From: Paracyclopina nana
Lineage: Eukaryota; Arthropoda; Copepoda; Cyclopoida; Cyclopettidae
Assembly: GCA_019096065.1 (NCBI GenBank)
Contig: JAGUCH010000004.1
Span: forward strand, 4,712,001 to 4,776,000
DNA: 64,000 bases
Direction of reading: 5' to 3'
Numbering within the stretch: the first letter of the stretch is position 1; every line of letters begins with the position of its first letter. Position numbers and translations under genes: made by a program. Shown here in pieces: positions 1 to 64,000 of this stretch. The notes under the pieces are model-generated. The model ran no database searches. It had not been told where the DNA came from and saw nothing but the letters and a program-made list of their open reading frames with translations.

Positions 1-3000
1 GCAAAGCCCTTTCAAATCTGAGGTCGCTAATCGAGGAGGGGGCAGAATATGGTGCGGGTCACCTGCTACTTTTAGCTCTACAGCTCCCTCTGTCGCACAT
101 CTATTATGCTCAGTATTTTGATATTTTCCTAGCTCAATAAAGTACAGTATATTTGCCGCCATCGCAGGAGTATCATCTCTTTTATGTATCAGGGACTTTG
201 TGTATTTCTCTTTCATCACATATCAAGGACAAGTATACATTAGTTCATCAGGTTGCTTCTCTTGATCCACAGGAGTAGCCTTGTTTTTGGATCGCATCGC
301 TGCTTCTTACCTGCAAGTAAGAAGGACACGTTTTACACTGTTTGCATTTTACAGTCTCGTGTGACAAGGCTTTTAACAAAAGAATAACTTAAGAAAGTGA
401 CTTTACTTTTCACTTTACATTGAATTTTCTGTTATATTGCTAGTTCTAGAATGGCACTGCTCCATTGTTTTAGTTTTTACTCACATTTTAAGGTTAAAAG
501 GCTTTACAAATTGCAAAGCCTCAACTAAGTCAATCAGCAGTTCAATAAAATCAAGCTCATCCCAAAGGACTATTAAAAAATGAAAATTACCACTGAAAAA
601 AATATTTTTCAACTAAATGATATTTGGATATTTTTCAAGACTATACAAAAATTAAAAATTTTTATGATGTAAATTTCTGTTTTTGTGACGCCCCTGCAGG
701 CTGGCCGGTCAAGATTTCCACTTCTAATTGATTAACCGTTCTTATTCCTAAGGCAGCGAGTGAACTACGTACATCCAGCGCTTTAGGTACCTACTACTCA
801 TACGTACCATGAAGGAGTAAAACAGCATGTTTTAAATTGACACAATATTGTCCAGTGTTTTTGAAGCAGCATCAGCAAAGAGAAAACATGGTCAAATTTG
901 TTCTTTATACCAAATTTGGTCAAAAAAAGGTATTTAAAAAACACTAACATTATGCTAATTTGACAGCATTCTAATAAGAAGGTTTTTCAGAAAGGGGACA
1001 TAACCTATCGCTATCCTAAGATTCTTAATAATCTATGCTTTATTACACATGCGTGCACGAAAGTGTAGTGGTGAAGTAATTTAGAGGCATTAGCATTTTT
1101 ATCGTTGCAGCATATGATGCTCTTGGCAGGCCATTCAAAAAGTCTCATTACGAGGACGTTTGGCAACTAAACTCAGCCTTAGCACCTTCTGAGAATAACG
1201 CAGCCAAGTATGATCTATAGCCACTACTTTGGGATTGAGTATTAGAGAAATAAATAATGGCATGCAAAAAAGAATTGAAGAAACAGTTGATGCAAATCGA
1301 GATGGTTTTGAGGAAAAAAGGCTCAAAGCTCTTTTGCACCAAACAGTTGGGATCAGGGCTTGAAAGCATAGCTTTATTGGATGTCTGAATTGCGCATTCT
1401 TTAGCCTTTGTTTTTCACACAATGCCATTCATTTCATCGCCAATATATGTATCACTCATAGCTAGATTGCGCTTGGGGGGAGGAACATCCACTTCCAACT
1501 CCTCCTTTTTATGCTTCAAATAACTTTGAAGGCATTCTTTCGGCAGCCACGATACCTACAAAGTAAATAACTTCCTGCAGAAAATCTACTAAAAATGTTG
1601 GAAATTCGATGTGGCCCTTACTGGAATTTTGACCGTGGTAATGTCAAATAGAGGCCAAGGCAATCGATATTTCCACCCATTCCTATTTCTCTTCTTCTCG
1701 GAATTGACATCATCGTGCAATACAAAGTTCTTCACCTGGTCGGAGCCCAGCTGGAAGCTCTCTAAAGTATCTAAGGCGCTGCCTCCTCCAACGTCTCTAT
1801 AATGTAAGTAACTCGAGACTCAAGTTAGCTGCATTACAACTACCCGAAGAACTTAATGACCTAGAGGATTGCCTTTGCTGCCAAGCATTAATACAATAGA
1901 TGTGCGCGTACTTAACTTGATCCTTGCAATGAGAATGGCCACACATAGTAAATGCATGAGAAAACTTCTACAGTCCTACACTCTTTTGGCAAAAATCAAA
2001 TCGAGCTCCAATATTCAGGAGATTACTCCGTGTGCTCTGAACATTAAAGGCTTAATCATCATTGCATTGGCTTCTACGTATACACTAGATAGAGTTGTAT
2101 TAATCTTAAGCAGCAATGGAGCTCCAGACGAAGCAGCTCTTTAGCTGGCGTGAGAGAAAGCTTTGAACTGAATTAAGAGTCAGCTCTATATAGGGAAGCA
2201 TCGATCACACACGCGGAGATGATCAATCAACTTACAAGCTATATCCTCCAAATACCCAAAGAGTTAGTTTTGTGGCGTTCGTCTCCAAATCCTATGCAGA
2301 GTAGCGCTGTGTCAAAAGGTCAGTTGGGCTAAAATCTACCAAAATCTAACCTTGGTTTTTATGATCTCGGAGGCGTGTCTGGTTCTCGGAACATTTAGGC
2401 CATAGCCGAAAAGCTTATCATCCTCGGTCCAATATCCTTTTCCTGATTGGCGTGGAAGTTGACAAGCCTCCAAAGGGGTTTTCTCGATTGAATCTGTAGT
2501 AATTCACATAATATAGGCTCAGAAGTAAAATGTGGCCCGACCTTAGGGTCAAAATGACCTGATGTACGTATATAATGGCATCTTAAAAGCTCAAGAGGTG
2601 AAGCTAAGAGATCACTTTCGGCGAGAAGAGCCACTTGACATATCCAAGCTTCAAAAAAGCTGAAAGGAAAGCTCAATGGGCTTTGCACAAAGAATGATCC
2701 AAAAATGGGGCATGATATACTGTACGCATAAAAGAAAGTCTAAGAAAACAAAATACAATATGTGCTGGTGACTTATTACATGACATTCTAATTCAAAGAT
2801 AAGCAAAAATAGAAAGCTTAAAAATGGTCTGTTCAAGACACTTACTCATGCTGCCACATTTTTCTATGACTTGTGCTATCCCCATTTATCATGTGGAAGG
2901 AAGTCAGAGCAACTACAAAAAAAGAACCATTTGAATTTTTATTTTTGTTTTCTAGCTGAAAGACTTGCGTTCTTTGGAGGAAAATCAGAGCTTGAACAAT

Positions 3001-3050
3001 AGTAGCAATATGAGGCAAATTTTTTTCGCAGAATGCAGTTTGAAAGCTTT
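1..3050. other. Non-coding, AT-rich sequence, no gene recognised
   Basis: I read both strands. Only short open frames without recognisable motifs or consistent splice junctions are present. The right end contains the probable poly(A) signal (plus-strand tttatt at 2938-2943) for the minus-strand kelch-like gene. No RNA gene or repeat was recognised. Confidence 0.5.
2938..2943 (-). terminator. Poly(A) signal of the kelch-like gene
   Basis: AATAAA on the minus strand, about 110 nt after the stop codon of the kelch-like gene. Confidence 0.45.
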
Positions 3051-6000
3051 CTATGCAAAATCCTCAAAGATATGCCCCGCATGATGGAGACCTTTTTTTA
3101 GCGTAATGCAAGAAACGATATTATTCCATCTACCACCAAATGCAAATCCTTGATGCATACCAGGGATTCTGTAGGTGGCAATTTCTCGATAAATCGGAGT
3201 GTAGGTATAATCTGCGCTGAGTATTGATGGCCTATCAATAAACCTAGCGGTTCCACCTCCAACCAAAATAATCTCATCTCCGCTGAATGTTGACTCGCTG
3301 AAACACAAAGAGTTAATGCGCCCCTTTTGTAAGATTACCATTGGGCTCACTTGTGTATGCTGATTGGCAAAACATGACAAGTGTGAAATATGCGATCCTG
3401 CTCCAGCATTACGGTGGCTTTCTCGTGTTTTGCGTCTTTCTTGCGTCTCTCAAGGAAAAACCTGGCCCTAGCTTCCTCGTTGACAATGTTCCCATTTGAG
3501 TCAGTGAAGTTTGCCAAATCTGCTGGGTTTATGGGATCTTGGCATTTGAGCCTGGTCACCGAACCGTTATTAACCACCTCTAAGTTGGAATCTGCAACAT
3601 ACAGTACGACTTAGAATGCAATCTTAGTAAACGCAGGCTGCAAGGATCGAGGACGCAGTTGCGCTATATGAAAGCATAAGTGCCAATATATCACTTGTTC
3701 CATTAGGCCCAAGATAAACGAGCTGGATGTCGAGGTTTCTGGGGAACTTGGCCAGCAGATGAGGATTTTGTGTCCATCCCAGCTAAGGATTGTTTGTGGT
3801 TAGCATTTTGAGCACTTTGTAGCCTCACACATCTCTTACATCGTTTCCCCGAATGTCCACTCCAATTTCGCGGCCTCCAAAAGTATGGATCCTGAAGGTC
3901 TGAAAAAGGAGGGGAAAAACGTAAAAGGTAAGTACGATGCTGCTGCTCCCAAGGGATATGGAAATTCAAGTTAATATTTGATGGCACAATGTGGTCATCT
4001 CATCACGTTTGGATGTGAAACTTTAAGTAGCACGAATAGCGTGTATGCACGCTAGCTTTAGCAATTAGTTGCGAAAAACCAACACAACACCACAATTATA
4101 AGCACGCCAAGCAAACAAGGGTTAAAAATTGATTCACTGGATTAAAAAAGAAGCCGATAAATGAGCTGCGACCTTTTTGTCCAATCGTTGAAGAACATAG
4201 CATCCTCCATAGCCCATTGGCATATCTTGCAGGCTATGTTTCTTCCAAAAGATCCGAGGGCCAAATTCCGTATGCTTCACTTGGCCTAAATAGAGATGTG
4301 GTAGTTGTTACATATTGTAGAAGAAAGCCTGGCTTACCACATAATTGCGACAACAATTACGAGTACACAAATGACAAAAACATACGAAAGCGCATGGCAA
4401 CTATTTTCATTAATGAAAAAAAGCGATTGGTGCTAGCTTTAAATAATGCTAGAAATAAAAAGGCACTTATTAAAAATGGACTCTTGCACATTTAATGAAG
4501 CATGGGATGTGATGCTCGCGCTGAGAATAATGGACAATTTGCCATAATTGGGCCGCATTGTGTGCCAAAGACCAACAATATCGCGGTGTCCTAATCAATA
4601 CATCCTTGGAGCTAGCCAAGACGAAAACAAATCTTGGCGGCCAAAAGTATTGGTTTTTCTCCTAGTATGCTATAGCATACTCACGCTCTTAACAACAGTA
4701 CTAGAATACCATTACACTTATTGCTTGTAATGGCGAAAAAAGTTAGGCTTTTGTACGTTTTTATGAGTCAACAAAGTTGAACCTTCATAATTCAACAAAA
4801 ATACAAAATTAAGGGATTAATACCTTCAATGAGGTCACCTCCTCTATCAACTGTCTGGTCAATTTGCTTGACCTGATAAGCATCAGTAAATGCAGGCCAA
4901 GGGAGTATAACAATTCTGTAGTTTTCGTTGAAACGAAATGGTTCATTATGCTTTCTCCCTTTGGAAGAAATATTGATACAAGATAAGGAGATGTAATACG
5001 AAAATTGCAGACCTGTGCCAGAGTGTCTTAACGTATTTTTTGATGAATCAGATTCCGCCTAAAACATGAGTCATTATTAAAAAGGATTATGCTAAGTCGC
5101 TATAACAGAGGTTTTCATACACTTTTTTCTTCAAAGTCGTCAAATCGCACCAGTTGCATCATTTTCGGAGTGAAGGGACCGAGCCACTAGAAGGTAAAAA
5201 GGCTGCATTTGCCTTGAAGTGCAATACATTTTCAAATTAGATGCCTACTGGGAAGGGCAATTTGCTGTAAAATTCCAGTGGAAGAATTTTGGTTGTGCCG
5301 TGAATCCAGTACCAGCAATTAGTCGAGTTCTTCGTGGCAAACTGCAAAGTACGAAAACTATACAGAAAAGGACAACAACCATCAATCAGTAGATTATTAC
5401 TCGTCCTCCTTGAATAAGTTCAATCAAGACTCCGCCACAAATGAGCACTCGACCATCTGGTAACACCACAGCTCCCACACTGGCTAAATTGAAGCAAATT
5501 TGAGTGGCTGTTCAACTTGAAATCATTTTATTCTTCAAAATGAACGGTATAGACCCCTAAAACTTATAGTATATGAAAGAATTGGCTAAATCATTGCACA
5601 ACCTATTTGGAGCCTGACTGCTTTACTAACACAAGATTCTAATCTAGATACGAAGCTTATACGAGATTTTCGGCTTTTGCTCCTTCCACATACTTCAGAG
5701 GGCAGGAAACCTCAAGCTTCAATATTTCAGTCATAATTTTGCGGCTTGCCAGTCAAGTCGTGCAAGCGAACAATTACTATGCTATAGCAGCATGCGCGTA
5801 AATGACAGCATTAATCATGAAAGCTACCAATTAATTGCTTTCCTAGTCATAAGATATCATATTTGCCACATAAAGCGTCCATCATTATAACATAATTGTT
5901 TCAACAGTTAAGATGATATGATCATGTTATACAGCCACTTATTAGCTTTTTTAGAGAATAATTAATCGGCCTTATATATACTTACAAGCTCCAACGGGCA

Positions 6001-6750
6001 TGAAAGGTAACCGAATAACAGAAGAACTTTTAAGCCTACAAAATCCATACTGTGTAAAGAACTTGACCTAAAAGTTGAAAGGTATCATTCAAAATTGCCT
6101 AAAAATCAGAAGCACTAACTCACTCACTGTATTGTCATGAGAAGGGAAAACTTTGTATTTCCTCTCAAGTTTTCCTGAGTTGATTCTTGTATAATTCATC
6201 TCACATTGGGTATTCAGGCAGTGCTTTCCTATGATTAATTCATGACTATTCCTAGTAAGTTTGACCTATATTGTTTCCAAGGACTGCATTACAAACAACA
6301 ATTTCAACTGCCATACACATCTGCTCATTTAGTGTATGGTTTCAGGAACAACTGCAATATTTACTGCTAAATTGATTCATGCTCTCTGCTTCTAATTTTT
6401 TGTTGCTCCCAATTAGTAAGGCTTGAAAAACTTGAGCAAAGGGGAGAAATTTTCATTTTTTCATGGCCTAGCCCAACAGGCTTTTCCTTCTTTGAAGCTT
6501 ACATGCTCTTTTAACGGTGACAGAAAACTAGTGATCATACTGACAACAACAAACCTCCGATCAACATGACAGCCTCATCCTCGGCATCCTCAGGAGCCAC
6601 ACTTGGAGGCCTCCAATAATTGTTGTAGTGGAACCTGTCATCACCCAAGAGACCCAACTGTTTGTAATTACTTGAGGAATAAAAGAAGCAGGCTTCCAAA
6701 ATACTCGTCAAATTGAATGAGAAAGCCAATATCAAAAAGTAAAGTTTCAT
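3051..6750 (-). CDS. Secreted kelch-like (beta-propeller) protein, multi-exon
   Basis: This is an unnamed secreted protein with degenerate kelch motifs. The start at 6750 is an ATG followed by a clear signal peptide (MKLYFLILAF, then polar residues and Cys). Exons read on the minus strand are 6541-6750, 5986-6067, 5401-5483, 5249-5341, 5121-5186, 4824-5058, about 3840-3899 (perhaps with another near 3936-3998), 3695-3782, 3351-3591 and 3051-3297. Their phases fit except around 3840-4823, where one boundary is unresolved. Kelch-style blades are suggested by VLPDGRVLICGG, RIHTFGGRE, GDEIILVGGG and QGFAFGGRW. The last exon ends at TAG 3051-3053. Kelch propellers usually bind proteins or carbohydrate; the partner here is unknown. 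A galactose-oxidase-like fold is possible, but no copper-site residues were identified. The intron at about 4000-4823 carries a plus-strand open frame, perhaps a transposon scrap. Confidence 0.55.
4150..4730 (+). pseudogene. Possible degraded transposase fragment inside an intron
   Basis: On the plus strand, opposite to the host gene, a frame starting before 4217 reads LHSPLAYLAGYVSSKRSEG and stays open to 4495. A second open piece lies at 4548-4730. The LAYLAGYV block reminds me of the C-terminal part of P-element/THAP9-type transposases, but the rest is not recognisable and no terminal repeats were found. It sits in an intron, so it is not part of the kelch-like protein. Chance open reading in AT-rich DNA is a real alternative. 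Confidence 0.2.
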
Positions 6751-7826
6751 TGCCAGACCCGGCAGTACAACTGGAAGGCAAAAACAATGAATGACAGTAA
6801 ATTCAATATCTTTTGCTTCAGTCTGTCGTTATTTGAGTTGATTGTGTTGCATTCTTGCAGGCACAGTTGGCTCACAGTTGAAAAAAGTTCCATTTGCATT
6901 ATTATCATGATAGGCATGCATGTGCAGCTGTTTGCCAGCATGTTTCTCAGGAATAAAGCTAAAATACCAGCATCATTATCTCTTGCACTGATAAATAAAT
7001 CAAACCAAATGGAGACCACTTTGCTTCAAGTGCAAGACACTCCTGAATATCTTACCATGTAAGAAAGCAATTAATGAGCTTGACAGCTAGTGCTATGCAT
7101 GCACGTTTCAGCGCAGTTTTTCATTAATTGAAATGACTGCCTACTTTACCGCACATTTCAGAGATAAAAACGGCTCAATGAACGCTGGGTTTGATGCACA
7201 AAACTGCTAAATGGACTCTATTGCAATGAACTACCAACTTCAGGAGAATACAGCAATTTGAATTCTGCAAATCTCCTCATTCCAGCTACAAATAGCGCGC
7301 CTCTTCGTCGTCCGCAGAGAAAGCCGAGGTCTGAGAACAACCTCCATAAGCAGTGTCCTCCACAGACAAAACGTAAAAGCTCACAGTTTTCTGCAGAAAG
7401 GCCTTGCACTCACACATACCTATTCGAAATATCAGGCAAAACAAAGCTACGGGCAACCAACCAATTTCTCGCACCACGAAGGTGAGCTAAAAATGTTCCT
7501 CATATTCGAGCACAGCTTTCTAAAATTCGCTATCAGAAAAATTCAATTAAAAAGTTGTACGTCCTGATGGCATTAATTAAGACAACATGTGAAGCAGAAA
7601 AAAGGACGGACTTTTGCAGTGGAAAAATACAATAACTTGGAGAGCAGAAGAGAATATATCTTGTTTGCCTCGAGCTCCCTATGCAGCTAGGATTCCAAAT
7701 GTCGACTCATAGTACTATCTTTTCCCTCATCAGCTACTGACGACAACGAAGTTATCTCGGTGTGCCTTGCAGCAGCCCTCATTTCTTGGTTTTCCCCGTC
7801 CAATCTGTCATTTGTAGCCGGCTACC
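6751..7826. other. Intergenic region between two divergent genes
   Basis: This separates the start of the minus-strand kelch-like gene from the start of the plus-strand globin, so it should hold both promoters. I see no certain TATA box and no coding segment. The stretch just before 7827 gives the globin a favourable start context (CTACCATGG). Confidence 0.4.
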
Positions 7827-10800
7827 ATGGGAAACAATGGCTCTGCTGCCAGCGATGGCAAAAAGAAAGGCAAGGAAATTATTGATGGTGATCTTTTGCA
7901 AGCTGAAATTAGCCTCTTTGCAGATACGTCCCCAACAACCTTGGCCAAAAGGCAGGACATGGATAACCGAATTGTGACAGACTTAACCACCAAAGGCCTT
8001 GTGAGTATTGCCTTTTCACTCAGAAAGAAGCTTCTTGCTGTTGTTGGAAAGAATGAGAAATTGAGACAGATTGGGACAATGTTGTGTTAGCACATTAGGC
8101 CAAGAATACTCAACAAGGAATTCTCATTTTTCTACTGCTTTAAAAATGTTTTGCAATTTGATCCTTTGAATACCGAGTTAGGTAAATAGAGATATAAAGT
8201 GATTCACTGAATTAGTATGAAAGCTAAGCAAAATTTGAAATGCCACCCTCCAGACAGGCACACATGGCAAAATAAATTAACTTGATTTATTAAACTCAAA
8301 TTGCAGGTCGTTTCATTCATGACGGCTCATAATTTCTGCAGAATTTACACAAAATTAAAGCCATCATCTTTGAATATACCAATCATGTACCTAAAAACTA
8401 CTTTAAAAAGGTGACGCATTGCCATAAGACAGACCGTAGAAGTTCAGCAGCCGTACTAATATTTAAGAGAGAAATTTGGCGCATAATTATCAAATAAGGA
8501 GACTTCTTTTTGCTCTTTTTTTGCTGAACACCGTAAAATAATGATCTTTAAATATTAAAAAGTAATTTGATTTTGGGGCGATGGGTCTATTATGACCTGT
8601 CAACTTGAGGCCACGAAGAATAATGTATCTTTACATTTGAGGCCATACCATTAACTTGCTTGACGAAGCTAACATAATCAAAATTCTATACCTTCATTCA
8701 TCCATGAACCACATAAATAAAACCACAAACTTTTACAATGATTTAATTAAATTGTCAGAATATTGCCTTTGAACGCAGCTTTACTCGTAAATTGGGAAAA
8801 TATTTCGAACGCAGATTTGTAGAAGCAACGTACTATATATAGGCATGGAAACGCAAGGTATGTAAGCTGGGATATAAAAAGTTGACTGAAAAACCATGAC
8901 GTACTTTTGAAAATAACATTAAATTTTGAAGAGCTCTTGCTTTTGCTGACACGTTAACAGATGCAATATTACTGAAGACAAAGATTAAAGTTCAAATGCA
9001 CGCAATGAGCTACTTTTCAGCTGCTCCATTGCAAGAGATATTATTAAGCAATCTGACACTGCCAAGCTTCAATTTGCAAAGTACATTGCATTCCTTACGT
9101 ACATTCCAAGTACGCTCCATATCATTGCTTTGCTTTCACTTTTTTGACATTCCAGCTTATTTTCCTTCGTTACTTGCAGGAGCTGGGAAGTTAAGTTCAT
9201 CTAGGAAAAGTACATTTGTCTCTTTGATCGTAGAATTTAAGCTAGCACTGCTTTCCAAATGCTCATAATTCGTGCACTTTCAGTCCAATATTGAAAGATA
9301 AATCATCCTCTCCTGATTTAATAGTATTTTAATTTTTCCCGTAGTTTGAAGATGACTGGAAGCTCACAGAAGTGGACAAAGAGTTGCTCCAAAAAAGTTG
9401 GCTTGTGCTCCGATCCAATCTCCAGTCATTGGGAGTAGTCACGCTTCTGAAACTCTTTGAAACTCACCCAGAAACCCTACGACCATTTATCCAAGAAGTC
9501 TATTCATTGAAAGAGCTCGAGCTCAACGAGTGGTAAGTGTGACCATGACCATGCACTTTTTTCAATTCAGCCCCACAAAGAAAGCATCGCCCACTGTTAG
9601 CTAAGTAAAACGAAATCTAGAAAGCAGTTTAACACGTTCAATTGTTGCCCAGGAGGAGTAATGTTGCTTCCCAGAGTCGAGGCATAAATCTTTGACAAAA
9701 AATGCACCAGTGAATTTTTCGCGGCCTTTCGGGCTGATAAAAGGCCACAAAAGTAATGCGAAAAACTCGAGGTGCTTTTCAATGGTGCTCGCAAGAATGA
9801 AAGGCGATTTTTAGGCCTCTCCATTCACGAAGAGTGAGCATCACTTCCCAACATTTTATTGAGGGTGGCCATAGCACAACTCACTGACTGACATGAATGA
9901 CTTCCGACACCTACCAGAAGCATTCCTTACGTAAATTGTTCTACCACTGAGCGCTATTGTCATTGAGTACCTTGTTATTAGATTACCAATACCTAGATAG
10001 AGAAAGTAGCTGAAGTAATATAGCTGTTTGCAGCTTTTTTCATGACAGCTTGAGGTCCTTGGTATCTTCAATTTTTTAGCCAACAGTTTTTCTTACATTG
10101 GGTGAGCTGAAACTCGAGGCTCATCTTAAGAAAAGTTCAAATATGATATTTCGAAGTGGAGTCAATTAGGGAGATTGTTTTGACATTTTCACATCACCTA
10201 AAAGTAAAAGAAGTCATCTAAAACAAAATTCTTACCTTCAAAGTTGAAGCAACTCCATTAAGGCTATATTGATTAGTTCAGCAAGAATTAATGTCACAGT
10301 CGTTTGATCCTTCTTCGGTAGTAGCTATTTGAGAATTCAATTAGGCCTGGTTCACGCGAAATTATTATCAAAATATATTTTGCAAATACCAGGTACGTCC
10401 AAATATTTTTTTAATTTTTTTTCTACGGAATCGGTCTTTGCCATCCTACTATGATTTCAAATTTCTCAGTTTCCCATCATTTCGCTCCGATACTTTGACA
10501 AAATATCAGATATTATAAGCAGGTGAACCATGCCTAAGACATATGGTAAATCAAAACGAGGAAAAGAGGGAAATCAGTAAAACTACAAAGAATATGTTAA
10601 GGCATCTCACGCATTGTAGGAGAAGCATATAAGCTAGTTACACAATAATGCAAGATCCAATAGAGACGTGCTTTCGAATAAAGAAGGGCACAATACTGCA
10701 GCATAAGCAAACCATGTAGTAAGCATATTGCTGTGCAACAACTTATAACAAAAAGAGAAAAAGAAAAAATTCCCGCAAGCTGCAAGACGATTTAACGCAA

Positions 10801-13800
10801 CAGCTCAACAAAATACATAGCATCAACAATGGCAAAACCGAGTAATTTTTCACTCTAAGCAACATATGTGAGCTTTTAGCTTATTTCCCAAGGAAAATGC
10901 AGGAACCTACATACACAAAGCATCATGAATACCTTACTATCATAAAACAGCCAGGCACGTATGTATGGGAATGGAGCATTTAGTACTAAGGCATTTACAG
11001 CAGTTGAAAGAAAAACCCGCATATAACGCTTGACAAGCACATAAAAATGCTCAATTCAAAAACGCCCAAAATATCTAAAGGAATGATTGAGTTTGCTTTG
11101 TAGCCTTTTCAAGCCTTAAACTATGCTCATTCACAATATCTGCTAACTTGGCCTTGACGCTCCAGCAAAAATCAATTTCATGCCGGAGTAATGACTATCA
11201 AGGCGTGAAAGGAAACTTTTTCTGACTTTACTTGCTTCCGCTCGATATACTAGCTGTGATGCATGATGTGGAAGCTTAACGTGACCTCCTGCGAGTAATC
11301 CCAGGTTTGGTTTTATGCTACTTCCCTGCAAAAAGGCTGGCTTAGGACCACTCCTATTTTTATGTGCCACAAGGCCTTGAAGTCGGCCATTAAAACCAAA
11401 AGCTTTACAAGAGAACGTTTAAGAGAGACAAGCGGGGATTTCGAATCAGCAGAATTAACCTTTTTTGCTTGAAGCCTTTTTCTAGCCCAGTGACTTAAAA
11501 TATTGCATCCTTTTTTAACCTCTTTCGAGGGGCCCTTAATCCACTACACTTGATCGGCTCAAGAAATTGGTTGCACTTACTTTCGCAGATCCGCCATAGT
11601 AGGAAAGAACTCGAATGTCTGGAAAAGTCTACCGCCCCGGAAGATAGAAAAGCACAAAAACACACCCAGAGCAAAACTTTCTTGCACTTTCTGCAGTAGA
11701 TGAGCAATGCAAGCAAAAGCTTCTTGCATGGTGAAAACAATCTACTTGGGATTTGATTAGGATCAACACAATTTTTCGAGATAAAAAGGACCTCAATATT
11801 AGGTCCGACTACTTGCTGTTGCGTAAGAAAGCCACGGTGCTTTCCTGCTGATTTAGACTTCAGAGGCTTTTCTGATAACGGCGAACACTTCACTAAATCG
11901 CCCTGAGATGTCCTCCGAAAATATAAAAGGATTTCGCCTCTCTCTTTGAAGAATCATCTTATGAAAAAGGAAACACACTTCCCTTTTGCCACCACCAGTT
12001 CATTTTTCAATACTATGTCACATAAAAAAGGGACTTTATAAGTGAAAGGAAGATCTGCTCCAAGAATGCTACGTTTGGAGAGATGTTGCCGACGATTGCC
12101 AAGAGAGCGCTAACTCAGATTGAACGATGAGTGAAAGTAATACAACTTTACTATGTGATAAACAAAACGTGACTGCGGTTTATTGAGCTGACGATGCGTT
12201 AGCTGATTTTACATAATCAGGGGCGGGAAAATTCAAATACAAAATAACTTTCTTCATTCCCCGCGTTGAGGGCTCGATTAGCCCTTAACTTCGTCGTCGT
12301 CTGGAGCCAGCAGTTGTCTTGACTCTTCTTCCCCGATCTCCATGTTCGCGTCTTCGCCATCGTCCTCCCCCAACGATTCCAACCCAAACGGATCTTGTGG
12401 GTTGGCCGGCATAGGCGGGGCAATCCGCTCGTCCTCTAGCTGAGGTGCCTGTTGCTGCTGCTGCTGCTGCTGCTGATGCGGCTGCGGTTGCGATGGTGGC
12501 AGCTGTTGAGGGGGCGGAGTTCGGTCATCCCCTTCGTAAGGTGGTGGCAAAGTTTCCGCCTTAATTTTGACTTTGACGGTAGGCGTAGGCGGGACCAAAT
12601 CCGATAGCGGAAGAGGAGGCGGCATTGGGACTCGTGATGGGGGCGGAACGTGATCAGACCGGGATTGCTGAGACTCGTATTCTCTCTTAATTCGATTCAC
12701 CGCCTCGGCAATTGCGTTGTCCATCTCGTCTTTTTTGCGTTGTTGTTCCTCTGGAGTAATCATTCCTGAGGGTGTGGACACTGATGTGGTGGATCCGGAA
12801 GTAAGTGAGGGGTCTGATCCCATTGTATATGAAGAAGAGCTACTACCTGACGAATTGGATGGCGTAGCGCTCGGTCTGTATGAGCTATTGGACCCTGTGT
12901 GTGAGGGAGAAGGCGAGGGTGAAGGCGACGGAGAAGGCGAGACCAAATCAACAGTTTGTGGGTTGTTTGTGAACCCTGGCCTCGACCTGAGGAAGACCAC
13001 GTAGTTGGCTTCCTGCTTGCGCAGCTCGCGTTTTTCGTGAAAAGTCATTTGGTACCCTTTCGGGTCATAGAAGTCTTTTATATTGATGTTAGGGTTCTCT
13101 GCAGCGATTCGAGCAATCGCTTGCGCATTGACTATCACGATTTTGTCAGACGTCAAGGTGGAAGACATCCCCGGAGCATCGATGCGAGGATCTCTAAATG
13201 TGAAAGAAATCGGAAAGTTGCGTCCAATGTCCTCCAAATCTCTCCTCGTGTTCGGAAAGTTGCGGCCCGTCTGCAAGGGAGTGTTGGCCGCCTGTTTTGG
13301 CCTCGTTTTGGCGTCGATCTTTTCGATAAGACGGCGCCGTTCATCTTTTAAGCGTGTCCATTGTGTTTTGGCGTGTGCCCTACTTTCCTGCGTGAAGGTT
13401 TTACAAAACATTTCATACGGGTCATCATTAGGATTGACTAGCCGCATATCATTTTCGAAAGCCTGGGCTAATTCCCCGTAAACATTCAAAGAGTCGCGAA
13501 ATCTGCCTTCGCTTAATAATTCGAGTCGCCTCATGTCGGCCTCGACCCATTTCAACCTATCGTTCAATATGCGTAATGGAAAGTCTTTCTTTTCCACGCT
13601 GCCACACTGTTCTTTGGCACCAAGAACTCGTTTTCTCGGGTCCATAAGTAGGCTGGCTGTCATAATGCCTTTGTTTTTAAGTTCCCTGTATATTAGGGCG
13701 AGATCGAATGGGTAGCCAGCACCGTCTTGGGATTGGTAAGCCATGTCGAGAGAGAAGTTTATCTGGTCTGTTCAGATGTGTGTGTGTGAATGTGGAGCGA

Positions 13801-16800
13801 TAAGAGATTTACCCGTCTTTTTATACTCGGGCGAGGGCGAAACTGGTTAGATTGATGGTGCGCTTGCCCGTGCGCAGTCGCAAACCAGTTATGATGGCGA
13901 GTGTCATGTGATTTAAATGAGTATTTGTTGATTTCTCTCGTTATTTGCATTCTTATTAATTTTTGTAAAAGTTCTGACTTTTTATTGTTGTCGGCTCTTC
14001 GCTCGGTCATTTCCCGTTCGGAAGTTGTTTATGTTACGCAAAATAGTGCGTAAGTTCCGTTTGTCAATATTTTCCCCGCTCATGCGCGTGATCACGTGAC
14101 ATGAACTGTTCCCCGCGTCCAATCGCGAGCCGGGAGTCACATATATCTGGAAAAAACTGCTTTCCCCGCGTGTGAGGATTGATTTGACCTTGAAATGAGG
14201 GATGCTGTGACGTCATTTTAATCTTTCATTAAGTGTAGCGGAATTATTTGACGAATTGAATAAATTTCTTCACGGGGTGGTTTTATTTCGTGTAATTTTG
14301 TTTTTATTTGATTTCTGGGTATGAGCATCAGGCACTTTCTGACTATGTTATCTGAGTCACGTATTAATTCTTTTATTCTGCCGTAAGGCCAGGTATGACG
14401 TTTTTTAGTTTCGGATGTCATGAGAATGCAAATTTCTCCGATTTTGGGGTCATCTCTGAATTTTGTCCATTTGGGGTAGCTTCGAAGTTTGTCTATGACT
14501 GCAGTTGTCCAGTCTTTCCAGAAAGTATCTATTAAGGTTTGTACTCCTAAGTATAGTTCCGCGAATTGGCTGTTTTTGTTTATTACTTCAAGCTCGCTAT
14601 TGTCAATTTCGAGTCCGCTTTTTAATATGTCATTTATGCATAGTACTCGATCTATGTTTTCTGTGTCTACGTAGTCAATTGGCCGATCGTTTATAAGACA
14701 TGTTATCATTTCAGCGTATGTGTACAAGCTATCCAGTGTAAATTCAGTGGTTTTAAGGTTTGGGAGTCTTTGTTTTGCTAGTTTGACCATTATTTCTGAA
14801 AGCCCATTATTTTGTGGGCTATATACTGGTGAAAAGTCCCAGTCTTCTATGTGCAGTTCTTTTATTATTTTGTTCGTGTCAGGTACTGTCAATTTTTTAG
14901 CTGCAAGGAATTGCGCTGCATTGTCTGATCGAATTGTCTTAGGAATGCGTCTTTTGCTGCTAAAGCGTTGTAGTGCTGTCAGTACGTGTTCAGTTGCAAG
15001 ACTTTCAGTTATTTCCATATGGAACGCGTGTGTTTGCTGACAAACAATAACTAGGAAGTAGAAGTGGAATATAGGTCTCCCAATTTTTACTTTAATTGGC
15101 CCTGTGAAGTCCATGGAGACATTTTCAAATAAGCGAAGTTTGTCGAGTTTTAAATCCGGAAGAGCAGCCATATGTTGACTTTGGTAAGGCTTTCCTTTTG
15201 CTTTATTGCATTCATAGCAGTGTCTAATTATATCTTTTGCAAGTATACGAAGGCCAGTTATTTGGAAGAACCTCGAGACTTCTGTGATTGTTTCTCTTAG
15301 TGAGCAGTGATTTATTTCGTGAATGTCTTTTACAATTAAGTATGTCAGCGAGTGTCTGCGAGACAGTAGTATTGGCCTCCTTTGAAAAATAGATATTACG
15401 GGTGAGTTTTCTAGTCGGGATTCCCCGCGTATGACTCCATTTGAATCGATTTTTGCAAAGAATTTTAGTAGATCATCCTTTAGGTTTCGATCTTTGTTAG
15501 AAAAGGACTCCTTTTGTGCTTCTATGATGAGGAATGTTAGAGCTTGTCTGTTGATTTCTAGAATTGAGGTAGCTTCTGTCTTTAGATTGAAGCTTTCTAG
15601 GACTTTTCTAGCTGAGGTTCTTTTTTGGCATGCTTTGTGTGCCAATTTTGTTCTACCGTAGTCAATCCATGCAACTGCTTGGATTAGGCTGACTAGATCG
15701 TTATAATGCTTTTTAATGTACTCGTGGGTGAATAGAATGTCATGTTTCTTATTAAGATACTTGAAAACATCGATCTGTTTGTTTGGCCATGACGCTTCCA
15801 ATTTGAATAGAGGCCTTAATTTGTCAAATGACATTGAGGGATTGTAGTTATGTAATTTCAAGTGGCTAAAGAGACATATTTTTGCCATGGATGATCTAAG
15901 TTCATCCTCTTCTTCCTTTGGCATGTTTTGGAACTCTTCATCTGATGGATATGTGTAATCTGGGTCTTCAAGGTTTGGTCCTTTGAACCAAAGTTCACTT
16001 TGTGCCACGAACTCGTCAAAACTAAGACTGCGAGTGCCTTTGTCGGCTGGATTTGAGTTAGTATCCACATAGTGCCATTGGTTTTTGTCTGTTTTTTCTT
16101 TGATTGCACATGTTCTGGTAGCAACGAAAGGTATGAGCCGTCTTTTGGATCTTTTAATCCAGTGTAGAGTGCATTTGCTATCTAGATAATAATGTACGTC
16201 CGTTTTTTCGATTGACATATCGATTAGGTCTAGTTGATTTGACGTGTTTGGTGTGATTTGAGTAGCACAGACTGCTCCCATCAGTTCTGCTTGTGGAATC
16301 GTTCGTCCGGAAGCTGAGATGAGTTTCTTTTTGGCTACAATCAAATGTGCCATTATTCTTGTTTCGTCAAAGTCATTTCTGTAAATTGTGCGTAGGTAAA
16401 CTGCAACGCAGTAAGCTTTTTTCGAGGCATCGCAAAATGCATGTAATTCGCGTTTTGTGACTTTGACATGCGTAGTCACGTAGCGTGGAAGCTTTATTTC
16501 GTCAATTCTTTTGGCTTCATTAGCGAATTTTTGGAATGCTTTTAGTATTGGGTTGATCCTGTCATCCTTGTCTGCGAAGGAAGCCAGTTTGTCGTCCCAG
16601 TCGATTTTTAGCGTGTCATTAAGTCCCCAGACTTCTTGTGCTATTAGTCTCCCTTTTAGTGTGAAAGGGGCTAGTAGATCATGTGGGTCAAAGATTTGAG
16701 CTACTATAGATACTATGTATCGTCTGGTGATATTTTTTAGGTCAGAGTCAGTGATGTGGATTTTTAGTGGTTTGAAGCAAATGAGGTCTTCTTCAGAGAT

Positions 16801-19800
16801 CCAATTGATGCCAAGCGCTTTGACATTTGGAGTGTTCGAGTTAATTTCGAATGATGGATGCCAATCCTCTGTTTCTATTTGTCTCATGAAGTCTCTGTCT
16901 GAAGAAACCCATTTTTTGAAGACCATTCTGGATTTGGCGTGTACGTTTTTGCAGTCATTGTATACGCTGAGAGCTTCCTCTGTGGAAGTGCAGCTGAAGA
17001 TGATATCGTCCATGTAGAGGCATTCACTGAAGACATACTCAGTAATTGGATGTAATTTATTATCTTTAGCTATTTGTTTCATTGTATAAAGTGCTGCATA
17101 AGGTGAGGCTGCATTGCCAAAAACCCATGATTCGAATTGGTACGCTTTGCCTCTGTGGATCATTCTGTGAAAGGGCTTGTCCTCTTCCATGAGGTGCACG
17201 TTTAAGAACATTTTCTCAGCGTCTGCTATGTATCCGTGTTTTTTCATGCGAAATCTGATCCAGATTGACCATATGTCACCTTGTAATTTCTCGCCAGTTA
17301 GTACTTGTGAATTGAGTGAAAGTCTTTCTGGACCATATGGCCTTGCTGCATCCATGCAAACTCTGACTTTTGTGGTTAGTCTGTCGATTTTTATGACCAT
17401 TACTCGAGGTATGTAGAAGCCAACGAGTTTGTTTTCATCATCTCGTAGTAGTCTTAAGCAGCCGTATTTGACCATTTCGTCTATAGTATCATCTACTTGT
17501 TTCATAGCTTCGGGGCCAAGTCTGTCTTCTTGTTTCATTTCGAAGTTCAGTACTTGGTAATAATTGTTTGGAAGTGGCGGTGGGTCTGGATTGTGGTGGT
17601 GGAGGTGCAGTTTTGGGTGTCTCATCTGACCTCAGAACTTCTTTTTCAGTAAGGAATTTCTCCTGTGTGTTCAAGGAGATGCGTGAGATGTCAAGACCTC
17701 CGTCCATGGAGTACATGAAGGAAGAGTCTGCAAAGGACAGGTGTGTGCTGTCCGGATTGTCTTTTTCTTTTTGCTTCTGTAGATTCCTGATTGTCATGCT
17801 GTAGACTCTAAGTCTGAGTCTCATTTTGTTCCATGTTTCTTGTAGCTTCTGAGCATGATCGATGATGATGTCTGATTCTTCATCGTTGTCAGCTCTGGCT
17901 GCGTATATGGCAGAGATCAGGATTTGGGCTTGTTGAGCTGATTTTCTAGCGTCTAGCATTTCCTGTATGTATTTCTTCGTGTCCTTGATCATGTCTTTTG
18001 GGCTAGTTTTACTCCATTCCGATATTTTTGATTGTACCTCGGAGATCAACCCTTTTGCTTCGGTTTCGAGCTCGTTCCAGTTTGCGACTTCGAATTCGCT
18101 GTCTGATGGATAGTTAGCGGCCATGTTGTAATGATTGGGCTATTAGAATTTGACTTTTATTATCGTGATCTGTGTACAGAGTTAGGTTTTAGTAATGACA
18201 ATGTATTGTAGCTTGAGGATGACGATTATCTTCAATATTGTCCTTTGGATTTCGTGGTGACGTCGTAATGAGAAGCATCCGCTGTTTGTGAGGCTTCTTT
18301 TTGATGTTTGTCTGTAAATAGAAATGTCTTTTAGAATGATGAATTTCGTGATTGGATCACTTCTGTTGGCTAAGCCTTGATCCGCTCGTCGTAATTCTAA
18401 AGACTTTCAATATGGGTGAATTTCGTCCGGGTCAAAACTACTTTTGGCTCGAGAGAAATTGTCAGTGGGGAATCCAACGCGTTAGTACGTGACTCTTTTT
18501 GCTTTGGATTCGTGGGTTTGAATTCGAAACTTTAGTCTATGACTCTTTTTGTTTCAAATTCTGGGTTTAGCGTGTGTGTGGCTAGTGCGGTATGAGTGTG
18601 ATTTGAGAATCTCAGGAAAATTGTCTTGGTTCACCTGTTGTTCACTTGGGCGCCATGAAAGGAAGATCTGCTCCAAGAATGCTACGTTTGGAGAGATGTT
18701 GCCGACGATTGCCAAGAGAGCGCTAACTCAGATTGAACGATGAGTGAAAGTAATACAACTTTACTATGTGATAAACAAAACGTGACTGCGGTTTATTGAG
18801 CTGACGATGCGTTAGCTGATTTTACATAATCAGGGGCGGGAAAATTCAAATACAAAATAACTTTCTTCAATAAGCACACAGAGAGACACGTGAAACTGGG
18901 AGCACCATATACTGGCCACCGAGCATAAATCCGAAAGTCTCACTTCAATCTACATTCTCTTGCACCAGCCATGTTTTCACTAACTAGTCAAGCAGATTAA
19001 CGCTCAATCATGGTTTTGCATAGCAACACACTAGTGTCACGAGCAGATCCCCAAAGCTCAACCTGAAAGAGAAAACATTACCACAAGCCTTCGCTGCTAA
19101 TAAATCCGCCATCTGTCTGGACGCCAGCTTTCTAACAGAAAAAAACCCAAACCAATCATGCTACCTAGTGCAGAACCATGGCATTGAACAAAAAAAGGGA
19201 AACACAACAAAGGGACCTCAGATAATTGAAAAACATGGGTGCTTAATTCCAGCCCTGGAATCCGAGGAATCTTGCCCCTAAGCACAGTTGGGCTCTTCCA
19301 TAGCCAAGAGACTTGCATTTATCTAGAAAGTGTCTAATCAGTATATAGGAATACCTCTCGTGGACCTTTTTCCACCTCATTAGCGGTCAAGTGGGGCGGG
19401 CCTCAAGAGAACAGCAGACTGGCAAGAATATTGGCTGACAACCAACTAGGAGCAAGGGATAAATTATACAAATAGTGTACTGCCAGTGAACACGAACTAA
19501 ACATGAAAAGGAACTACGCCAAAAAATAGAGTATTTCAGCAGCAAAATCCACTGCAAGAAAATTAGATTAGTCCTACTTTCGGTAATTGGAATGGCAATG
19601 GAAGTCCTTGAATTGGCTCTACCGAATGAAGATCCGGAAGGCTCAAGAAATAACATTTGCATGTATCGACTCCAAAGAAAAATAAGCTAAATGAAATTTT
19701 ACATTTCAGGTATCGTGAAAAGCTCCGAGTTCACGCCTTACGAGTAATGTCAGTCGTTGAAAAGACAATGCACAGGCTGAATGAAGAGACAAAAGCTGGA

Positions 19801-20314
19801 TTGGTGAGTGACTAATTGGCTTGACCACATAATGAGGATCAATTTCTAATACAATTGGCGCGCAAAAATAGAGCTGCTTTTGTTGTAAGAAAAACTCTTA
19901 CGGATAATCCCTAATTATAGAGTTTGCTTTGTCAAAACTTTTCCCAGCCTTATTCATCGTACTTTGCCATTCCAGATTTTAATCAACTATGGACATCGCC
20001 ACCAGGATTATGGCGTGACTCCAGGCATGCTCAAATTGATGGGAAAATGCTTCGTCATCTCCATCCAACCGACTTTGGAAGAGGCTGGCATGTAAGTTGA
20101 CACTCAGATGCTTAAAAATGACAACTTGTAGCAGCCGTCTTTTTATTTGCCACCTGACAGCTGGGATTCCAAAATGGAGCTCGCGTGGTTGCATATTTTC
20201 CGCTTCATCACATTTTTTATGATTCTCGGATACGCCGAGAACAATCTCAAAGTGGAAGAGGGTCAAAATGGCGAGTTCATCTACGAGCTCTCCAAGGACC
20301 CCAATGAGGCTTGA
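7827..20314 (+). CDS. N-myristoylation-signal globin (neuroglobin/globin-X-like), 5 exons
   Basis: This is a haem globin of 241 residues, predicted to be membrane-tethered. Exons are 7827-8000, 9345-9532, 19710-19803, 19976-20091 and 20161-20314; all phases join. The protein starts MGNNGSAA, a good N-myristoylation consensus (Gly2, Ser6), followed by a Lys-rich stretch and a roughly 55-residue N-terminal extension. The globin core follows: A helix (EVDKELLQKSW), CD1 Phe in HPETLRPF, distal His in KLRVHALRVM, and proximal His as the second His of YGHRHQDYGV, with the H helix ending near GYAENN. Both haem-contact histidines are therefore present. Other myristoylated globins (globin X, some crustacean neuroglobins) sit at membranes and are proposed to act in redox protection or signalling; that role is inferred here. 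Intron 2 (9533-19709, 10.2 kb) contains a whole retroelement on the opposite strand. A poly(A) signal follows at 20392. Confidence 0.85.
8001..9344 (+). other. Globin intron 1
   Basis: The donor GTGAGT and the acceptor ending CCCGTAG bound an AT-rich intron of 1.34 kb. No other feature was recognised in it. Confidence 0.6.
9533..12042 (+). other. Globin intron 2, part 5' of the retroelement
   Basis: Donor GTAAGT directly follows exon 2. This part is AT-rich. A 132-codon minus-strand frame at 11495-11893 shows no motif and I treat it as chance. The last five bases, ATAAG, are one copy of the target-site duplication. Confidence 0.5.
12038..12042. repeat. Target-site duplication ATAAG, left copy
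   Basis: ATAAG precedes the left LTR, and the same five bases follow the right LTR at 18870-18874. A 5 bp duplication is typical of BEL/Pao integrases. Confidence 0.85.
12043..12256 (-). repeat. Element 1 3' LTR
   Basis: 214 bp direct repeat matching 18656-18869. On the minus strand it runs TGAAGAAAG to CCTTTCA and contains AATAAA (plus-strand tttatt near 12180), a likely transcript-end signal. Confidence 0.95.
12257..12264 (-). other. Element 1 polypurine tract
   Basis: On the minus strand GCGGGGAA lies directly before the 3' LTR, the place where plus-strand DNA synthesis is primed in LTR elements. Confidence 0.45.
12278..13744 (-). CDS. Element 1 third ORF after integrase, unknown function
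   Basis: A 488-residue ORF with an ATG at 13744 lies 473 bp downstream of the pol stop, where some LTR elements carry env. It has no signal peptide and no transmembrane segment, so it is not an envelope. The N-terminal 240 residues are charged and look folded (LKWVEADMRRLELL and DERRRLIEKID are probably helical). The rest is low complexity: an (SP)n run, Ser-rich stretches, a run of nine Gln, Pro-rich segments and an acidic tail. It contains LPPPYEGDD, a PPxY motif of the kind retroviral Gag proteins use to recruit Nedd4-type ligases. It could be an accessory, assembly or nucleic-acid-binding protein. I do not recognise the family. Confidence 0.75.
   Translation of the reverse strand: MAYQSQDGAGYPFDLALIYRELKNKGIMTASLLMDPRKRVLGAKEQCGSVEKKDFPLRILNDRLKWVEADMRRLELLSEGRFRDSLNVYGELAQAFENDMRLVNPNDDPYEMFCKTFTQESRAHAKTQWTRLKDERRRLIEKIDAKTRPKQAANTPLQTGRNFPNTRRDLEDIGRNFPISFTFRDPRIDAPGMSSTLTSDKIVIVNAQAIARIAAENPNINIKDFYDPKGYQMTFHEKRELRKQEANYVVFLRSRPGFTNNPQTVDLVSPSPSPSPSPSPSHTGSNSSYRPSATPSNSSGSSSSSYTMGSDPSLTSGSTTSVSTPSGMITPEEQQRKKDEMDNAIAEAVNRIKREYESQQSRSDHVPPPSRVPMPPPLPLSDLVPPTPTVKVKIKAETLPPPYEGDDRTPPPQQLPPSQPQPHQQQQQQQQQAPQLEDERIAPPMPANPQDPFGLESLGEDDGEDANMEIGEEESRQLLAPDDDEVKG
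13745..14217 (-). other. Spacer between pol and the third ORF of element 1
   Basis: 473 bp with only a short open frame. It probably holds the splice acceptor or promoter that allows expression of the third ORF, but I cannot point to one with confidence. Confidence 0.4.
14218..17625 (-). CDS. Element 1 pol: reverse transcriptase, RNase H, integrase
   Basis: This 1135-codon ORF drives element replication and insertion. RT is seen at VCMDAARPYG (residue about 90), a catalytic Asp in GYIADAEKMF, and LYMDDI near residue 205. RNase H follows with AFCDASKK (about 395) and YYLDSKCTLHWI. Integrase has the zinc-binding HEINHC ... CYECNKAKG (about 765-810), then the DDE triad: Asp in VSMDFTGP (838), Asp in RSDNAAQF (900) and Glu in NNGLSEIM (943). 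The C-terminal part fits the DUF5641-type tail of BEL/Pao integrases. There is no protease domain in front of RT. The frame opens after a TGA about 9 nt before the ATG, and it lies +1 relative to the gag-like ORF, overlapping it by about 140 nt. Confidence 0.92.
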   Translation of the reverse strand: MRHPKLHLHHHNPDPPPLPNNYYQVLNFEMKQEDRLGPEAMKQVDDTIDEMVKYGCLRLLRDDENKLVGFYIPRVMVIKIDRLTTKVRVCMDAARPYGPERLSLNSQVLTGEKLQGDIWSIWIRFRMKKHGYIADAEKMFLNVHLMEEDKPFHRMIHRGKAYQFESWVFGNAASPYAALYTMKQIAKDNKLHPITEYVFSECLYMDDIIFSCTSTEEALSVYNDCKNVHAKSRMVFKKWVSSDRDFMRQIETEDWHPSFEINSNTPNVKALGINWISEEDLICFKPLKIHITDSDLKNITRRYIVSIVAQIFDPHDLLAPFTLKGRLIAQEVWGLNDTLKIDWDDKLASFADKDDRINPILKAFQKFANEAKRIDEIKLPRYVTTHVKVTKRELHAFCDASKKAYCVAVYLRTIYRNDFDETRIMAHLIVAKKKLISASGRTIPQAELMGAVCATQITPNTSNQLDLIDMSIEKTDVHYYLDSKCTLHWIKRSKRRLIPFVATRTCAIKEKTDKNQWHYVDTNSNPADKGTRSLSFDEFVAQSELWFKGPNLEDPDYTYPSDEEFQNMPKEEEDELRSSMAKICLFSHLKLHNYNPSMSFDKLRPLFKLEASWPNKQIDVFKYLNKKHDILFTHEYIKKHYNDLVSLIQAVAWIDYGRTKLAHKACQKRTSARKVLESFNLKTEATSILEINRQALTFLIIEAQKESFSNKDRNLKDDLLKFFAKIDSNGVIRGESRLENSPVISIFQRRPILLSRRHSLTYLIVKDIHEINHCSLRETITEVSRFFQITGLRILAKDIIRHCYECNKAKGKPYQSQHMAALPDLKLDKLRLFENVSMDFTGPIKVKIGRPIFHFYFLVIVCQQTHAFHMEITESLATEHVLTALQRFSSKRRIPKTIRSDNAAQFLAAKKLTVPDTNKIIKELHIEDWDFSPVYSPQNNGLSEIMVKLAKQRLPNLKTTEFTLDSLYTYAEMITCLINDRPIDYVDTENIDRVLCINDILKSGLEIDNSELEVINKNSQFAELYLGVQTLIDTFWKDWTTAVIDKLRSYPKWTKFRDDPKIGEICILMTSETKKRHTWPYGRIKELIRDSDNIVRKCLMLIPRNQIKTKLHEIKPPREEIYSIRQIIPLHLMKD
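17489..18124 (-). CDS. Element 1 gag-like ORF, short
   Basis: A 211-residue ORF with an ATG at 18124, the first ORF after the leader. It is acidic and probably coiled-coil (ETEAKGLISEVQSKISEW and neighbouring stretches), which fits the N-terminal part of a BEL/Pao gag. Capsid (DUF1759-like) and CCHC nucleocapsid sequence are missing; typical gag is about two to three times longer. The end overlaps the pol ORF in a different frame, and its last 60 residues are Pro/Thr/Arg-rich. Either a deletion fused gag to RT and shifted the frame, or pol is reached by +1 frameshifting. Confidence 0.7.
   Translation of the reverse strand: MAANYPSDSEFEVANWNELETEAKGLISEVQSKISEWSKTSPKDMIKDTKKYIQEMLDARKSAQQAQILISAIYAARADNDEESDIIIDHAQKLQETWNKMRLRLRVYSMTIRNLQKQKEKDNPDSTHLSFADSSFMYSMDGGLDISRISLNTQEKFLTEKEVLRSDETPKTAPPPPQSRPTATSKQLLPSTELRNETRRQTWPRSYETSR
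18638..18655 (-). other. Element 1 primer-binding site
   Basis: On the minus strand TGGCGCCCAAGTGAAC follows the 5' LTR with no spacer. The first ten bases match the tRNA-Lys(CUU) complement seen in element 2; the match then breaks with a one-base offset. The exact tRNA is not certain. Confidence 0.55.
18656..18869 (-). repeat. Element 1 5' LTR
   Basis: 214 bp, apparently identical to 12043-12256. It should hold the promoter for minus-strand transcription of the element. Confidence 0.95.
18870..18874. repeat. Target-site duplication ATAAG, right copy
   Basis: Matches 12038-12042 exactly. Confidence 0.85.
18870..19709 (+). other. Globin intron 2, part 3' of the retroelement
   Basis: 840 bp of AT-rich intron ending in the acceptor TTACATTTCAG. 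Nothing else was recognised. Confidence 0.55.
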
Positions 20315-20391
20315 ATCAACAAGGAGGTAACCCACAGATGATGTCTATTCATGCATAATGTAACGTGCACATACTGTACACACACTCAAGA

Positions 20392-20397
20392 AATAAA
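20392..20397 (+). terminator. Poly(A) signal of the globin gene
   Basis: AATAAA about 80 nt after the globin stop codon. Confidence 0.6.
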
Positions 20398-20481
20398 GTT
20401 ATTAATTATACTAATCGTTCCAAAAAATCACGATGTGAAATCAGGCGCGGCTCTGACGCACATGAAGGTTACAGTGTGAAC

Positions 20482-20520
20482 GATAAGATAAAGAATTTGT
20501 AGCCATGATCTAAATTCAGT
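20482..20520 (+). promoter_or_regulatory. Probable core promoter of the carboxypeptidase gene
   Basis: TCAGT at 20516-20520 matches the arthropod initiator, about 15 nt before the ATG. GATAAGATAAAG at 20482-20493 lies about 30 nt upstream of it. That stretch could serve as a weak TATA-like element and also contains GATA-factor sites, common in gut-expressed genes. Inferred from sequence only. Confidence 0.4.
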
Positions 20521-20532
20521 CTACACCCGAAG

Positions 20533-22180
20533 ATGAAGTGGACAGTCATCTGTTTCCTGGGATTAGCCCTCTTGGCTACCTCAGAGGCGAAATCCTATGA
20601 CAAGTAATTCTCCTGATAAGCGAAACAATTTAGAAAGCCCCTCCACGAAACCTTTCTTTTTCTTAAGCTACAAGGTTCTCCGGACGAGCAAGTTGTCACT
20701 GGAGCAGGCAGAAGTCTTGAGAGAACTGGAAACGGTGTACGACTTTTGGAGGCCAGCAAGATCCGGAATCGAAACGGACATCATGGTTGCTCCAGGACAG
20801 GAGGAAAAGTTCCTCATCAATAAACTAGCTAACTTGGGCATCGAGACTTCAGTCCTGATTGAAAACGTTGGCGGACTGATTAAGAGCCAAGAAGAAGTAG
20901 GACAGCTCAGATTCAACGGAAAAATCTCCTTTGACCAATACTATTCTCATGATGACGTACGGTATCATTAACAACAATGCAGTTTTCCCATCAAAATCGA
21001 TCATTTGCAGTTGAATGCCTTTTTGGAAGAAGTAGCAAAGGAGTTTGAGTTTGCCAATGTCGTTTCCATTGGCAGCTCATATGAGGGACGCGATATGAAA
21101 GTCCTTCAAATTACCAAAGCCGGAGAGGGTAAGCCCAACGTTTGGATCGAGGCTGGCATTCATGCACGCGAATGGATCTCTCCGGCCATGGCAACATACA
21201 TTATCGACTCTTTGCTAAACCATGACGAGAACAACTTCATCGATCAACTCAATTTCCATATCCTCCCCAGTGCCAACCCGGACGGTTATGAGCATAGCAG
21301 AAGCAATGTAACTCAGTACGATTTCATAAGTCTTTTAACTTATTCATGAATGGTTTTCAAGGATCGATTGTGGAGGAAAACCAGGTCTGAACACGGTTCT
21401 ATCTTATTATGCAAGGGTGTGGATGGAAACCGTAATTGGGACTTTCATTTTGCAGGTAATGACACATTTGCAGTTACAATGAAAGAATGAATATCGTTTA
21501 TAAAAATGCCACACAGAAAGTGGAGCTAGCAATAGCAAATGTGCGGAAACATACCATGGACCAGAGGCCTTTTCCGAAGTAGAAATGCAACATATCAGGG
21601 ACTACGTTCTGAGCCTGGATCCTGTTCCGGTCCTGGCTCAATGTTTACATAGCTATTCTCAGCTTTGGTAAACCTACGCATATAAACCTTCTCTTTCATA
21701 CTTTTTAAAGAATATTTTTGTACACAGGTTATGGCCCTATGGATATGCTTACAATGCTTATCCAGATAATTACCAAGAAATCGTGAGTCAACATGACCTG
21801 TTTAACTTTTGACAAATGACATTTGAAGCGTCCTTACTCTAATTTTAGAAAGCCTTGGCTGAAGAGGCCGTCAAGGCTCTAGAGGCCGTTCACGGGACAG
21901 TTTTCGACCCTATCAACTCTGCTCAACTTTGTAAGTCATTTCAGTGTTGAGACGACTGAAAAGTGGTATTCCGGATTTACTTACAGATCCAGCAGCCGGC
22001 GCAAGTGATGATTGGTACAAGGGTGTTTTGGGAGCCCGATTTTCCTACACCACGGAGTTGAGGGACACCGGAAAGTATGGGTTCGTTCTTCCTCCAAATC
22101 AAATCAAGCCAAGTGGTGAGGAACTTTGGGCGGCACAGACAGTCGTGTTTCAAAAGATGATTGATGTTTCCAACGAATAA
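20533..22180 (+). CDS. Secreted M14A metallocarboxypeptidase, 8 exons
   Basis: This is a zinc exopeptidase made as an inactive precursor. Exons are 20533-20603, 20668-20956, 21011-21307, 21362-21455, 21517-21667, 21728-21782, 21849-21930 and 21987-22180; all phases agree. The order is signal peptide (MKWTVICFLGLALLATSEA), propeptide of about 90 residues beginning YDNYKVLR, then the catalytic domain. Zinc ligands are in GIHAREW and in CLHSYSQLW; substrate-binding Arg residues are in DGYEHSR and DGNRNW; the catalytic Glu is in TTELRDTG. The specificity position falls in GASDDW, where Asp is typical of carboxypeptidase B (Lys/Arg release). Nearby residues differ by a one-residue insertion, so B-type specificity is likely but not certain. 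It is probably digestive. The stop codon lies inside AATAAA. Confidence 0.93.
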
Positions 22181-22181
22181 A
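22176..22181 (+). terminator. AATAAA overlapping the carboxypeptidase stop codon
   Basis: The last codons read GAA TAA A, so the only obvious poly(A) signal includes the stop codon. If it is used, the 3' UTR would be about 20-30 nt. Confidence 0.45.
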
Positions 22182-23725
22182 ACGGATGTTCGAGATTTTT
22201 TCCGATTTTGCCATTCGATCAAAACTTCCCAAGTTTTGAAAACTGAAACTGAGAGAGTGAGGGCGTGAGTGATATCTTGCAATGAGCGAATGAGTAAGAC
22301 TGTTTAGCTGAGCTCTGAGGTCGATGGACTTGAGGGAGTAGAGCAGATAAGTAGCGCAATGCTGAGAATTTAGAATATCAAAACATACAACTCAGTCATG
22401 ACTCATGAGATGGCCGAACACTGCCCGGGTAGCCCGGGTAGCCTGTGATTGCTACAGGCTTTTCTCTCAATTATTTCATTTCATTAAATTCATTTATTTG
22501 TGGGAAGCCAAGCTGGAGCGTATTGATAGGAAAAAAGCAAAAGGTAAATTATGCATTTGGATCTTACTTTGTCGAGAGCTCTACGTTTTCCAAGATTGAA
22601 AAATCAAAGCTGGCTTTTGGGCAAACTGGCGCACCAATTAAAAGAGTGTTGCCAGTTGGTCGAAATGAGTCAGGTTGCTTTTCGGCAGAAAAAATCTGGC
22701 TCTTTTTGACCAGATATTTTTGTTCACATCTTGTAACTCAAGTGTTGAACGGGTCAACTTCGCTCACGCGCTGACGGCGTCAATAAGCGGTCAAAAGTCT
22801 GAACTCAGCAGCAGTTTGACGTTCTCATTTCATTTTCTCATGACCAATTTTCACTTTTAATTAGTGACCTGTTGTAGAAAAAAACCAGCTTGATCGAGTT
22901 CGAAAATGAATGGAATTAGGCTCTCATGCAACAATGTACTTTTTAGGAAAGTGCAATTGCATTTGAAATTCGTTTCTACTTATGAGCTCTTTAAAGGCGC
23001 CATTACCGCTACTTTGATCATTTTCAGAAGCATTGCAATTTGGTCTTGGCACATTCGGTGGCAGACATTAGTGGTACAGCCCTTCGCATAATTGTAAGTA
23101 TGACTAACGGGAATAGAGAAAGAATTACGAGTATTTTTAAATAGGACTTGTCTAGCGAGCCAGGCAAGCTACGCGCATGATGTTTGCATGCTCATAAAGA
23201 ATGCACCCTATATAATTAAAAGGGGATTTTTAATGGCCCTTGCGAGGCTGCAATGTACAATTAGTAATGATCCTCACTGAGCTACGGGTTCTATTTGAGG
23301 TGCGTGACCTCGGAAACAGGCCTTCAGCCTTGCTCTTTATAAGAGAGCATGAATGATTAAAAAATGCGCGCGACCCCGAATTGGCCTCAAGTTGACATAG
23401 TGTTTTGTCAGCTTGACGGAATATACCCATTAGCTGAGCAAACTTCACTTGGGTGCAGTCGTGTAAAATCGGTGGTGCGAGCATGAGGTTTTCCAGATTT
23501 TCCACCAAAATATTCCAAGGCAAAGAAGAGGAGAAGAAGTCACCCATTAAAATGTTTCCAGAGTAAATACTATGGGGTCTTAATTTAATTAAGCATAATC
23601 GCATTCCAATTGTAGCCTTTAATTTTAAGTCTGTTTTTTCCTTCATTTTTAAAAAATGTTGCCCATGTTTGGTGTAATTTTCATCTCGATTAATTTTACG
23701 CTACGGCAAACATATATTTTTTCAG
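22181..23725. other. Non-coding stretch before the DEG/ENaC gene
   Basis: No coding segment with motifs. A 138-codon minus-strand frame at 23230-23646 shows no family features. A 5' non-coding or very short N-terminal exon of the DEG/ENaC gene may lie here, since its first recognised exon starts at a splice acceptor (ATTTTTTCAG, ending 23725). Confidence 0.4.
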
Positions 23726-26146
23726 CGTGGATAAATGTGATGAGGCAAAGAGGAATATGTGGCAAGAGACCTGCAAATGGACGACAACGGTGGCCGAAAA
23801 TACAAGTTTGCACGGCGTCGTGTGGTATGCTCGCACAAGCAATAAAGCGTTTAAGGCTACGATTTGCTTGCTTTCATCCATCGTGATTGTGGCATTGCCA
23901 GTCATCCTAGTTGTGCAACTGGTGAGCTTTCACAAAAATTCGACAGTTTTGAGCAGCATCGATTGGGTCAAGAGTGACAATGCTACCTATCCTAACATCA
24001 CTGTATGCCATCCTAGATTTTTCGACGGGCTTAAAATGCAAGGTAATTAGGCTTATCAGCTTTGCACAATACAGCCTTGATTGCTTTTTGGGATTTTTCA
24101 TCACTTATAAAATCTCCTGTAGAGCACTAAACATAATTAGGTCTATTGTCAGCTACTTGCTCGGTACATGATGAAAAATGAGTATGTAGCGCGACACACA
24201 CGCGAATGTCGTATTTCTATGCCAAAAGTATCTTTAATGGCTTTCACGGTTCGATTTCGGCCATTAATCGTGCCATTCAACCATTTTTCCCATCATGGTA
24301 ATTTTATTTTTAGAACGTTTTGTAAAAAAAATACGGACCATTCTTCACCTTGGACTATATAAAGCCTTAATTAATTTTTTTGCCACATTTCAGAGTATGG
24401 CGTCAGTAATTTGCTTGCAAATTACATGCTTGGGGTGATGAACCCCTCCTTCGGAAAATTCTATCATACCTTCCGAGATTCAGCTCTTGGCCCGTCCATA
24501 GTGGCCATTGTGGAACCGATGAAAGCTGAGCTAACGAAGAAAATGAAAGAGCATGGATTTGACCAGCTCAGCCAGTTTTTCAGAGCATTGGCCATAAGGT
24601 AGGGAAAACTACGTATGCTCGACAACATTCACACTTTTGCATTTCCCCATGAGAGTACAGGGAAAGCACATGTCAAGATAAGAATCTCAATCTTGTGACT
24701 CTCATTAGGGGGTTTAAAAGGTGTACGCCGGAGTTGTCAGCAGCAGCAAAAAGTAGGCTCATTTTTCACAGCGTAGAATAAATTTCAAACGTGTCAGGCT
24801 GCATGACATTTGATGTACTTTTTTTAGCTGTGATGACTTGATTGGCTATTGCGAGGATCACAACAAGTTTTATGCCAACGGGCCAACCAAGGTGGTCATG
24901 AATGGGTCTTCTTGCTGTGAGACACTTTTTCATGCAGAGCCCATTTTCACCTTTATGGGAACTTGCTACACCACCAAATTGGCCGTCGTGGAAACCAACC
25001 CATCTGTGTTTGAATCAATAAATATTTGGCTGCATGGACTGTCCGAGGACCGTCTTGTGAGTAAGTGTAATAACCACTGGAAAACAGTGCTGAAATTGAG
25101 GAATGCAATCATGCAGATTTCACCATGCTTTTGCATGGCTCCACGGCCTCGGAGAGAGGTGGATTTGGATATGCTTTGTCGACTAACGATCACCCTGCTG
25201 GCAATATGTTGGGTAACATGAGAAAAATATCCACTGGAACGGTGACAGTCATTGGGCTTGAGAAAAAAGAGGTGTGTTCTATTATGTATCATCCAGTGTA
25301 GCATTAGTATACTACTGTATGTTATATAAGAGTGTTTACATTACACTCGTGTATTCATGTTTGTAGCACTCCAAGCTATTTTCAGTTCGACCGAAAAGAC
25401 ATCCGATTCGAAACTTGCATGGAGAAGAATGAGACCTTCGAGCAAATCTATAGATTTGCTGCCACCAAAACTAACTGCAAATTGGTCCTCACTGACTCGC
25501 AATTCGCCAACTGCTCCATGTTTGCATACCAAGGGCTATCACAACGTATGTATTTTCCTTGTGGTAGTAGTACATCGTTGACATGCTTGTTATGTTGTTT
25601 ATTCAGTTCATGGTCAATCCAAGCCTGATTGCAAGCCCTCCAATTTGATTGAAGATCAACCACTCAACGTGACTTTTGACTGCCCAAACGACTGCTACCG
25701 GTCTGATTTCGCTGAAACTGTTGCTACCTCTGAGCTCTTGCAGAATGCAGCCGACGAGTTTCAGACCTTTCTGCCAGAAAACATTCGGGTGGACACTTCG
25801 TGAGTGCTAAATTCATTAGATAGTATCAATGATGCAAATCCATCCAAATTATTCGTCGTAGGCGATATGCAGTGCTGAGGTTTTACTTTCGAAGCCTGGA
25901 CTACTCGAATTTCAAGCAATTTCAAGAGACCTGGCTCGACTTCTTTTGTAAGCATTTTTATTACTGCTGAAGCCTGCAAAATAGTACTATTGTGTGTGTG
26001 TGTGTCAATTTTCAGCCAAAATCGGGGGCTGGATGGGTCTGTCCGTGGGGGCCTCGGTGCTGTCCTTCGCGGAAATCATAGCCTTCTTTGCTATTTTCCT
26101 CAAAATGGCTGCCAAAAACATTTTTGCCAAAAAAAACTATGCATAA
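23726..26146 (+). CDS. DEG/ENaC (pickpocket-like) sodium channel subunit, start not settled
   Basis: This is a subunit of a trimeric amiloride-type sodium channel in the plasma membrane. Recognised exons are 23726-24042, 24394-24598, 24828-25060, 25117-25271, 25386-25545, 25607-25799, 25862-25947 and 26016-26146; phases agree. The family His-Gly gate motif is in ENTSLHGVVW, followed by TM1 (ICLLSSIVIVALPVILVVQL) and YPNITVCHP. The Cys-rich extracellular region includes GSSCCETLF, GTCYTTK and CPNDCYRSD. TM2 follows GGWMGLSVGASVLSFAEII, which holds the GxS selectivity filter (Gly-Ala-Ser) and the family's conserved Glu. The first exon starts at an acceptor. Translation could begin at the ATG at 23757 or in an upstream exon. 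Such channels serve mechano-, chemo- or peptide-gated sensing; which applies here is unknown. Confidence 0.88.
25991..26005 (+). repeat. (TG)n microsatellite in the last DEG/ENaC intron
   Basis: About seven TG units directly before the acceptor CAATTTTCAG, so length changes could alter the distance to the splice site. Confidence 0.7.
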
Positions 26147-26280
26147 TTGTCGTGGCTTACTCTTTATATTATGTATTATTGTCGAGACGATATTTCAATG
26201 TTTGGAGAGCTTCAAATACTATTCGGACACTATTATCATGTACACGATGAAAAGTTGTTGCTATTGATATATGCCCTTGC

Positions 26281-27151
26281 TTAGCAGAGTGAGTGGTCCC
26301 AAAGGCAGAGGTAATGATTGAGGGTGGCCTCGCTGGGCTGCTGCTCGTCCTTCTTTAGCCGCAACTGCGAGATTCGCTTGCGCAGCCTCATCATTGACGG
26401 GCCTCGGACCGGCCGATTCAAAGGCTCTGCGGATTTTCGCCGCAGTCGCATCATTGACATTGCCCTTTTGTACAAGTCGTGCTCGTCATCCGTCGTCATC
26501 TCAGGCTGATGCTCTTCACTCAAAGTTGGCGTCTTCTTCAGCCTCAGCATCGACACTCCAGCTCGTTTCTGGAATTCAACTTCAATTATGAGGATATCTA
26601 GAAGCTGCTCAAGCCTCATCGAGGAATTTGCGTTGCATTGAAAAACGCAGCGAAGCTTGGCTACTTGGATGCACCCTAATTAATGTACCCTAATGTGCAG
26701 TAGATAAGTTTTTAATTTATAATGGGTATTTTCTCCTCGTTAAATTCATGCAAGTTATCTATTTAAAAGAATTGGGCCTGTTCTTCCCATGAAGGTACTC
26801 AAAAAGTGCCTGCTCATGAAAGCTGGCTTATATGCAATTATCGATATTACGCTAAAGCCTTGAATTCTTCATGTGTACGTACAAACGAAAAATTCCCAGC
26901 AACTTTTTAAAGTTATAAATTATGTTATTTTCGCTCATTTAAATTAGGCTGGTAAATAGTGATTCAGAAATGTACGAGATGCTTATTTTTTCATAACTCA
27001 CTGGGTGATAGGAATCTCTGATATTTGTCGAATATGCAGCAGAGATTGAGGCAGCAGATGAGCTCTCAGTTGGCCATGCTAGCAGTAAAATGGCAGCTAC
27101 GAAAATGCTGAGGATCCAGTCATAGCTGCTCCGATGTATTTTCCCACCCAT
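26281..27151 (-). CDS. Myomodulin-like neuropeptide precursor, 2 exons
   Basis: A 145-residue secreted precursor. Exons are 27002-27151 and 26281-26568, joined in phase 0 (donor CCA|GTGAGT, acceptor TTCCAG|AAACGA). The ATG at 27151 starts a signal peptide with the hydrophobic core ILSIFVAAILLLAW. Exon 2 opens with Lys-Arg, and four related peptides follow between dibasic sites: AGVSMLRL before KK, AMSMMRL before RRK, GPSMMRL before RKR, and ISQLRL before KK. The core S-M-(L/M)-R-L is the signature of molluscan and annelid myomodulins (for example PMSMLRL-amide). Unlike those, no Gly follows the Leu in any copy, so the peptides should end as free acids or with retained basic residues. A C-terminal stretch carries two Cys. 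A short-neuropeptide-F origin is less likely because no Arg-Phe-Gly is present. Confidence 0.7.
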
Positions 27152-27187
27152 GATAAACTAATGCTGGATCAGCCTCCACTGCGGCCT

Positions 27188-27194
27188 CTTATAA
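27188..27194 (-). promoter_or_regulatory. TATA box of the peptide-precursor gene
   Basis: On the minus strand TTATAAG lies about 37 nt before the ATG at 27151, allowing a very short 5' UTR. Confidence 0.4.
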
Positions 27195-27267
27195 CCGAGG
27201 ATGCGCATGCAGCCGAGAGCGGACGTACGACGCGAAATGATGCGGAGAATTCTTCGTATTTCAGAGA

Positions 27268-27273
27268 TTTATT
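27268..27273 (-). terminator. Poly(A) signal of the glutamate-receptor gene
   Basis: AATAAA on the minus strand, about 60 nt after the stop at 27334. It lies about 75 nt upstream of the TATA box of the next gene, so the two genes are tightly packed in tandem. Confidence 0.55.
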
Positions 27274-27333
27274 TTAAAAAGCCATTTCTTCATGTTTCAA
27301 GAGTATCTTAGAATTCTCACTTTTTGAGTTCAA

Positions 27334-29441
27334 TTATTGGCCGTTCAGCTTCTCGTCTTCTGCTACGGGCGCTTCTTCGTCCGAAGACTCAGCTTTGGCT
27401 GGGAAGCAGCCACAAAAGGCCTCTTTGATTGCCTTGGCCAATGGCCCGTTTTCAGGGTCCTTTTTGATGGCGTCGCACAGCTCAAAAAAGGACACAACGA
27501 ATCCGACAATCAAGAACACCAGGAGAAGTAGGACGGCGCCAGCTGGAGGAAGATGTAATTAGCCGGGAATAATGACTCTTAAATGAATTATGCTCACCAA
27601 CTTGAGGGATATCCAAGGCGAGAGAGTCTTCGATGGACTTGCCAACGATGGCAGCGTTTGGACAATCTCTGGCAGGCCACCATTTGCTCATCAGTGACTG
27701 GAGCTCTCCATTTTCGTTCTTCTCCAAAATCAGCTTTGAAAGCTCAGCGAGCTTAGTTGAGCCTTAAAGATACCATGAGAAATTAAAATCAAAATTGCTT
27801 GGAAAGATGAGGATTACCTTTGGGACCAGCAAGTGCGTAATATCGAGTAGCCAGATTACCGGTTGCATAGTAATTGCAGTTGGAGCTCAACCAGTAATCA
27901 GCCGATCCTCCCTCCATAACGACGCCGAAAGTTCCTCCCTCAGTAGATTCCAACTTTTTGATGGCTTCTTTATTGGAGGAAAACAAGCTCTCCTCGGAGT
28001 ACCTCTCAATCCTGGCATAAATCTCCTTATGCACCTCATCATTGGAGTTCTAAGCAATTGAATTTGGAAAAGATTTTTAACTGCATATACAGATGGCGCC
28101 ACCGTAGGATAAACGGAAGTACTACCAGAAGGGGTTTACTTTTACATATTTACGTTTTGGCATTTTCACCTGCCGAATGGTGAAAATATTCTTATAATAA
28201 TTTCATAATTGCTTTAATTTAGAAAGCAAATTCATATAATTTTGCTCAATAACAACAACTGGGATTGTGGCAGTTATTTCTATAGATCTCTTATTCACAT
28301 TTTGGTGTATAACTATAAGCATTCGCTAACCTTTAGGAGATTATATGTTGATCCTTGACCAAAGCAGGCAAAACGAAAGTCAGGATTAGCCAGCATGTCG
28401 TCGACATTTTCGTATCGGAAAGTGGCCTTGCCAGAGACCAAAAAAGGATACAGGGTCACCGCGTAAGCCACGAACACGATGATGGCGAAAATCCACCAGC
28501 CCAAAAGGATGATACGTTTGGAGCAAGCCTGGAATGCAAAAAAGATCTTTAATCTCATCAGTGACACCTCTCAAGAGATAAATGACCGGACTGCAACAGT
28601 TATTTACTAGTTCCTTGACTGACCCATAATAGAATTTGAGAAATCGCTATTCTGTGCAACTTACAGTCGGTGCGGGCCTAGACGCATAAATGAAAGCTGA
28701 GGCAATTTGCCACATAGCCTCTCCCAGGCCGAGACCCTTTTCACCAGGATTCACCCTGGAAGCCAGCCAGAATGCGACGCAGGTGAGCAAATAAGCCAGG
28801 AGGACCAGCAGCCACAATTGGAAGGAAAACGGGGCGAAAACCAGGCTCAAATTGTCGGCCAGCCCATTAACGCCACCCTTTGCATAAAACATAATTTATG
28901 GCATGCATTAATTATGATGCTTATTAATGATCGCGTTCTTACTGCCTTGGTCAGTACGACGAGCTTGTTGTCCATAAATGGGACTGAGAAGTCGACAACT
29001 TCTGCCCTTTTATCAGTCATGGTCAAGTCCGCGGCAATTAGATCAGCTTTCTATAAAAGGAAACGTGCGAATTGGGCTGAGGATTGCAGCGCGAGAGCAG
29101 AAATTAAATTAATTACGTTGTCCATCACCATTCCAATCATTCCGGTCCATTTTCCCGTGGTAGCATCCGCAGTTCCATACTTTCCATCCTCAGGGATCAC
29201 AATTTCATACTCAATGCCCAGATTGTCGAGCATATCTTTGATGAATCCCTCATACTCGCCCTCGCTCGTTTCCATCAAATAGGGAGGAGACTGCCATAAT
29301 TATCATCACATTACAAATTCTTGATAAATCATTCTTAATTAATCGTGTTACCGCAGTCACTGACACCACTTTGAGGGAATCAGCCCATCCAGAATGGATG
29401 TACAGCAAGGTGAGTATCAAGCCTACTTTCAGCAACGTCAT
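27334..29441 (-). CDS. Ionotropic glutamate receptor-like subunit without an amino-terminal domain, 8 exons
   Basis: This is a short ligand-gated channel subunit of 462 residues. Exons are 29352-29441, 29117-29290, 28943-29050, 28665-28877, 28331-28528, 27818-28049, 27598-27762 and 27334-27542; all phases join. The signal peptide (LLKVGLILTLLYIHSGWA) is followed almost at once by ligand-binding half S1, with PPYLMETSEG, DGKYG, WTGMIG and ADLTMTDKRAEVVDFSVPFM; the agonist-binding Arg is in TDKRAE. M1 is FQLWLLVLLAYLLTCVAFWL, a pore loop follows, and M3 is WWIFAIIVFVAYAVTLYPFL. S2 keeps a Glu at the agonist position (GVVMEGGSADYW), and M4 is VLLLLVFLIVGFVVSFFEL. The usual 400-residue amino-terminal domain is missing, and M3 lacks the SYTANLAAF motif. 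It could be an arthropod IR or an ATD-less receptor like those in rotifers. Confidence 0.88.
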
Positions 29442-31371
29442 TGTCCAACTCGGATTGGGAGCTAACTGATGCTAATAACGAAGTTCACGCCTGGTGACAA
29501 CTGAAAAATATGGGCGGGGTCGACTTGAACAGTTGAGCACCGATCAGCATATGCACGTACAACGCGCTGTGCTTGCGGAACGTAGCCGAGACGCTAGCTG
29601 AGGCGAAATGCCAAGCTCGAATACTTTAATGTGCAAGCTAGTGTACGTTTTTCATCTTCGCGTACGCGCCGGGGAATATGGCGTCGCTTTTTCCTCTCGG
29701 ACCCACGCATATGGCAAGGAGTTGGGGTGACTATAACGCATATCCCAAACTGCCAAGACAGCACCAGCATCGCTGATTATCTTCGTTAAAATGCGCAGAT
29801 GCCATAGCGACACATCCTATATACGAGTTTGCCTGCTTTCGAAAAAATCAACAGATTCTACCTAGTAAATTGGATCATTACCGTAATTGCAGTACTATAA
29901 TCGTCTGAATCATTAAATGAGGAATTTGGGAAATGTTGCTTGGGTCAGGGCGTGGCAGAAAGCTACTTCTTTCAGGTCTCTCGAATGAAGGAAAATCATG
30001 CTTATTTTAGTGCCTGAGAGTCATTTTTATGGCGGCCAGTTGGCCTTGAACAATTTGTACAGACGCTGCTTGATTATTTGCAGACACGATTTTTCAACTC
30101 CAAATGCGAGAAAGATGGAACCACGCAACAACTTGTTCAACGTACCCGAGCTGTAAGGAACTTGCAGCAGTTACAACAAATAGCTGCAGCATAAATAAAT
30201 GCTTCCCTGCGGATTGTGAATACAAGGTGGATATGATTCTTAGTGCACCCGCGGTGTCCAGCATGCGCAACTCAAGAGGAAAAAAGCACAAGAATTAGCC
30301 TAGACCGTGCAGCAGAATGTGTGTAATTCAAGCATTGCTTTCCGATTTATCGCTGCGTAGGCGAAAAAAGCTCGTCTCCAGTTTCAGAGCAAGCTTGTTA
30401 CGCAGCAATGTTCTTCTGAAAATTAGCTTCATGATGAAATGGCACTAAAAAAGACAAATATTGCATCTTCTTGAATTCTCCTGGCCCCTTATGCACCTAA
30501 CGGTGCTTCGTAAAATGCTAACAAAGCAACACGACGATGCTAGTGGTTAATCTTTCTTTTTACTGTCCCTAGAGAAATGTTTTTATCATCTTGCACTCAT
30601 TCTAATTCAATTCCGCAAACGATAGTACGGAATGCTTCAGCACATCTCTCTTTATCATCAATGCACGCCTCAATGAGAAAAATGCGTTGAAGAGAAGACG
30701 GTTTAATGTGCACAAAATTACTCATAAATCTAGGCCAGTCGAGTTTGCAGTTTGAGCATATTTTATGAAAAGCAACAAAAGTCGTCTCCTTCAAATCTTG
30801 GCAAGAATTATTTTTTTGTGTGTGTTAGGAGGTTGCGCGACGCTCTGATTAATCTTCCGGTAAAATAGCGGCTTTCCGACTGAAAGTAAGCGAAACGAAC
30901 AGCTGTTTTTCAGCTCATTATTTTAGTGCCCTTTGTTTACATCTGAAAACATGTCAATTCTCCAGTGTAAGATGTTGATCCCACGGAGGTGATTTTGTGC
31001 ACCGAAATATGAAAAATGGCATTTTTTAGCCATTCCGAGGGAAAAAACATGAGTGACCAGCAAAAATGTTAAGCTCGGGCTAATTCGATCAGTCACCTTA
31101 CGAGAAAAAAAGTCAGCTGAAATCGAATAATTCGACACAAATCCATTGCTGCGTTTTGTTCTACAGGCCACAGTCTGCCCATCAACGGAAGGTGAGCTTT
31201 CGCTAATTGCTCAATGCGCGGAATCGTGGCAATTCCATGACCATTTGACCACTGACTTTACTGTTTTCGAGACGTCAAGATGCCCTTTAGAGATTAGTCA
31301 CGAACTCGTCCCGTTTCTATTTCAGATCAGATTTCGTAACTTGAATGACTAGAAACCTATATTGTTGAACC
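29442..31371. other. Intergenic region between the glutamate receptor and importin alpha
   Basis: The two flanking genes are divergent, so both promoters should be here. No coding segment, RNA gene or repeat was recognised. Confidence 0.45.
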
Positions 31372-33794
31372 ATGTCTGGCCAACAAGGTGGCTCGGGGAG
31401 TGCTCACAAAAGCAAATACAAAAATGCGGGTCTCGACTCTCAAGAGATGCGGAGACGAAGGGAGGAAGAAGGCATCCAATTGCGAAAACAGAAACGTGAA
31501 CAACAATTGTTCAAACGGCGCAACGTGCACACAGAGGATATACTGCAGGTAACAATTCTCCCGCGGCTTCAACTTCATTAGCTCAAACTAGTAGAAAATT
31601 GATTGAAAAACCAAAACGTCACAATTAACCGAGGTTGTCAAAGAGACCGAGGCCTTTCTGCAATCAAAACTTTCAATCAGTTGCAATGTCAAAGTCGTCT
31701 AGTGCTGTACACTCTAGTTCAAGGTCGAACGACTTCTCATCCTCCGGCTCAGAGGGGGATGATGAAGAGGTATTGGTTGACAAGCTTTTGCAGCTTGATG
31801 TTGAGAATAGAGATAATAAATCTTTGAACGAACTCTTGGCTGAGTTGGAAGAGGAGAAAACGATTGAGAAACTATTGCATCTTGATAAAGAGAAATCTAA
31901 TGATAAGCAGGATGACATGGTCTCAACGTCGGGTCTCTCGTCAGAAGTCGGTGTTGTCGCCAACCCAGGACAACATGTTGAGGCTCCGCTCTCACAAAAC
32001 GGCCAGATCACGCTCCAAATGGTTCAGGACCTCTACTCAAACAACATCGACGACCAACTATTGGCGACGCAACGATTCAGGAAACTGTTGTCCCGAGAGC
32101 CCAATCCTCCCATTGACGAAGTGATCGCGACTGGAATCGTCCCCAGATTTGTGGAATTTCTCAAGACTTCGGTCAATCCAACCCTTCAGTTTGAGGCAGC
32201 TTGGGCCTTGACGAACATTGCGAGCGGGACTGCGAACCAGACGAGAATCGTCATCGACTCGGGGGCTGTGCCCATTTTCGTCCAACTACTCTCTTCCTCC
32301 TCGGAAGACGTGCAAGAACAAGCAATATGGGCTCTGGGCAACATCGCTGGAGACTCTCCCGAGTGCAGGGACTACGTTTTGGCTGAGGTACCTACATCTT
32401 TCTAACATTGTTTTAAACTAACTCTTGCACACATTGCCGAATGTACTGAACGTTTATTTAGTTGTTACTTGCAAATTTTTAGTAGTTATTCCCCATAAAG
32501 ATTAATTAGGGGCCCAAATGTTTAATTACTACATGTCCCCCCTTGAGGGAATGATTTAACGAATTGCTAAGTTTCTGTGAGGCAATTATCTGCTGTAATG
32601 AGCCAACTAATTGTAATCAATTCTTTAGGGTATTGTGGCTCCACTCCTGCACGTTTTGAAAGAAACTACACGCGTGTCTATGAAAAGAAACGCTGTATGG
32701 TCTCTTTCAAATTTGTGCCGTGGTAAGAACCCTCCACCAGACTTTGCCAAGGTCTCCCCATCCCTACCTATACTCTCTCACCTTCTTTTCCACAACGACA
32801 CTGATGTATTGGCTGATACCTGCTGGACCTTGAGCTACCTCTCCGATGGCCCTAATGAGAAAATCCAGGCTGTCATCGACTCGGGAGTGTGTAGAAGGCT
32901 CGTTGAGCTTTTGATGCACCAGCAGCCCTCGGTCGTTTCGGCTGCCTTGAGAGCTGTTGGCAATATAGTGACGGGAGATGATGTCCAGACTCAGGTCATT
33001 TTGAATTGCTCCGTGTTACCTTGCCTTCTGCAACTCTTGAGTGCGAGCAAAGAGTCCATTAGAAAAGAGGCTTGCTGGACCATTTCCAACGTCACCGCAG
33101 GAAATCGTCATCAGATACAGACCGCCATTGATGCCAATGTGTTTCCCGTTCTCATTGACATCCTATCACGCGCAGAATTCAAGACGAGGAAAGAGGCTGC
33201 TTGGGCAGTGACCAATGCAACCTCAGGAGGTGAGTTTATGCAGTGAAAGTATTGATTGAACAGATATACTGTATGTTTAGATAGACGTTTTAATAGAAAG
33301 CCATTTGTCATACCTGTAATCAAAACTAGGACAGTTGCTAATTGCAAATCAAGCGCCAAAAAAATGCTTATTACTATAATTACTTTTCGATTACAGGAAC
33401 GGCCGATCAAATTAAGTACTTAGTGAGCCAGGGCTGCATTCCCCCAATGTGCGACCTCCTCACTGTACAAGATCCAAAAATTGTGCAGGTTGCCTTGTCT
33501 GGACTTGAGAATATCCTACGGTTCGGTGAGCAGGAGGCTAAAGAAACTGGCGGCACTAATCCCTATGCCGTGCAAGTCGAGGAATGCTACGGATTGGACA
33601 AAATCGAGTTTTTGCAGTCTCACGAAAACCTTGACATCTACAAGAAGGCGTTCGACATAATAGAGCGCTACTTTGGCTCAGAGGAAGAGGACAACCAATT
33701 GGCTCCTTCGATGGATGCACAAGGACAGCAATTTGAGTTTAACCCCACTATGGCTGCACAAGGAGATCAGCCCGAGGCTAGTTTTCAATTCTAG
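31372..33794 (+). CDS. KPNA6: Importin alpha (karyopherin alpha, KPNA1/5/6 type), 4 exons
   Basis: This adaptor recognises nuclear localisation signals and pairs with importin beta for import into the nucleus. Exons are 31372-31548, about 31634/31695-32387, 32629-33229 and 33397-33794; the left edge of exon 2 is not settled. The N-terminal importin-beta-binding domain is clear ([21 protein letters not shown] and [14 protein letters not shown]), which places it in the KPNA1/5/6 clade. Armadillo repeats follow with the NLS-groove W..N signatures ([74 protein letters not shown]). Between the two domains lies an unusual acidic segment with a partly duplicated KLLxLDxE unit, making the protein roughly 80-90 residues longer than its usual 530-540. 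A poly(A) signal lies at 34255. Confidence 0.92.
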
Positions 33795-34498
33795 AAATAC
33801 ATTAGAATTAACAACCGATCATTCTTCCTCGATCAATTATCACATTATCCCCCAATCATAACTGTTTAAGTTACCCCCTCCTCCTACTACTCCTTTTCAT
33901 GAAAATTGCCATGATTTTAGCCCTGATATCCAACTTGCTCTGGTTGAAATCATCATACATTCAGCACTCTCAGAAGCTCTAAAGAATCAATTTCCTAACT
34001 AAAGCCACATAATATCATGTTTTATGTGGCAACTTCTACTATCTGCTTTAGTTGAAAGTTTGAAGAAAACGCTGTGAACCACTTAAAAACTTCATACACG
34101 ACTGCTGGAACTCCTTGTGTACCTAAATTGTTACGTTGTGATGGTCAATGGGGGTTGCATCACAAATTCATGTTCTGTTTATGCCTAAAAATCACTTTCC
34201 CCTTCGTTTGTCTGGTATTTGACCCAATTCTGCAGATGGACAAGTCAAATCAATAATAAAATTTGCGAAAAAAATTATCCCTCGTGTTTTGGCGTTTTCC
34301 CAAGCTTTTTGTCTACAACCATTTCGCGTAATCTATAACAATGTTTACAAATGCCGCTTTGCCTTCTGAAACACGTGAGATTGTAAACATTGCTGAAAAA
34401 TCGACGTCTTTGCTTGCTCTAAAGCGTTGTTTCATCATTGTGCTGATATTTTATTGTTGCTCTTCCGTAATTCTTGAAGTGTCATCAAGTTTGGCAAG
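33795..34498 (+). other. 3' region of importin alpha and promoter region of ATAD3
   Basis: AATAAA at 34255-34260 fits the importin transcript end. The following 240 bp to the ATAD3 ATG should hold its promoter; no TATA box is clear. Confidence 0.45.
34255..34260 (+). terminator. Poly(A) signal of importin alpha
   Basis: AATAAA about 460 nt after the importin stop codon, the first clear one. Confidence 0.5.
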
Positions 34499-36381
34499 AT
34501 GTCGTGGCTATTTGGTCTGAATAAAGGTCAGAATATCGAAGCTCCTCAAGTTCCCACTTTTGAGGAAGGGAGCAGTGGTAATGAAGGTGGTCCAACTGGT
34601 GGGGCCGCTGGTGGCAGCATTGGGGGCAATGCTGAGGGCTACCGATCAGAAGCTTACTCTTTTGACTCCACTGCTTTGGAGAGAGCAGCCAAAGCTGCAA
34701 AGGTTTGAACTAACATAATGGGATCTTGTAAGGATCGTGTTACATAAGCATTTGATCTTAGGACCTCGAGAAATCCAAGTTTGCTTCTCAAGCCTTGGAG
34801 CTGTCCAAAAGTCAAGAAGAGACTCGCCAAAAAGAGCAAATGGTCAAGATCAAGGAGTACGAAGCTCACATCGAGCAAATGAAAATTGACCAAAAGAGAG
34901 TAGAGGGAGAGCAGAGGAGGAAAACACTCGAGGAAGAGGCCAAGCATTCGAAATACAATGCAGAGTACCAAGACAAGTTAGCTCGTCAACGCTACGAAGA
35001 CCAACTGGTCCAACAACGACGCAGTCAGGAGGAGAACTTGAAGAAACAGGAGGAATCGGTGGCCAAGCAAGAGCAAATGCGTCGTCAGACTCTGGAGCAA
35101 GAAATGGAAATGAGAGCTAAAGCAGACATGAAAAGGATCGAAGCGGAAACTGCGGCCAAGGCCAAAATCGAGCGTGAAAACCAAGATCTCTATTTGGAGC
35201 AGATTCGTTTGAAGGCCAAGGAGAACCGCGGTACTGTCATGGAAGGCATCAGAACTGCTGGATCCGTTCTTGGTGCCGGTGCTGATGCTTTCCTTAAGGA
35301 TTGGGACAAGGTTACGGCTGCAGCGGCTGGAATCTCGCTACTCGCTCTGGGTGTGTACACTGCCAAAAGGGGCACAGGAGTGGCAGCTTCATACATATCT
35401 GCAAGATTAGGAAAGCCCTCGCTTGTTAGAGATACCTCGAGATTTTCCTTCTTTGAGACGCTCAAGCATCCGGTGAATACGATTCAAAAGTTCCGGAAAT
35501 CCCCCCAAGATGCTCTTAGTGGAGTTGTCCTTGAGCCCAACCTGGAAGCAAGACTCCGAGACGTTGCCATAGCGACCAAAAACACCAAATTGAATGGTGG
35601 CATGTACCGTAATCTGCTTTTCTACGGGCCTCCCGGAACTGGTAAAACCATGTTTGCCAAGAAGCTGGCCATGCACAGTGGCATGGATTATGCCATCATG
35701 ACTGGTGGTGATGTTGCTCCGATGGGACGGGACGGTGTCACAGCTATGCATAAAGTGTTTGATTGGGCATCGACATCGAGGAAAGGACTCATCCTTTTTG
35801 TAGATGAGGCTGATGCCTTCCTACGCAAACGAAGCTCAGAGAAGATCAGTGAGGACCTTCGATCCACTCTCAACGCTTTCCTCTACAGGACTGGTGAACA
35901 AAACGACAAGTTCATGCTGGTGTTGGCTTCCAACACTCCGGAGCAATTGGATTGGGCCATCAACGATCGTCTAGATGAAATGATTGAATTTGCTCTTCCG
36001 GGAGACGCAGAACGAGAAAGGCTGGTGAGGCTGTACTTTGAGAAGTATGTCCTTCAGCCAGCTGTGGAGAACGTGAAGGGACGCAGGTTGAAAGTTGAGG
36101 ACATGGACTACGGAGCTCTGTGCACAGAGATTGCCAAGAAGGCTAAGGGCATGAGTGGTCGTGAAATTGCCAAGCTGGGAGTAGCTTGGCAAGCCTCGGG
36201 CTACGCGAGCGAGGATGGCACCTTGACAAGAACCATGATCATGGAGAAGGTTGACGACTCGGTGCGAAGCCACCTGAAGAAGGTTCAATGGTTATCAGAT
36301 GAAGAGGTGAGAGAAAATCGACAGGCTACGTACAAGAGCAAGAAGGACGCGGGCAGCATCACATTAGAGCCAGTGGCCTAA
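34499..36381 (+). CDS. ATAD3A: ATAD3 mitochondrial AAA+ ATPase, 2 exons
   Basis: This inner-membrane ATPase helps organise mitochondrial nucleoids, cristae and contacts with the ER. Exons 34499-34702 and 34762-36381 give 607 residues, close to human ATAD3A (586-634 depending on isoform). The N terminus [10 protein letters not shown] is diagnostic, followed by a Gly-rich linker and [10 protein letters not shown] long coiled coil runs through about residues 70-230 ([25 protein letters not shown]). The membrane segment is [16 protein letters not shown]. The AAA+ domain has Walker A GPPGTGKT, Walker [12 protein letters not shown], sensor-1 Asn in [10 protein letters not shown], and the Arg finger region in INDRLDEM. 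There is no sign of damage, and the only intron is 59 nt. Confidence 0.97.
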
Positions 36382-36827
36382 ACCCAGCCCTTCTTGGAGG
36401 ACATCCTGCTCGAGGCTGTTTATCTTGTCACTGCCTTGATATGGGTCCACTCGTTGTCGTTCATTCATTCAGGTTGACAAATCATGAGCTGATCGCGCCA
36501 ATCATTATGGAAACGTATGTTATAGCAGGCAAAAGGCAGGGAGCTAGTTTCTTTTATATCGAGCTCTGACCAATCTACATTCAATGCTGAACATATGCAC
36601 AATGTGATCGTGATTGAAAAATAATATAGTCACTTTTCAAACGAAAGTCCCTCCATTAATTATCAGTGTAGGCTTATGATGTGAAATTGAGATAGATGCC
36701 TACTTTTATGCTGTAGTAGTGAACTGTTCATTGTCTCGGGGCGCACGCACCTCTATAATATTCAGGCGCGGTTGCGCTATGATTTTCTGCACCACGTCAG
36801 TCGTGCATCTCTCGCCGATGCGATCGC
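36382..36827 (+). other. Intergenic region between ATAD3 and LIX1
   Basis: 446 bp with no coding segment. It holds the 3' end of ATAD3 (no canonical AATAAA seen close by) and the LIX1 promoter and 5' UTR. Confidence 0.4.
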
Positions 36828-41833
<5,006 letters not shown>

Positions 41834-41883
41834 TAACTGCAAAGAGAAGAGTCATACGACTGTGATACTGCTGAAATACGTAC

Positions 41884-41889
41884 AATAAA
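41884..41889 (+). terminator. Poly(A) signal of LIX1
   Basis: AATAAA about 50 nt after the LIX1 stop codon. Confidence 0.65.
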
Positions 41890-42656
41890 ACCAATTTCTC
41901 TGCCCTGCGCGCCTGAGCGCGGTCAGACGGAAAAGTGAAATTTTTACGAGGTGGGCTGTCATAAAATGTCTGAATATAGAGAGCTATATGTTAAATGGGT
42001 CATCGAAATAATTTGCTGTTTTCCTGGTTCAAATGTCTAATTTTGACCCCTAGTTTCGGGCTGTTGGAGCTTTGCAAAAATTAGGAGCAACTCGTTTTTG
42101 GACGCCCACACGTACATTTTATGTACCTTTGCAAAGGAAAACTCGAGTTTCATTATTGTTGGGCAACAAAAGGTCAGTGTTTGTCATTAGCATTCTTGCA
42201 GGGATGGGTATACTGATCGTAAAGCCATTATAACTGCTACACAAGCCCAGAGCCAACCATAGATCATGACGTCGAAGAGATGATGCAACAACACAAAAGC
42301 CAGCCAAGCTTGACCAATTTATTTTCAGGGCGAGAAATTCGGGCTCAGAGGAGCCCTCAAAACAGCCATAATTGCACCTGGAGCCAGCACCGAGCAAGAT
42401 TTATAGACACTGCTGCTGGTAGGATATAAAGTATAGCAGTTTATGCAATAATATGCCTGCTCGTGCAGCAGTTTTCTTTTCGTGCCAGAAATGGCGCCCA
42501 GCCCAAATTTACTCGGCAATAACAGTTTTTTAAGAGACTTTTTTGCACTGCCAGAGCATGGCTTGAATGGGTGATTTGGGCTCATGTTTGAGGCCACGAA
42601 ATTAAAATACTATATGCATGCATGATTTATGTACGCGAGCAAGGGGCAAATGCTTG
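41890..42656. other. Intergenic region left of element 2
   Basis: AT-rich, no gene recognised. It ends in the target site of the large retroelement. Confidence 0.45.
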
Positions 42657-42660
42657 ATAT
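42657..42660. repeat. Target-site duplication ATAT, left copy
   Basis: ATAT precedes the left LTR, and ATAT follows the right LTR at 57213-57216. Four bases is within the 4-6 bp range for BEL/Pao. Confidence 0.65.
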
Positions 42661-43278
42661 TGTTGAAGTCTCCCTCAGGCCCGGTGCGGATCCTCGCAAT
42701 CAGAGGACCCCAAAAAGAGGAAGAGGCTCCACAAATTTGAAAGGCTGCTTCCACAGCAGGCCTGCACAGCTACAGGAGGTCGGGTTGCCTCCAGAGCTCC
42801 AAGGTACTGGTCCAAGACTCCCAATGCTACTGCTACTGTAGCACAAGATACTGGAGGTGCTCCCAGCAATAAGAATGCCACTGATCAATGCAGCAGGATG
42901 CCTGCTAATGAATGCACTGAAAGCAGCTCAATAAAGACTCATATGACTCAATCAATTCCTTGATCAAGTACTTGTCTTAGACTAAAACAGGAGTGTCCTC
43001 TAGCTAGCTAAAACATAAGCATCAAGAGTGTCCTGATGAATCTCTGACTAACTTGACTACTCAAACCTGACACAGTGACAATGACAAAGACTCAAATCCA
43101 GACAACCTTGACAAAGACTACATAAAAATCACAAGACTAAAAATTACATAAAACAATTCTATTCAATTCTCAAAATCACACTGGCCAAAATTCTACATGG
43201 CGCTGAGAATCTTCGGCTCTGCTGAGGCCTCGCATCTTCTTCTTCTTGAGTGCGCGCGCGCCGGTGCGGCCTGCAACA
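42661..43278 (-). repeat. Element 2 3' LTR
   Basis: 618 bp direct repeat of 56595-57212. It contains two copies of the nine-base word CCGGTGCGG (42681 and 43261). Confidence 0.96.
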
Positions 43279-43293
43279 AAGTCCCCCTGGAGG
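43279..43293 (-). other. Element 2 polypurine tract region
   Basis: On the minus strand CCTCCAGGGGGACTT directly precedes the 3' LTR. The AGGGGGA core is the likely plus-strand primer. Confidence 0.5.
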
Positions 43294-43300
43294 ACAGGCC

Positions 43301-46300
43301 TCAAGGCCATGCCGACGCAATGGCCAGCGCATGGTCCTCCAAGATCATTTCGGCCTCACCGGCCGCGTTCTCCTCGAGCACGTTATATGGCAACAAGTTG
43401 ATGCACCCATTGTCATCATGGACCATCTCAATGGTGAGCCCCTCGTGATAGCGGAACCCGCGGAGGCTCATCGCGGCGGCGATGGTGGCCTCTTCGACGA
43501 ACATAACCCATGGCTTGTTCTCATCGGTGGCGGGGTCGTGGTGCTTGAAGGCGTGGCCAAGCTCGTTGCAAAGACCACAACGGTGGACCACGTGGACGCA
43601 GCTCTGGACAGTGTGTCCGAGCTGCCCACAGGCCGGCAAAAGGCATTCCAGCCTCAACAGGCAATCCGCCTCCAGGTGGTCCATGCTGCCACACTTCACA
43701 CAAAAGTGCGGGCAAACACGGCCAAGACTGGTCCTAAAAAGGGCCTTGCAAACGTGGCTCAGATTGCACCGGTGCGGTAGCTTGCCCAGAAAGGCCGCAA
43801 AGCCCTCGGCAAGCCTCGGAGTGACCCCGTGGAGGTCCATCTTGTATGGCCTCCCCGATCTCCAGTAGGCTCGAGTGGCCTCCACGCCGTTGAGGCAGGC
43901 AGCGAGGACTGGCTCCAGGAACATCCATTCCGCTCTGACACCGTCCTCGCGGAAGGTGGCCTCAGATCGAAGATATTCGGTCTGATTCAGAGGCCTGAGG
44001 TCGCTCTTCTTGTGCATTACGGAGATTGACGGCCTCTCTCGCACTCGGTCGGCCAGAAAGTGCGCGTAACGCCAGATGTCGGCCTTGAGGCTGAACCCGT
44101 GACGGAGCATGCTGCGGACCGTCGTGTTGATCAGCAGGGCCATTGAGACCACGTGCTGAGCCCAGACAAACTCGTTCATCGGGATGGACCACTCTTCAGG
44201 CCTCACGGAGAAGTCATCCTCCTTTTTGCGGACCTCGTAGAGCTTCTGATCGGGGCGAAGGGGAGGCCGTTGGCTTGGCCGGTTTCCATAAACCAATGGC
44301 ACCAATGGCAGTCCAAGTCGAGCGGCCCAATAGGTGACCCCCGAGCTAAACTGCCGTGCATCGTCTTGCGGGTAGGCGATCAGCCCCAGGAGGTTGGCGT
44401 CCACTTTGGCGGTGACTTTCCACCCCAACTGCTCGAACCGACGCTCGCCCATGATGTTGAGGCCGACGACGCGAATTTTTTCGTCTGCCAGCAAGTCCAA
44501 AATGCGAGCTGGGACCTTGGCCCCCAGACTTGGGCCCAGTTTCCCGATCCCGAGGCCGTGGACCACGAGCAGGATGCCTTTCACGCCGATGGTGACAGCA
44601 GTGTAGCTGCCCTCGGGAACTTTGCCGTCCTTGTCCTCGATGAGCCCCCGCTTCTTCAACGCGTCCACCGTCCAAGACTGGAAATGGCACGTGACCACTC
44701 CTCCATAAGTGCCTCGGCGAAAGTAGCGTTCTCGCTCTAGCTGAAGTTCCAGCTTAGGCCAATCTTCATCCCGGAGCAGGTGACGGACACGATGGCCTTC
44801 GGGTGACCGGCAGTCGAGCGGACCGTGGCCAAACTTGAGGTCCTCCATCGCATCCATGAGGGTGTACAGCTCGTAGCAGTTGCTGCCATTGCTGCCCCTC
44901 ACGATCTCTTCAGATGGAAGAGGAGTGAAGGCGTTGGTCACGCACGCATCCCGAGGGCAGGAGACCACGTTGTCGGCCTCCAAATAAGCCTGGGCGGCAC
45001 GGCAGGGCGGATCGTCCGAGGGCATGCCCTGGGCGGGCGGTGGACCCCACAACGGAGCGTCGGGCAAGGCTCCAAACTTGGGGTCAACTGGAAGGGGGGC
45101 CGACAGATGGTCGAGGCCGCCCTCGAGCCCGTCCACTCCTCCAAGCCTGGCGAAGGCCTTCCAATAGCGGCCGACGAATTCGGGCACTCCGTCTTCGCAA
45201 ATGGTCGCACCGTAGCAAGACAGGATGGACGCGATGCCCACGTCCGTGGTCTCGTTGACCGTGCCGAGCATCCGGCTGCCGTAAAAAGAGCGCGCCAGAG
45301 CCTTGCGCCGCTGCCAGGCGTCAAACGCCTTGGTGAGAGCCTCACCAGAGAGTGGGGGTGCCCCAGTCACCCTGATGGCCGTGTTGCTGCCGATGAGGTT
45401 CTTGTTTTCGTACAAGTCATAGATGTCCGCGAGATGGGGATGGCAGGTCCGAATGGTGGCGACCGGCCCATACCTCATGGCCAGCATGGCGATCCGGGTG
45501 GCGTCGCGCTTCTCGGCCATCACGCACGCGATGGCTCGCTCGTCCTCAGAGCGAGACTCCTCCTCACTCCTGGGCCCGTAGTCAAAGGAGTGCCCAAGGA
45601 ATGACACGGAAGGATCGGCGTATTGCTCCATCATTTCGGCCACTGACAAAACTCCGACTACTTGATCTTCACAAAGAGCGGTCCGGCTGCCATGCGCAGC
45701 CCTGATGCCTCGCACAGCCTCGCTAATCTCGAGGACGCGATCAGCATAATGATTCCGTAGTCCACCTGTAATGAGGAGATCATGTGGTTCTAAAGCTCTG
45801 GCCGCGCTTGGCAATGAAGGTGGGGAAAACTTCTTCTTTTTAGGTAGAGTCTTAGAAGTGGAGGCCGTTTCCCCTATGGTTGAGGTCGATATGTCAGAAG
45901 ACCTCGATGGAAGTGAAGCATTTGGCAGGGGCGTAGATTCTACTCGTCTCCGCTGACTGGGCGGAGCCGAGGCCAAGACCTCCTTGTCGGCCTCAGGATC
46001 ACGAGGCCGAACAAGGCGCTGCGGGCTGACAATTGATTCATCCAGCAGCCTATAATCTACTTCCTCAAGTTCTACCCCTTCCCATTCCATGTCCCCCTTT
46101 TCAGGGTTCTTAACCTCACTCTCACTACCATCTAACTCTAAGGAGGTGTGGCCTCCTTCATCGCTACCTCCCTGGCTAGGACTAACTGGTTTTTTACCTT
46201 TAGAGGCGGAGTGTCCGCGTAAAAGACTGTCATCTTCAGCGGCTTCTTCGGCTTGGCCCCCATGAACGGGCGAGACCGCAGGCTCCAGGGGCGGTGGCAG

Positions 46301-47686
46301 CGAGGCAATGCTGCCGACAAAATAGCGCGGCGGGGGCGGGGCCCCATCCTCGTCCATAGGCGACAAGTCCAGCAGAGGCTCCTCCAAATGAATGAGGTCC
46401 CCCGTGACCTCGGCGGCCGTCGCAGTCACTGGCGCGGCGGAGCTTGAGGGCTCGGCAGGCTGAGGAGCAATAGGCTCAGGCAAGGCCAGTTCGGCCGAGG
46501 GCGACGTGGCCGGCGGCGCGAGGACATCGCTGGGCCTCCTTTCAATCCTGGTGGATCCGGTCAGCACCTGGGCAACTTCGACGTCCTCAGAGAAGGACAC
46601 TGGCGGTCGAGGAGATTGCCTCTGGGGGCGGGGCGAAGGCCCTTGCTCGGGTCGAGAGGGAGGCTCGTTCAGGTGGGCCGTCCCTATTCCAGCTCCACGC
46701 ATCCTTTCTTCCCTTAGGTGAGTTTGCCAGGCCGCACTTCGAAGGCTGATTGGCGTGATCATTCCAGCGTCCTCCAGCAGGACGTCATGGAGCGGAGGTC
46801 CCGGCCTGATCCTGGCGAGGCTGCCAGGCGACGAGGGGGCGGCCAAGGCAGAGGCCATCGCGATCGGGGTGGAGGTTCGCAGGCCCATTCCTCTTCCCAG
46901 CACGGGTGATCGGCAAAAGGCTGGCCCAGCTGAGGGCGGTGGTGGAGGCCGCGACTCGGGACGAGAGGTCGCCGCCGTAGTGCCTCCAGATGGTGATGGT
47001 GGCTCGGTGATGTCGATAAGGCTCGCCGTTCCGGAGGAGATCATCGCGGCCGAGGCCGCAGGTGCTGCGGGATTCGCGGGCGGCGCAACTTGATCCTCGC
47101 TTCGAGGACCCGGTTCACGGTCCTCGGGAGGTGGGGCGGCCGACGCCTCGTGAGCCCCGGTGTTGGCGACCTCCGATGCGGCGGACGCAGCGGCCCGTTG
47201 ATGGGCCCTCTCGATGAGCCTACCCGCGACGAGATCTTCCAGATCATCCATGATGGAGTCGATGTCCTGATGGTCCGACATTTTCACAGTTTTCACAAGC
47301 TTAACGATGAATTTTGACTTTGAGGTAGTCGACGAACTTCTTCGCGTGGTTGCAAAACCAATAATGGGGGAAGCGGAAACTGAGTAGCGCTCTACTCGTT
47401 CGGCGCGAAAACTGAGGGCCTCAGCTGACGCCAGCGGCTCGTAACTAAATTTCGAGTCCTTTTCAGCTGATGGATGTTTTGACGGAAAATCCCCACAGAA
47501 AAAACAGCGGTGCGCAAGTCCAGCTTTAAAAATGTTGCCAGACAGTGAATCTAAAATGGCGAATGCTCTCGATGCGAGAGCAAACAAGGCTTTAAAAATG
47601 TGTGTAAAAGTGTGCGTGGTTATTTTTGGGCCCAACGCCAAGTGCGTCGTTGAGGCCCGTGTAGTCAGCTGATAAAAGTGCGTCAT
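43301..47686 (-). CDS. Element 2 third ORF after integrase, up to 1461 codons, unknown
   Basis: The ORF begins at an ATG sharing one base with the pol stop (TAATG, 47688-47684). An alternative start is the later ATG of MSDHQDIDSIMDDLEDL, about 135 codons in, which begins a better-looking protein. Residues about 135-620 are acidic, Pro/Ser/Ala-rich and probably disordered. Residues about 620-1320 look folded. Within them, about 990-1185 (ILLVVHGLGIGKLG, VVGLNIMGERRFEQLGW, WAARLGLPL, NEFVWAQHVV) have the spacing of an RNase D-type exonuclease fold but lack its acidic catalytic residues. From about 1324 three zinc-knuckle-like motifs follow: CVKCGSMDHLEADC, CLLPACGQLGHTVQSC and CGLCNELGHAFKHH. 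There is no signal peptide after the alternative start and no membrane anchor, so it is not an env. I recognise no family; an RNA-binding accessory role is inferred. Confidence 0.8.
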   Translation of the reverse strand: MTHFYQLTTRASTTHLALGPKITTHTFTHIFKALFALASRAFAILDSLSGNIFKAGLAHRCFFCGDFPSKHPSAEKDSKFSYEPLASAEALSFRAERVERYSVSASPIIGFATTRRSSSTTSKSKFIVKLVKTVKMSDHQDIDSIMDDLEDLVAGRLIERAHQRAAASAASEVANTGAHEASAAPPPEDREPGPRSEDQVAPPANPAAPAASAAMISSGTASLIDITEPPSPSGGTTAATSRPESRPPPPPSAGPAFCRSPVLGRGMGLRTSTPIAMASALAAPSSPGSLARIRPGPPLHDVLLEDAGMITPISLRSAAWQTHLREERMRGAGIGTAHLNEPPSRPEQGPSPRPQRQSPRPPVSFSEDVEVAQVLTGSTRIERRPSDVLAPPATSPSAELALPEPIAPQPAEPSSSAAPVTATAAEVTGDLIHLEEPLLDLSPMDEDGAPPPPRYFVGSIASLPPPLEPAVSPVHGGQAEEAAEDDSLLRGHSASKGKKPVSPSQGGSDEGGHTSLELDGSESEVKNPEKGDMEWEGVELEEVDYRLLDESIVSPQRLVRPRDPEADKEVLASAPPSQRRRVESTPLPNASLPSRSSDISTSTIGETASTSKTLPKKKKFSPPSLPSAARALEPHDLLITGGLRNHYADRVLEISEAVRGIRAAHGSRTALCEDQVVGVLSVAEMMEQYADPSVSFLGHSFDYGPRSEEESRSEDERAIACVMAEKRDATRIAMLAMRYGPVATIRTCHPHLADIYDLYENKNLIGSNTAIRVTGAPPLSGEALTKAFDAWQRRKALARSFYGSRMLGTVNETTDVGIASILSCYGATICEDGVPEFVGRYWKAFARLGGVDGLEGGLDHLSAPLPVDPKFGALPDAPLWGPPPAQGMPSDDPPCRAAQAYLEADNVVSCPRDACVTNAFTPLPSEEIVRGSNGSNCYELYTLMDAMEDLKFGHGPLDCRSPEGHRVRHLLRDEDWPKLELQLERERYFRRGTYGGVVTCHFQSWTVDALKKRGLIEDKDGKVPEGSYTAVTIGVKGILLVVHGLGIGKLGPSLGAKVPARILDLLADEKIRVVGLNIMGERRFEQLGWKVTAKVDANLLGLIAYPQDDARQFSSGVTYWAARLGLPLVPLVYGNRPSQRPPLRPDQKLYEVRKKEDDFSVRPEEWSIPMNEFVWAQHVVSMALLINTTVRSMLRHGFSLKADIWRYAHFLADRVRERPSISVMHKKSDLRPLNQTEYLRSEATFREDGVRAEWMFLEPVLAACLNGVEATRAYWRSGRPYKMDLHGVTPRLAEGFAAFLGKLPHRCNLSHVCKALFRTSLGRVCPHFCVKCGSMDHLEADCLLRLECLLPACGQLGHTVQSCVHVVHRCGLCNELGHAFKHHDPATDENKPWVMFVEEATIAAAMSLRGFRYHEGLTIEMVHDDNGCINLLPYNVLEENAAGEAEMILEDHALAIASAWP

Positions 47687-47688
47687 TA
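47684..47688 (-). promoter_or_regulatory. UAAUG stop-start overlap between pol and third ORF
   Basis: On the minus strand GAT TAA TGACG: the pol stop TAA (47688-47686) and the ATG of the next ORF (47686-47684) share one A. Such overlaps are used for coupled termination and reinitiation in some retroelements and viruses. Confidence 0.6.
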
Positions 47689-50600
47689 ATCAGCATCCAC
47701 TCCGGACCGCCGGAACCTTTCAAGGCCTTTGGCCTCGGTGGGTCCCCCATTTGTAGGTCCAATTAAGGGGGCAGCGGAGGCCGGTGCGGCCTCTTCTGCT
47801 GAGTGGGAAGGCAAGCTGAGCTCCTGATTAAGACGCTCCAAGCTTTGCCAATCTTCGTCTTCCTCCAGTGCTTTCATTTCAGGTGCGTTCTGGTACAGTT
47901 TTCGAGGCCATTCTATGGACCTGTCGGCCTCGCGGAAAACCTCCAGTGGTATCAAATCTATGGCCGCTTTTTCATATATGACTGGGTCCTTGGGGTCGTC
48001 AATGGCTCCTGGAGGGACAACTTTCACAAAGGCCCGTCTGACTTCACCATCGAGATCCTGGACGACTTTCTCAACAAGTCCCAAGGGCCAGTACAGGCGG
48101 CGATCAGCCAGTCGTCCATCCAACACGGCCACAACGTCCTCCTTCTGGAGGTTCTGTCGATAGCTCGTCCATTTGGGCATACGCTTCAGCTTGAGTACCA
48201 GTTCTTCTGAATAAAACTCCCACATCCTTTGGAGCACGGAGTCCAACATAATGTACCTTTTTTCCAGGGTATTCAAGGCTTCCTTGTCTATGATGGGGAG
48301 GGCGTCGCCGGGAGCTCCTCTGGTAAGGAAATGATTCGGTGTGATAAAGTGACCGTCAACTTCACCTATGGGCCTCGAGTTCACGAAGCCTTCAGCCTTG
48401 ATCATCAAGTACCGAAAATCATCGACTGGAGTGACTTTTTTGTGGAACTCTCTGTAGAAGGTTTTCTTAAAGATCTTTATCCCGGCCTCAGCGAGGCCGT
48501 TGAAGTGGGGTGCCCACGGAGGAGAAAGAGACCACTCTGCCACTCCCAGATGTCCAGCAAAATGTCTCAGGCGATCCCAATCCACAACCTTCAACGTCTC
48601 CATCAACTGAGCGTATCTGGAGTTCTGACGAATGTCCTCTCGACAACCGACAAAATTGGTCCCATTGTCACTCCTCAAGGCATAAGGACAGCCCCTTCTA
48701 GCCACAAACAACTCGATGGCTCTCATCAGGGATTCTGAGGATATGTCCACGACTTCTTCGCAGTGGATAGCCTTGCTGTGTGCGCATATGAAGAGCACCA
48801 CGTACATTTTGAGAGTGTCTCGTCCGTACTTCGTGGCGAAGGGTCCACACATGTCCATGCTCGTATACTTGAAGGGGATGAATTCCGTGATGGGGATCGC
48901 ATGTGGAGGTAACAGCCCCATGTGAGGTGGAGCTTGTGTAGCAGTCCATCTCACGCACATCGCACAGTCTTTAAGTATTTTCCTAATGATGTTCTTTGCT
49001 CCAGGCAGCCAATACTTTACTTGAGCCTCCACCAGGTAGCGGTTTCTTCCGTATCCGTGGCCTATTTTTTGATGGATGTCCTGCAGGATGAGACCTCTAG
49101 CCTCGCCAGGCACTATGACTTGCCTCCTGCCCACCCACACGGCGGTGGTGGCGTCAAGGCGTCCTTTGGAGCGGAACTCGCCATGCTTGCCAATGTAGGG
49201 GTCCAAAGGCCCCAACTTGGAGCCTTTAGGCCACTCCCCGGTCGCTAGATAGGCATCGATTTCTTCAGCGTAAGCCTTCTGTTGGAACCAGACTAACAAA
49301 CTCATCTCCACAGCTTCCAGCTCTTCCCCTTGCGGGGTGCCCGCAGGAATATCCTCCCAAGGGCGGCTCAGTTTCAGCCCATAACGTCGAGACAAGCAGA
49401 GAGCTTTTACCATTCGCTGCCATGAGGAGAATTCCTCGTGCTTGATTGGGCAAGGCCCGGTGCGGGCTGTCATCCAAGCCTCAAGAGTGTCAGCGCTTGG
49501 GCGCAAATAATGGGGGATAGTGTATCTGCCCAATTTTTCGAAGGTAGCTAGCATGACTAACTTCTTAACGGCCTTTTTCCCGGCCTTGATGGTGGCACCC
49601 TTAACCTTTTTCAGCTTCATGTAGCCGTCGATGGCTGCTTGCTCGTCATCGGATACTTCTGGGGTCCAATTTGGCCACGTCTTGGCGTCTGACTTCAAAA
49701 AGGCCGGGCCGTGAAGCCACATCTCGCTAGCTGCCAGCTCCTCGATGCTCATGCCCCTGGTGATGAAGTCAGCTGAGTTCAGCTTCCCTGGAACGTGTCT
49801 CCACTGATGCTCGTGAGTCACATCGAAGATGGAGGTTACTCGGCGTGCTACATAGCCTCGCCAGTTGCCAGCAGGCTTGCAGATCCACGTGAGTGCGCAT
49901 TGGGAGTCTGTCCATAAGAACACCTTGTCAATACGATCCATGCTCTTCTCTAGGTCATGACAGAGCTCAGCACCCAAAACACATCCATTGAGCTCCATTT
50001 CAGGCATAGAGCGTATCTGCCTCAGCGAGGCCAAATTCATCCTTGCTGCCATCAACGTGCAGTCCACCGCACCCGTGGGGTACACGGTTCTCACGTAGGC
50101 TGCAGTCCCTTTGGCTGCCTCACTGGCGTCTGTCAGTATGTGCAGCTCGACACGGTCAGCAAAGTCGACCCTGACAGCCCTTGGGAGCCTGAAGATCTCG
50201 ATAAGCTTCACCTGGTCTACGTAGTCCTTCCATTCTTTGATAACCTCCTTCATTTCAGGGTGATCGACCATTTCTAGGACCGTGTCCCAATCGATGGCGT
50301 ACAGCATCCTTAGCTGCCAAACTCGTTGGATCAACCGCTTTCCTTTCAAAATGAAGGGTGCCAGAAGGTTGAGGGGGTCATGCAGCCTGGGCACGTATTG
50401 AGCCATCATCCTCATGGTCAAGGGTGCCTTGCACATGAAGGATGGATCTGGTGGCTGGAACACAATTTGATCCGCCAAACAGTCGATGTACATTCCTAGT
50501 GCTTTGGTGACATCCGCGTCCTCTGATTGCACTTGGAAGCCGGGCAGCCTCAGTTCAGGTTCCACGTTCTCCAACGCAGCCAAGTGGCTGCTTCCCCATT

Positions 50601-53600
50601 TACGGAATGGCATGTTTCCAGCCTCTCCGACTTCAAGTATCTCTTTGATGGAGTCCTTGGCTTCCTCGACGTTCTCCACGGAGGCGAACACGTCGTCAAC
50701 GTATAAAAACTTGTCCAAAAGTCTAAAAGCCAACGGGTGAGTGTCTTGAAACTTGGAAATGTGATATTTCATGGCGAATGTTGCCATACAAGGGGCTGAT
50801 GCAGTCCCGAAGACCACAGAGGTGGCCTCATAGCACACTCCTTGCCAGATGAATCGATGGAATTTCCTTGAGTCGGGTGCCAACTTGAAACGCAAAAACA
50901 TCTTTGAGATGTCCGCCACTAGCATCACTGGCTTTTCTCTTGCTCCAACCAGTATCTCAAATACATTTCTTTGCAGCTTGGGTCCGGGCAAAAGCGCATC
51001 GTTCAGGCTTTTGCCGTAGTGTTTGCGGGCTCCATCGAATACCACCCGAACAGGCATTGACGGCTTGTCAGGCCTCTCCACCAAGAGCCAATCTAGGTAA
51101 TTACCGTCATAGAGGTTGTCAAAGCGTGGGTCTAAAATCCGGATGAATCCTAGCCTCAGCCATTCTTGGATTTCCTCAGTGGCTTTGTTATAGGTGGCTT
51201 CATCGCACAAGAACAGCCTCCTCTCAAGACTTGCAGTCGATTTCATGACTCTTTGCATGTTGCATGTAAAGGTCGGCTCGCCATCAAGCCACATCGGGGA
51301 CATCTGGTAAGACTTATCCTGCAGTTGTGTTATAGTTCTCACCAAAATGTCTAATGCCTTCTGATCATTTATGCTCAGGGCCGGTGCGGCATCCAATTGG
51401 GGCCTATCATATTCCCACATAGCTTGTAGGCTCTCGATGGGGGGTCCCGGCCTCTGGTGGCAATGCTCGCATTCGATCATCACTCCTGGGGGAGTGTCCC
51501 CCTCTGACTCTGCCCTTGTGGGAAGGGCTGCAAAAGCTACCACCTTTTCTTTCTCTGAAGCTTCGTTCTCCGCCAAGGGATCGTAGTATGTAAGTACTCT
51601 TCCAAGCTCGCAGTCATATACGTAGGGCTGACCCTCTGCTTGATGAACAATCTTCTTCGGCATGATGAGATTAAAGCAATCCAGACCTAACAGCACCTCT
51701 GGGTGAGGGTGCCTCGCAAAGGTAGGAAGCTCAAAATCTTTTAAAAATTTGAACTTTTCTTTCAGCTTGCTGAGCGGTGGGGTGTTGATTGACGCTGGCA
51801 ATGTATTCAAGGTGTGGATGGCCATGTCATGATGCTTGTCTCCCCCCATTGCTTTAATTCTCATCGTGACCAATCTGCTGGGAATACTGACCGAGGTGGT
51901 GATCATTTTTAGAGTCTGATCATCTTTTGGGCCTTGCAGCCCTAGCCTCTCAGCCACCTTATCCGTCACCATTGACATCTGGGCGCCCGTGTCGAGAAAC
52001 GCGTTGACCTTTATGTATTTTCCCGTTTCAGGATTGGCTACCAGTATGGGGAGGACGCAAAAGCTTAGAAGACCGTCTTCCGCAGTGGCGATGCAGGTTG
52101 TTGCCCCTGTATTTCCTGGTGCAGGAATACACGGCGGCAGACCTGACTTTAGTGGGTCGAGATCCAATTCTTCCCACCCGTCCACATCGCGTTCTTCCTC
52201 GTCGTTGGGTTCAGTCGGCTGAGTTGCGGTGGTTGCCATAATCGCGGAGGTGCTCGCATCGTCCTGGTCGTAGTTGGAGCCGGTGTTTCTGCCATATGTA
52301 CTCGAGCAGGTAAACAGCGTTGTAGTCGCTCCATTTTGATTTGCGATATTTGGCTTTGTCATAAGAAGGGCAACTCTTTTTTCTAGCTCATCAATCCTGT
52401 CCTTCTGATGATCCTTGGTTGGTTGGTGGGGGGCCTTTTGTTCCTTGTCTTTTGGCGATGGGCCCCATGCATCATGCAACAAATTGTGGTGAGGCTTGGA
52501 GTTGCACTCGCGACATTTCCAATTCTTTTTGCACTCATAGACATTGTGCAATCCACCGAGACATCTGAAGCAGGCCTTTACGTCTCTGGCTCTTTTGAGG
52601 CGACCAGAGCTGTGCATCGCCAGTAGATGAGGGCAATTATAAAAGAGGTGCTCCGAGGTGTCACAGTCTGGGCACTTGACAAAGTACCGCTGATCACCTT
52701 TTGCCACAGTCATGATAGTGACTCCCCCCGTTTCGTGTACCAGTGGAATTTCTTGAATTTCCACGTTTTCGTTTTCAGGATTCGATTGGACAGGCTCATA
52801 GTGACTCCTTGGAAGAGTTGAGCTGGGGTGAGCAGTGTGCTCCTGTTGAGGCCATGAGGATTGGGCTACATGATACACCCCTACTGCAGGTGCTGCAGCA
52901 TCAGGGTCGTCCCCCATCTGGAAGGCGTGCACGTTTTTTGATTGCTTTTTCTGCTTGGCAGCTTGCCGGTGATAGCCCTGACATCTCTCAATTCGTTGAT
53001 GGTGCGAGGTCCAGTCCCTGAACAATTTGAACGTCATGTGCGTCCTTTTTTCGGCCATGAGCAGTTGATTGATCAGCTGCTGTGTGACAGGGGTGCATTT
53101 GAGACTGCGAAAGATGGTGCTGTCCTGAATTTCCCCGTAATAGCTCCCAGAGTGGACAAGATGACGATGGATCCTGCTGATGAGGCTCCTGGCATTCATC
53201 ACGTTGTCGGGATCATTCATGTCCAGTGGGGGAAGATCCACCAGCTCTTGCATGTAATAGTCAAACTGCAATTTGTCATTTCCGAATTCTCTTTCCAGGC
53301 ACTCCAGGGCCTCGTAGTACCCATCCTCATCCTTGGGGCATTCATCAACCAACTCGCCCGCTGGGCCCCCAGTGGTGAGATCCAGCAACCTGGCCCACTT
53401 TTCTCGAATGGCCATGGAACCATCGCAATGCACGAATGACATGAACCTCTCTTTAAATCTGTGGTACTCAGTGGGCTGGCGTCCATCAAACCTGGGCATA
53501 TCAACTTGGGTAAGTTTGATACTTGACTTTCCATAATGCCCCCTAGGTTCGTACGGAACATAAGGCCATTCCGTCCGTTCTTCTTCCTCTTGCGAATCGT

Positions 53601-54987
53601 ACGGGTTAGGCTGCGCGTACTGAGTGGGTTGTGCGGTGCGCTGATTGGGGCGGTAGATTTCTGGTGGGGGTGGCCCACGGCCTGCTAGCCCTGTCTGCAT
53701 TCGGTGTGGGCCTGGAGGTTGCATAGACTGCATGGGCGGATTTCCTTGCGGGGCCTGATATCCTACCCCGGAATTCCAACGCGGTGGCGGTGGTTGGCCG
53801 AAGTGTGGTGCATGACCAGAATCCATGTACCTGAGCGGTGCGCTCGGCTCTGCCGTCACCCTGTCCGTTTGAAAAGCTCTAGGGACCGTCTGCCCGACTG
53901 TGTGCAGTCGAGGATCCGTGGAAAAGGCAGGAGCATTTGCTGCCCAATTCACCGCAGGAGCGGCCAAATTGACCACTTGTGATGACCTGGGTGGCAGGTG
54001 CCAGTCTGCATAAGTCCCCTGGGGAGCAAACTCGGCTGCGGAAGGCCTCAAACTTGAGTGAGTCATTATTGGCCTTGAGTTGACCCACGTAGTTTGAACA
54101 GACGACATCAAGGACATCGTACTAACCAACGCTGTAGAGTCAGGTTGACCCTCCATGTGAGGCATCCTTCGTTGGTTCTCTTCTCGCTGATTTCGCTCCG
54201 TTTCGCGCTCTATTTCCAACTCCAGAGCAGTCTGCCGATCCAAGCTCTCCCTCATCAGATCCTCGTCCTCCTCCGGCGGTGCCTCGCCACAGTCGACGAT
54301 GTTGTCTCTAGCTCGCATGAACGATGTAATGATGTTGGCGAAAACGTCTCTTTGCCAGGCCAGTCGGTCCAAAGTTGCTCCTTCCGTAATCAGCGCAGCG
54401 ACGGTATTGGTGCCATCCCGGAGCAGCGATTTGGCCTCAGCATAGGCCACTGCTGCCTGCATAAATGCTCTGCGTGTGCCAGTCGAGGCCATGGAAGCTC
54501 GGGTGTCATTGAGACTGGAGTGTAGAAGCTCTTGGCTTCTCCTGAACTCGGGTGGAGCAGTAGTGACGGGTGCCGTCAGCTCTTGGGCCAACAAGTGATC
54601 TCTTAGCTCTCGAGGGCCTGCACTCGGTGCAAGCTTAGATGGGCCGGGCCGTGATAGTGACACGGCGTGGACGCTGAGGGCCTGATCAATCTCATTTCTT
54701 CTGGCCTTGGGCAATTCATTGATCCACTTTCTCGTTGCAGGGAGCACCGATTGCTCATGAGTGAGGAGGAAGACTTCCATGGTGTCCCTCTTTAGCAGCC
54801 TCACCCCCTGGTTGCCTCCCAGGAACTCTACCAGGTAATTACCAAGTAAATTTCCCTGCGCGTCCCAATCCCTGGGCAGCGGAGTGCCAAGGGTGTAATC
54901 TCCCGTCTCTTCCTGCTTGCGTGCCACTCGCGCCGCCGCTTGTTCCTTCGCTAGCGCCGCCGAATTGCCGGCACTTTGGGAGACGGA
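47686..54987 (-). CDS. Element 2 gag-pol: capsid, nucleocapsid, protease, RT, RNase H, integrase
   Basis: About 2433 codons open after the UGA at 54990-54988. There is no ATG near the left end: the first candidate start codon, at 54927, is GTG, and the first Met is about 50 residues further. Residues below count from 54927. A capsid segment of DUF1759 type is near 470-590 (VDMPRFDGRQPTEYHRFKE). Nucleocapsid knuckles are near 745-815 (CFRCLGGLHNVYEC, CRECNSKPHHNLLH). Protease is FLDTGAQMSMV near 977. RT has MLVADISKMF and LYVDDVF (1407). RNase H has HILTDASEA (1599) and LWTDSQCALTW. Integrase has IGHGYGRNRY ... CAMC, then Asp in SMDMCGP (2023), Asp in RSDNGTNF (2085) and Glu in NGLAEAG (2146), and a DUF5641-like tail. 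All catalytic motifs are intact. It makes the virus-like particle, copies RNA to DNA and inserts it. Confidence 0.95.
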   Translation of the reverse strand, partial: SVSQSAGNSAALAKEQAAARVARKQEETGDYTLGTPLPRDWDAQGNLLGNYLVEFLGGNQGVRLLKRDTMEVFLLTHEQSVLPATRKWINELPKARRNEIDQALSVHAVSLSRPGPSKLAPSAGPRELRDHLLAQELTAPVTTAPPEFRRSQELLHSSLNDTRASMASTGTRRAFMQAAVAYAEAKSLLRDGTNTVAALITEGATLDRLAWQRDVFANIITSFMRARDNIVDCGEAPPEEDEDLMRESLDRQTALELEIERETERNQREENQRRMPHMEGQPDSTALVSTMSLMSSVQTTWVNSRPIMTHSSLRPSAAEFAPQGTYADWHLPPRSSQVVNLAAPAVNWAANAPAFSTDPRLHTVGQTVPRAFQTDRVTAEPSAPLRYMDSGHAPHFGQPPPPRWNSGVGYQAPQGNPPMQSMQPPGPHRMQTGLAGRGPPPPEIYRPNQRTAQPTQYAQPNPYDSQEEEERTEWPYVPYEPRGHYGKSSIKLTQVDMPRFDGRQPTEYHRFKERFMSFVHCDGSMAIREKWARLLDLTTGGPAGELVDECPKDEDGYYEALECLEREFGNDKLQFDYYMQELVDLPPLDMNDPDNVMNARSLISRIHRHLVHSGSYYGEIQDSTIFRSLKCTPVTQQLINQLLMAEKRTHMTFKLFRDWTSHHQRIERCQGYHRQAAKQKKQSKNVHAFQMGDDPDAAAPAVGVYHVAQSSWPQQEHTAHPSSTLPRSHYEPVQSNPENENVEIQEIPLVHETGGVTIMTVAKGDQRYFVKCPDCDTSEHLFYNCPHLLAMHSSGRLKRARDVKACFRCLGGLHNVYECKKNWKCRECNSKPHHNLLHDAWGPSPKDKEQKAPHQPTKDHQKDRIDELEKRVALLMTKPNIANQNGATTTLFTCSSTYGRNTGSNYDQDDASTSAIMATTATQPTEPNDEEERDVDGWEELDLDPLKSGLPPCIPAPGNTGATTCIATAEDGLLSFCVLPILVANPETGKYIKVNAFLDTGAQMSMVTDKVAERLGLQGPKDDQTLKMITTSVSIPSRLVTMRIKAMGGDKHHDMAIHTLNTLPASINTPPLSKLKEKFKFLKDFELPTFARHPHPEVLLGLDCFNLIMPKKIVHQAEGQPYVYDCELGRVLTYYDPLAENEASEKEKVVAFAALPTRAESEGDTPPGVMIECEHCHQRPGPPIESLQAMWEYDRPQLDAAPALSINDQKALDILVRTITQLQDKSYQMSPMWLDGEPTFTCNMQRVMKSTASLERRLFLCDEATYNKATEEIQEWLRLGFIRILDPRFDNLYDGNYLDWLLVERPDKPSMPVRVVFDGARKHYGKSLNDALLPGPKLQRNVFEILVGAREKPVMLVADISKMFLRFKLAPDSRKFHRFIWQGVCYEATSVVFGTASAPCMATFAMKYHISKFQDTHPLAFRLLDKFLYVDDVFASVENVEEAKDSIKEILEVGEAGNMPFRKWGSSHLAALENVEPELRLPGFQVQSEDADVTKALGMYIDCLADQIVFQPPDPSFMCKAPLTMRMMAQYVPRLHDPLNLLAPFILKGKRLIQRVWQLRMLYAIDWDTVLEMVDHPEMKEVIKEWKDYVDQVKLIEIFRLPRAVRVDFADRVELHILTDASEAAKGTAAYVRTVYPTGAVDCTLMAARMNLASLRQIRSMPEMELNGCVLGAELCHDLEKSMDRIDKVFLWTDSQCALTWICKPAGNWRGYVARRVTSIFDVTHEHQWRHVPGKLNSADFITRGMSIEELAASEMWLHGPAFLKSDAKTWPNWTPEVSDDEQAAIDGYMKLKKVKGATIKAGKKAVKKLVMLATFEKLGRYTIPHYLRPSADTLEAWMTARTGPCPIKHEEFSSWQRMVKALCLSRRYGLKLSRPWEDIPAGTPQGEELEAVEMSLLVWFQQKAYAEEIDAYLATGEWPKGSKLGPLDPYIGKHGEFRSKGRLDATTAVWVGRRQVIVPGEARGLILQDIHQKIGHGYGRNRYLVEAQVKYWLPGAKNIIRKILKDCAMCVRWTATQAPPHMGLLPPHAIPITEFIPFKYTSMDMCGPFATKYGRDTLKMYVVLFICAHSKAIHCEEVVDISSESLMRAIELFVARRGCPYALRSDNGTNFVGCREDIRQNSRYAQLMETLKVVDWDRLRHFAGHLGVAEWSLSPPWAPHFNGLAEAGIKIFKKTFYREFHKKVTPVDDFRYLMIKAEGFVNSRPIGEVDGHFITPNHFLTRGAPGDALPIIDKEALNTLEKRYIMLDSVLQRMWEFYSEELVLKLKRMPKWTSYRQNLQKEDVVAVLDGRLADRRLYWPLGLVEKVVQDLDGEVRRAFVKVVPPGAIDDPKDPVIYEKAAIDLIPLEVFREADRSIEWPRKLYQNAPEMKALEEDEDWQSLERLNQELSLPSHSAEEAAPASAAPLIGPTNGGPTEAKGLERFRRSGVDAD

Positions 54988-54990
54988 TCA
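54988..54990 (-). other. In-frame UGA between first ORF and gag-pol
   Basis: The frame reads AGT TGA TCC and is open for 515 codons before and about 2433 after. No ATG follows for dozens of codons, so readthrough, splicing or a recent nonsense mutation must explain expression of gag-pol. Confidence 0.75.
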
Positions 54991-56535
54991 ACTTGTGATT
55001 GGCTGCGGAGGAGGCGGTGCGCCCCCTCTTCCAGCGGTGGCGCCGGAAGCCGTGGTCGACGGTTGCGGCACTTTTGGTACCGCCCCTTGCTTCTCTCTCT
55101 CCGCACGGAACTTAACGAGGTCATGGATGGAGAACAGAAGTTTTTGGACTCCATTATAGCATTTGGAATAGCTAGAACGCAGTTTCACCGACGGTTCCAA
55201 CCTGGCTGCCACACATTGGCCATCATACTCATTCCTAAGACGATTGAGTTTTTCCAAGTGTTGGCTGAGTCTTTCTCGTGCTGCAAACAACTGCTCGTTA
55301 GAGGCTCTTTGTTGGCCCTCCAGAAGTTGCTTCCTGGTGTTGGTTACATCGGGGACAGCCACTTTAAAAAGAGCCTGCAGTTCTTCGGTGATCCTCAAGG
55401 CTTCTTGCTCAGCACCTCGCATCGTTTCCAAACCTCCTTGTGTGAGCTTGGCCGCGTTTGGTCGGGACTTGGTGCCTCTGGGAGTGTAGTCGCCGCCCCT
55501 GTTGCCAGGTGTAGATGCAGCTCGATATCTGCCAGAAGGCGCACTATCCTTGGCAGCCTTGATTCCTCTGGGTCCCCCTTGGCTACGTCCTGATTCTGAG
55601 ACAGCGTCGCTTCGACGTTCAGAGCTCCTTTTACGTTTGGGGGGTTGCAAGGAAGAAAAGGACATATTGGCATCATCTTCTCGTGCTGCTGATGAGCTTT
55701 GACCTGCTCCAGACTTCGGCATGACGGTCATCAACGACACCTGTTGAGGAGTGGAGACCGATGGTCCAGCCGTCTGAGTTTGTGGCTCAGAGCTTGAAAT
55801 TGCCGACGTGGCGTACTGGGCAGGAGCGGGGACAAAGCTTGTCCGGCCTTCGGCATCAGTCACTTGGATGAAAAATTGCGGAGGAGGAACATTTTGGGCA
55901 AGTTGGTGCAACGAAGCCGCTCCCCCCCCTTGAGTACCTGAAGGTCCAGGGCTGGCATAGTAGTCGCCATAGCTCTGACCTTGTGAGGTGGCAGGCTGAG
56001 GCTCACCTCCATACCTCGAGATCCCAGACAATATATTCTGAGAGGCCTGGGATGATGCATCCGATCTCTGCATATTGGATGCTAGCTCAATAGACTCGAA
56101 TCCGTGAAAGGGCAAGGTTTCAGACGACTGGTTGATCGGATCCTGAGTGCGAAACCGATCAGGTGGACTTGGAGCGACGAGATGTTCCAAGGGATCAGGT
56201 CCTTCAAGGATGCGATTGGTGTAGGCCACAATTTCCTCAATCCAGCGCTCGTCAGTAGAATCGTGACCTAAAGATCGTCTTTGGCTTCGATCTCGAGCCG
56301 GAATGATCTCGAACGAAGAGGTGGATGATGCAGATGAAGAAGAGCTGCGAAATCCAATTTGATATCCTCCTTGTGAGCGTAATCTTCTCACGTTCTCCCT
56401 CGCCTGTGTAAGGGGTGATAATTCGAGATTCGGGAAATTATTACCAAGCTCTGGCGGCTCGCCACGGACTCGTCTGCTAGTTCTGGGTGCGGGAGTGGGA
56501 GTGGACTCAGAGTACCTATTATTAGGATTGGTCAT
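54988..56535 (-). CDS. Element 2 first ORF, N-terminal gag extension, 515 codons
   Basis: The ATG at 56535 lies only about 40 nt after the primer-binding site. The protein is mostly low complexity: Ser/Pro/Gln-rich, with a basic patch (PPKRKRSSERR, possible nuclear signal) near residue 300 and Gly/Arg-rich stretches. The last 150 residues are probably coiled-coil (RITEELQALF, NEQLFAARERLSQHLEKLN, VKLRSSYSKCYNGVQKLL). It ends in Pro-rich sequence at TGA 54990-54988, in the same frame as gag-pol, with no other stop between. It may be a matrix-like part of Gag made alone and, by occasional readthrough, as part of Gag-Pol. Alternatively the UGA is a single mutation splitting one polyprotein. Confidence 0.8.
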   Translation of the reverse strand: MTNPNNRYSESTPTPAPRTSRRVRGEPPELGNNFPNLELSPLTQARENVRRLRSQGGYQIGFRSSSSSASSTSSFEIIPARDRSQRRSLGHDSTDERWIEEIVAYTNRILEGPDPLEHLVAPSPPDRFRTQDPINQSSETLPFHGFESIELASNMQRSDASSQASQNILSGISRYGGEPQPATSQGQSYGDYYASPGPSGTQGGGAASLHQLAQNVPPPQFFIQVTDAEGRTSFVPAPAQYATSAISSSEPQTQTAGPSVSTPQQVSLMTVMPKSGAGQSSSAAREDDANMSFSSLQPPKRKRSSERRSDAVSESGRSQGGPRGIKAAKDSAPSGRYRAASTPGNRGGDYTPRGTKSRPNAAKLTQGGLETMRGAEQEALRITEELQALFKVAVPDVTNTRKQLLEGQQRASNEQLFAARERLSQHLEKLNRLRNEYDGQCVAARLEPSVKLRSSYSKCYNGVQKLLFSIHDLVKFRAEREKQGAVPKVPQPSTTASGATAGRGGAPPPPQPITS

Positions 56536-56573
56536 GGACCCGGGACAGTCTCAGGGTTGGGGCTGCCGGTGTA

Positions 56574-56592
56574 AGCCCCACGTTGGGCGCCA
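56574..56592 (-). other. Element 2 primer-binding site, tRNA-Lys(CUU)
   Basis: On the minus strand TGGCGCCCAACGTGGGGCT lies two bases after the 5' LTR. It is complementary over 19 nt to the 3' end of eukaryotic tRNA-Lys(CUU), AGCCCCACGTTGGGCG plus CCA, as I recall that tRNA. Confidence 0.8.
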
Positions 56593-56594
56593 CT

Positions 56595-57212
56595 TGTTGA
56601 AGTCTCCCTCAGGCCCGGTGCGGATCCTCGCAATCAGAGGACCCCAAAAAGAGGAAGAGGCTCCACAAATTTGAAAGGCTGCTTCCACAGCAGGCCTGCA
56701 CAGCTACAGGAGGTCGGGTTGCCTCCAGAGCTCCAAGGTACTGGTCCAAGACTCCCAATGCTACTGCTACTGTAGCACAAGATACTGGAGGTGCTCCCAG
56801 CAATAAGAATGCCACTGATCAATGCAGCAGGATGCCTGCTAATGAATGCACTGAAAGCAGCTCAATAAAGACTCATATGACTCAATCAATTCCTTGATCA
56901 AGTACTTGTCTTAGACTAAAACAGGAGTGTCCTCTAGCTAGCTAAAACATAAGCATCAAGAGTGTCCTGATGAATCTCTGACTAACTTGACTACTCAAAC
57001 CTGACACAGTGACAATGACAAAGACTCAAATCCAGACAACCTTGACAAAGACTACATAAAAATCACAAGACTAAAAATTACATAAAACAATTCTATTCAA
57101 TTCTCAAAATCACACTGGCCAAAATTCTACATGGCGCTGAGAATCTTCGGCTCTGCTGAGGCCCCGCATCTTCTTCTTCTTGAGTGCGCGCGCGCCGGTG
57201 CGGCCTGCAACA
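56595..57212 (-). repeat. Element 2 5' LTR
   Basis: 618 bp repeat of 42661-43278 with one difference noticed. It should contain the promoter for the minus-strand transcript. Confidence 0.96.
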
Positions 57213-57216
57213 ATAT
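57213..57216. repeat. Target-site duplication ATAT, right copy
   Basis: Matches 42657-42660. Confidence 0.65.
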
Positions 57217-59127
57217 CTACTAGTACGATTTATGCTGTTACACCACATTTGTGAGCAAACCAGCAGCAGCAGTGCAAATTGCTTGGGTAGCCATTATAGG
57301 TATCGATAGTTTAGAAAGTTGAAGCTGAGGCCATTTCTCGGGGATTTGGGCTGCAATTTTCTCTGATGATGAGGCCATTAAGAGGCAAAATTTGCTGGCT
57401 AGATAACATCACAAAAAGTTTCCCTATGATAATGAGAGCCCGGCTGAAAATACCAGGTAGCTTTAATATGCTGTGGTAGTACGAGTTCCAAGAAAAAAGG
57501 GGTCGTCGACTGGTGCATTTTGAGCCACAGTTGTCTCGCGTAATTGAGAGCAAAATTTTACATTATTTGGCCATGGGCCATCAAGTAGCAGCCCTAGGTT
57601 GTTATTACAAGACTTGAGCACGCAAGATCAAAAGTTGCAAAAAGTCTCTGCCTTTTCCACGAAAAAATATGCAAACCATCACTTATTTGGATGAATATTA
57701 GCAGCAATTTTAAAAAGTTTTACAAAGTGCAGTTTTTGTACGCGGCCCCAGTGTGGAAAAACATCGGGTTTAGTCATAGGGTTACTTGATGACTTCCGTG
57801 CCATGATTATACCACCGCCGACCTAACCTAGCCCAGTGGTGTAAAAGTATTGCGATTTTGAGGCAATCTCTCCATTGCAATGCTGGAGCTGGCAGGCGTG
57901 AAATGATTATCGAATCCCTGATGACTTGGCAAGAAGATGACAAAGTACTCCAGGGGGTTTAAAACCAAACATTATCTCAAATTGATACTACCACTCAAAT
58001 GAATGCTCGCAGAATCTGTCGAATTTTCGTGATGAAATCTTATTCATTGAATTTATGGCCGGTCACTCTGGAAATTTCGGCAGTGAATGAGCTGGCATTT
58101 TTTCCCCTACATGAGAAAAGGAGGCGTTAAAATATCGGCTTCATTCTTTCAGGACATGAAATTGCTACCCATAAATCACAACCCATATGAACAATCTACT
58201 TACCCAGTCCAATTCCACGGTATAATCAGAGAAGGGAAATGGAATGAAAAATCAGACGCTTCGACTTCTCTGGTGGGAGAAATTGATGATGAATTGGACT
58301 CCTCACGGCAGTAGAACCACAGGGTACATAAATTCATGCACTTCCATGATTCGATCTCGGAATGTTACCTTTCATTCAGTAAAGAAAATTAAAAAAGGGG
58401 AAATATGAAAACTGAGAAAATAATCTGGAGAGTCTGGCCTACTCAAGTAGCTCTAGAGTCAAAGACTCAAAGCAGACAGCAATGACTAGAAAATTCATTT
58501 TTGCCAAAAAATGCTTTAAAAAGCCAAAATAGACCCATTAGACTGGAAAGTCTGGTTGATTGATTTGAATTCTGTCTCAGAGTGATCAGTGAATTTCGGT
58601 GGGTTGTAGCCAGATTTCTTCTCTAAACAGTTTCTAAAGTAAAGTTAGCTAGCCATTCTTGCAAACTTAATTTTTTCTGCTTTTATGGCTATTCGGCCCA
58701 AATTTTAGCAGCCACACTTGGGTCAAAAAATGTTACTTTGGCTGTTAATAGCCACATCTGGTCACCCGGAAATTAATTTGCTGTCTTTCTTGTTTGTTTA
58801 GCCGATAAGTATAATTTAAGGCAAATAAATTCCTATGTAAGGGATTTTTCGTCATCTGAAATGAAAAAAGTTATGTTCCACTCGATTGTCTTTTTTTCAA
58901 TTTAATAGATTTTGTAGAAATATTCCAGAAAAAAAAATAAAAAATGAAAAGTCATGTGTGTTGGCTCATGTTAACACCTTGGGCTTACTTACTGCATGTC
59001 ATTAAACTCGTGACGCAACATCTCTGGCTTCTCTGCAAGACGCTAATCGTAAACAAACAATTTTTTGAGCGTCGTGCGAATAAAAATTTAGCGAAATCAA
59101 CGGGTGCAATTCCATCAATGGAAAAGC
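57217..59127. other. Intergenic region right of element 2
   Basis: AT-rich. A 75-codon plus-strand frame at 58087-58314 has no motifs or splice support and is not called. Nothing else was recognised. Confidence 0.45.
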
Positions 59128-59536
59128 ATGGATTCGGTGAGATGATTAGCAGCATAGTCTAGATTTATCGAATCACAGTGTTCTTTTTCAATTGTAGGGG
59201 TTCAAAGTGCCACAAGCCCCCCCAAATCGCAAAGGAAATTTTGAAAGCCCAGACGATGATCAGACTTCTGTGGTATTTGTCGAAAAATTGATGTCAGCAT
59301 TTGAGAGCATGAAATCAGACTCCGTCAAAATGTCCAACTCATATGAGCCTCTCATAAGCGCTGCCAAACAAGATCTAATTTCGACGAAAGCGGTGGCTGC
59401 AGAGTTCCTAGAGTATGGAAATGAGTTAAACAAGAAGAGAGAATTGCTTGCTGCGAGAGTGCAAAACATGACCTCTCTGTTAGGCTTTTATTCATCCTCC
59501 AACAAAAATGAGCATGGTGATGGAAGTAAAAATTAG
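59128..59536 (+). CDS. Small coiled-coil protein, 2 exons, unassigned
   Basis: I propose a nine-base first coding exon (59128-59136, MDS) with donor TCG|GTGAGA and a second exon 59198-59536 after acceptor ATTGTAG, joined in phase 0. The product is about 115 residues, soluble, with an N-terminal Pro/Asn-rich part and a helical, probably coiled-coil stretch (VEKLMSAFESMKSDSVKM, LEYGNELNKKRELLAARV), ending in a polar tail. Size and shape resemble subunits of small coiled-coil complexes (BLOC-1, BORC, kinetochore or Mediator types), but no family signature is certain. The start exon is a guess; an upstream first exon is possible. Confidence 0.45.
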
Positions 59537-60482
59537 CGGTATTCAGCGCAACATCTACACACAGAAATGGCGCAACCTTCATATAACATTTATATGGGCC
59601 TCCGTTCGGTATTGATTATGGCATACATTGAACTAGTATAAAAGGAAAACAAATTATTTTGCCATGCAATAATAGGCAAGCAGCTGATTTTCAGAAACAT
59701 ATTGAAGGTAGGCAGTGACTCATGCCTGCAAAATCACGATATTCTCAATATACTGGTTATATGAAAATCCTGTTGCTCTGTCTCAAATCATCAGCTCCTG
59801 AGGTAAGTGTATAAAAATTTACTATGGTATTTACAAAATGCATTTTCATGACATGGTGCATGGTATTTTCCTGAACCATTTCCCATATTATTTATTAAGA
59901 ACTATTGATAAAACTTGACCACCAAAGAGTGGTACCACCTGCTCTACACTGAATCCAATACTCATGAGCTACTATAGCAATCTTGCATTGCATGGCAAAA
60001 AAGCATGTGCATCGAGTTTTGATAGCAATTTTGTGGCAGAAAGGGCCGGGAAGCCTATGCCGCACTTGTGCATGACGGTATACAAAGATAGCGCCTTGTC
60101 CTTATCTGTCAATCGCATGCTTGGAAGCTTTGTCTTGAGAATTCTTTTGATACAAGCATGCTCTATTTGTTAGTTCTTTTTGATGTTGGCCACTAGCTGG
60201 CTTCCCTAACAACAGATGAAGAGTCTCTCTCTCTCTGAATAGTTAGGTTATAAAATGTTCTCTCTTAGGCTGAAAGGCCTTGTGTTCTGTACATTCCAGA
60301 AAAGGAAAGGGGCCACGTCGTTGCGTTGGAGAGAGCAGCAGTAGTCGTAACAGCTGAGCTTCGATCTGCCTTCAGTCAACCTCTGTTGTGGACAGGATAG
60401 CATATCTGACGGCCTTCTTCTTATCAGTATTTCAATTCTGATCACAGGCTACACCCATTGATACTATGGCAGCTGCGCAAAC
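59537..60482 (+). other. Region between the small gene and ceramide kinase
   Basis: No coding segment was recognised. CTGATCACAG at 60439-60448 could be a splice acceptor for a 5' UTR exon of the next gene. Confidence 0.4.
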
Positions 60483-60486
60483 ATGA
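60466..60486 (+). promoter_or_regulatory. Six-codon upstream ORF overlapping the ceramide kinase start
   Basis: ATG GCA GCT GCG CAA ACA TGA (MAAAQT). Its TGA overlaps the main ATG as ATGA (60483-60486), so initiation at the uORF would terminate exactly at the main start. Confidence 0.5.
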
Positions 60487-62136
60487 TTGACACCGAAGAC
60501 TCGGAAGCAGTGTTCTGCATCGAGGCCAAAAGTTGGGGAGTTGGAAAAAGTAGTAAGATAAGGTTGACAACAGAAGAAACAGTTGTCATTGAAAACCCTC
60601 CCGGAGGCAGGTGTGGATTTGCGGCCAAGAAGCCTTTGATCATTCCCTTCGACCTTCTTTTGGCAGTATACACTAAGTTTGGGGACCTCTTGCATAACCG
60701 ACGAAGAGTTTTCGACAATGCCTCTGACATAAAGGTAAAATCTATTTGTACTTTATCGATTTATACTAAGCTAATTGCAACTCGTTTTTTAGCTACCCAC
60801 TGATTACATTTCGACTGTGTGTGGAGACAACCTCGTGCTGAAATACGTTCGTAAAAATGGCAATGTTTGGTCAGTGAAGTCGATTAAGCTCCAACATGAA
60901 AGCTACGACGTGATTGCTAAATGGCGTTGCAAGTTCGAAGCCATCTTGAAAGTCGTGAGGCAACGATGCAACCGTCCTCGAAAGCTGTTAGCGTTTGTGA
61001 ATCCTTATGGGGGCAAAGGAGAAGCAGTGCGTCTCAACTCATCCATAGTCCAGCCCCTCTTTGCCACCTGCCATGTTGATTGCGAAGTTGTCATCACCGA
61101 GAGGGCCAATCATGCAAGGGACTCGTTATTAACGCGTGACTTGAAGGATTTCGATGGGGTCATTTGCGTCGGAGGGGACGGCATGTTTGGCGAGATCTTT
61201 AATGGCCTCTTGTCAAAGTCAGTCATGGACAGCAGGAGCGTTGACATGTACAACATGTCAGAGGCATCAAATTGGCTCTCTCAAAATCCCATGCCAAAGC
61301 CTCCAATTCGGGTTGGAGTCATTCCTGGAGGCAGCACGGACGCAGTTGCTATGAGCATTCATGGGACCAACGATGTCATTACTGCCACGCTCCATATCAT
61401 ACTTGGAGATCATCTTGATGTCGATGTGACGAGTGTATGCAGTGGCGGCATCTTTCAACGGTTCTCCATGGCTATGGTCTCATACGGGTATTTTGGTGAC
61501 CTCATGAAGCGCTCCGAGCGTTATCGCTGGCTCGGGCCCAAAAGATATGACATATCCGGAGTTCGCACTTTTCTTGGCAATAAGGGATACGAGGGTACCA
61601 TATCTTATGTCGAGACACCGAGAATGCAAGCTCTCGATCAGGCGCATGATCACTGTGCTGTGGATTGCTCCACCTGCTTGGGTGCCAAAGAGGCTGTTGA
61701 GTCTGAGAGGGGCAGCTTGAATTCCAAGGTGTTGAAAGGGAAATTTTCGGTCATCACCGGGGCCTGCACAAAATGCGCCTCGAGATTCACGCCTGGAGGG
61801 CTCAGTCCTAGTGCTCACCTTGGTGATGGATTGGCTGATCTCATATTAGTGTCCAAAACGTCCCGATTTAATTATTTGCGTTACCTATATCGCACAGCAT
61901 GCATCAGAACGAACGCATTTGATTTGCCTTTTGTGGAACGGATCAAAATCAGAGAGTTCAGTTTCACTCCGGAAGCACAAGGAAACCATGATGATGATGG
62001 TGGCGGTGCAAGCTTCCTCCGCAAGAAGACAAGTGTATGGAATTGTGATGGGGAACTTTTGCTGAATCCTGAGATCAGTGTCAAAGTTCATTGTCAGATT
62101 TTGCCGGTGTTTGCCAGGGGACCGGAACTCCTATGA
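60483..62136 (+). CDS. CERK: Ceramide kinase, 2 exons
   Basis: This enzyme phosphorylates ceramide to ceramide-1-phosphate at Golgi and plasma membranes. Exons 60483-60734 and 60793-62136 give 531 residues, against 537 in human CERK. A PH-like N-terminal region (about 1-150) leads into the diacylglycerol-kinase-like catalytic domain: nucleotide-binding FVNPYGGKGEAV, then CVGGDGMFGEIFNGLL with the catalytic Asp, then VIPGGSTDAVA. The CERK-specific CxxxCxxC motif, needed for activity in the human enzyme, is present as CAVDCSTC. LSPSAHLGDGLADLILV and WNCDGE complete the family pattern, and the C terminus ends FARGPELL. An intron of 58 nt has clear borders. A poly(A) signal is at 62491. Confidence 0.96.
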
Positions 62137-64000
62137 TTTCTCAAAGTAATTTTTTTTTCGCATTTTTTGCCTTAAAAATGACCTTCTTTTAATTTACCGG
62201 ATGTCAAACTTCCTCTTTTCGGCACATTTTCCAGCAAGGATATTGAGAGACATACGTTTCGTGTCGACCTAAATTTGGTTCATTTTGAAGGTTGCGACTC
62301 TGGAGTTCATAGTCATAGTCTAGTTGTCATGAGTTTCCTAAGTATGTTGTCTTGCGCGCACACAGCAGCAGCATTGTAGTCGCTCATGTGACCATGGCGA
62401 CACCATCTGTTCCATTGTGGATTGAATGCACCTTGAGCTGGCAGTCAATCAGAGTTTATTAAGTTTTTAGTCATCTGAGTAAACGTTTTCAATAAATGAC
62501 ATCATTATTAGCTACTGCTAAAAACTTGACATTTTATAGCTAAAATTGACGCAAAAAAATTCCTAGCCTTGAATAAAGTCAATTGCTCAGCCTAATTGAT
62601 GGTAATTTTTGTCTTGGTTTCCCACTTGGCCTAATGACTGATGGGAGTCATCTATATGAATGAAAAACATAATGGAAAACATGACACTGAGAGTGGCAAT
62701 TCTCGTATGGACGTGGTTGTAGTTTTGTGGGAAAACCGGTGCATGGTATCCAAATAATGATAACAATTCCTCGGTCGCTTAACGTGCAGATAACTGTTTT
62801 CTTCACCATTTGCAAATAGACCAATTGTACTGCATTTTTCCCTATCACCAGAAATTCTTACGAGGAGCATAAAAAGCTAATCTTTGGGAAAGTATCTGTG
62901 CAGGAGAACAAAGCCGCTACCTACTTTATTATCCCACCCTAAATGGAGCTGGTGATAAAAATCAGGGGGGAAATTCCAGCATCAATCTAATTAGGATGTT
63001 GCAAAACATATGACACACATTTTTGGAACGTAAAGCATTCTGACAATAACCTCATTCACTCTCTCTTGTATGAAATCCGGACTAAATGCTATAAAGCAAC
63101 ATGGGTAGCAGCGCGTGAAGGCATTTCCTGAAAAAGGACTTTTAGTGCCTTTACTAGATGTGACATTTGATATGTTCATTCCCATTTTGGGACATGCTAT
63201 GTGCTACTGTGTTAAGGTTTTGACCTGATGCAATTAGCCTTGCCAAGCAAAACCTTCACTGCAAAATAGCTCAAATGCATTTCATCTAATAAAGTTTGGG
63301 GAGGGGTCGCGCATGATTGTCATTTTATGGGCCTACCTATAATGGACTCGGCCTGGAACAAAACCAGGCATCCGGTCCATATTTTTTTATCCCGAACTGC
63401 CAGCATATACCAGTCGCATTAGATACGCGTAATTTTCTGCGTCGTTTTTTGTCGCTATTATAATATCAAATCCTTTTATGCACATTCGCTCCGCGTACTT
63501 CCTAGTAGATATGGCTTCACTCTCACTTGGACTTGGAAAGTGATCGACCTTATAATGTGTTGAAACTGGTTCTGCCCCCAAAATGTCCGATTCTACTTTC
63601 AATTTGAGGAAACGATGGCAAGGTAACCAATTATTGCATTTTTGCCATTTAGGCATACGCAACTTAAAATTGAAGGAAGTTTAGCCTTTCGTCGCGATAG
63701 CGGAAGACTCGAGTGACATTTCATTAATGTGCTCTCATATCTGCAAAAGTTCAAAAAGCTGTAGTAAGCAATTCTGTATTTTTCATAGAAAAGTGCTATT
63801 AAGCAAGCAAAAATGTGATAGGCTGTAATTTCATGTACAACTGTCATCGATCAGCCAAAAAGGTTTGTCAAGATATGCCTTTCGCAATATGTGATACTAC
63901 CTTACTTTGATGATAATTTGTGAGCGCGCGTGAGTGAGAATTTTCTCAGGCCATAAAAAGGGTCTCCCTTTTTTATTCAGGTAAATGTTTTCAAACCTTG
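62137..64000. other. Region right of ceramide kinase
   Basis: Contains the 3' UTR of ceramide kinase. On the minus strand, 63387-63662 reads an open frame ending IIIATKNDAENYAYLMRLVY that has a protein-like composition and could be a last exon of a gene outside the window, but I cannot name it or confirm a splice acceptor. The rest shows nothing recognisable. Confidence 0.35.
62491..62496 (+). terminator. Poly(A) signal of ceramide kinase
   Basis: AATAAA about 355 nt after the stop codon. Confidence 0.5.

What the first reader, a model, noticed from the sequence alone, without database searches (positions are those of the whole stretch)
26281..27151. Myomodulin-like peptide precursor whose peptides lack the amidation glycine
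Four peptides with the core S-(M/Q)-(L/M)-R-L sit between dibasic sites after a signal peptide: AGVSMLRL, AMSMMRL, GPSMMRL and ISQLRL. This matches myomodulins of molluscs and annelids, which are C-terminally amidated from Leu-Gly-Lys/Arg. Here all four copies go straight from Leu to basic residues, so no amide can form. Either the peptides act as free acids or with retained Arg/Lys, or this is a convergent family. If the organism is an arthropod, the occurrence itself is unexpected.
Basis: partly seen in the sequence, partly recalled or inferred. Interest (0 to 1): 0.8.

Follow-up and report, generated by a model that had tools for sequence, protein, structure and literature searches.

The report
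Unamidated neuropeptide precursor in probable copepod
A small arthropod, probably a copepod, carries a gene for short nerve-signal-like peptides that resemble mollusc myomodulins but lack the usual chemical cap; the same uncapped design recurs in dozens of unnamed relatives, although the animal's genome also holds capped look-alikes.

Summary
Exons 27151-27002 and 26568-26281 (minus strand; GT-AG intron, 433 bp) join in phase into a 145-aa precursor with a hydrophobic N-terminus and AGVSMLRL, AMSMMRL, GPSMMRL and ISQLRL at basic sites. No second copy was found in the 92-Mb genome.

It is conserved. Three searches gave 97 distinct unnamed homologues. Of 425 (S/T)x(M/L/F/I)R(L/I) cores, 424 run straight into two basic residues and none into Gly. 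So the missing amide is a family trait, not a local oddity.

The myomodulin reading is only partly right. The same genome has a PHM exon, amidated myosuppressin (the arthropod orthologue of myomodulin, PMC8557429) and a separate precursor with 26 GKR sites, mostly (Q/E)MLRM, which fits the myomodulin description better.

TTAGG telomeres and an LNR-domain burst like that of Oithona nana suggest a cyclopoid copepod.

Most likely: a secreted multicopy precursor of free-acid 'xRL' neuropeptides. Receptor, expression, mature ends and kinship to myomodulin are untested.

The parts
27002..27151 (-). Exon 1: start codon, signal-peptide-like N-terminus, first 50 residues
   Evidence: In-phase join and translation; hydropathy
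26569..27001 (-). Intron, 433 nt, GTGAGT...TTCCAG
   Evidence: acceptor position suggested, not proved, by homologues P0005, P0006, P0008, P0009
26281..26568 (-). Exon 2: all four peptide units, C-terminal tail and stop
26539..26562 (-). Unit 1 AGVSMLRL, preceded by KR, followed by KK
   Evidence: AGVSMLRL, SGVSMLRL or GGVSMLRL in P0002, P0005, P0006, P0008
26443..26463 (-). Unit 2 AMSMMRL, preceded by KR, followed by RR
   Evidence: KRAMSMMRLRR invariant in the 13 rows of A1
26383..26403 (-). Unit 3 GPSMMRL, preceded by R-P-V-R (RxxR), followed by RKR
26356..26373 (-). Unit 4 ISQLRL, preceded by RKR, followed by KK; absent in part of the family
26284..26307 (-). C-terminal CLWDHSLC (C-x6-C), end of a 22-residue tail peptide after the last KK
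   Evidence: after the last unit C-x6-C in 54 of 98 sequences, C-x4-C in 1, C-x7-C in 1, none in 42, some of them truncated

Best explanation
The gene encodes a secreted multicopy prohormone of an arthropod peptide family that has no name in the libraries and texts I searched. A convertase cuts at KR/RR/RKR/KK and at the RxxR before unit 3. A carboxypeptidase strips the C-terminal basic residues. This leaves four peptides that end in a free-acid Arg-Leu (AGVSMLRL, AMSMMRL, GPSMMRL, ISQLRL) and a 22-residue tail that can form a C-x6-C disulfide loop. The peptides most likely act as neuropeptides or hormones on a G-protein-coupled receptor that accepts a free carboxyl end. The core resembles myomodulin, but the gene is not the animal's myosuppressin and does not meet the amidation criterion of myomodulin.

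Shown: gene structure in DNA, repeated units, basic sites, no Gly after any core of the homologues found, no second copy found, and a PHM exon, convertase P-domains, myosuppressin and a separate amidated LRM-type precursor in the same genome. Inferred: splicing, secretion, cleavage, trimming, receptor type, neuronal expression, and the host (a cyclopoid copepod near Oithona).
For: Structure. 97 homologues in three searches. 424 of 425 cores followed by two basic residues, 1 by VS, 0 by Gly; with a wider core pattern on the first 60 sequences, 240 of 249 by two basic residues, 9 by other letters, 0 by Gly. Unit columns 0.76 identical to the window, spacers 0.14. The animal can amidate: one of 11 Cu2_monooxygen matches, on C4, matches solved PHM at 8.6e-23; myosuppressin exons end DHVFLRFGR and DHVFLRFGKR; a separate precursor has 26 GKR sites. 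Convertase P-domains: 9 exon matches, the one typed is nearest furin. Free-acid arthropod peptides exist: proctolin, whose receptor type lies in the same protostome group as the myosuppressin/myomodulin receptors (passage in PMC8557429).
Against: No transcript, peptide or receptor was seen for this species. KK, the commonest site in the family (213 of 425), is usually a weak convertase site (recalled). In R-L-(K/R)-R the core Arg could be kept as a P4 cleavage residue rather than for a receptor. The searches were seeded with unamidated sequences and so favour such sequences. The 97 hits are partly fragments and not independent, and carry no organism names. Some homologues do have a Gly before two basic residues outside the cores: 5 of 60 sequences checked (P0004, P0033, P0035, P0036, P0054), so an amidated by-product is possible in those.
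Confidence: 0.78

Rival explanations
1. A true paralogue of the myomodulin/myosuppressin lineage that lost its amidation glycine by descent, as the annelid non-amidated W(I/L) precursors are thought to have diverged from amidated MIP.
For: SMLRL/SMMRL core like that of mollusc myomodulins (recalled; LRL/LRMamide ends in PMC6425005); an amidated (Q/E)MLRM/SMLRL precursor in the same genome could be a sister gene, and one of its units...EEVLRKR, has itself lost the Gly; precedent in Platynereis (passage in PMC3890597).
Against: A five-residue core is too short to prove homology; none of the 98 sequences mixes amidated and free cores; no Pfam family to link them; receptor not identified.
Confidence: 0.3
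2. Convergence: an arthropod family that arose apart from myomodulin and fell on the same (S/T)x(M/L)RL core.
For: No Gly in 425 cores, wide core variation (SMMRL 136, SMLRL 70, TQMRL 65, SQMRL 49, SYMRL 26, SLMRL 18), a C-x6-C tail in 54 of 98, and a separate myosuppressin gene.
Against: The full match to SMLRL is striking, and nothing excludes descent.
Confidence: 0.45
3. The single C-terminal disulfide peptide is the main product, and the repeats are spacers or cleavage signals.
For: C-x6-C after the last unit in 54 of 98.
Against: Unit columns are the most conserved part (0.76, against 0.6 in the only 3 tail columns that could be scored); 42 of 98 lack the cysteine pair, though some are truncated.
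Confidence: 0.08
4. Mature peptides keep one or two basic residues (for example SMMRLRR) because trimming does not occur.
For: No trimming enzyme was tested here.
Against: The letters of the site vary (KK 213, RR 121, KR 68, RK 22) while the Leu before it is nearly fixed, as expected if the basic residues are removed.
Confidence: 0.1
5. Not a neuropeptide: a cationic secreted peptide of another use, such as defence or glandular secretion.
For: Expression unknown; the units are short and cationic.
Against: Multicopy units of 6-8 residues with precise basic bounds and strong conservation are the pattern of neuropeptide precursors (inference).
Confidence: 0.07

Closest known systems
Spiralian myomodulins (molluscs, annelids, nemerteans)
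   Same: Several short peptides per precursor, SMLRL-type core, basic cleavage sites.
   Different: Known ones are LRL- or LRMamides (passages in PMC3890597 and PMC6425005); Gly follows 0 of 425 cores here and in the 97 homologues. Anti-myomodulin staining in Drosophila was used as a marker of PRXamide neurons (passage in PMC1933254), so older 'myomodulin-like' reports in insects are not evidence for this gene.
Arthropod myosuppressin
   Same: Given as the orthologue of myomodulin (passage in PMC8557429); present in this genome.
   Different: Another gene on C4, with DHVFLRFamide ends; identified by recalled motifs.
Amidated (Q/E)MLRM/SMLRL precursor of the same genome (C1)
   Same: Many R(M/L)-ending units bounded by KR; one unit SMLRL.
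   Different: 26 units carry GKR, though at least one further unit...EEVLRKR, does not; acidic N-terminal extensions; 473-codon open frame. Its relation to the copepod-only DXXRLamide family named in PMC4696782 (passage) was not tested: no sequence of that family was seen.
Platynereis non-amidated W(I/L) peptides beside amidated MIP
   Same: A whole precursor family without amide next to an amidated relative (passage in PMC3890597).
   Different: Unrelated peptide sequence; annelid.
Proctolin
   Same: Non-amidated arthropod peptide (passage in PMC8557429).
   Different: Single RYLPT-type peptide, not multicopy (recalled).
sNPF (PSLRLRFamide)
   Same: A PS-x-RLR stretch resembles GPSMMRLR(K) (recalled motif).
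   Different: No aromatic amide end. A PSLRLRFG-type DNA pattern gave one hit in this genome, read by hand as PCFRLRFG, and one hit of the reversed control; sNPF was neither found nor excluded.
HanSolin, RFLamide
   Same: Recently named orphan arthropod peptides.
   Different: GQPLRWamide-type and ...IRFLamide ends (passages in PMC7179676).

Membership tests
Myomodulin | Several copies of a short peptide with an (S/x)M(L/M)R(L/M)-type end | tested here: met
   Four units in the window; 425 cores in 98 sequences
Myomodulin | C-terminal amidation (Gly before the basic site) | tested here: not met
   0 of 4 in the window, 0 of 425 in the family
Myomodulin | Receptor of the myomodulin/myosuppressin group | not tested
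   15 exon matches to the Srw GPCR model exist in the genome; no named reference receptor was on hand to type them
Myomodulin | Being the genome's copy of the arthropod orthologue, myosuppressin | tested here: not met
   Myosuppressin is a different gene on the same contig, about 1.4 Mb away; an older paralogy is not excluded
Neuropeptide precursor (general) | Signal peptide | tested here: inconclusive
   Hydrophobic N-terminus by hydropathy; no dedicated predictor available
Neuropeptide precursor (general) | Conserved units bounded by basic sites, variable spacers | tested here: met
   Units 0.76 (42 columns), spacers 0.14 (46 columns), in columns with at least 5 of 12 homologues
Neuropeptide precursor (general) | Expression in neurons or endocrine cells, peptide detected | not testable with these tools
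   No expression or mass data
sNPF | RLRFamide end | tested here: not met
   Units end in RL + basic residues
Any Pfam family | Match over the curated cut-off | tested here: not met
   No family for the precursor at E 0.01; at E 1, five families matched one member each of 13, best E 0.015

The most novel reading that the evidence does not exclude
A widespread but unnamed arthropod neuropeptide family of obligate free-acid (S/T)x(M/L)RL peptides exists beside amidated LRMamides in the same animal. The two precursors together make one signalling system split by the chemistry of the C-terminus, with a receptor branch adapted to a free carboxylate, as for proctolin. In about half of the sequences the prohormone also ends in a C-x6-C cyclic peptide.
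Probability: 0.4. Interest if true: 0.7.

Novelty: new variant of a known kind. Interest (0 to 1): 0.55.

Why it matters
Many short neuropeptides need C-terminal amidation for activity (recalled). A large family that keeps a myomodulin-like core without the amide, in an animal that amidates other peptides, is a natural test of what the amide is for. [quoted passage not shown]

Tried and rejected
Rejected: chance pattern (homologues). Isolated loss of the glycine: the same state holds throughout the family found. Second copy in the genome: none found with the exon-2 protein or with homologue P0031. HanSolin and RFLamide: different motifs.

Led nowhere: COX1 for naming the organism, no hit. Blo-t-5 and insect odorant receptor 7tm_6, no hit, but nothing rang in the controls either, so absence is not shown. 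Viral and prokaryote contig scans with A1: 6 and 175 pattern stretches, none confirmed. PDB search with the myosuppressin N-terminus: one chance-level match, E 0.47. sNPF pattern. I first leaned towards an oribatid mite from the chromosome number (recalled); the LNR burst changed that.

Amidated probe: 67 matches at E<=10. The best-scoring ones (C2:1,380,449, E 5.4e-8; C7:52,627, E 2.0e-7) showed no repeated G(K/R)(K/R) site in the script and were not identified. The C1 precursor itself scored only E 0.31 to 2.9. I looked at 11 fetched stretches and the 4 loci of the best matches, not at all 67.

Literature limits: unit strings were searched in full text. PSMMRL, MSMMRL, GVSMLRL, VSMLRLKK, PSMMRLRK, SMMRL, TQMRL, PSFMRL, PSMLRL, SQLRLKK, PSYMRL, SQMRL, MRLKK, MLRLRR and MLRLKK were in no paper; AMSMLRL was in one mollusc paper. 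Of the 11 papers, the five with SMLRL are mollusc papers by title and the six with MRLRR unrelated by title. Further listings seen only as listings. Passages read in PMC5627052, PMC7212414, PMC12035899 and PMC6585902 held nothing on this family. Supplements and most subscription papers, including the copepod and chelicerate peptide surveys, could not be searched, so 'unnamed' means unnamed in what I could search.

Full report
WHAT IS THERE. On the minus strand, exon 27151-27002 and exon 26568-26281 join in phase 0 across a 433-nt GT-AG intron and give a 145-residue protein with a hydrophobic N-terminus and four units, AGVSMLRL, AMSMMRL, GPSMMRL and ISQLRL, each bounded by basic residues. Exon 2 as query finds one place in the genome, and so does a homologue (P0031). 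The pattern [ST]x[MLFI]R[LI][KR][KR] occurs seven times in the six frames of the window, four of them here; 60 block-shuffled windows gave a mean of 0.75 and a maximum of 3.

NEIGHBOURS. The next open frame upstream on the same strand stops at 27334, about 180 bp before the start codon; I take it as the end of an ionotropic glutamate receptor-type gene (Lig_chan-Glu_bd at 29051-29299, E 1e-13; Lig_chan at 28647-28895, below the cut-off), though the exons were not joined. Elsewhere lie a zinc carboxypeptidase exon (20972-21346), an Arm-repeat gene (32629-33243, importin-alpha-like from recall), ATAD3 (34762-36378) and a ceramide kinase-type gene (60793-62133). Nothing suggests that the precursor belongs to any of them.

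FAMILY. The first search gave 12 proteins at E<=10, 8 of them at E<=1e-3. A profile of 13 gave 59, and a profile of 16, led by long members, gave 70. Together these are 97 distinct entries of a database clustered at 90% identity, with no Pfam domain and no name other than 'hypothetical protein'. I read 78 of the 97 sequences and counted over all 97 plus the window by script. There are 425 cores of the form (S/T)x(M/L/F/I)R(L/I), at least one in each of the 98 sequences. They are followed by KK (213), RR (121), KR (68), RK (22) and once by VS at the start of an open frame; Gly never follows. A wider core pattern on the first 60 sequences gave 249 cores, 240 before two basic residues, 9 before other letters, none before Gly; five of those 60 have a Gly-basic-basic site elsewhere in the protein. 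Caveats: the searches were seeded with unamidated sequences, many hits are fragments, and cores are not independent. But no sequence mixes amidated and free cores, which partial loss should show. In alignment A1 (12 homologues) unit columns match the window at 0.76, spacers at 0.14, the N-terminal 36 residues at 0.24, and three tail columns at 0.6. A C-x6-C pair follows the last unit in 54 of 98, C-x4-C in 1, C-x7-C in 1, none in 42.

SPLICING. In P0005, P0006, P0008 and P0009 the reading before KR(A/G)GVSMLRLKK ends in LQ or FQ, as an intron tail ending in CAG would; the window's exon-2 frame read upstream gives EFQ|KR. This is suggestive only, since Q also stands before RR in P0002, which reads as a joined precursor. 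P0002, P0003 and P0013, from the source labelled merc (a marine eukaryote catalogue built from transcripts, as I recall), run from a hydrophobic-looking N-terminus straight into the units.

ORGANISM. G000 has 91.95 Mb in 10 contigs. (TTAGG)n arrays lie at 4 of 10 contig starts read (C2, C5, C6, C7; two of the ten starts read N) and at 3 of 4 contig ends read (C1, C3, C5); this is the common arthropod telomere repeat (recalled). LNR (Notch-type) domains: 38 matches at E<=0.001, with only 150 of 437 candidates scored. [quoted passage not shown] a custom profile, so numbers are not directly comparable). A GSEFLamide precursor is present, but that family or close relatives are reported from all four arthropod subphyla (passage in PMC4696782), so it does not discriminate. 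I infer a cyclopoid copepod close to Oithona, at about 0.8; no tool named the organism.

CAN THIS ANIMAL AMIDATE? Very probably. Myosuppressin, recognised by recalled motifs, lies on C4: an N-terminal exon with PPRIRKICEALSTIWQFSDAMENYL and two possible last exons, RDLDHVFLRFGR at 3,334,053 and AEDVDHVFLRFGKR at 3,334,791. AST-A-type (FGLGKR) and GSEFLGKR arrays are present. So the lack of amide sites is a property of this gene.

AN AMIDATED LOOK-ALIKE. Probing the genome with recalled amidated myomodulin units gave 67 matches at E<=10; many lie at contig ends with repeated internal TAG stops, probably telomere repeats. I looked at 11 fetched stretches and 4 loci. The two best-scoring matches (E 5.4e-8 and 2.0e-7) showed no repeated Gly-basic-basic site and remain unidentified. 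A lower-scoring one (E 0.31 to 2.9), C1:2,092,352-2,093,770, is a 473-codon open frame with 26 GKR sites; the five residues before them are QMLRM 15, EMLRM 4, and SMLRL, GVLRM, EIMRM, KMLRM, QVLRL, DFIRV and NMLRI once each. At least one further unit...AENYEEVLRKR, lacks the Gly. Its first exon was not traced. By published description (LRL/LRMamides; passages in PMC3890597 and PMC6425005) this gene, rather than the window gene, is the more myomodulin-like precursor of this animal, although the arthropod orthologue is given as myosuppressin (passage in PMC8557429). PMC4696782 says that DXXRLamides are known only from copepods (passage); whether this gene is one of them I could not test.

MECHANISM. 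Convertase P-domains are present (9 exon matches; the one typed is nearest furin). Cleavage at basic sites and trimming would leave free Leu ends. The letters of the basic site vary while R-L is almost fixed, which fits removal of the basic residues. R-L-(K/R)-R also fits a convertase site with P4 Arg, so part of the constraint on Arg may be for cutting. The receptor is unknown. The protostome receptor group that holds myosuppressin/myomodulin also holds proctolin, a non-amidated ligand, which makes that group the first place to look; 15 exon matches to the Srw model exist, untyped.

VERDICT. A real, conserved, multicopy precursor without amidation sites; myomodulin-like in core but not a myomodulin by the tests made. 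Descent with loss of amidation and convergence both remain open.

Noticed in passing
G000 C1:2,092,352-2,093,770 (L056 4352-5770): Multicopy precursor with 26 GKR sites and cores mostly QMLRM/EMLRM, one SMLRL: a myomodulin-type LRMamide gene in an arthropod, separate from the given finding.
   Followed up: partly
G000 C1:2,090,669-2,091,378 (L056 2669-3378): Just upstream of it, open frames with repeated ...(D/E)DR(F/Y)GKR units and, before them, a cysteine-rich stretch: a second precursor of unidentified family.
   Followed up: no
L016 654-2274 (G000 C4:3,333,206-3,334,826): Myosuppressin gene with two candidate last exons (RDLDHVFLRFGR and AEDVDHVFLRFGKR), possibly alternative splicing giving two myosuppressins.
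   Followed up: partly
window 25,985-26,146 (+): Open frame with GGWMGLSVGASVLSFAEI, which from recall looks like the end of a DEG/ENaC channel on the plus strand, converging on the precursor gene; an upstream frame (24814-25218) gave no Pfam match.
   Followed up: no
window 12,281-18,139 and 43,304-56,550 (-): Very long open frames (up to 2433 codons), the second stretch GC-rich (0.52-0.59); perhaps retroelements, not searched.
   Followed up: no
G000, many contigs: At least 38 LNR (Notch-type) domain matches, an expansion like that of Oithona nana.
   Followed up: partly
P0035, P0036, P0054 and others: A few homologues carry a Gly-basic-basic site outside the cores (5 of 60 checked), possibly an extra amidated product.
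   Followed up: no
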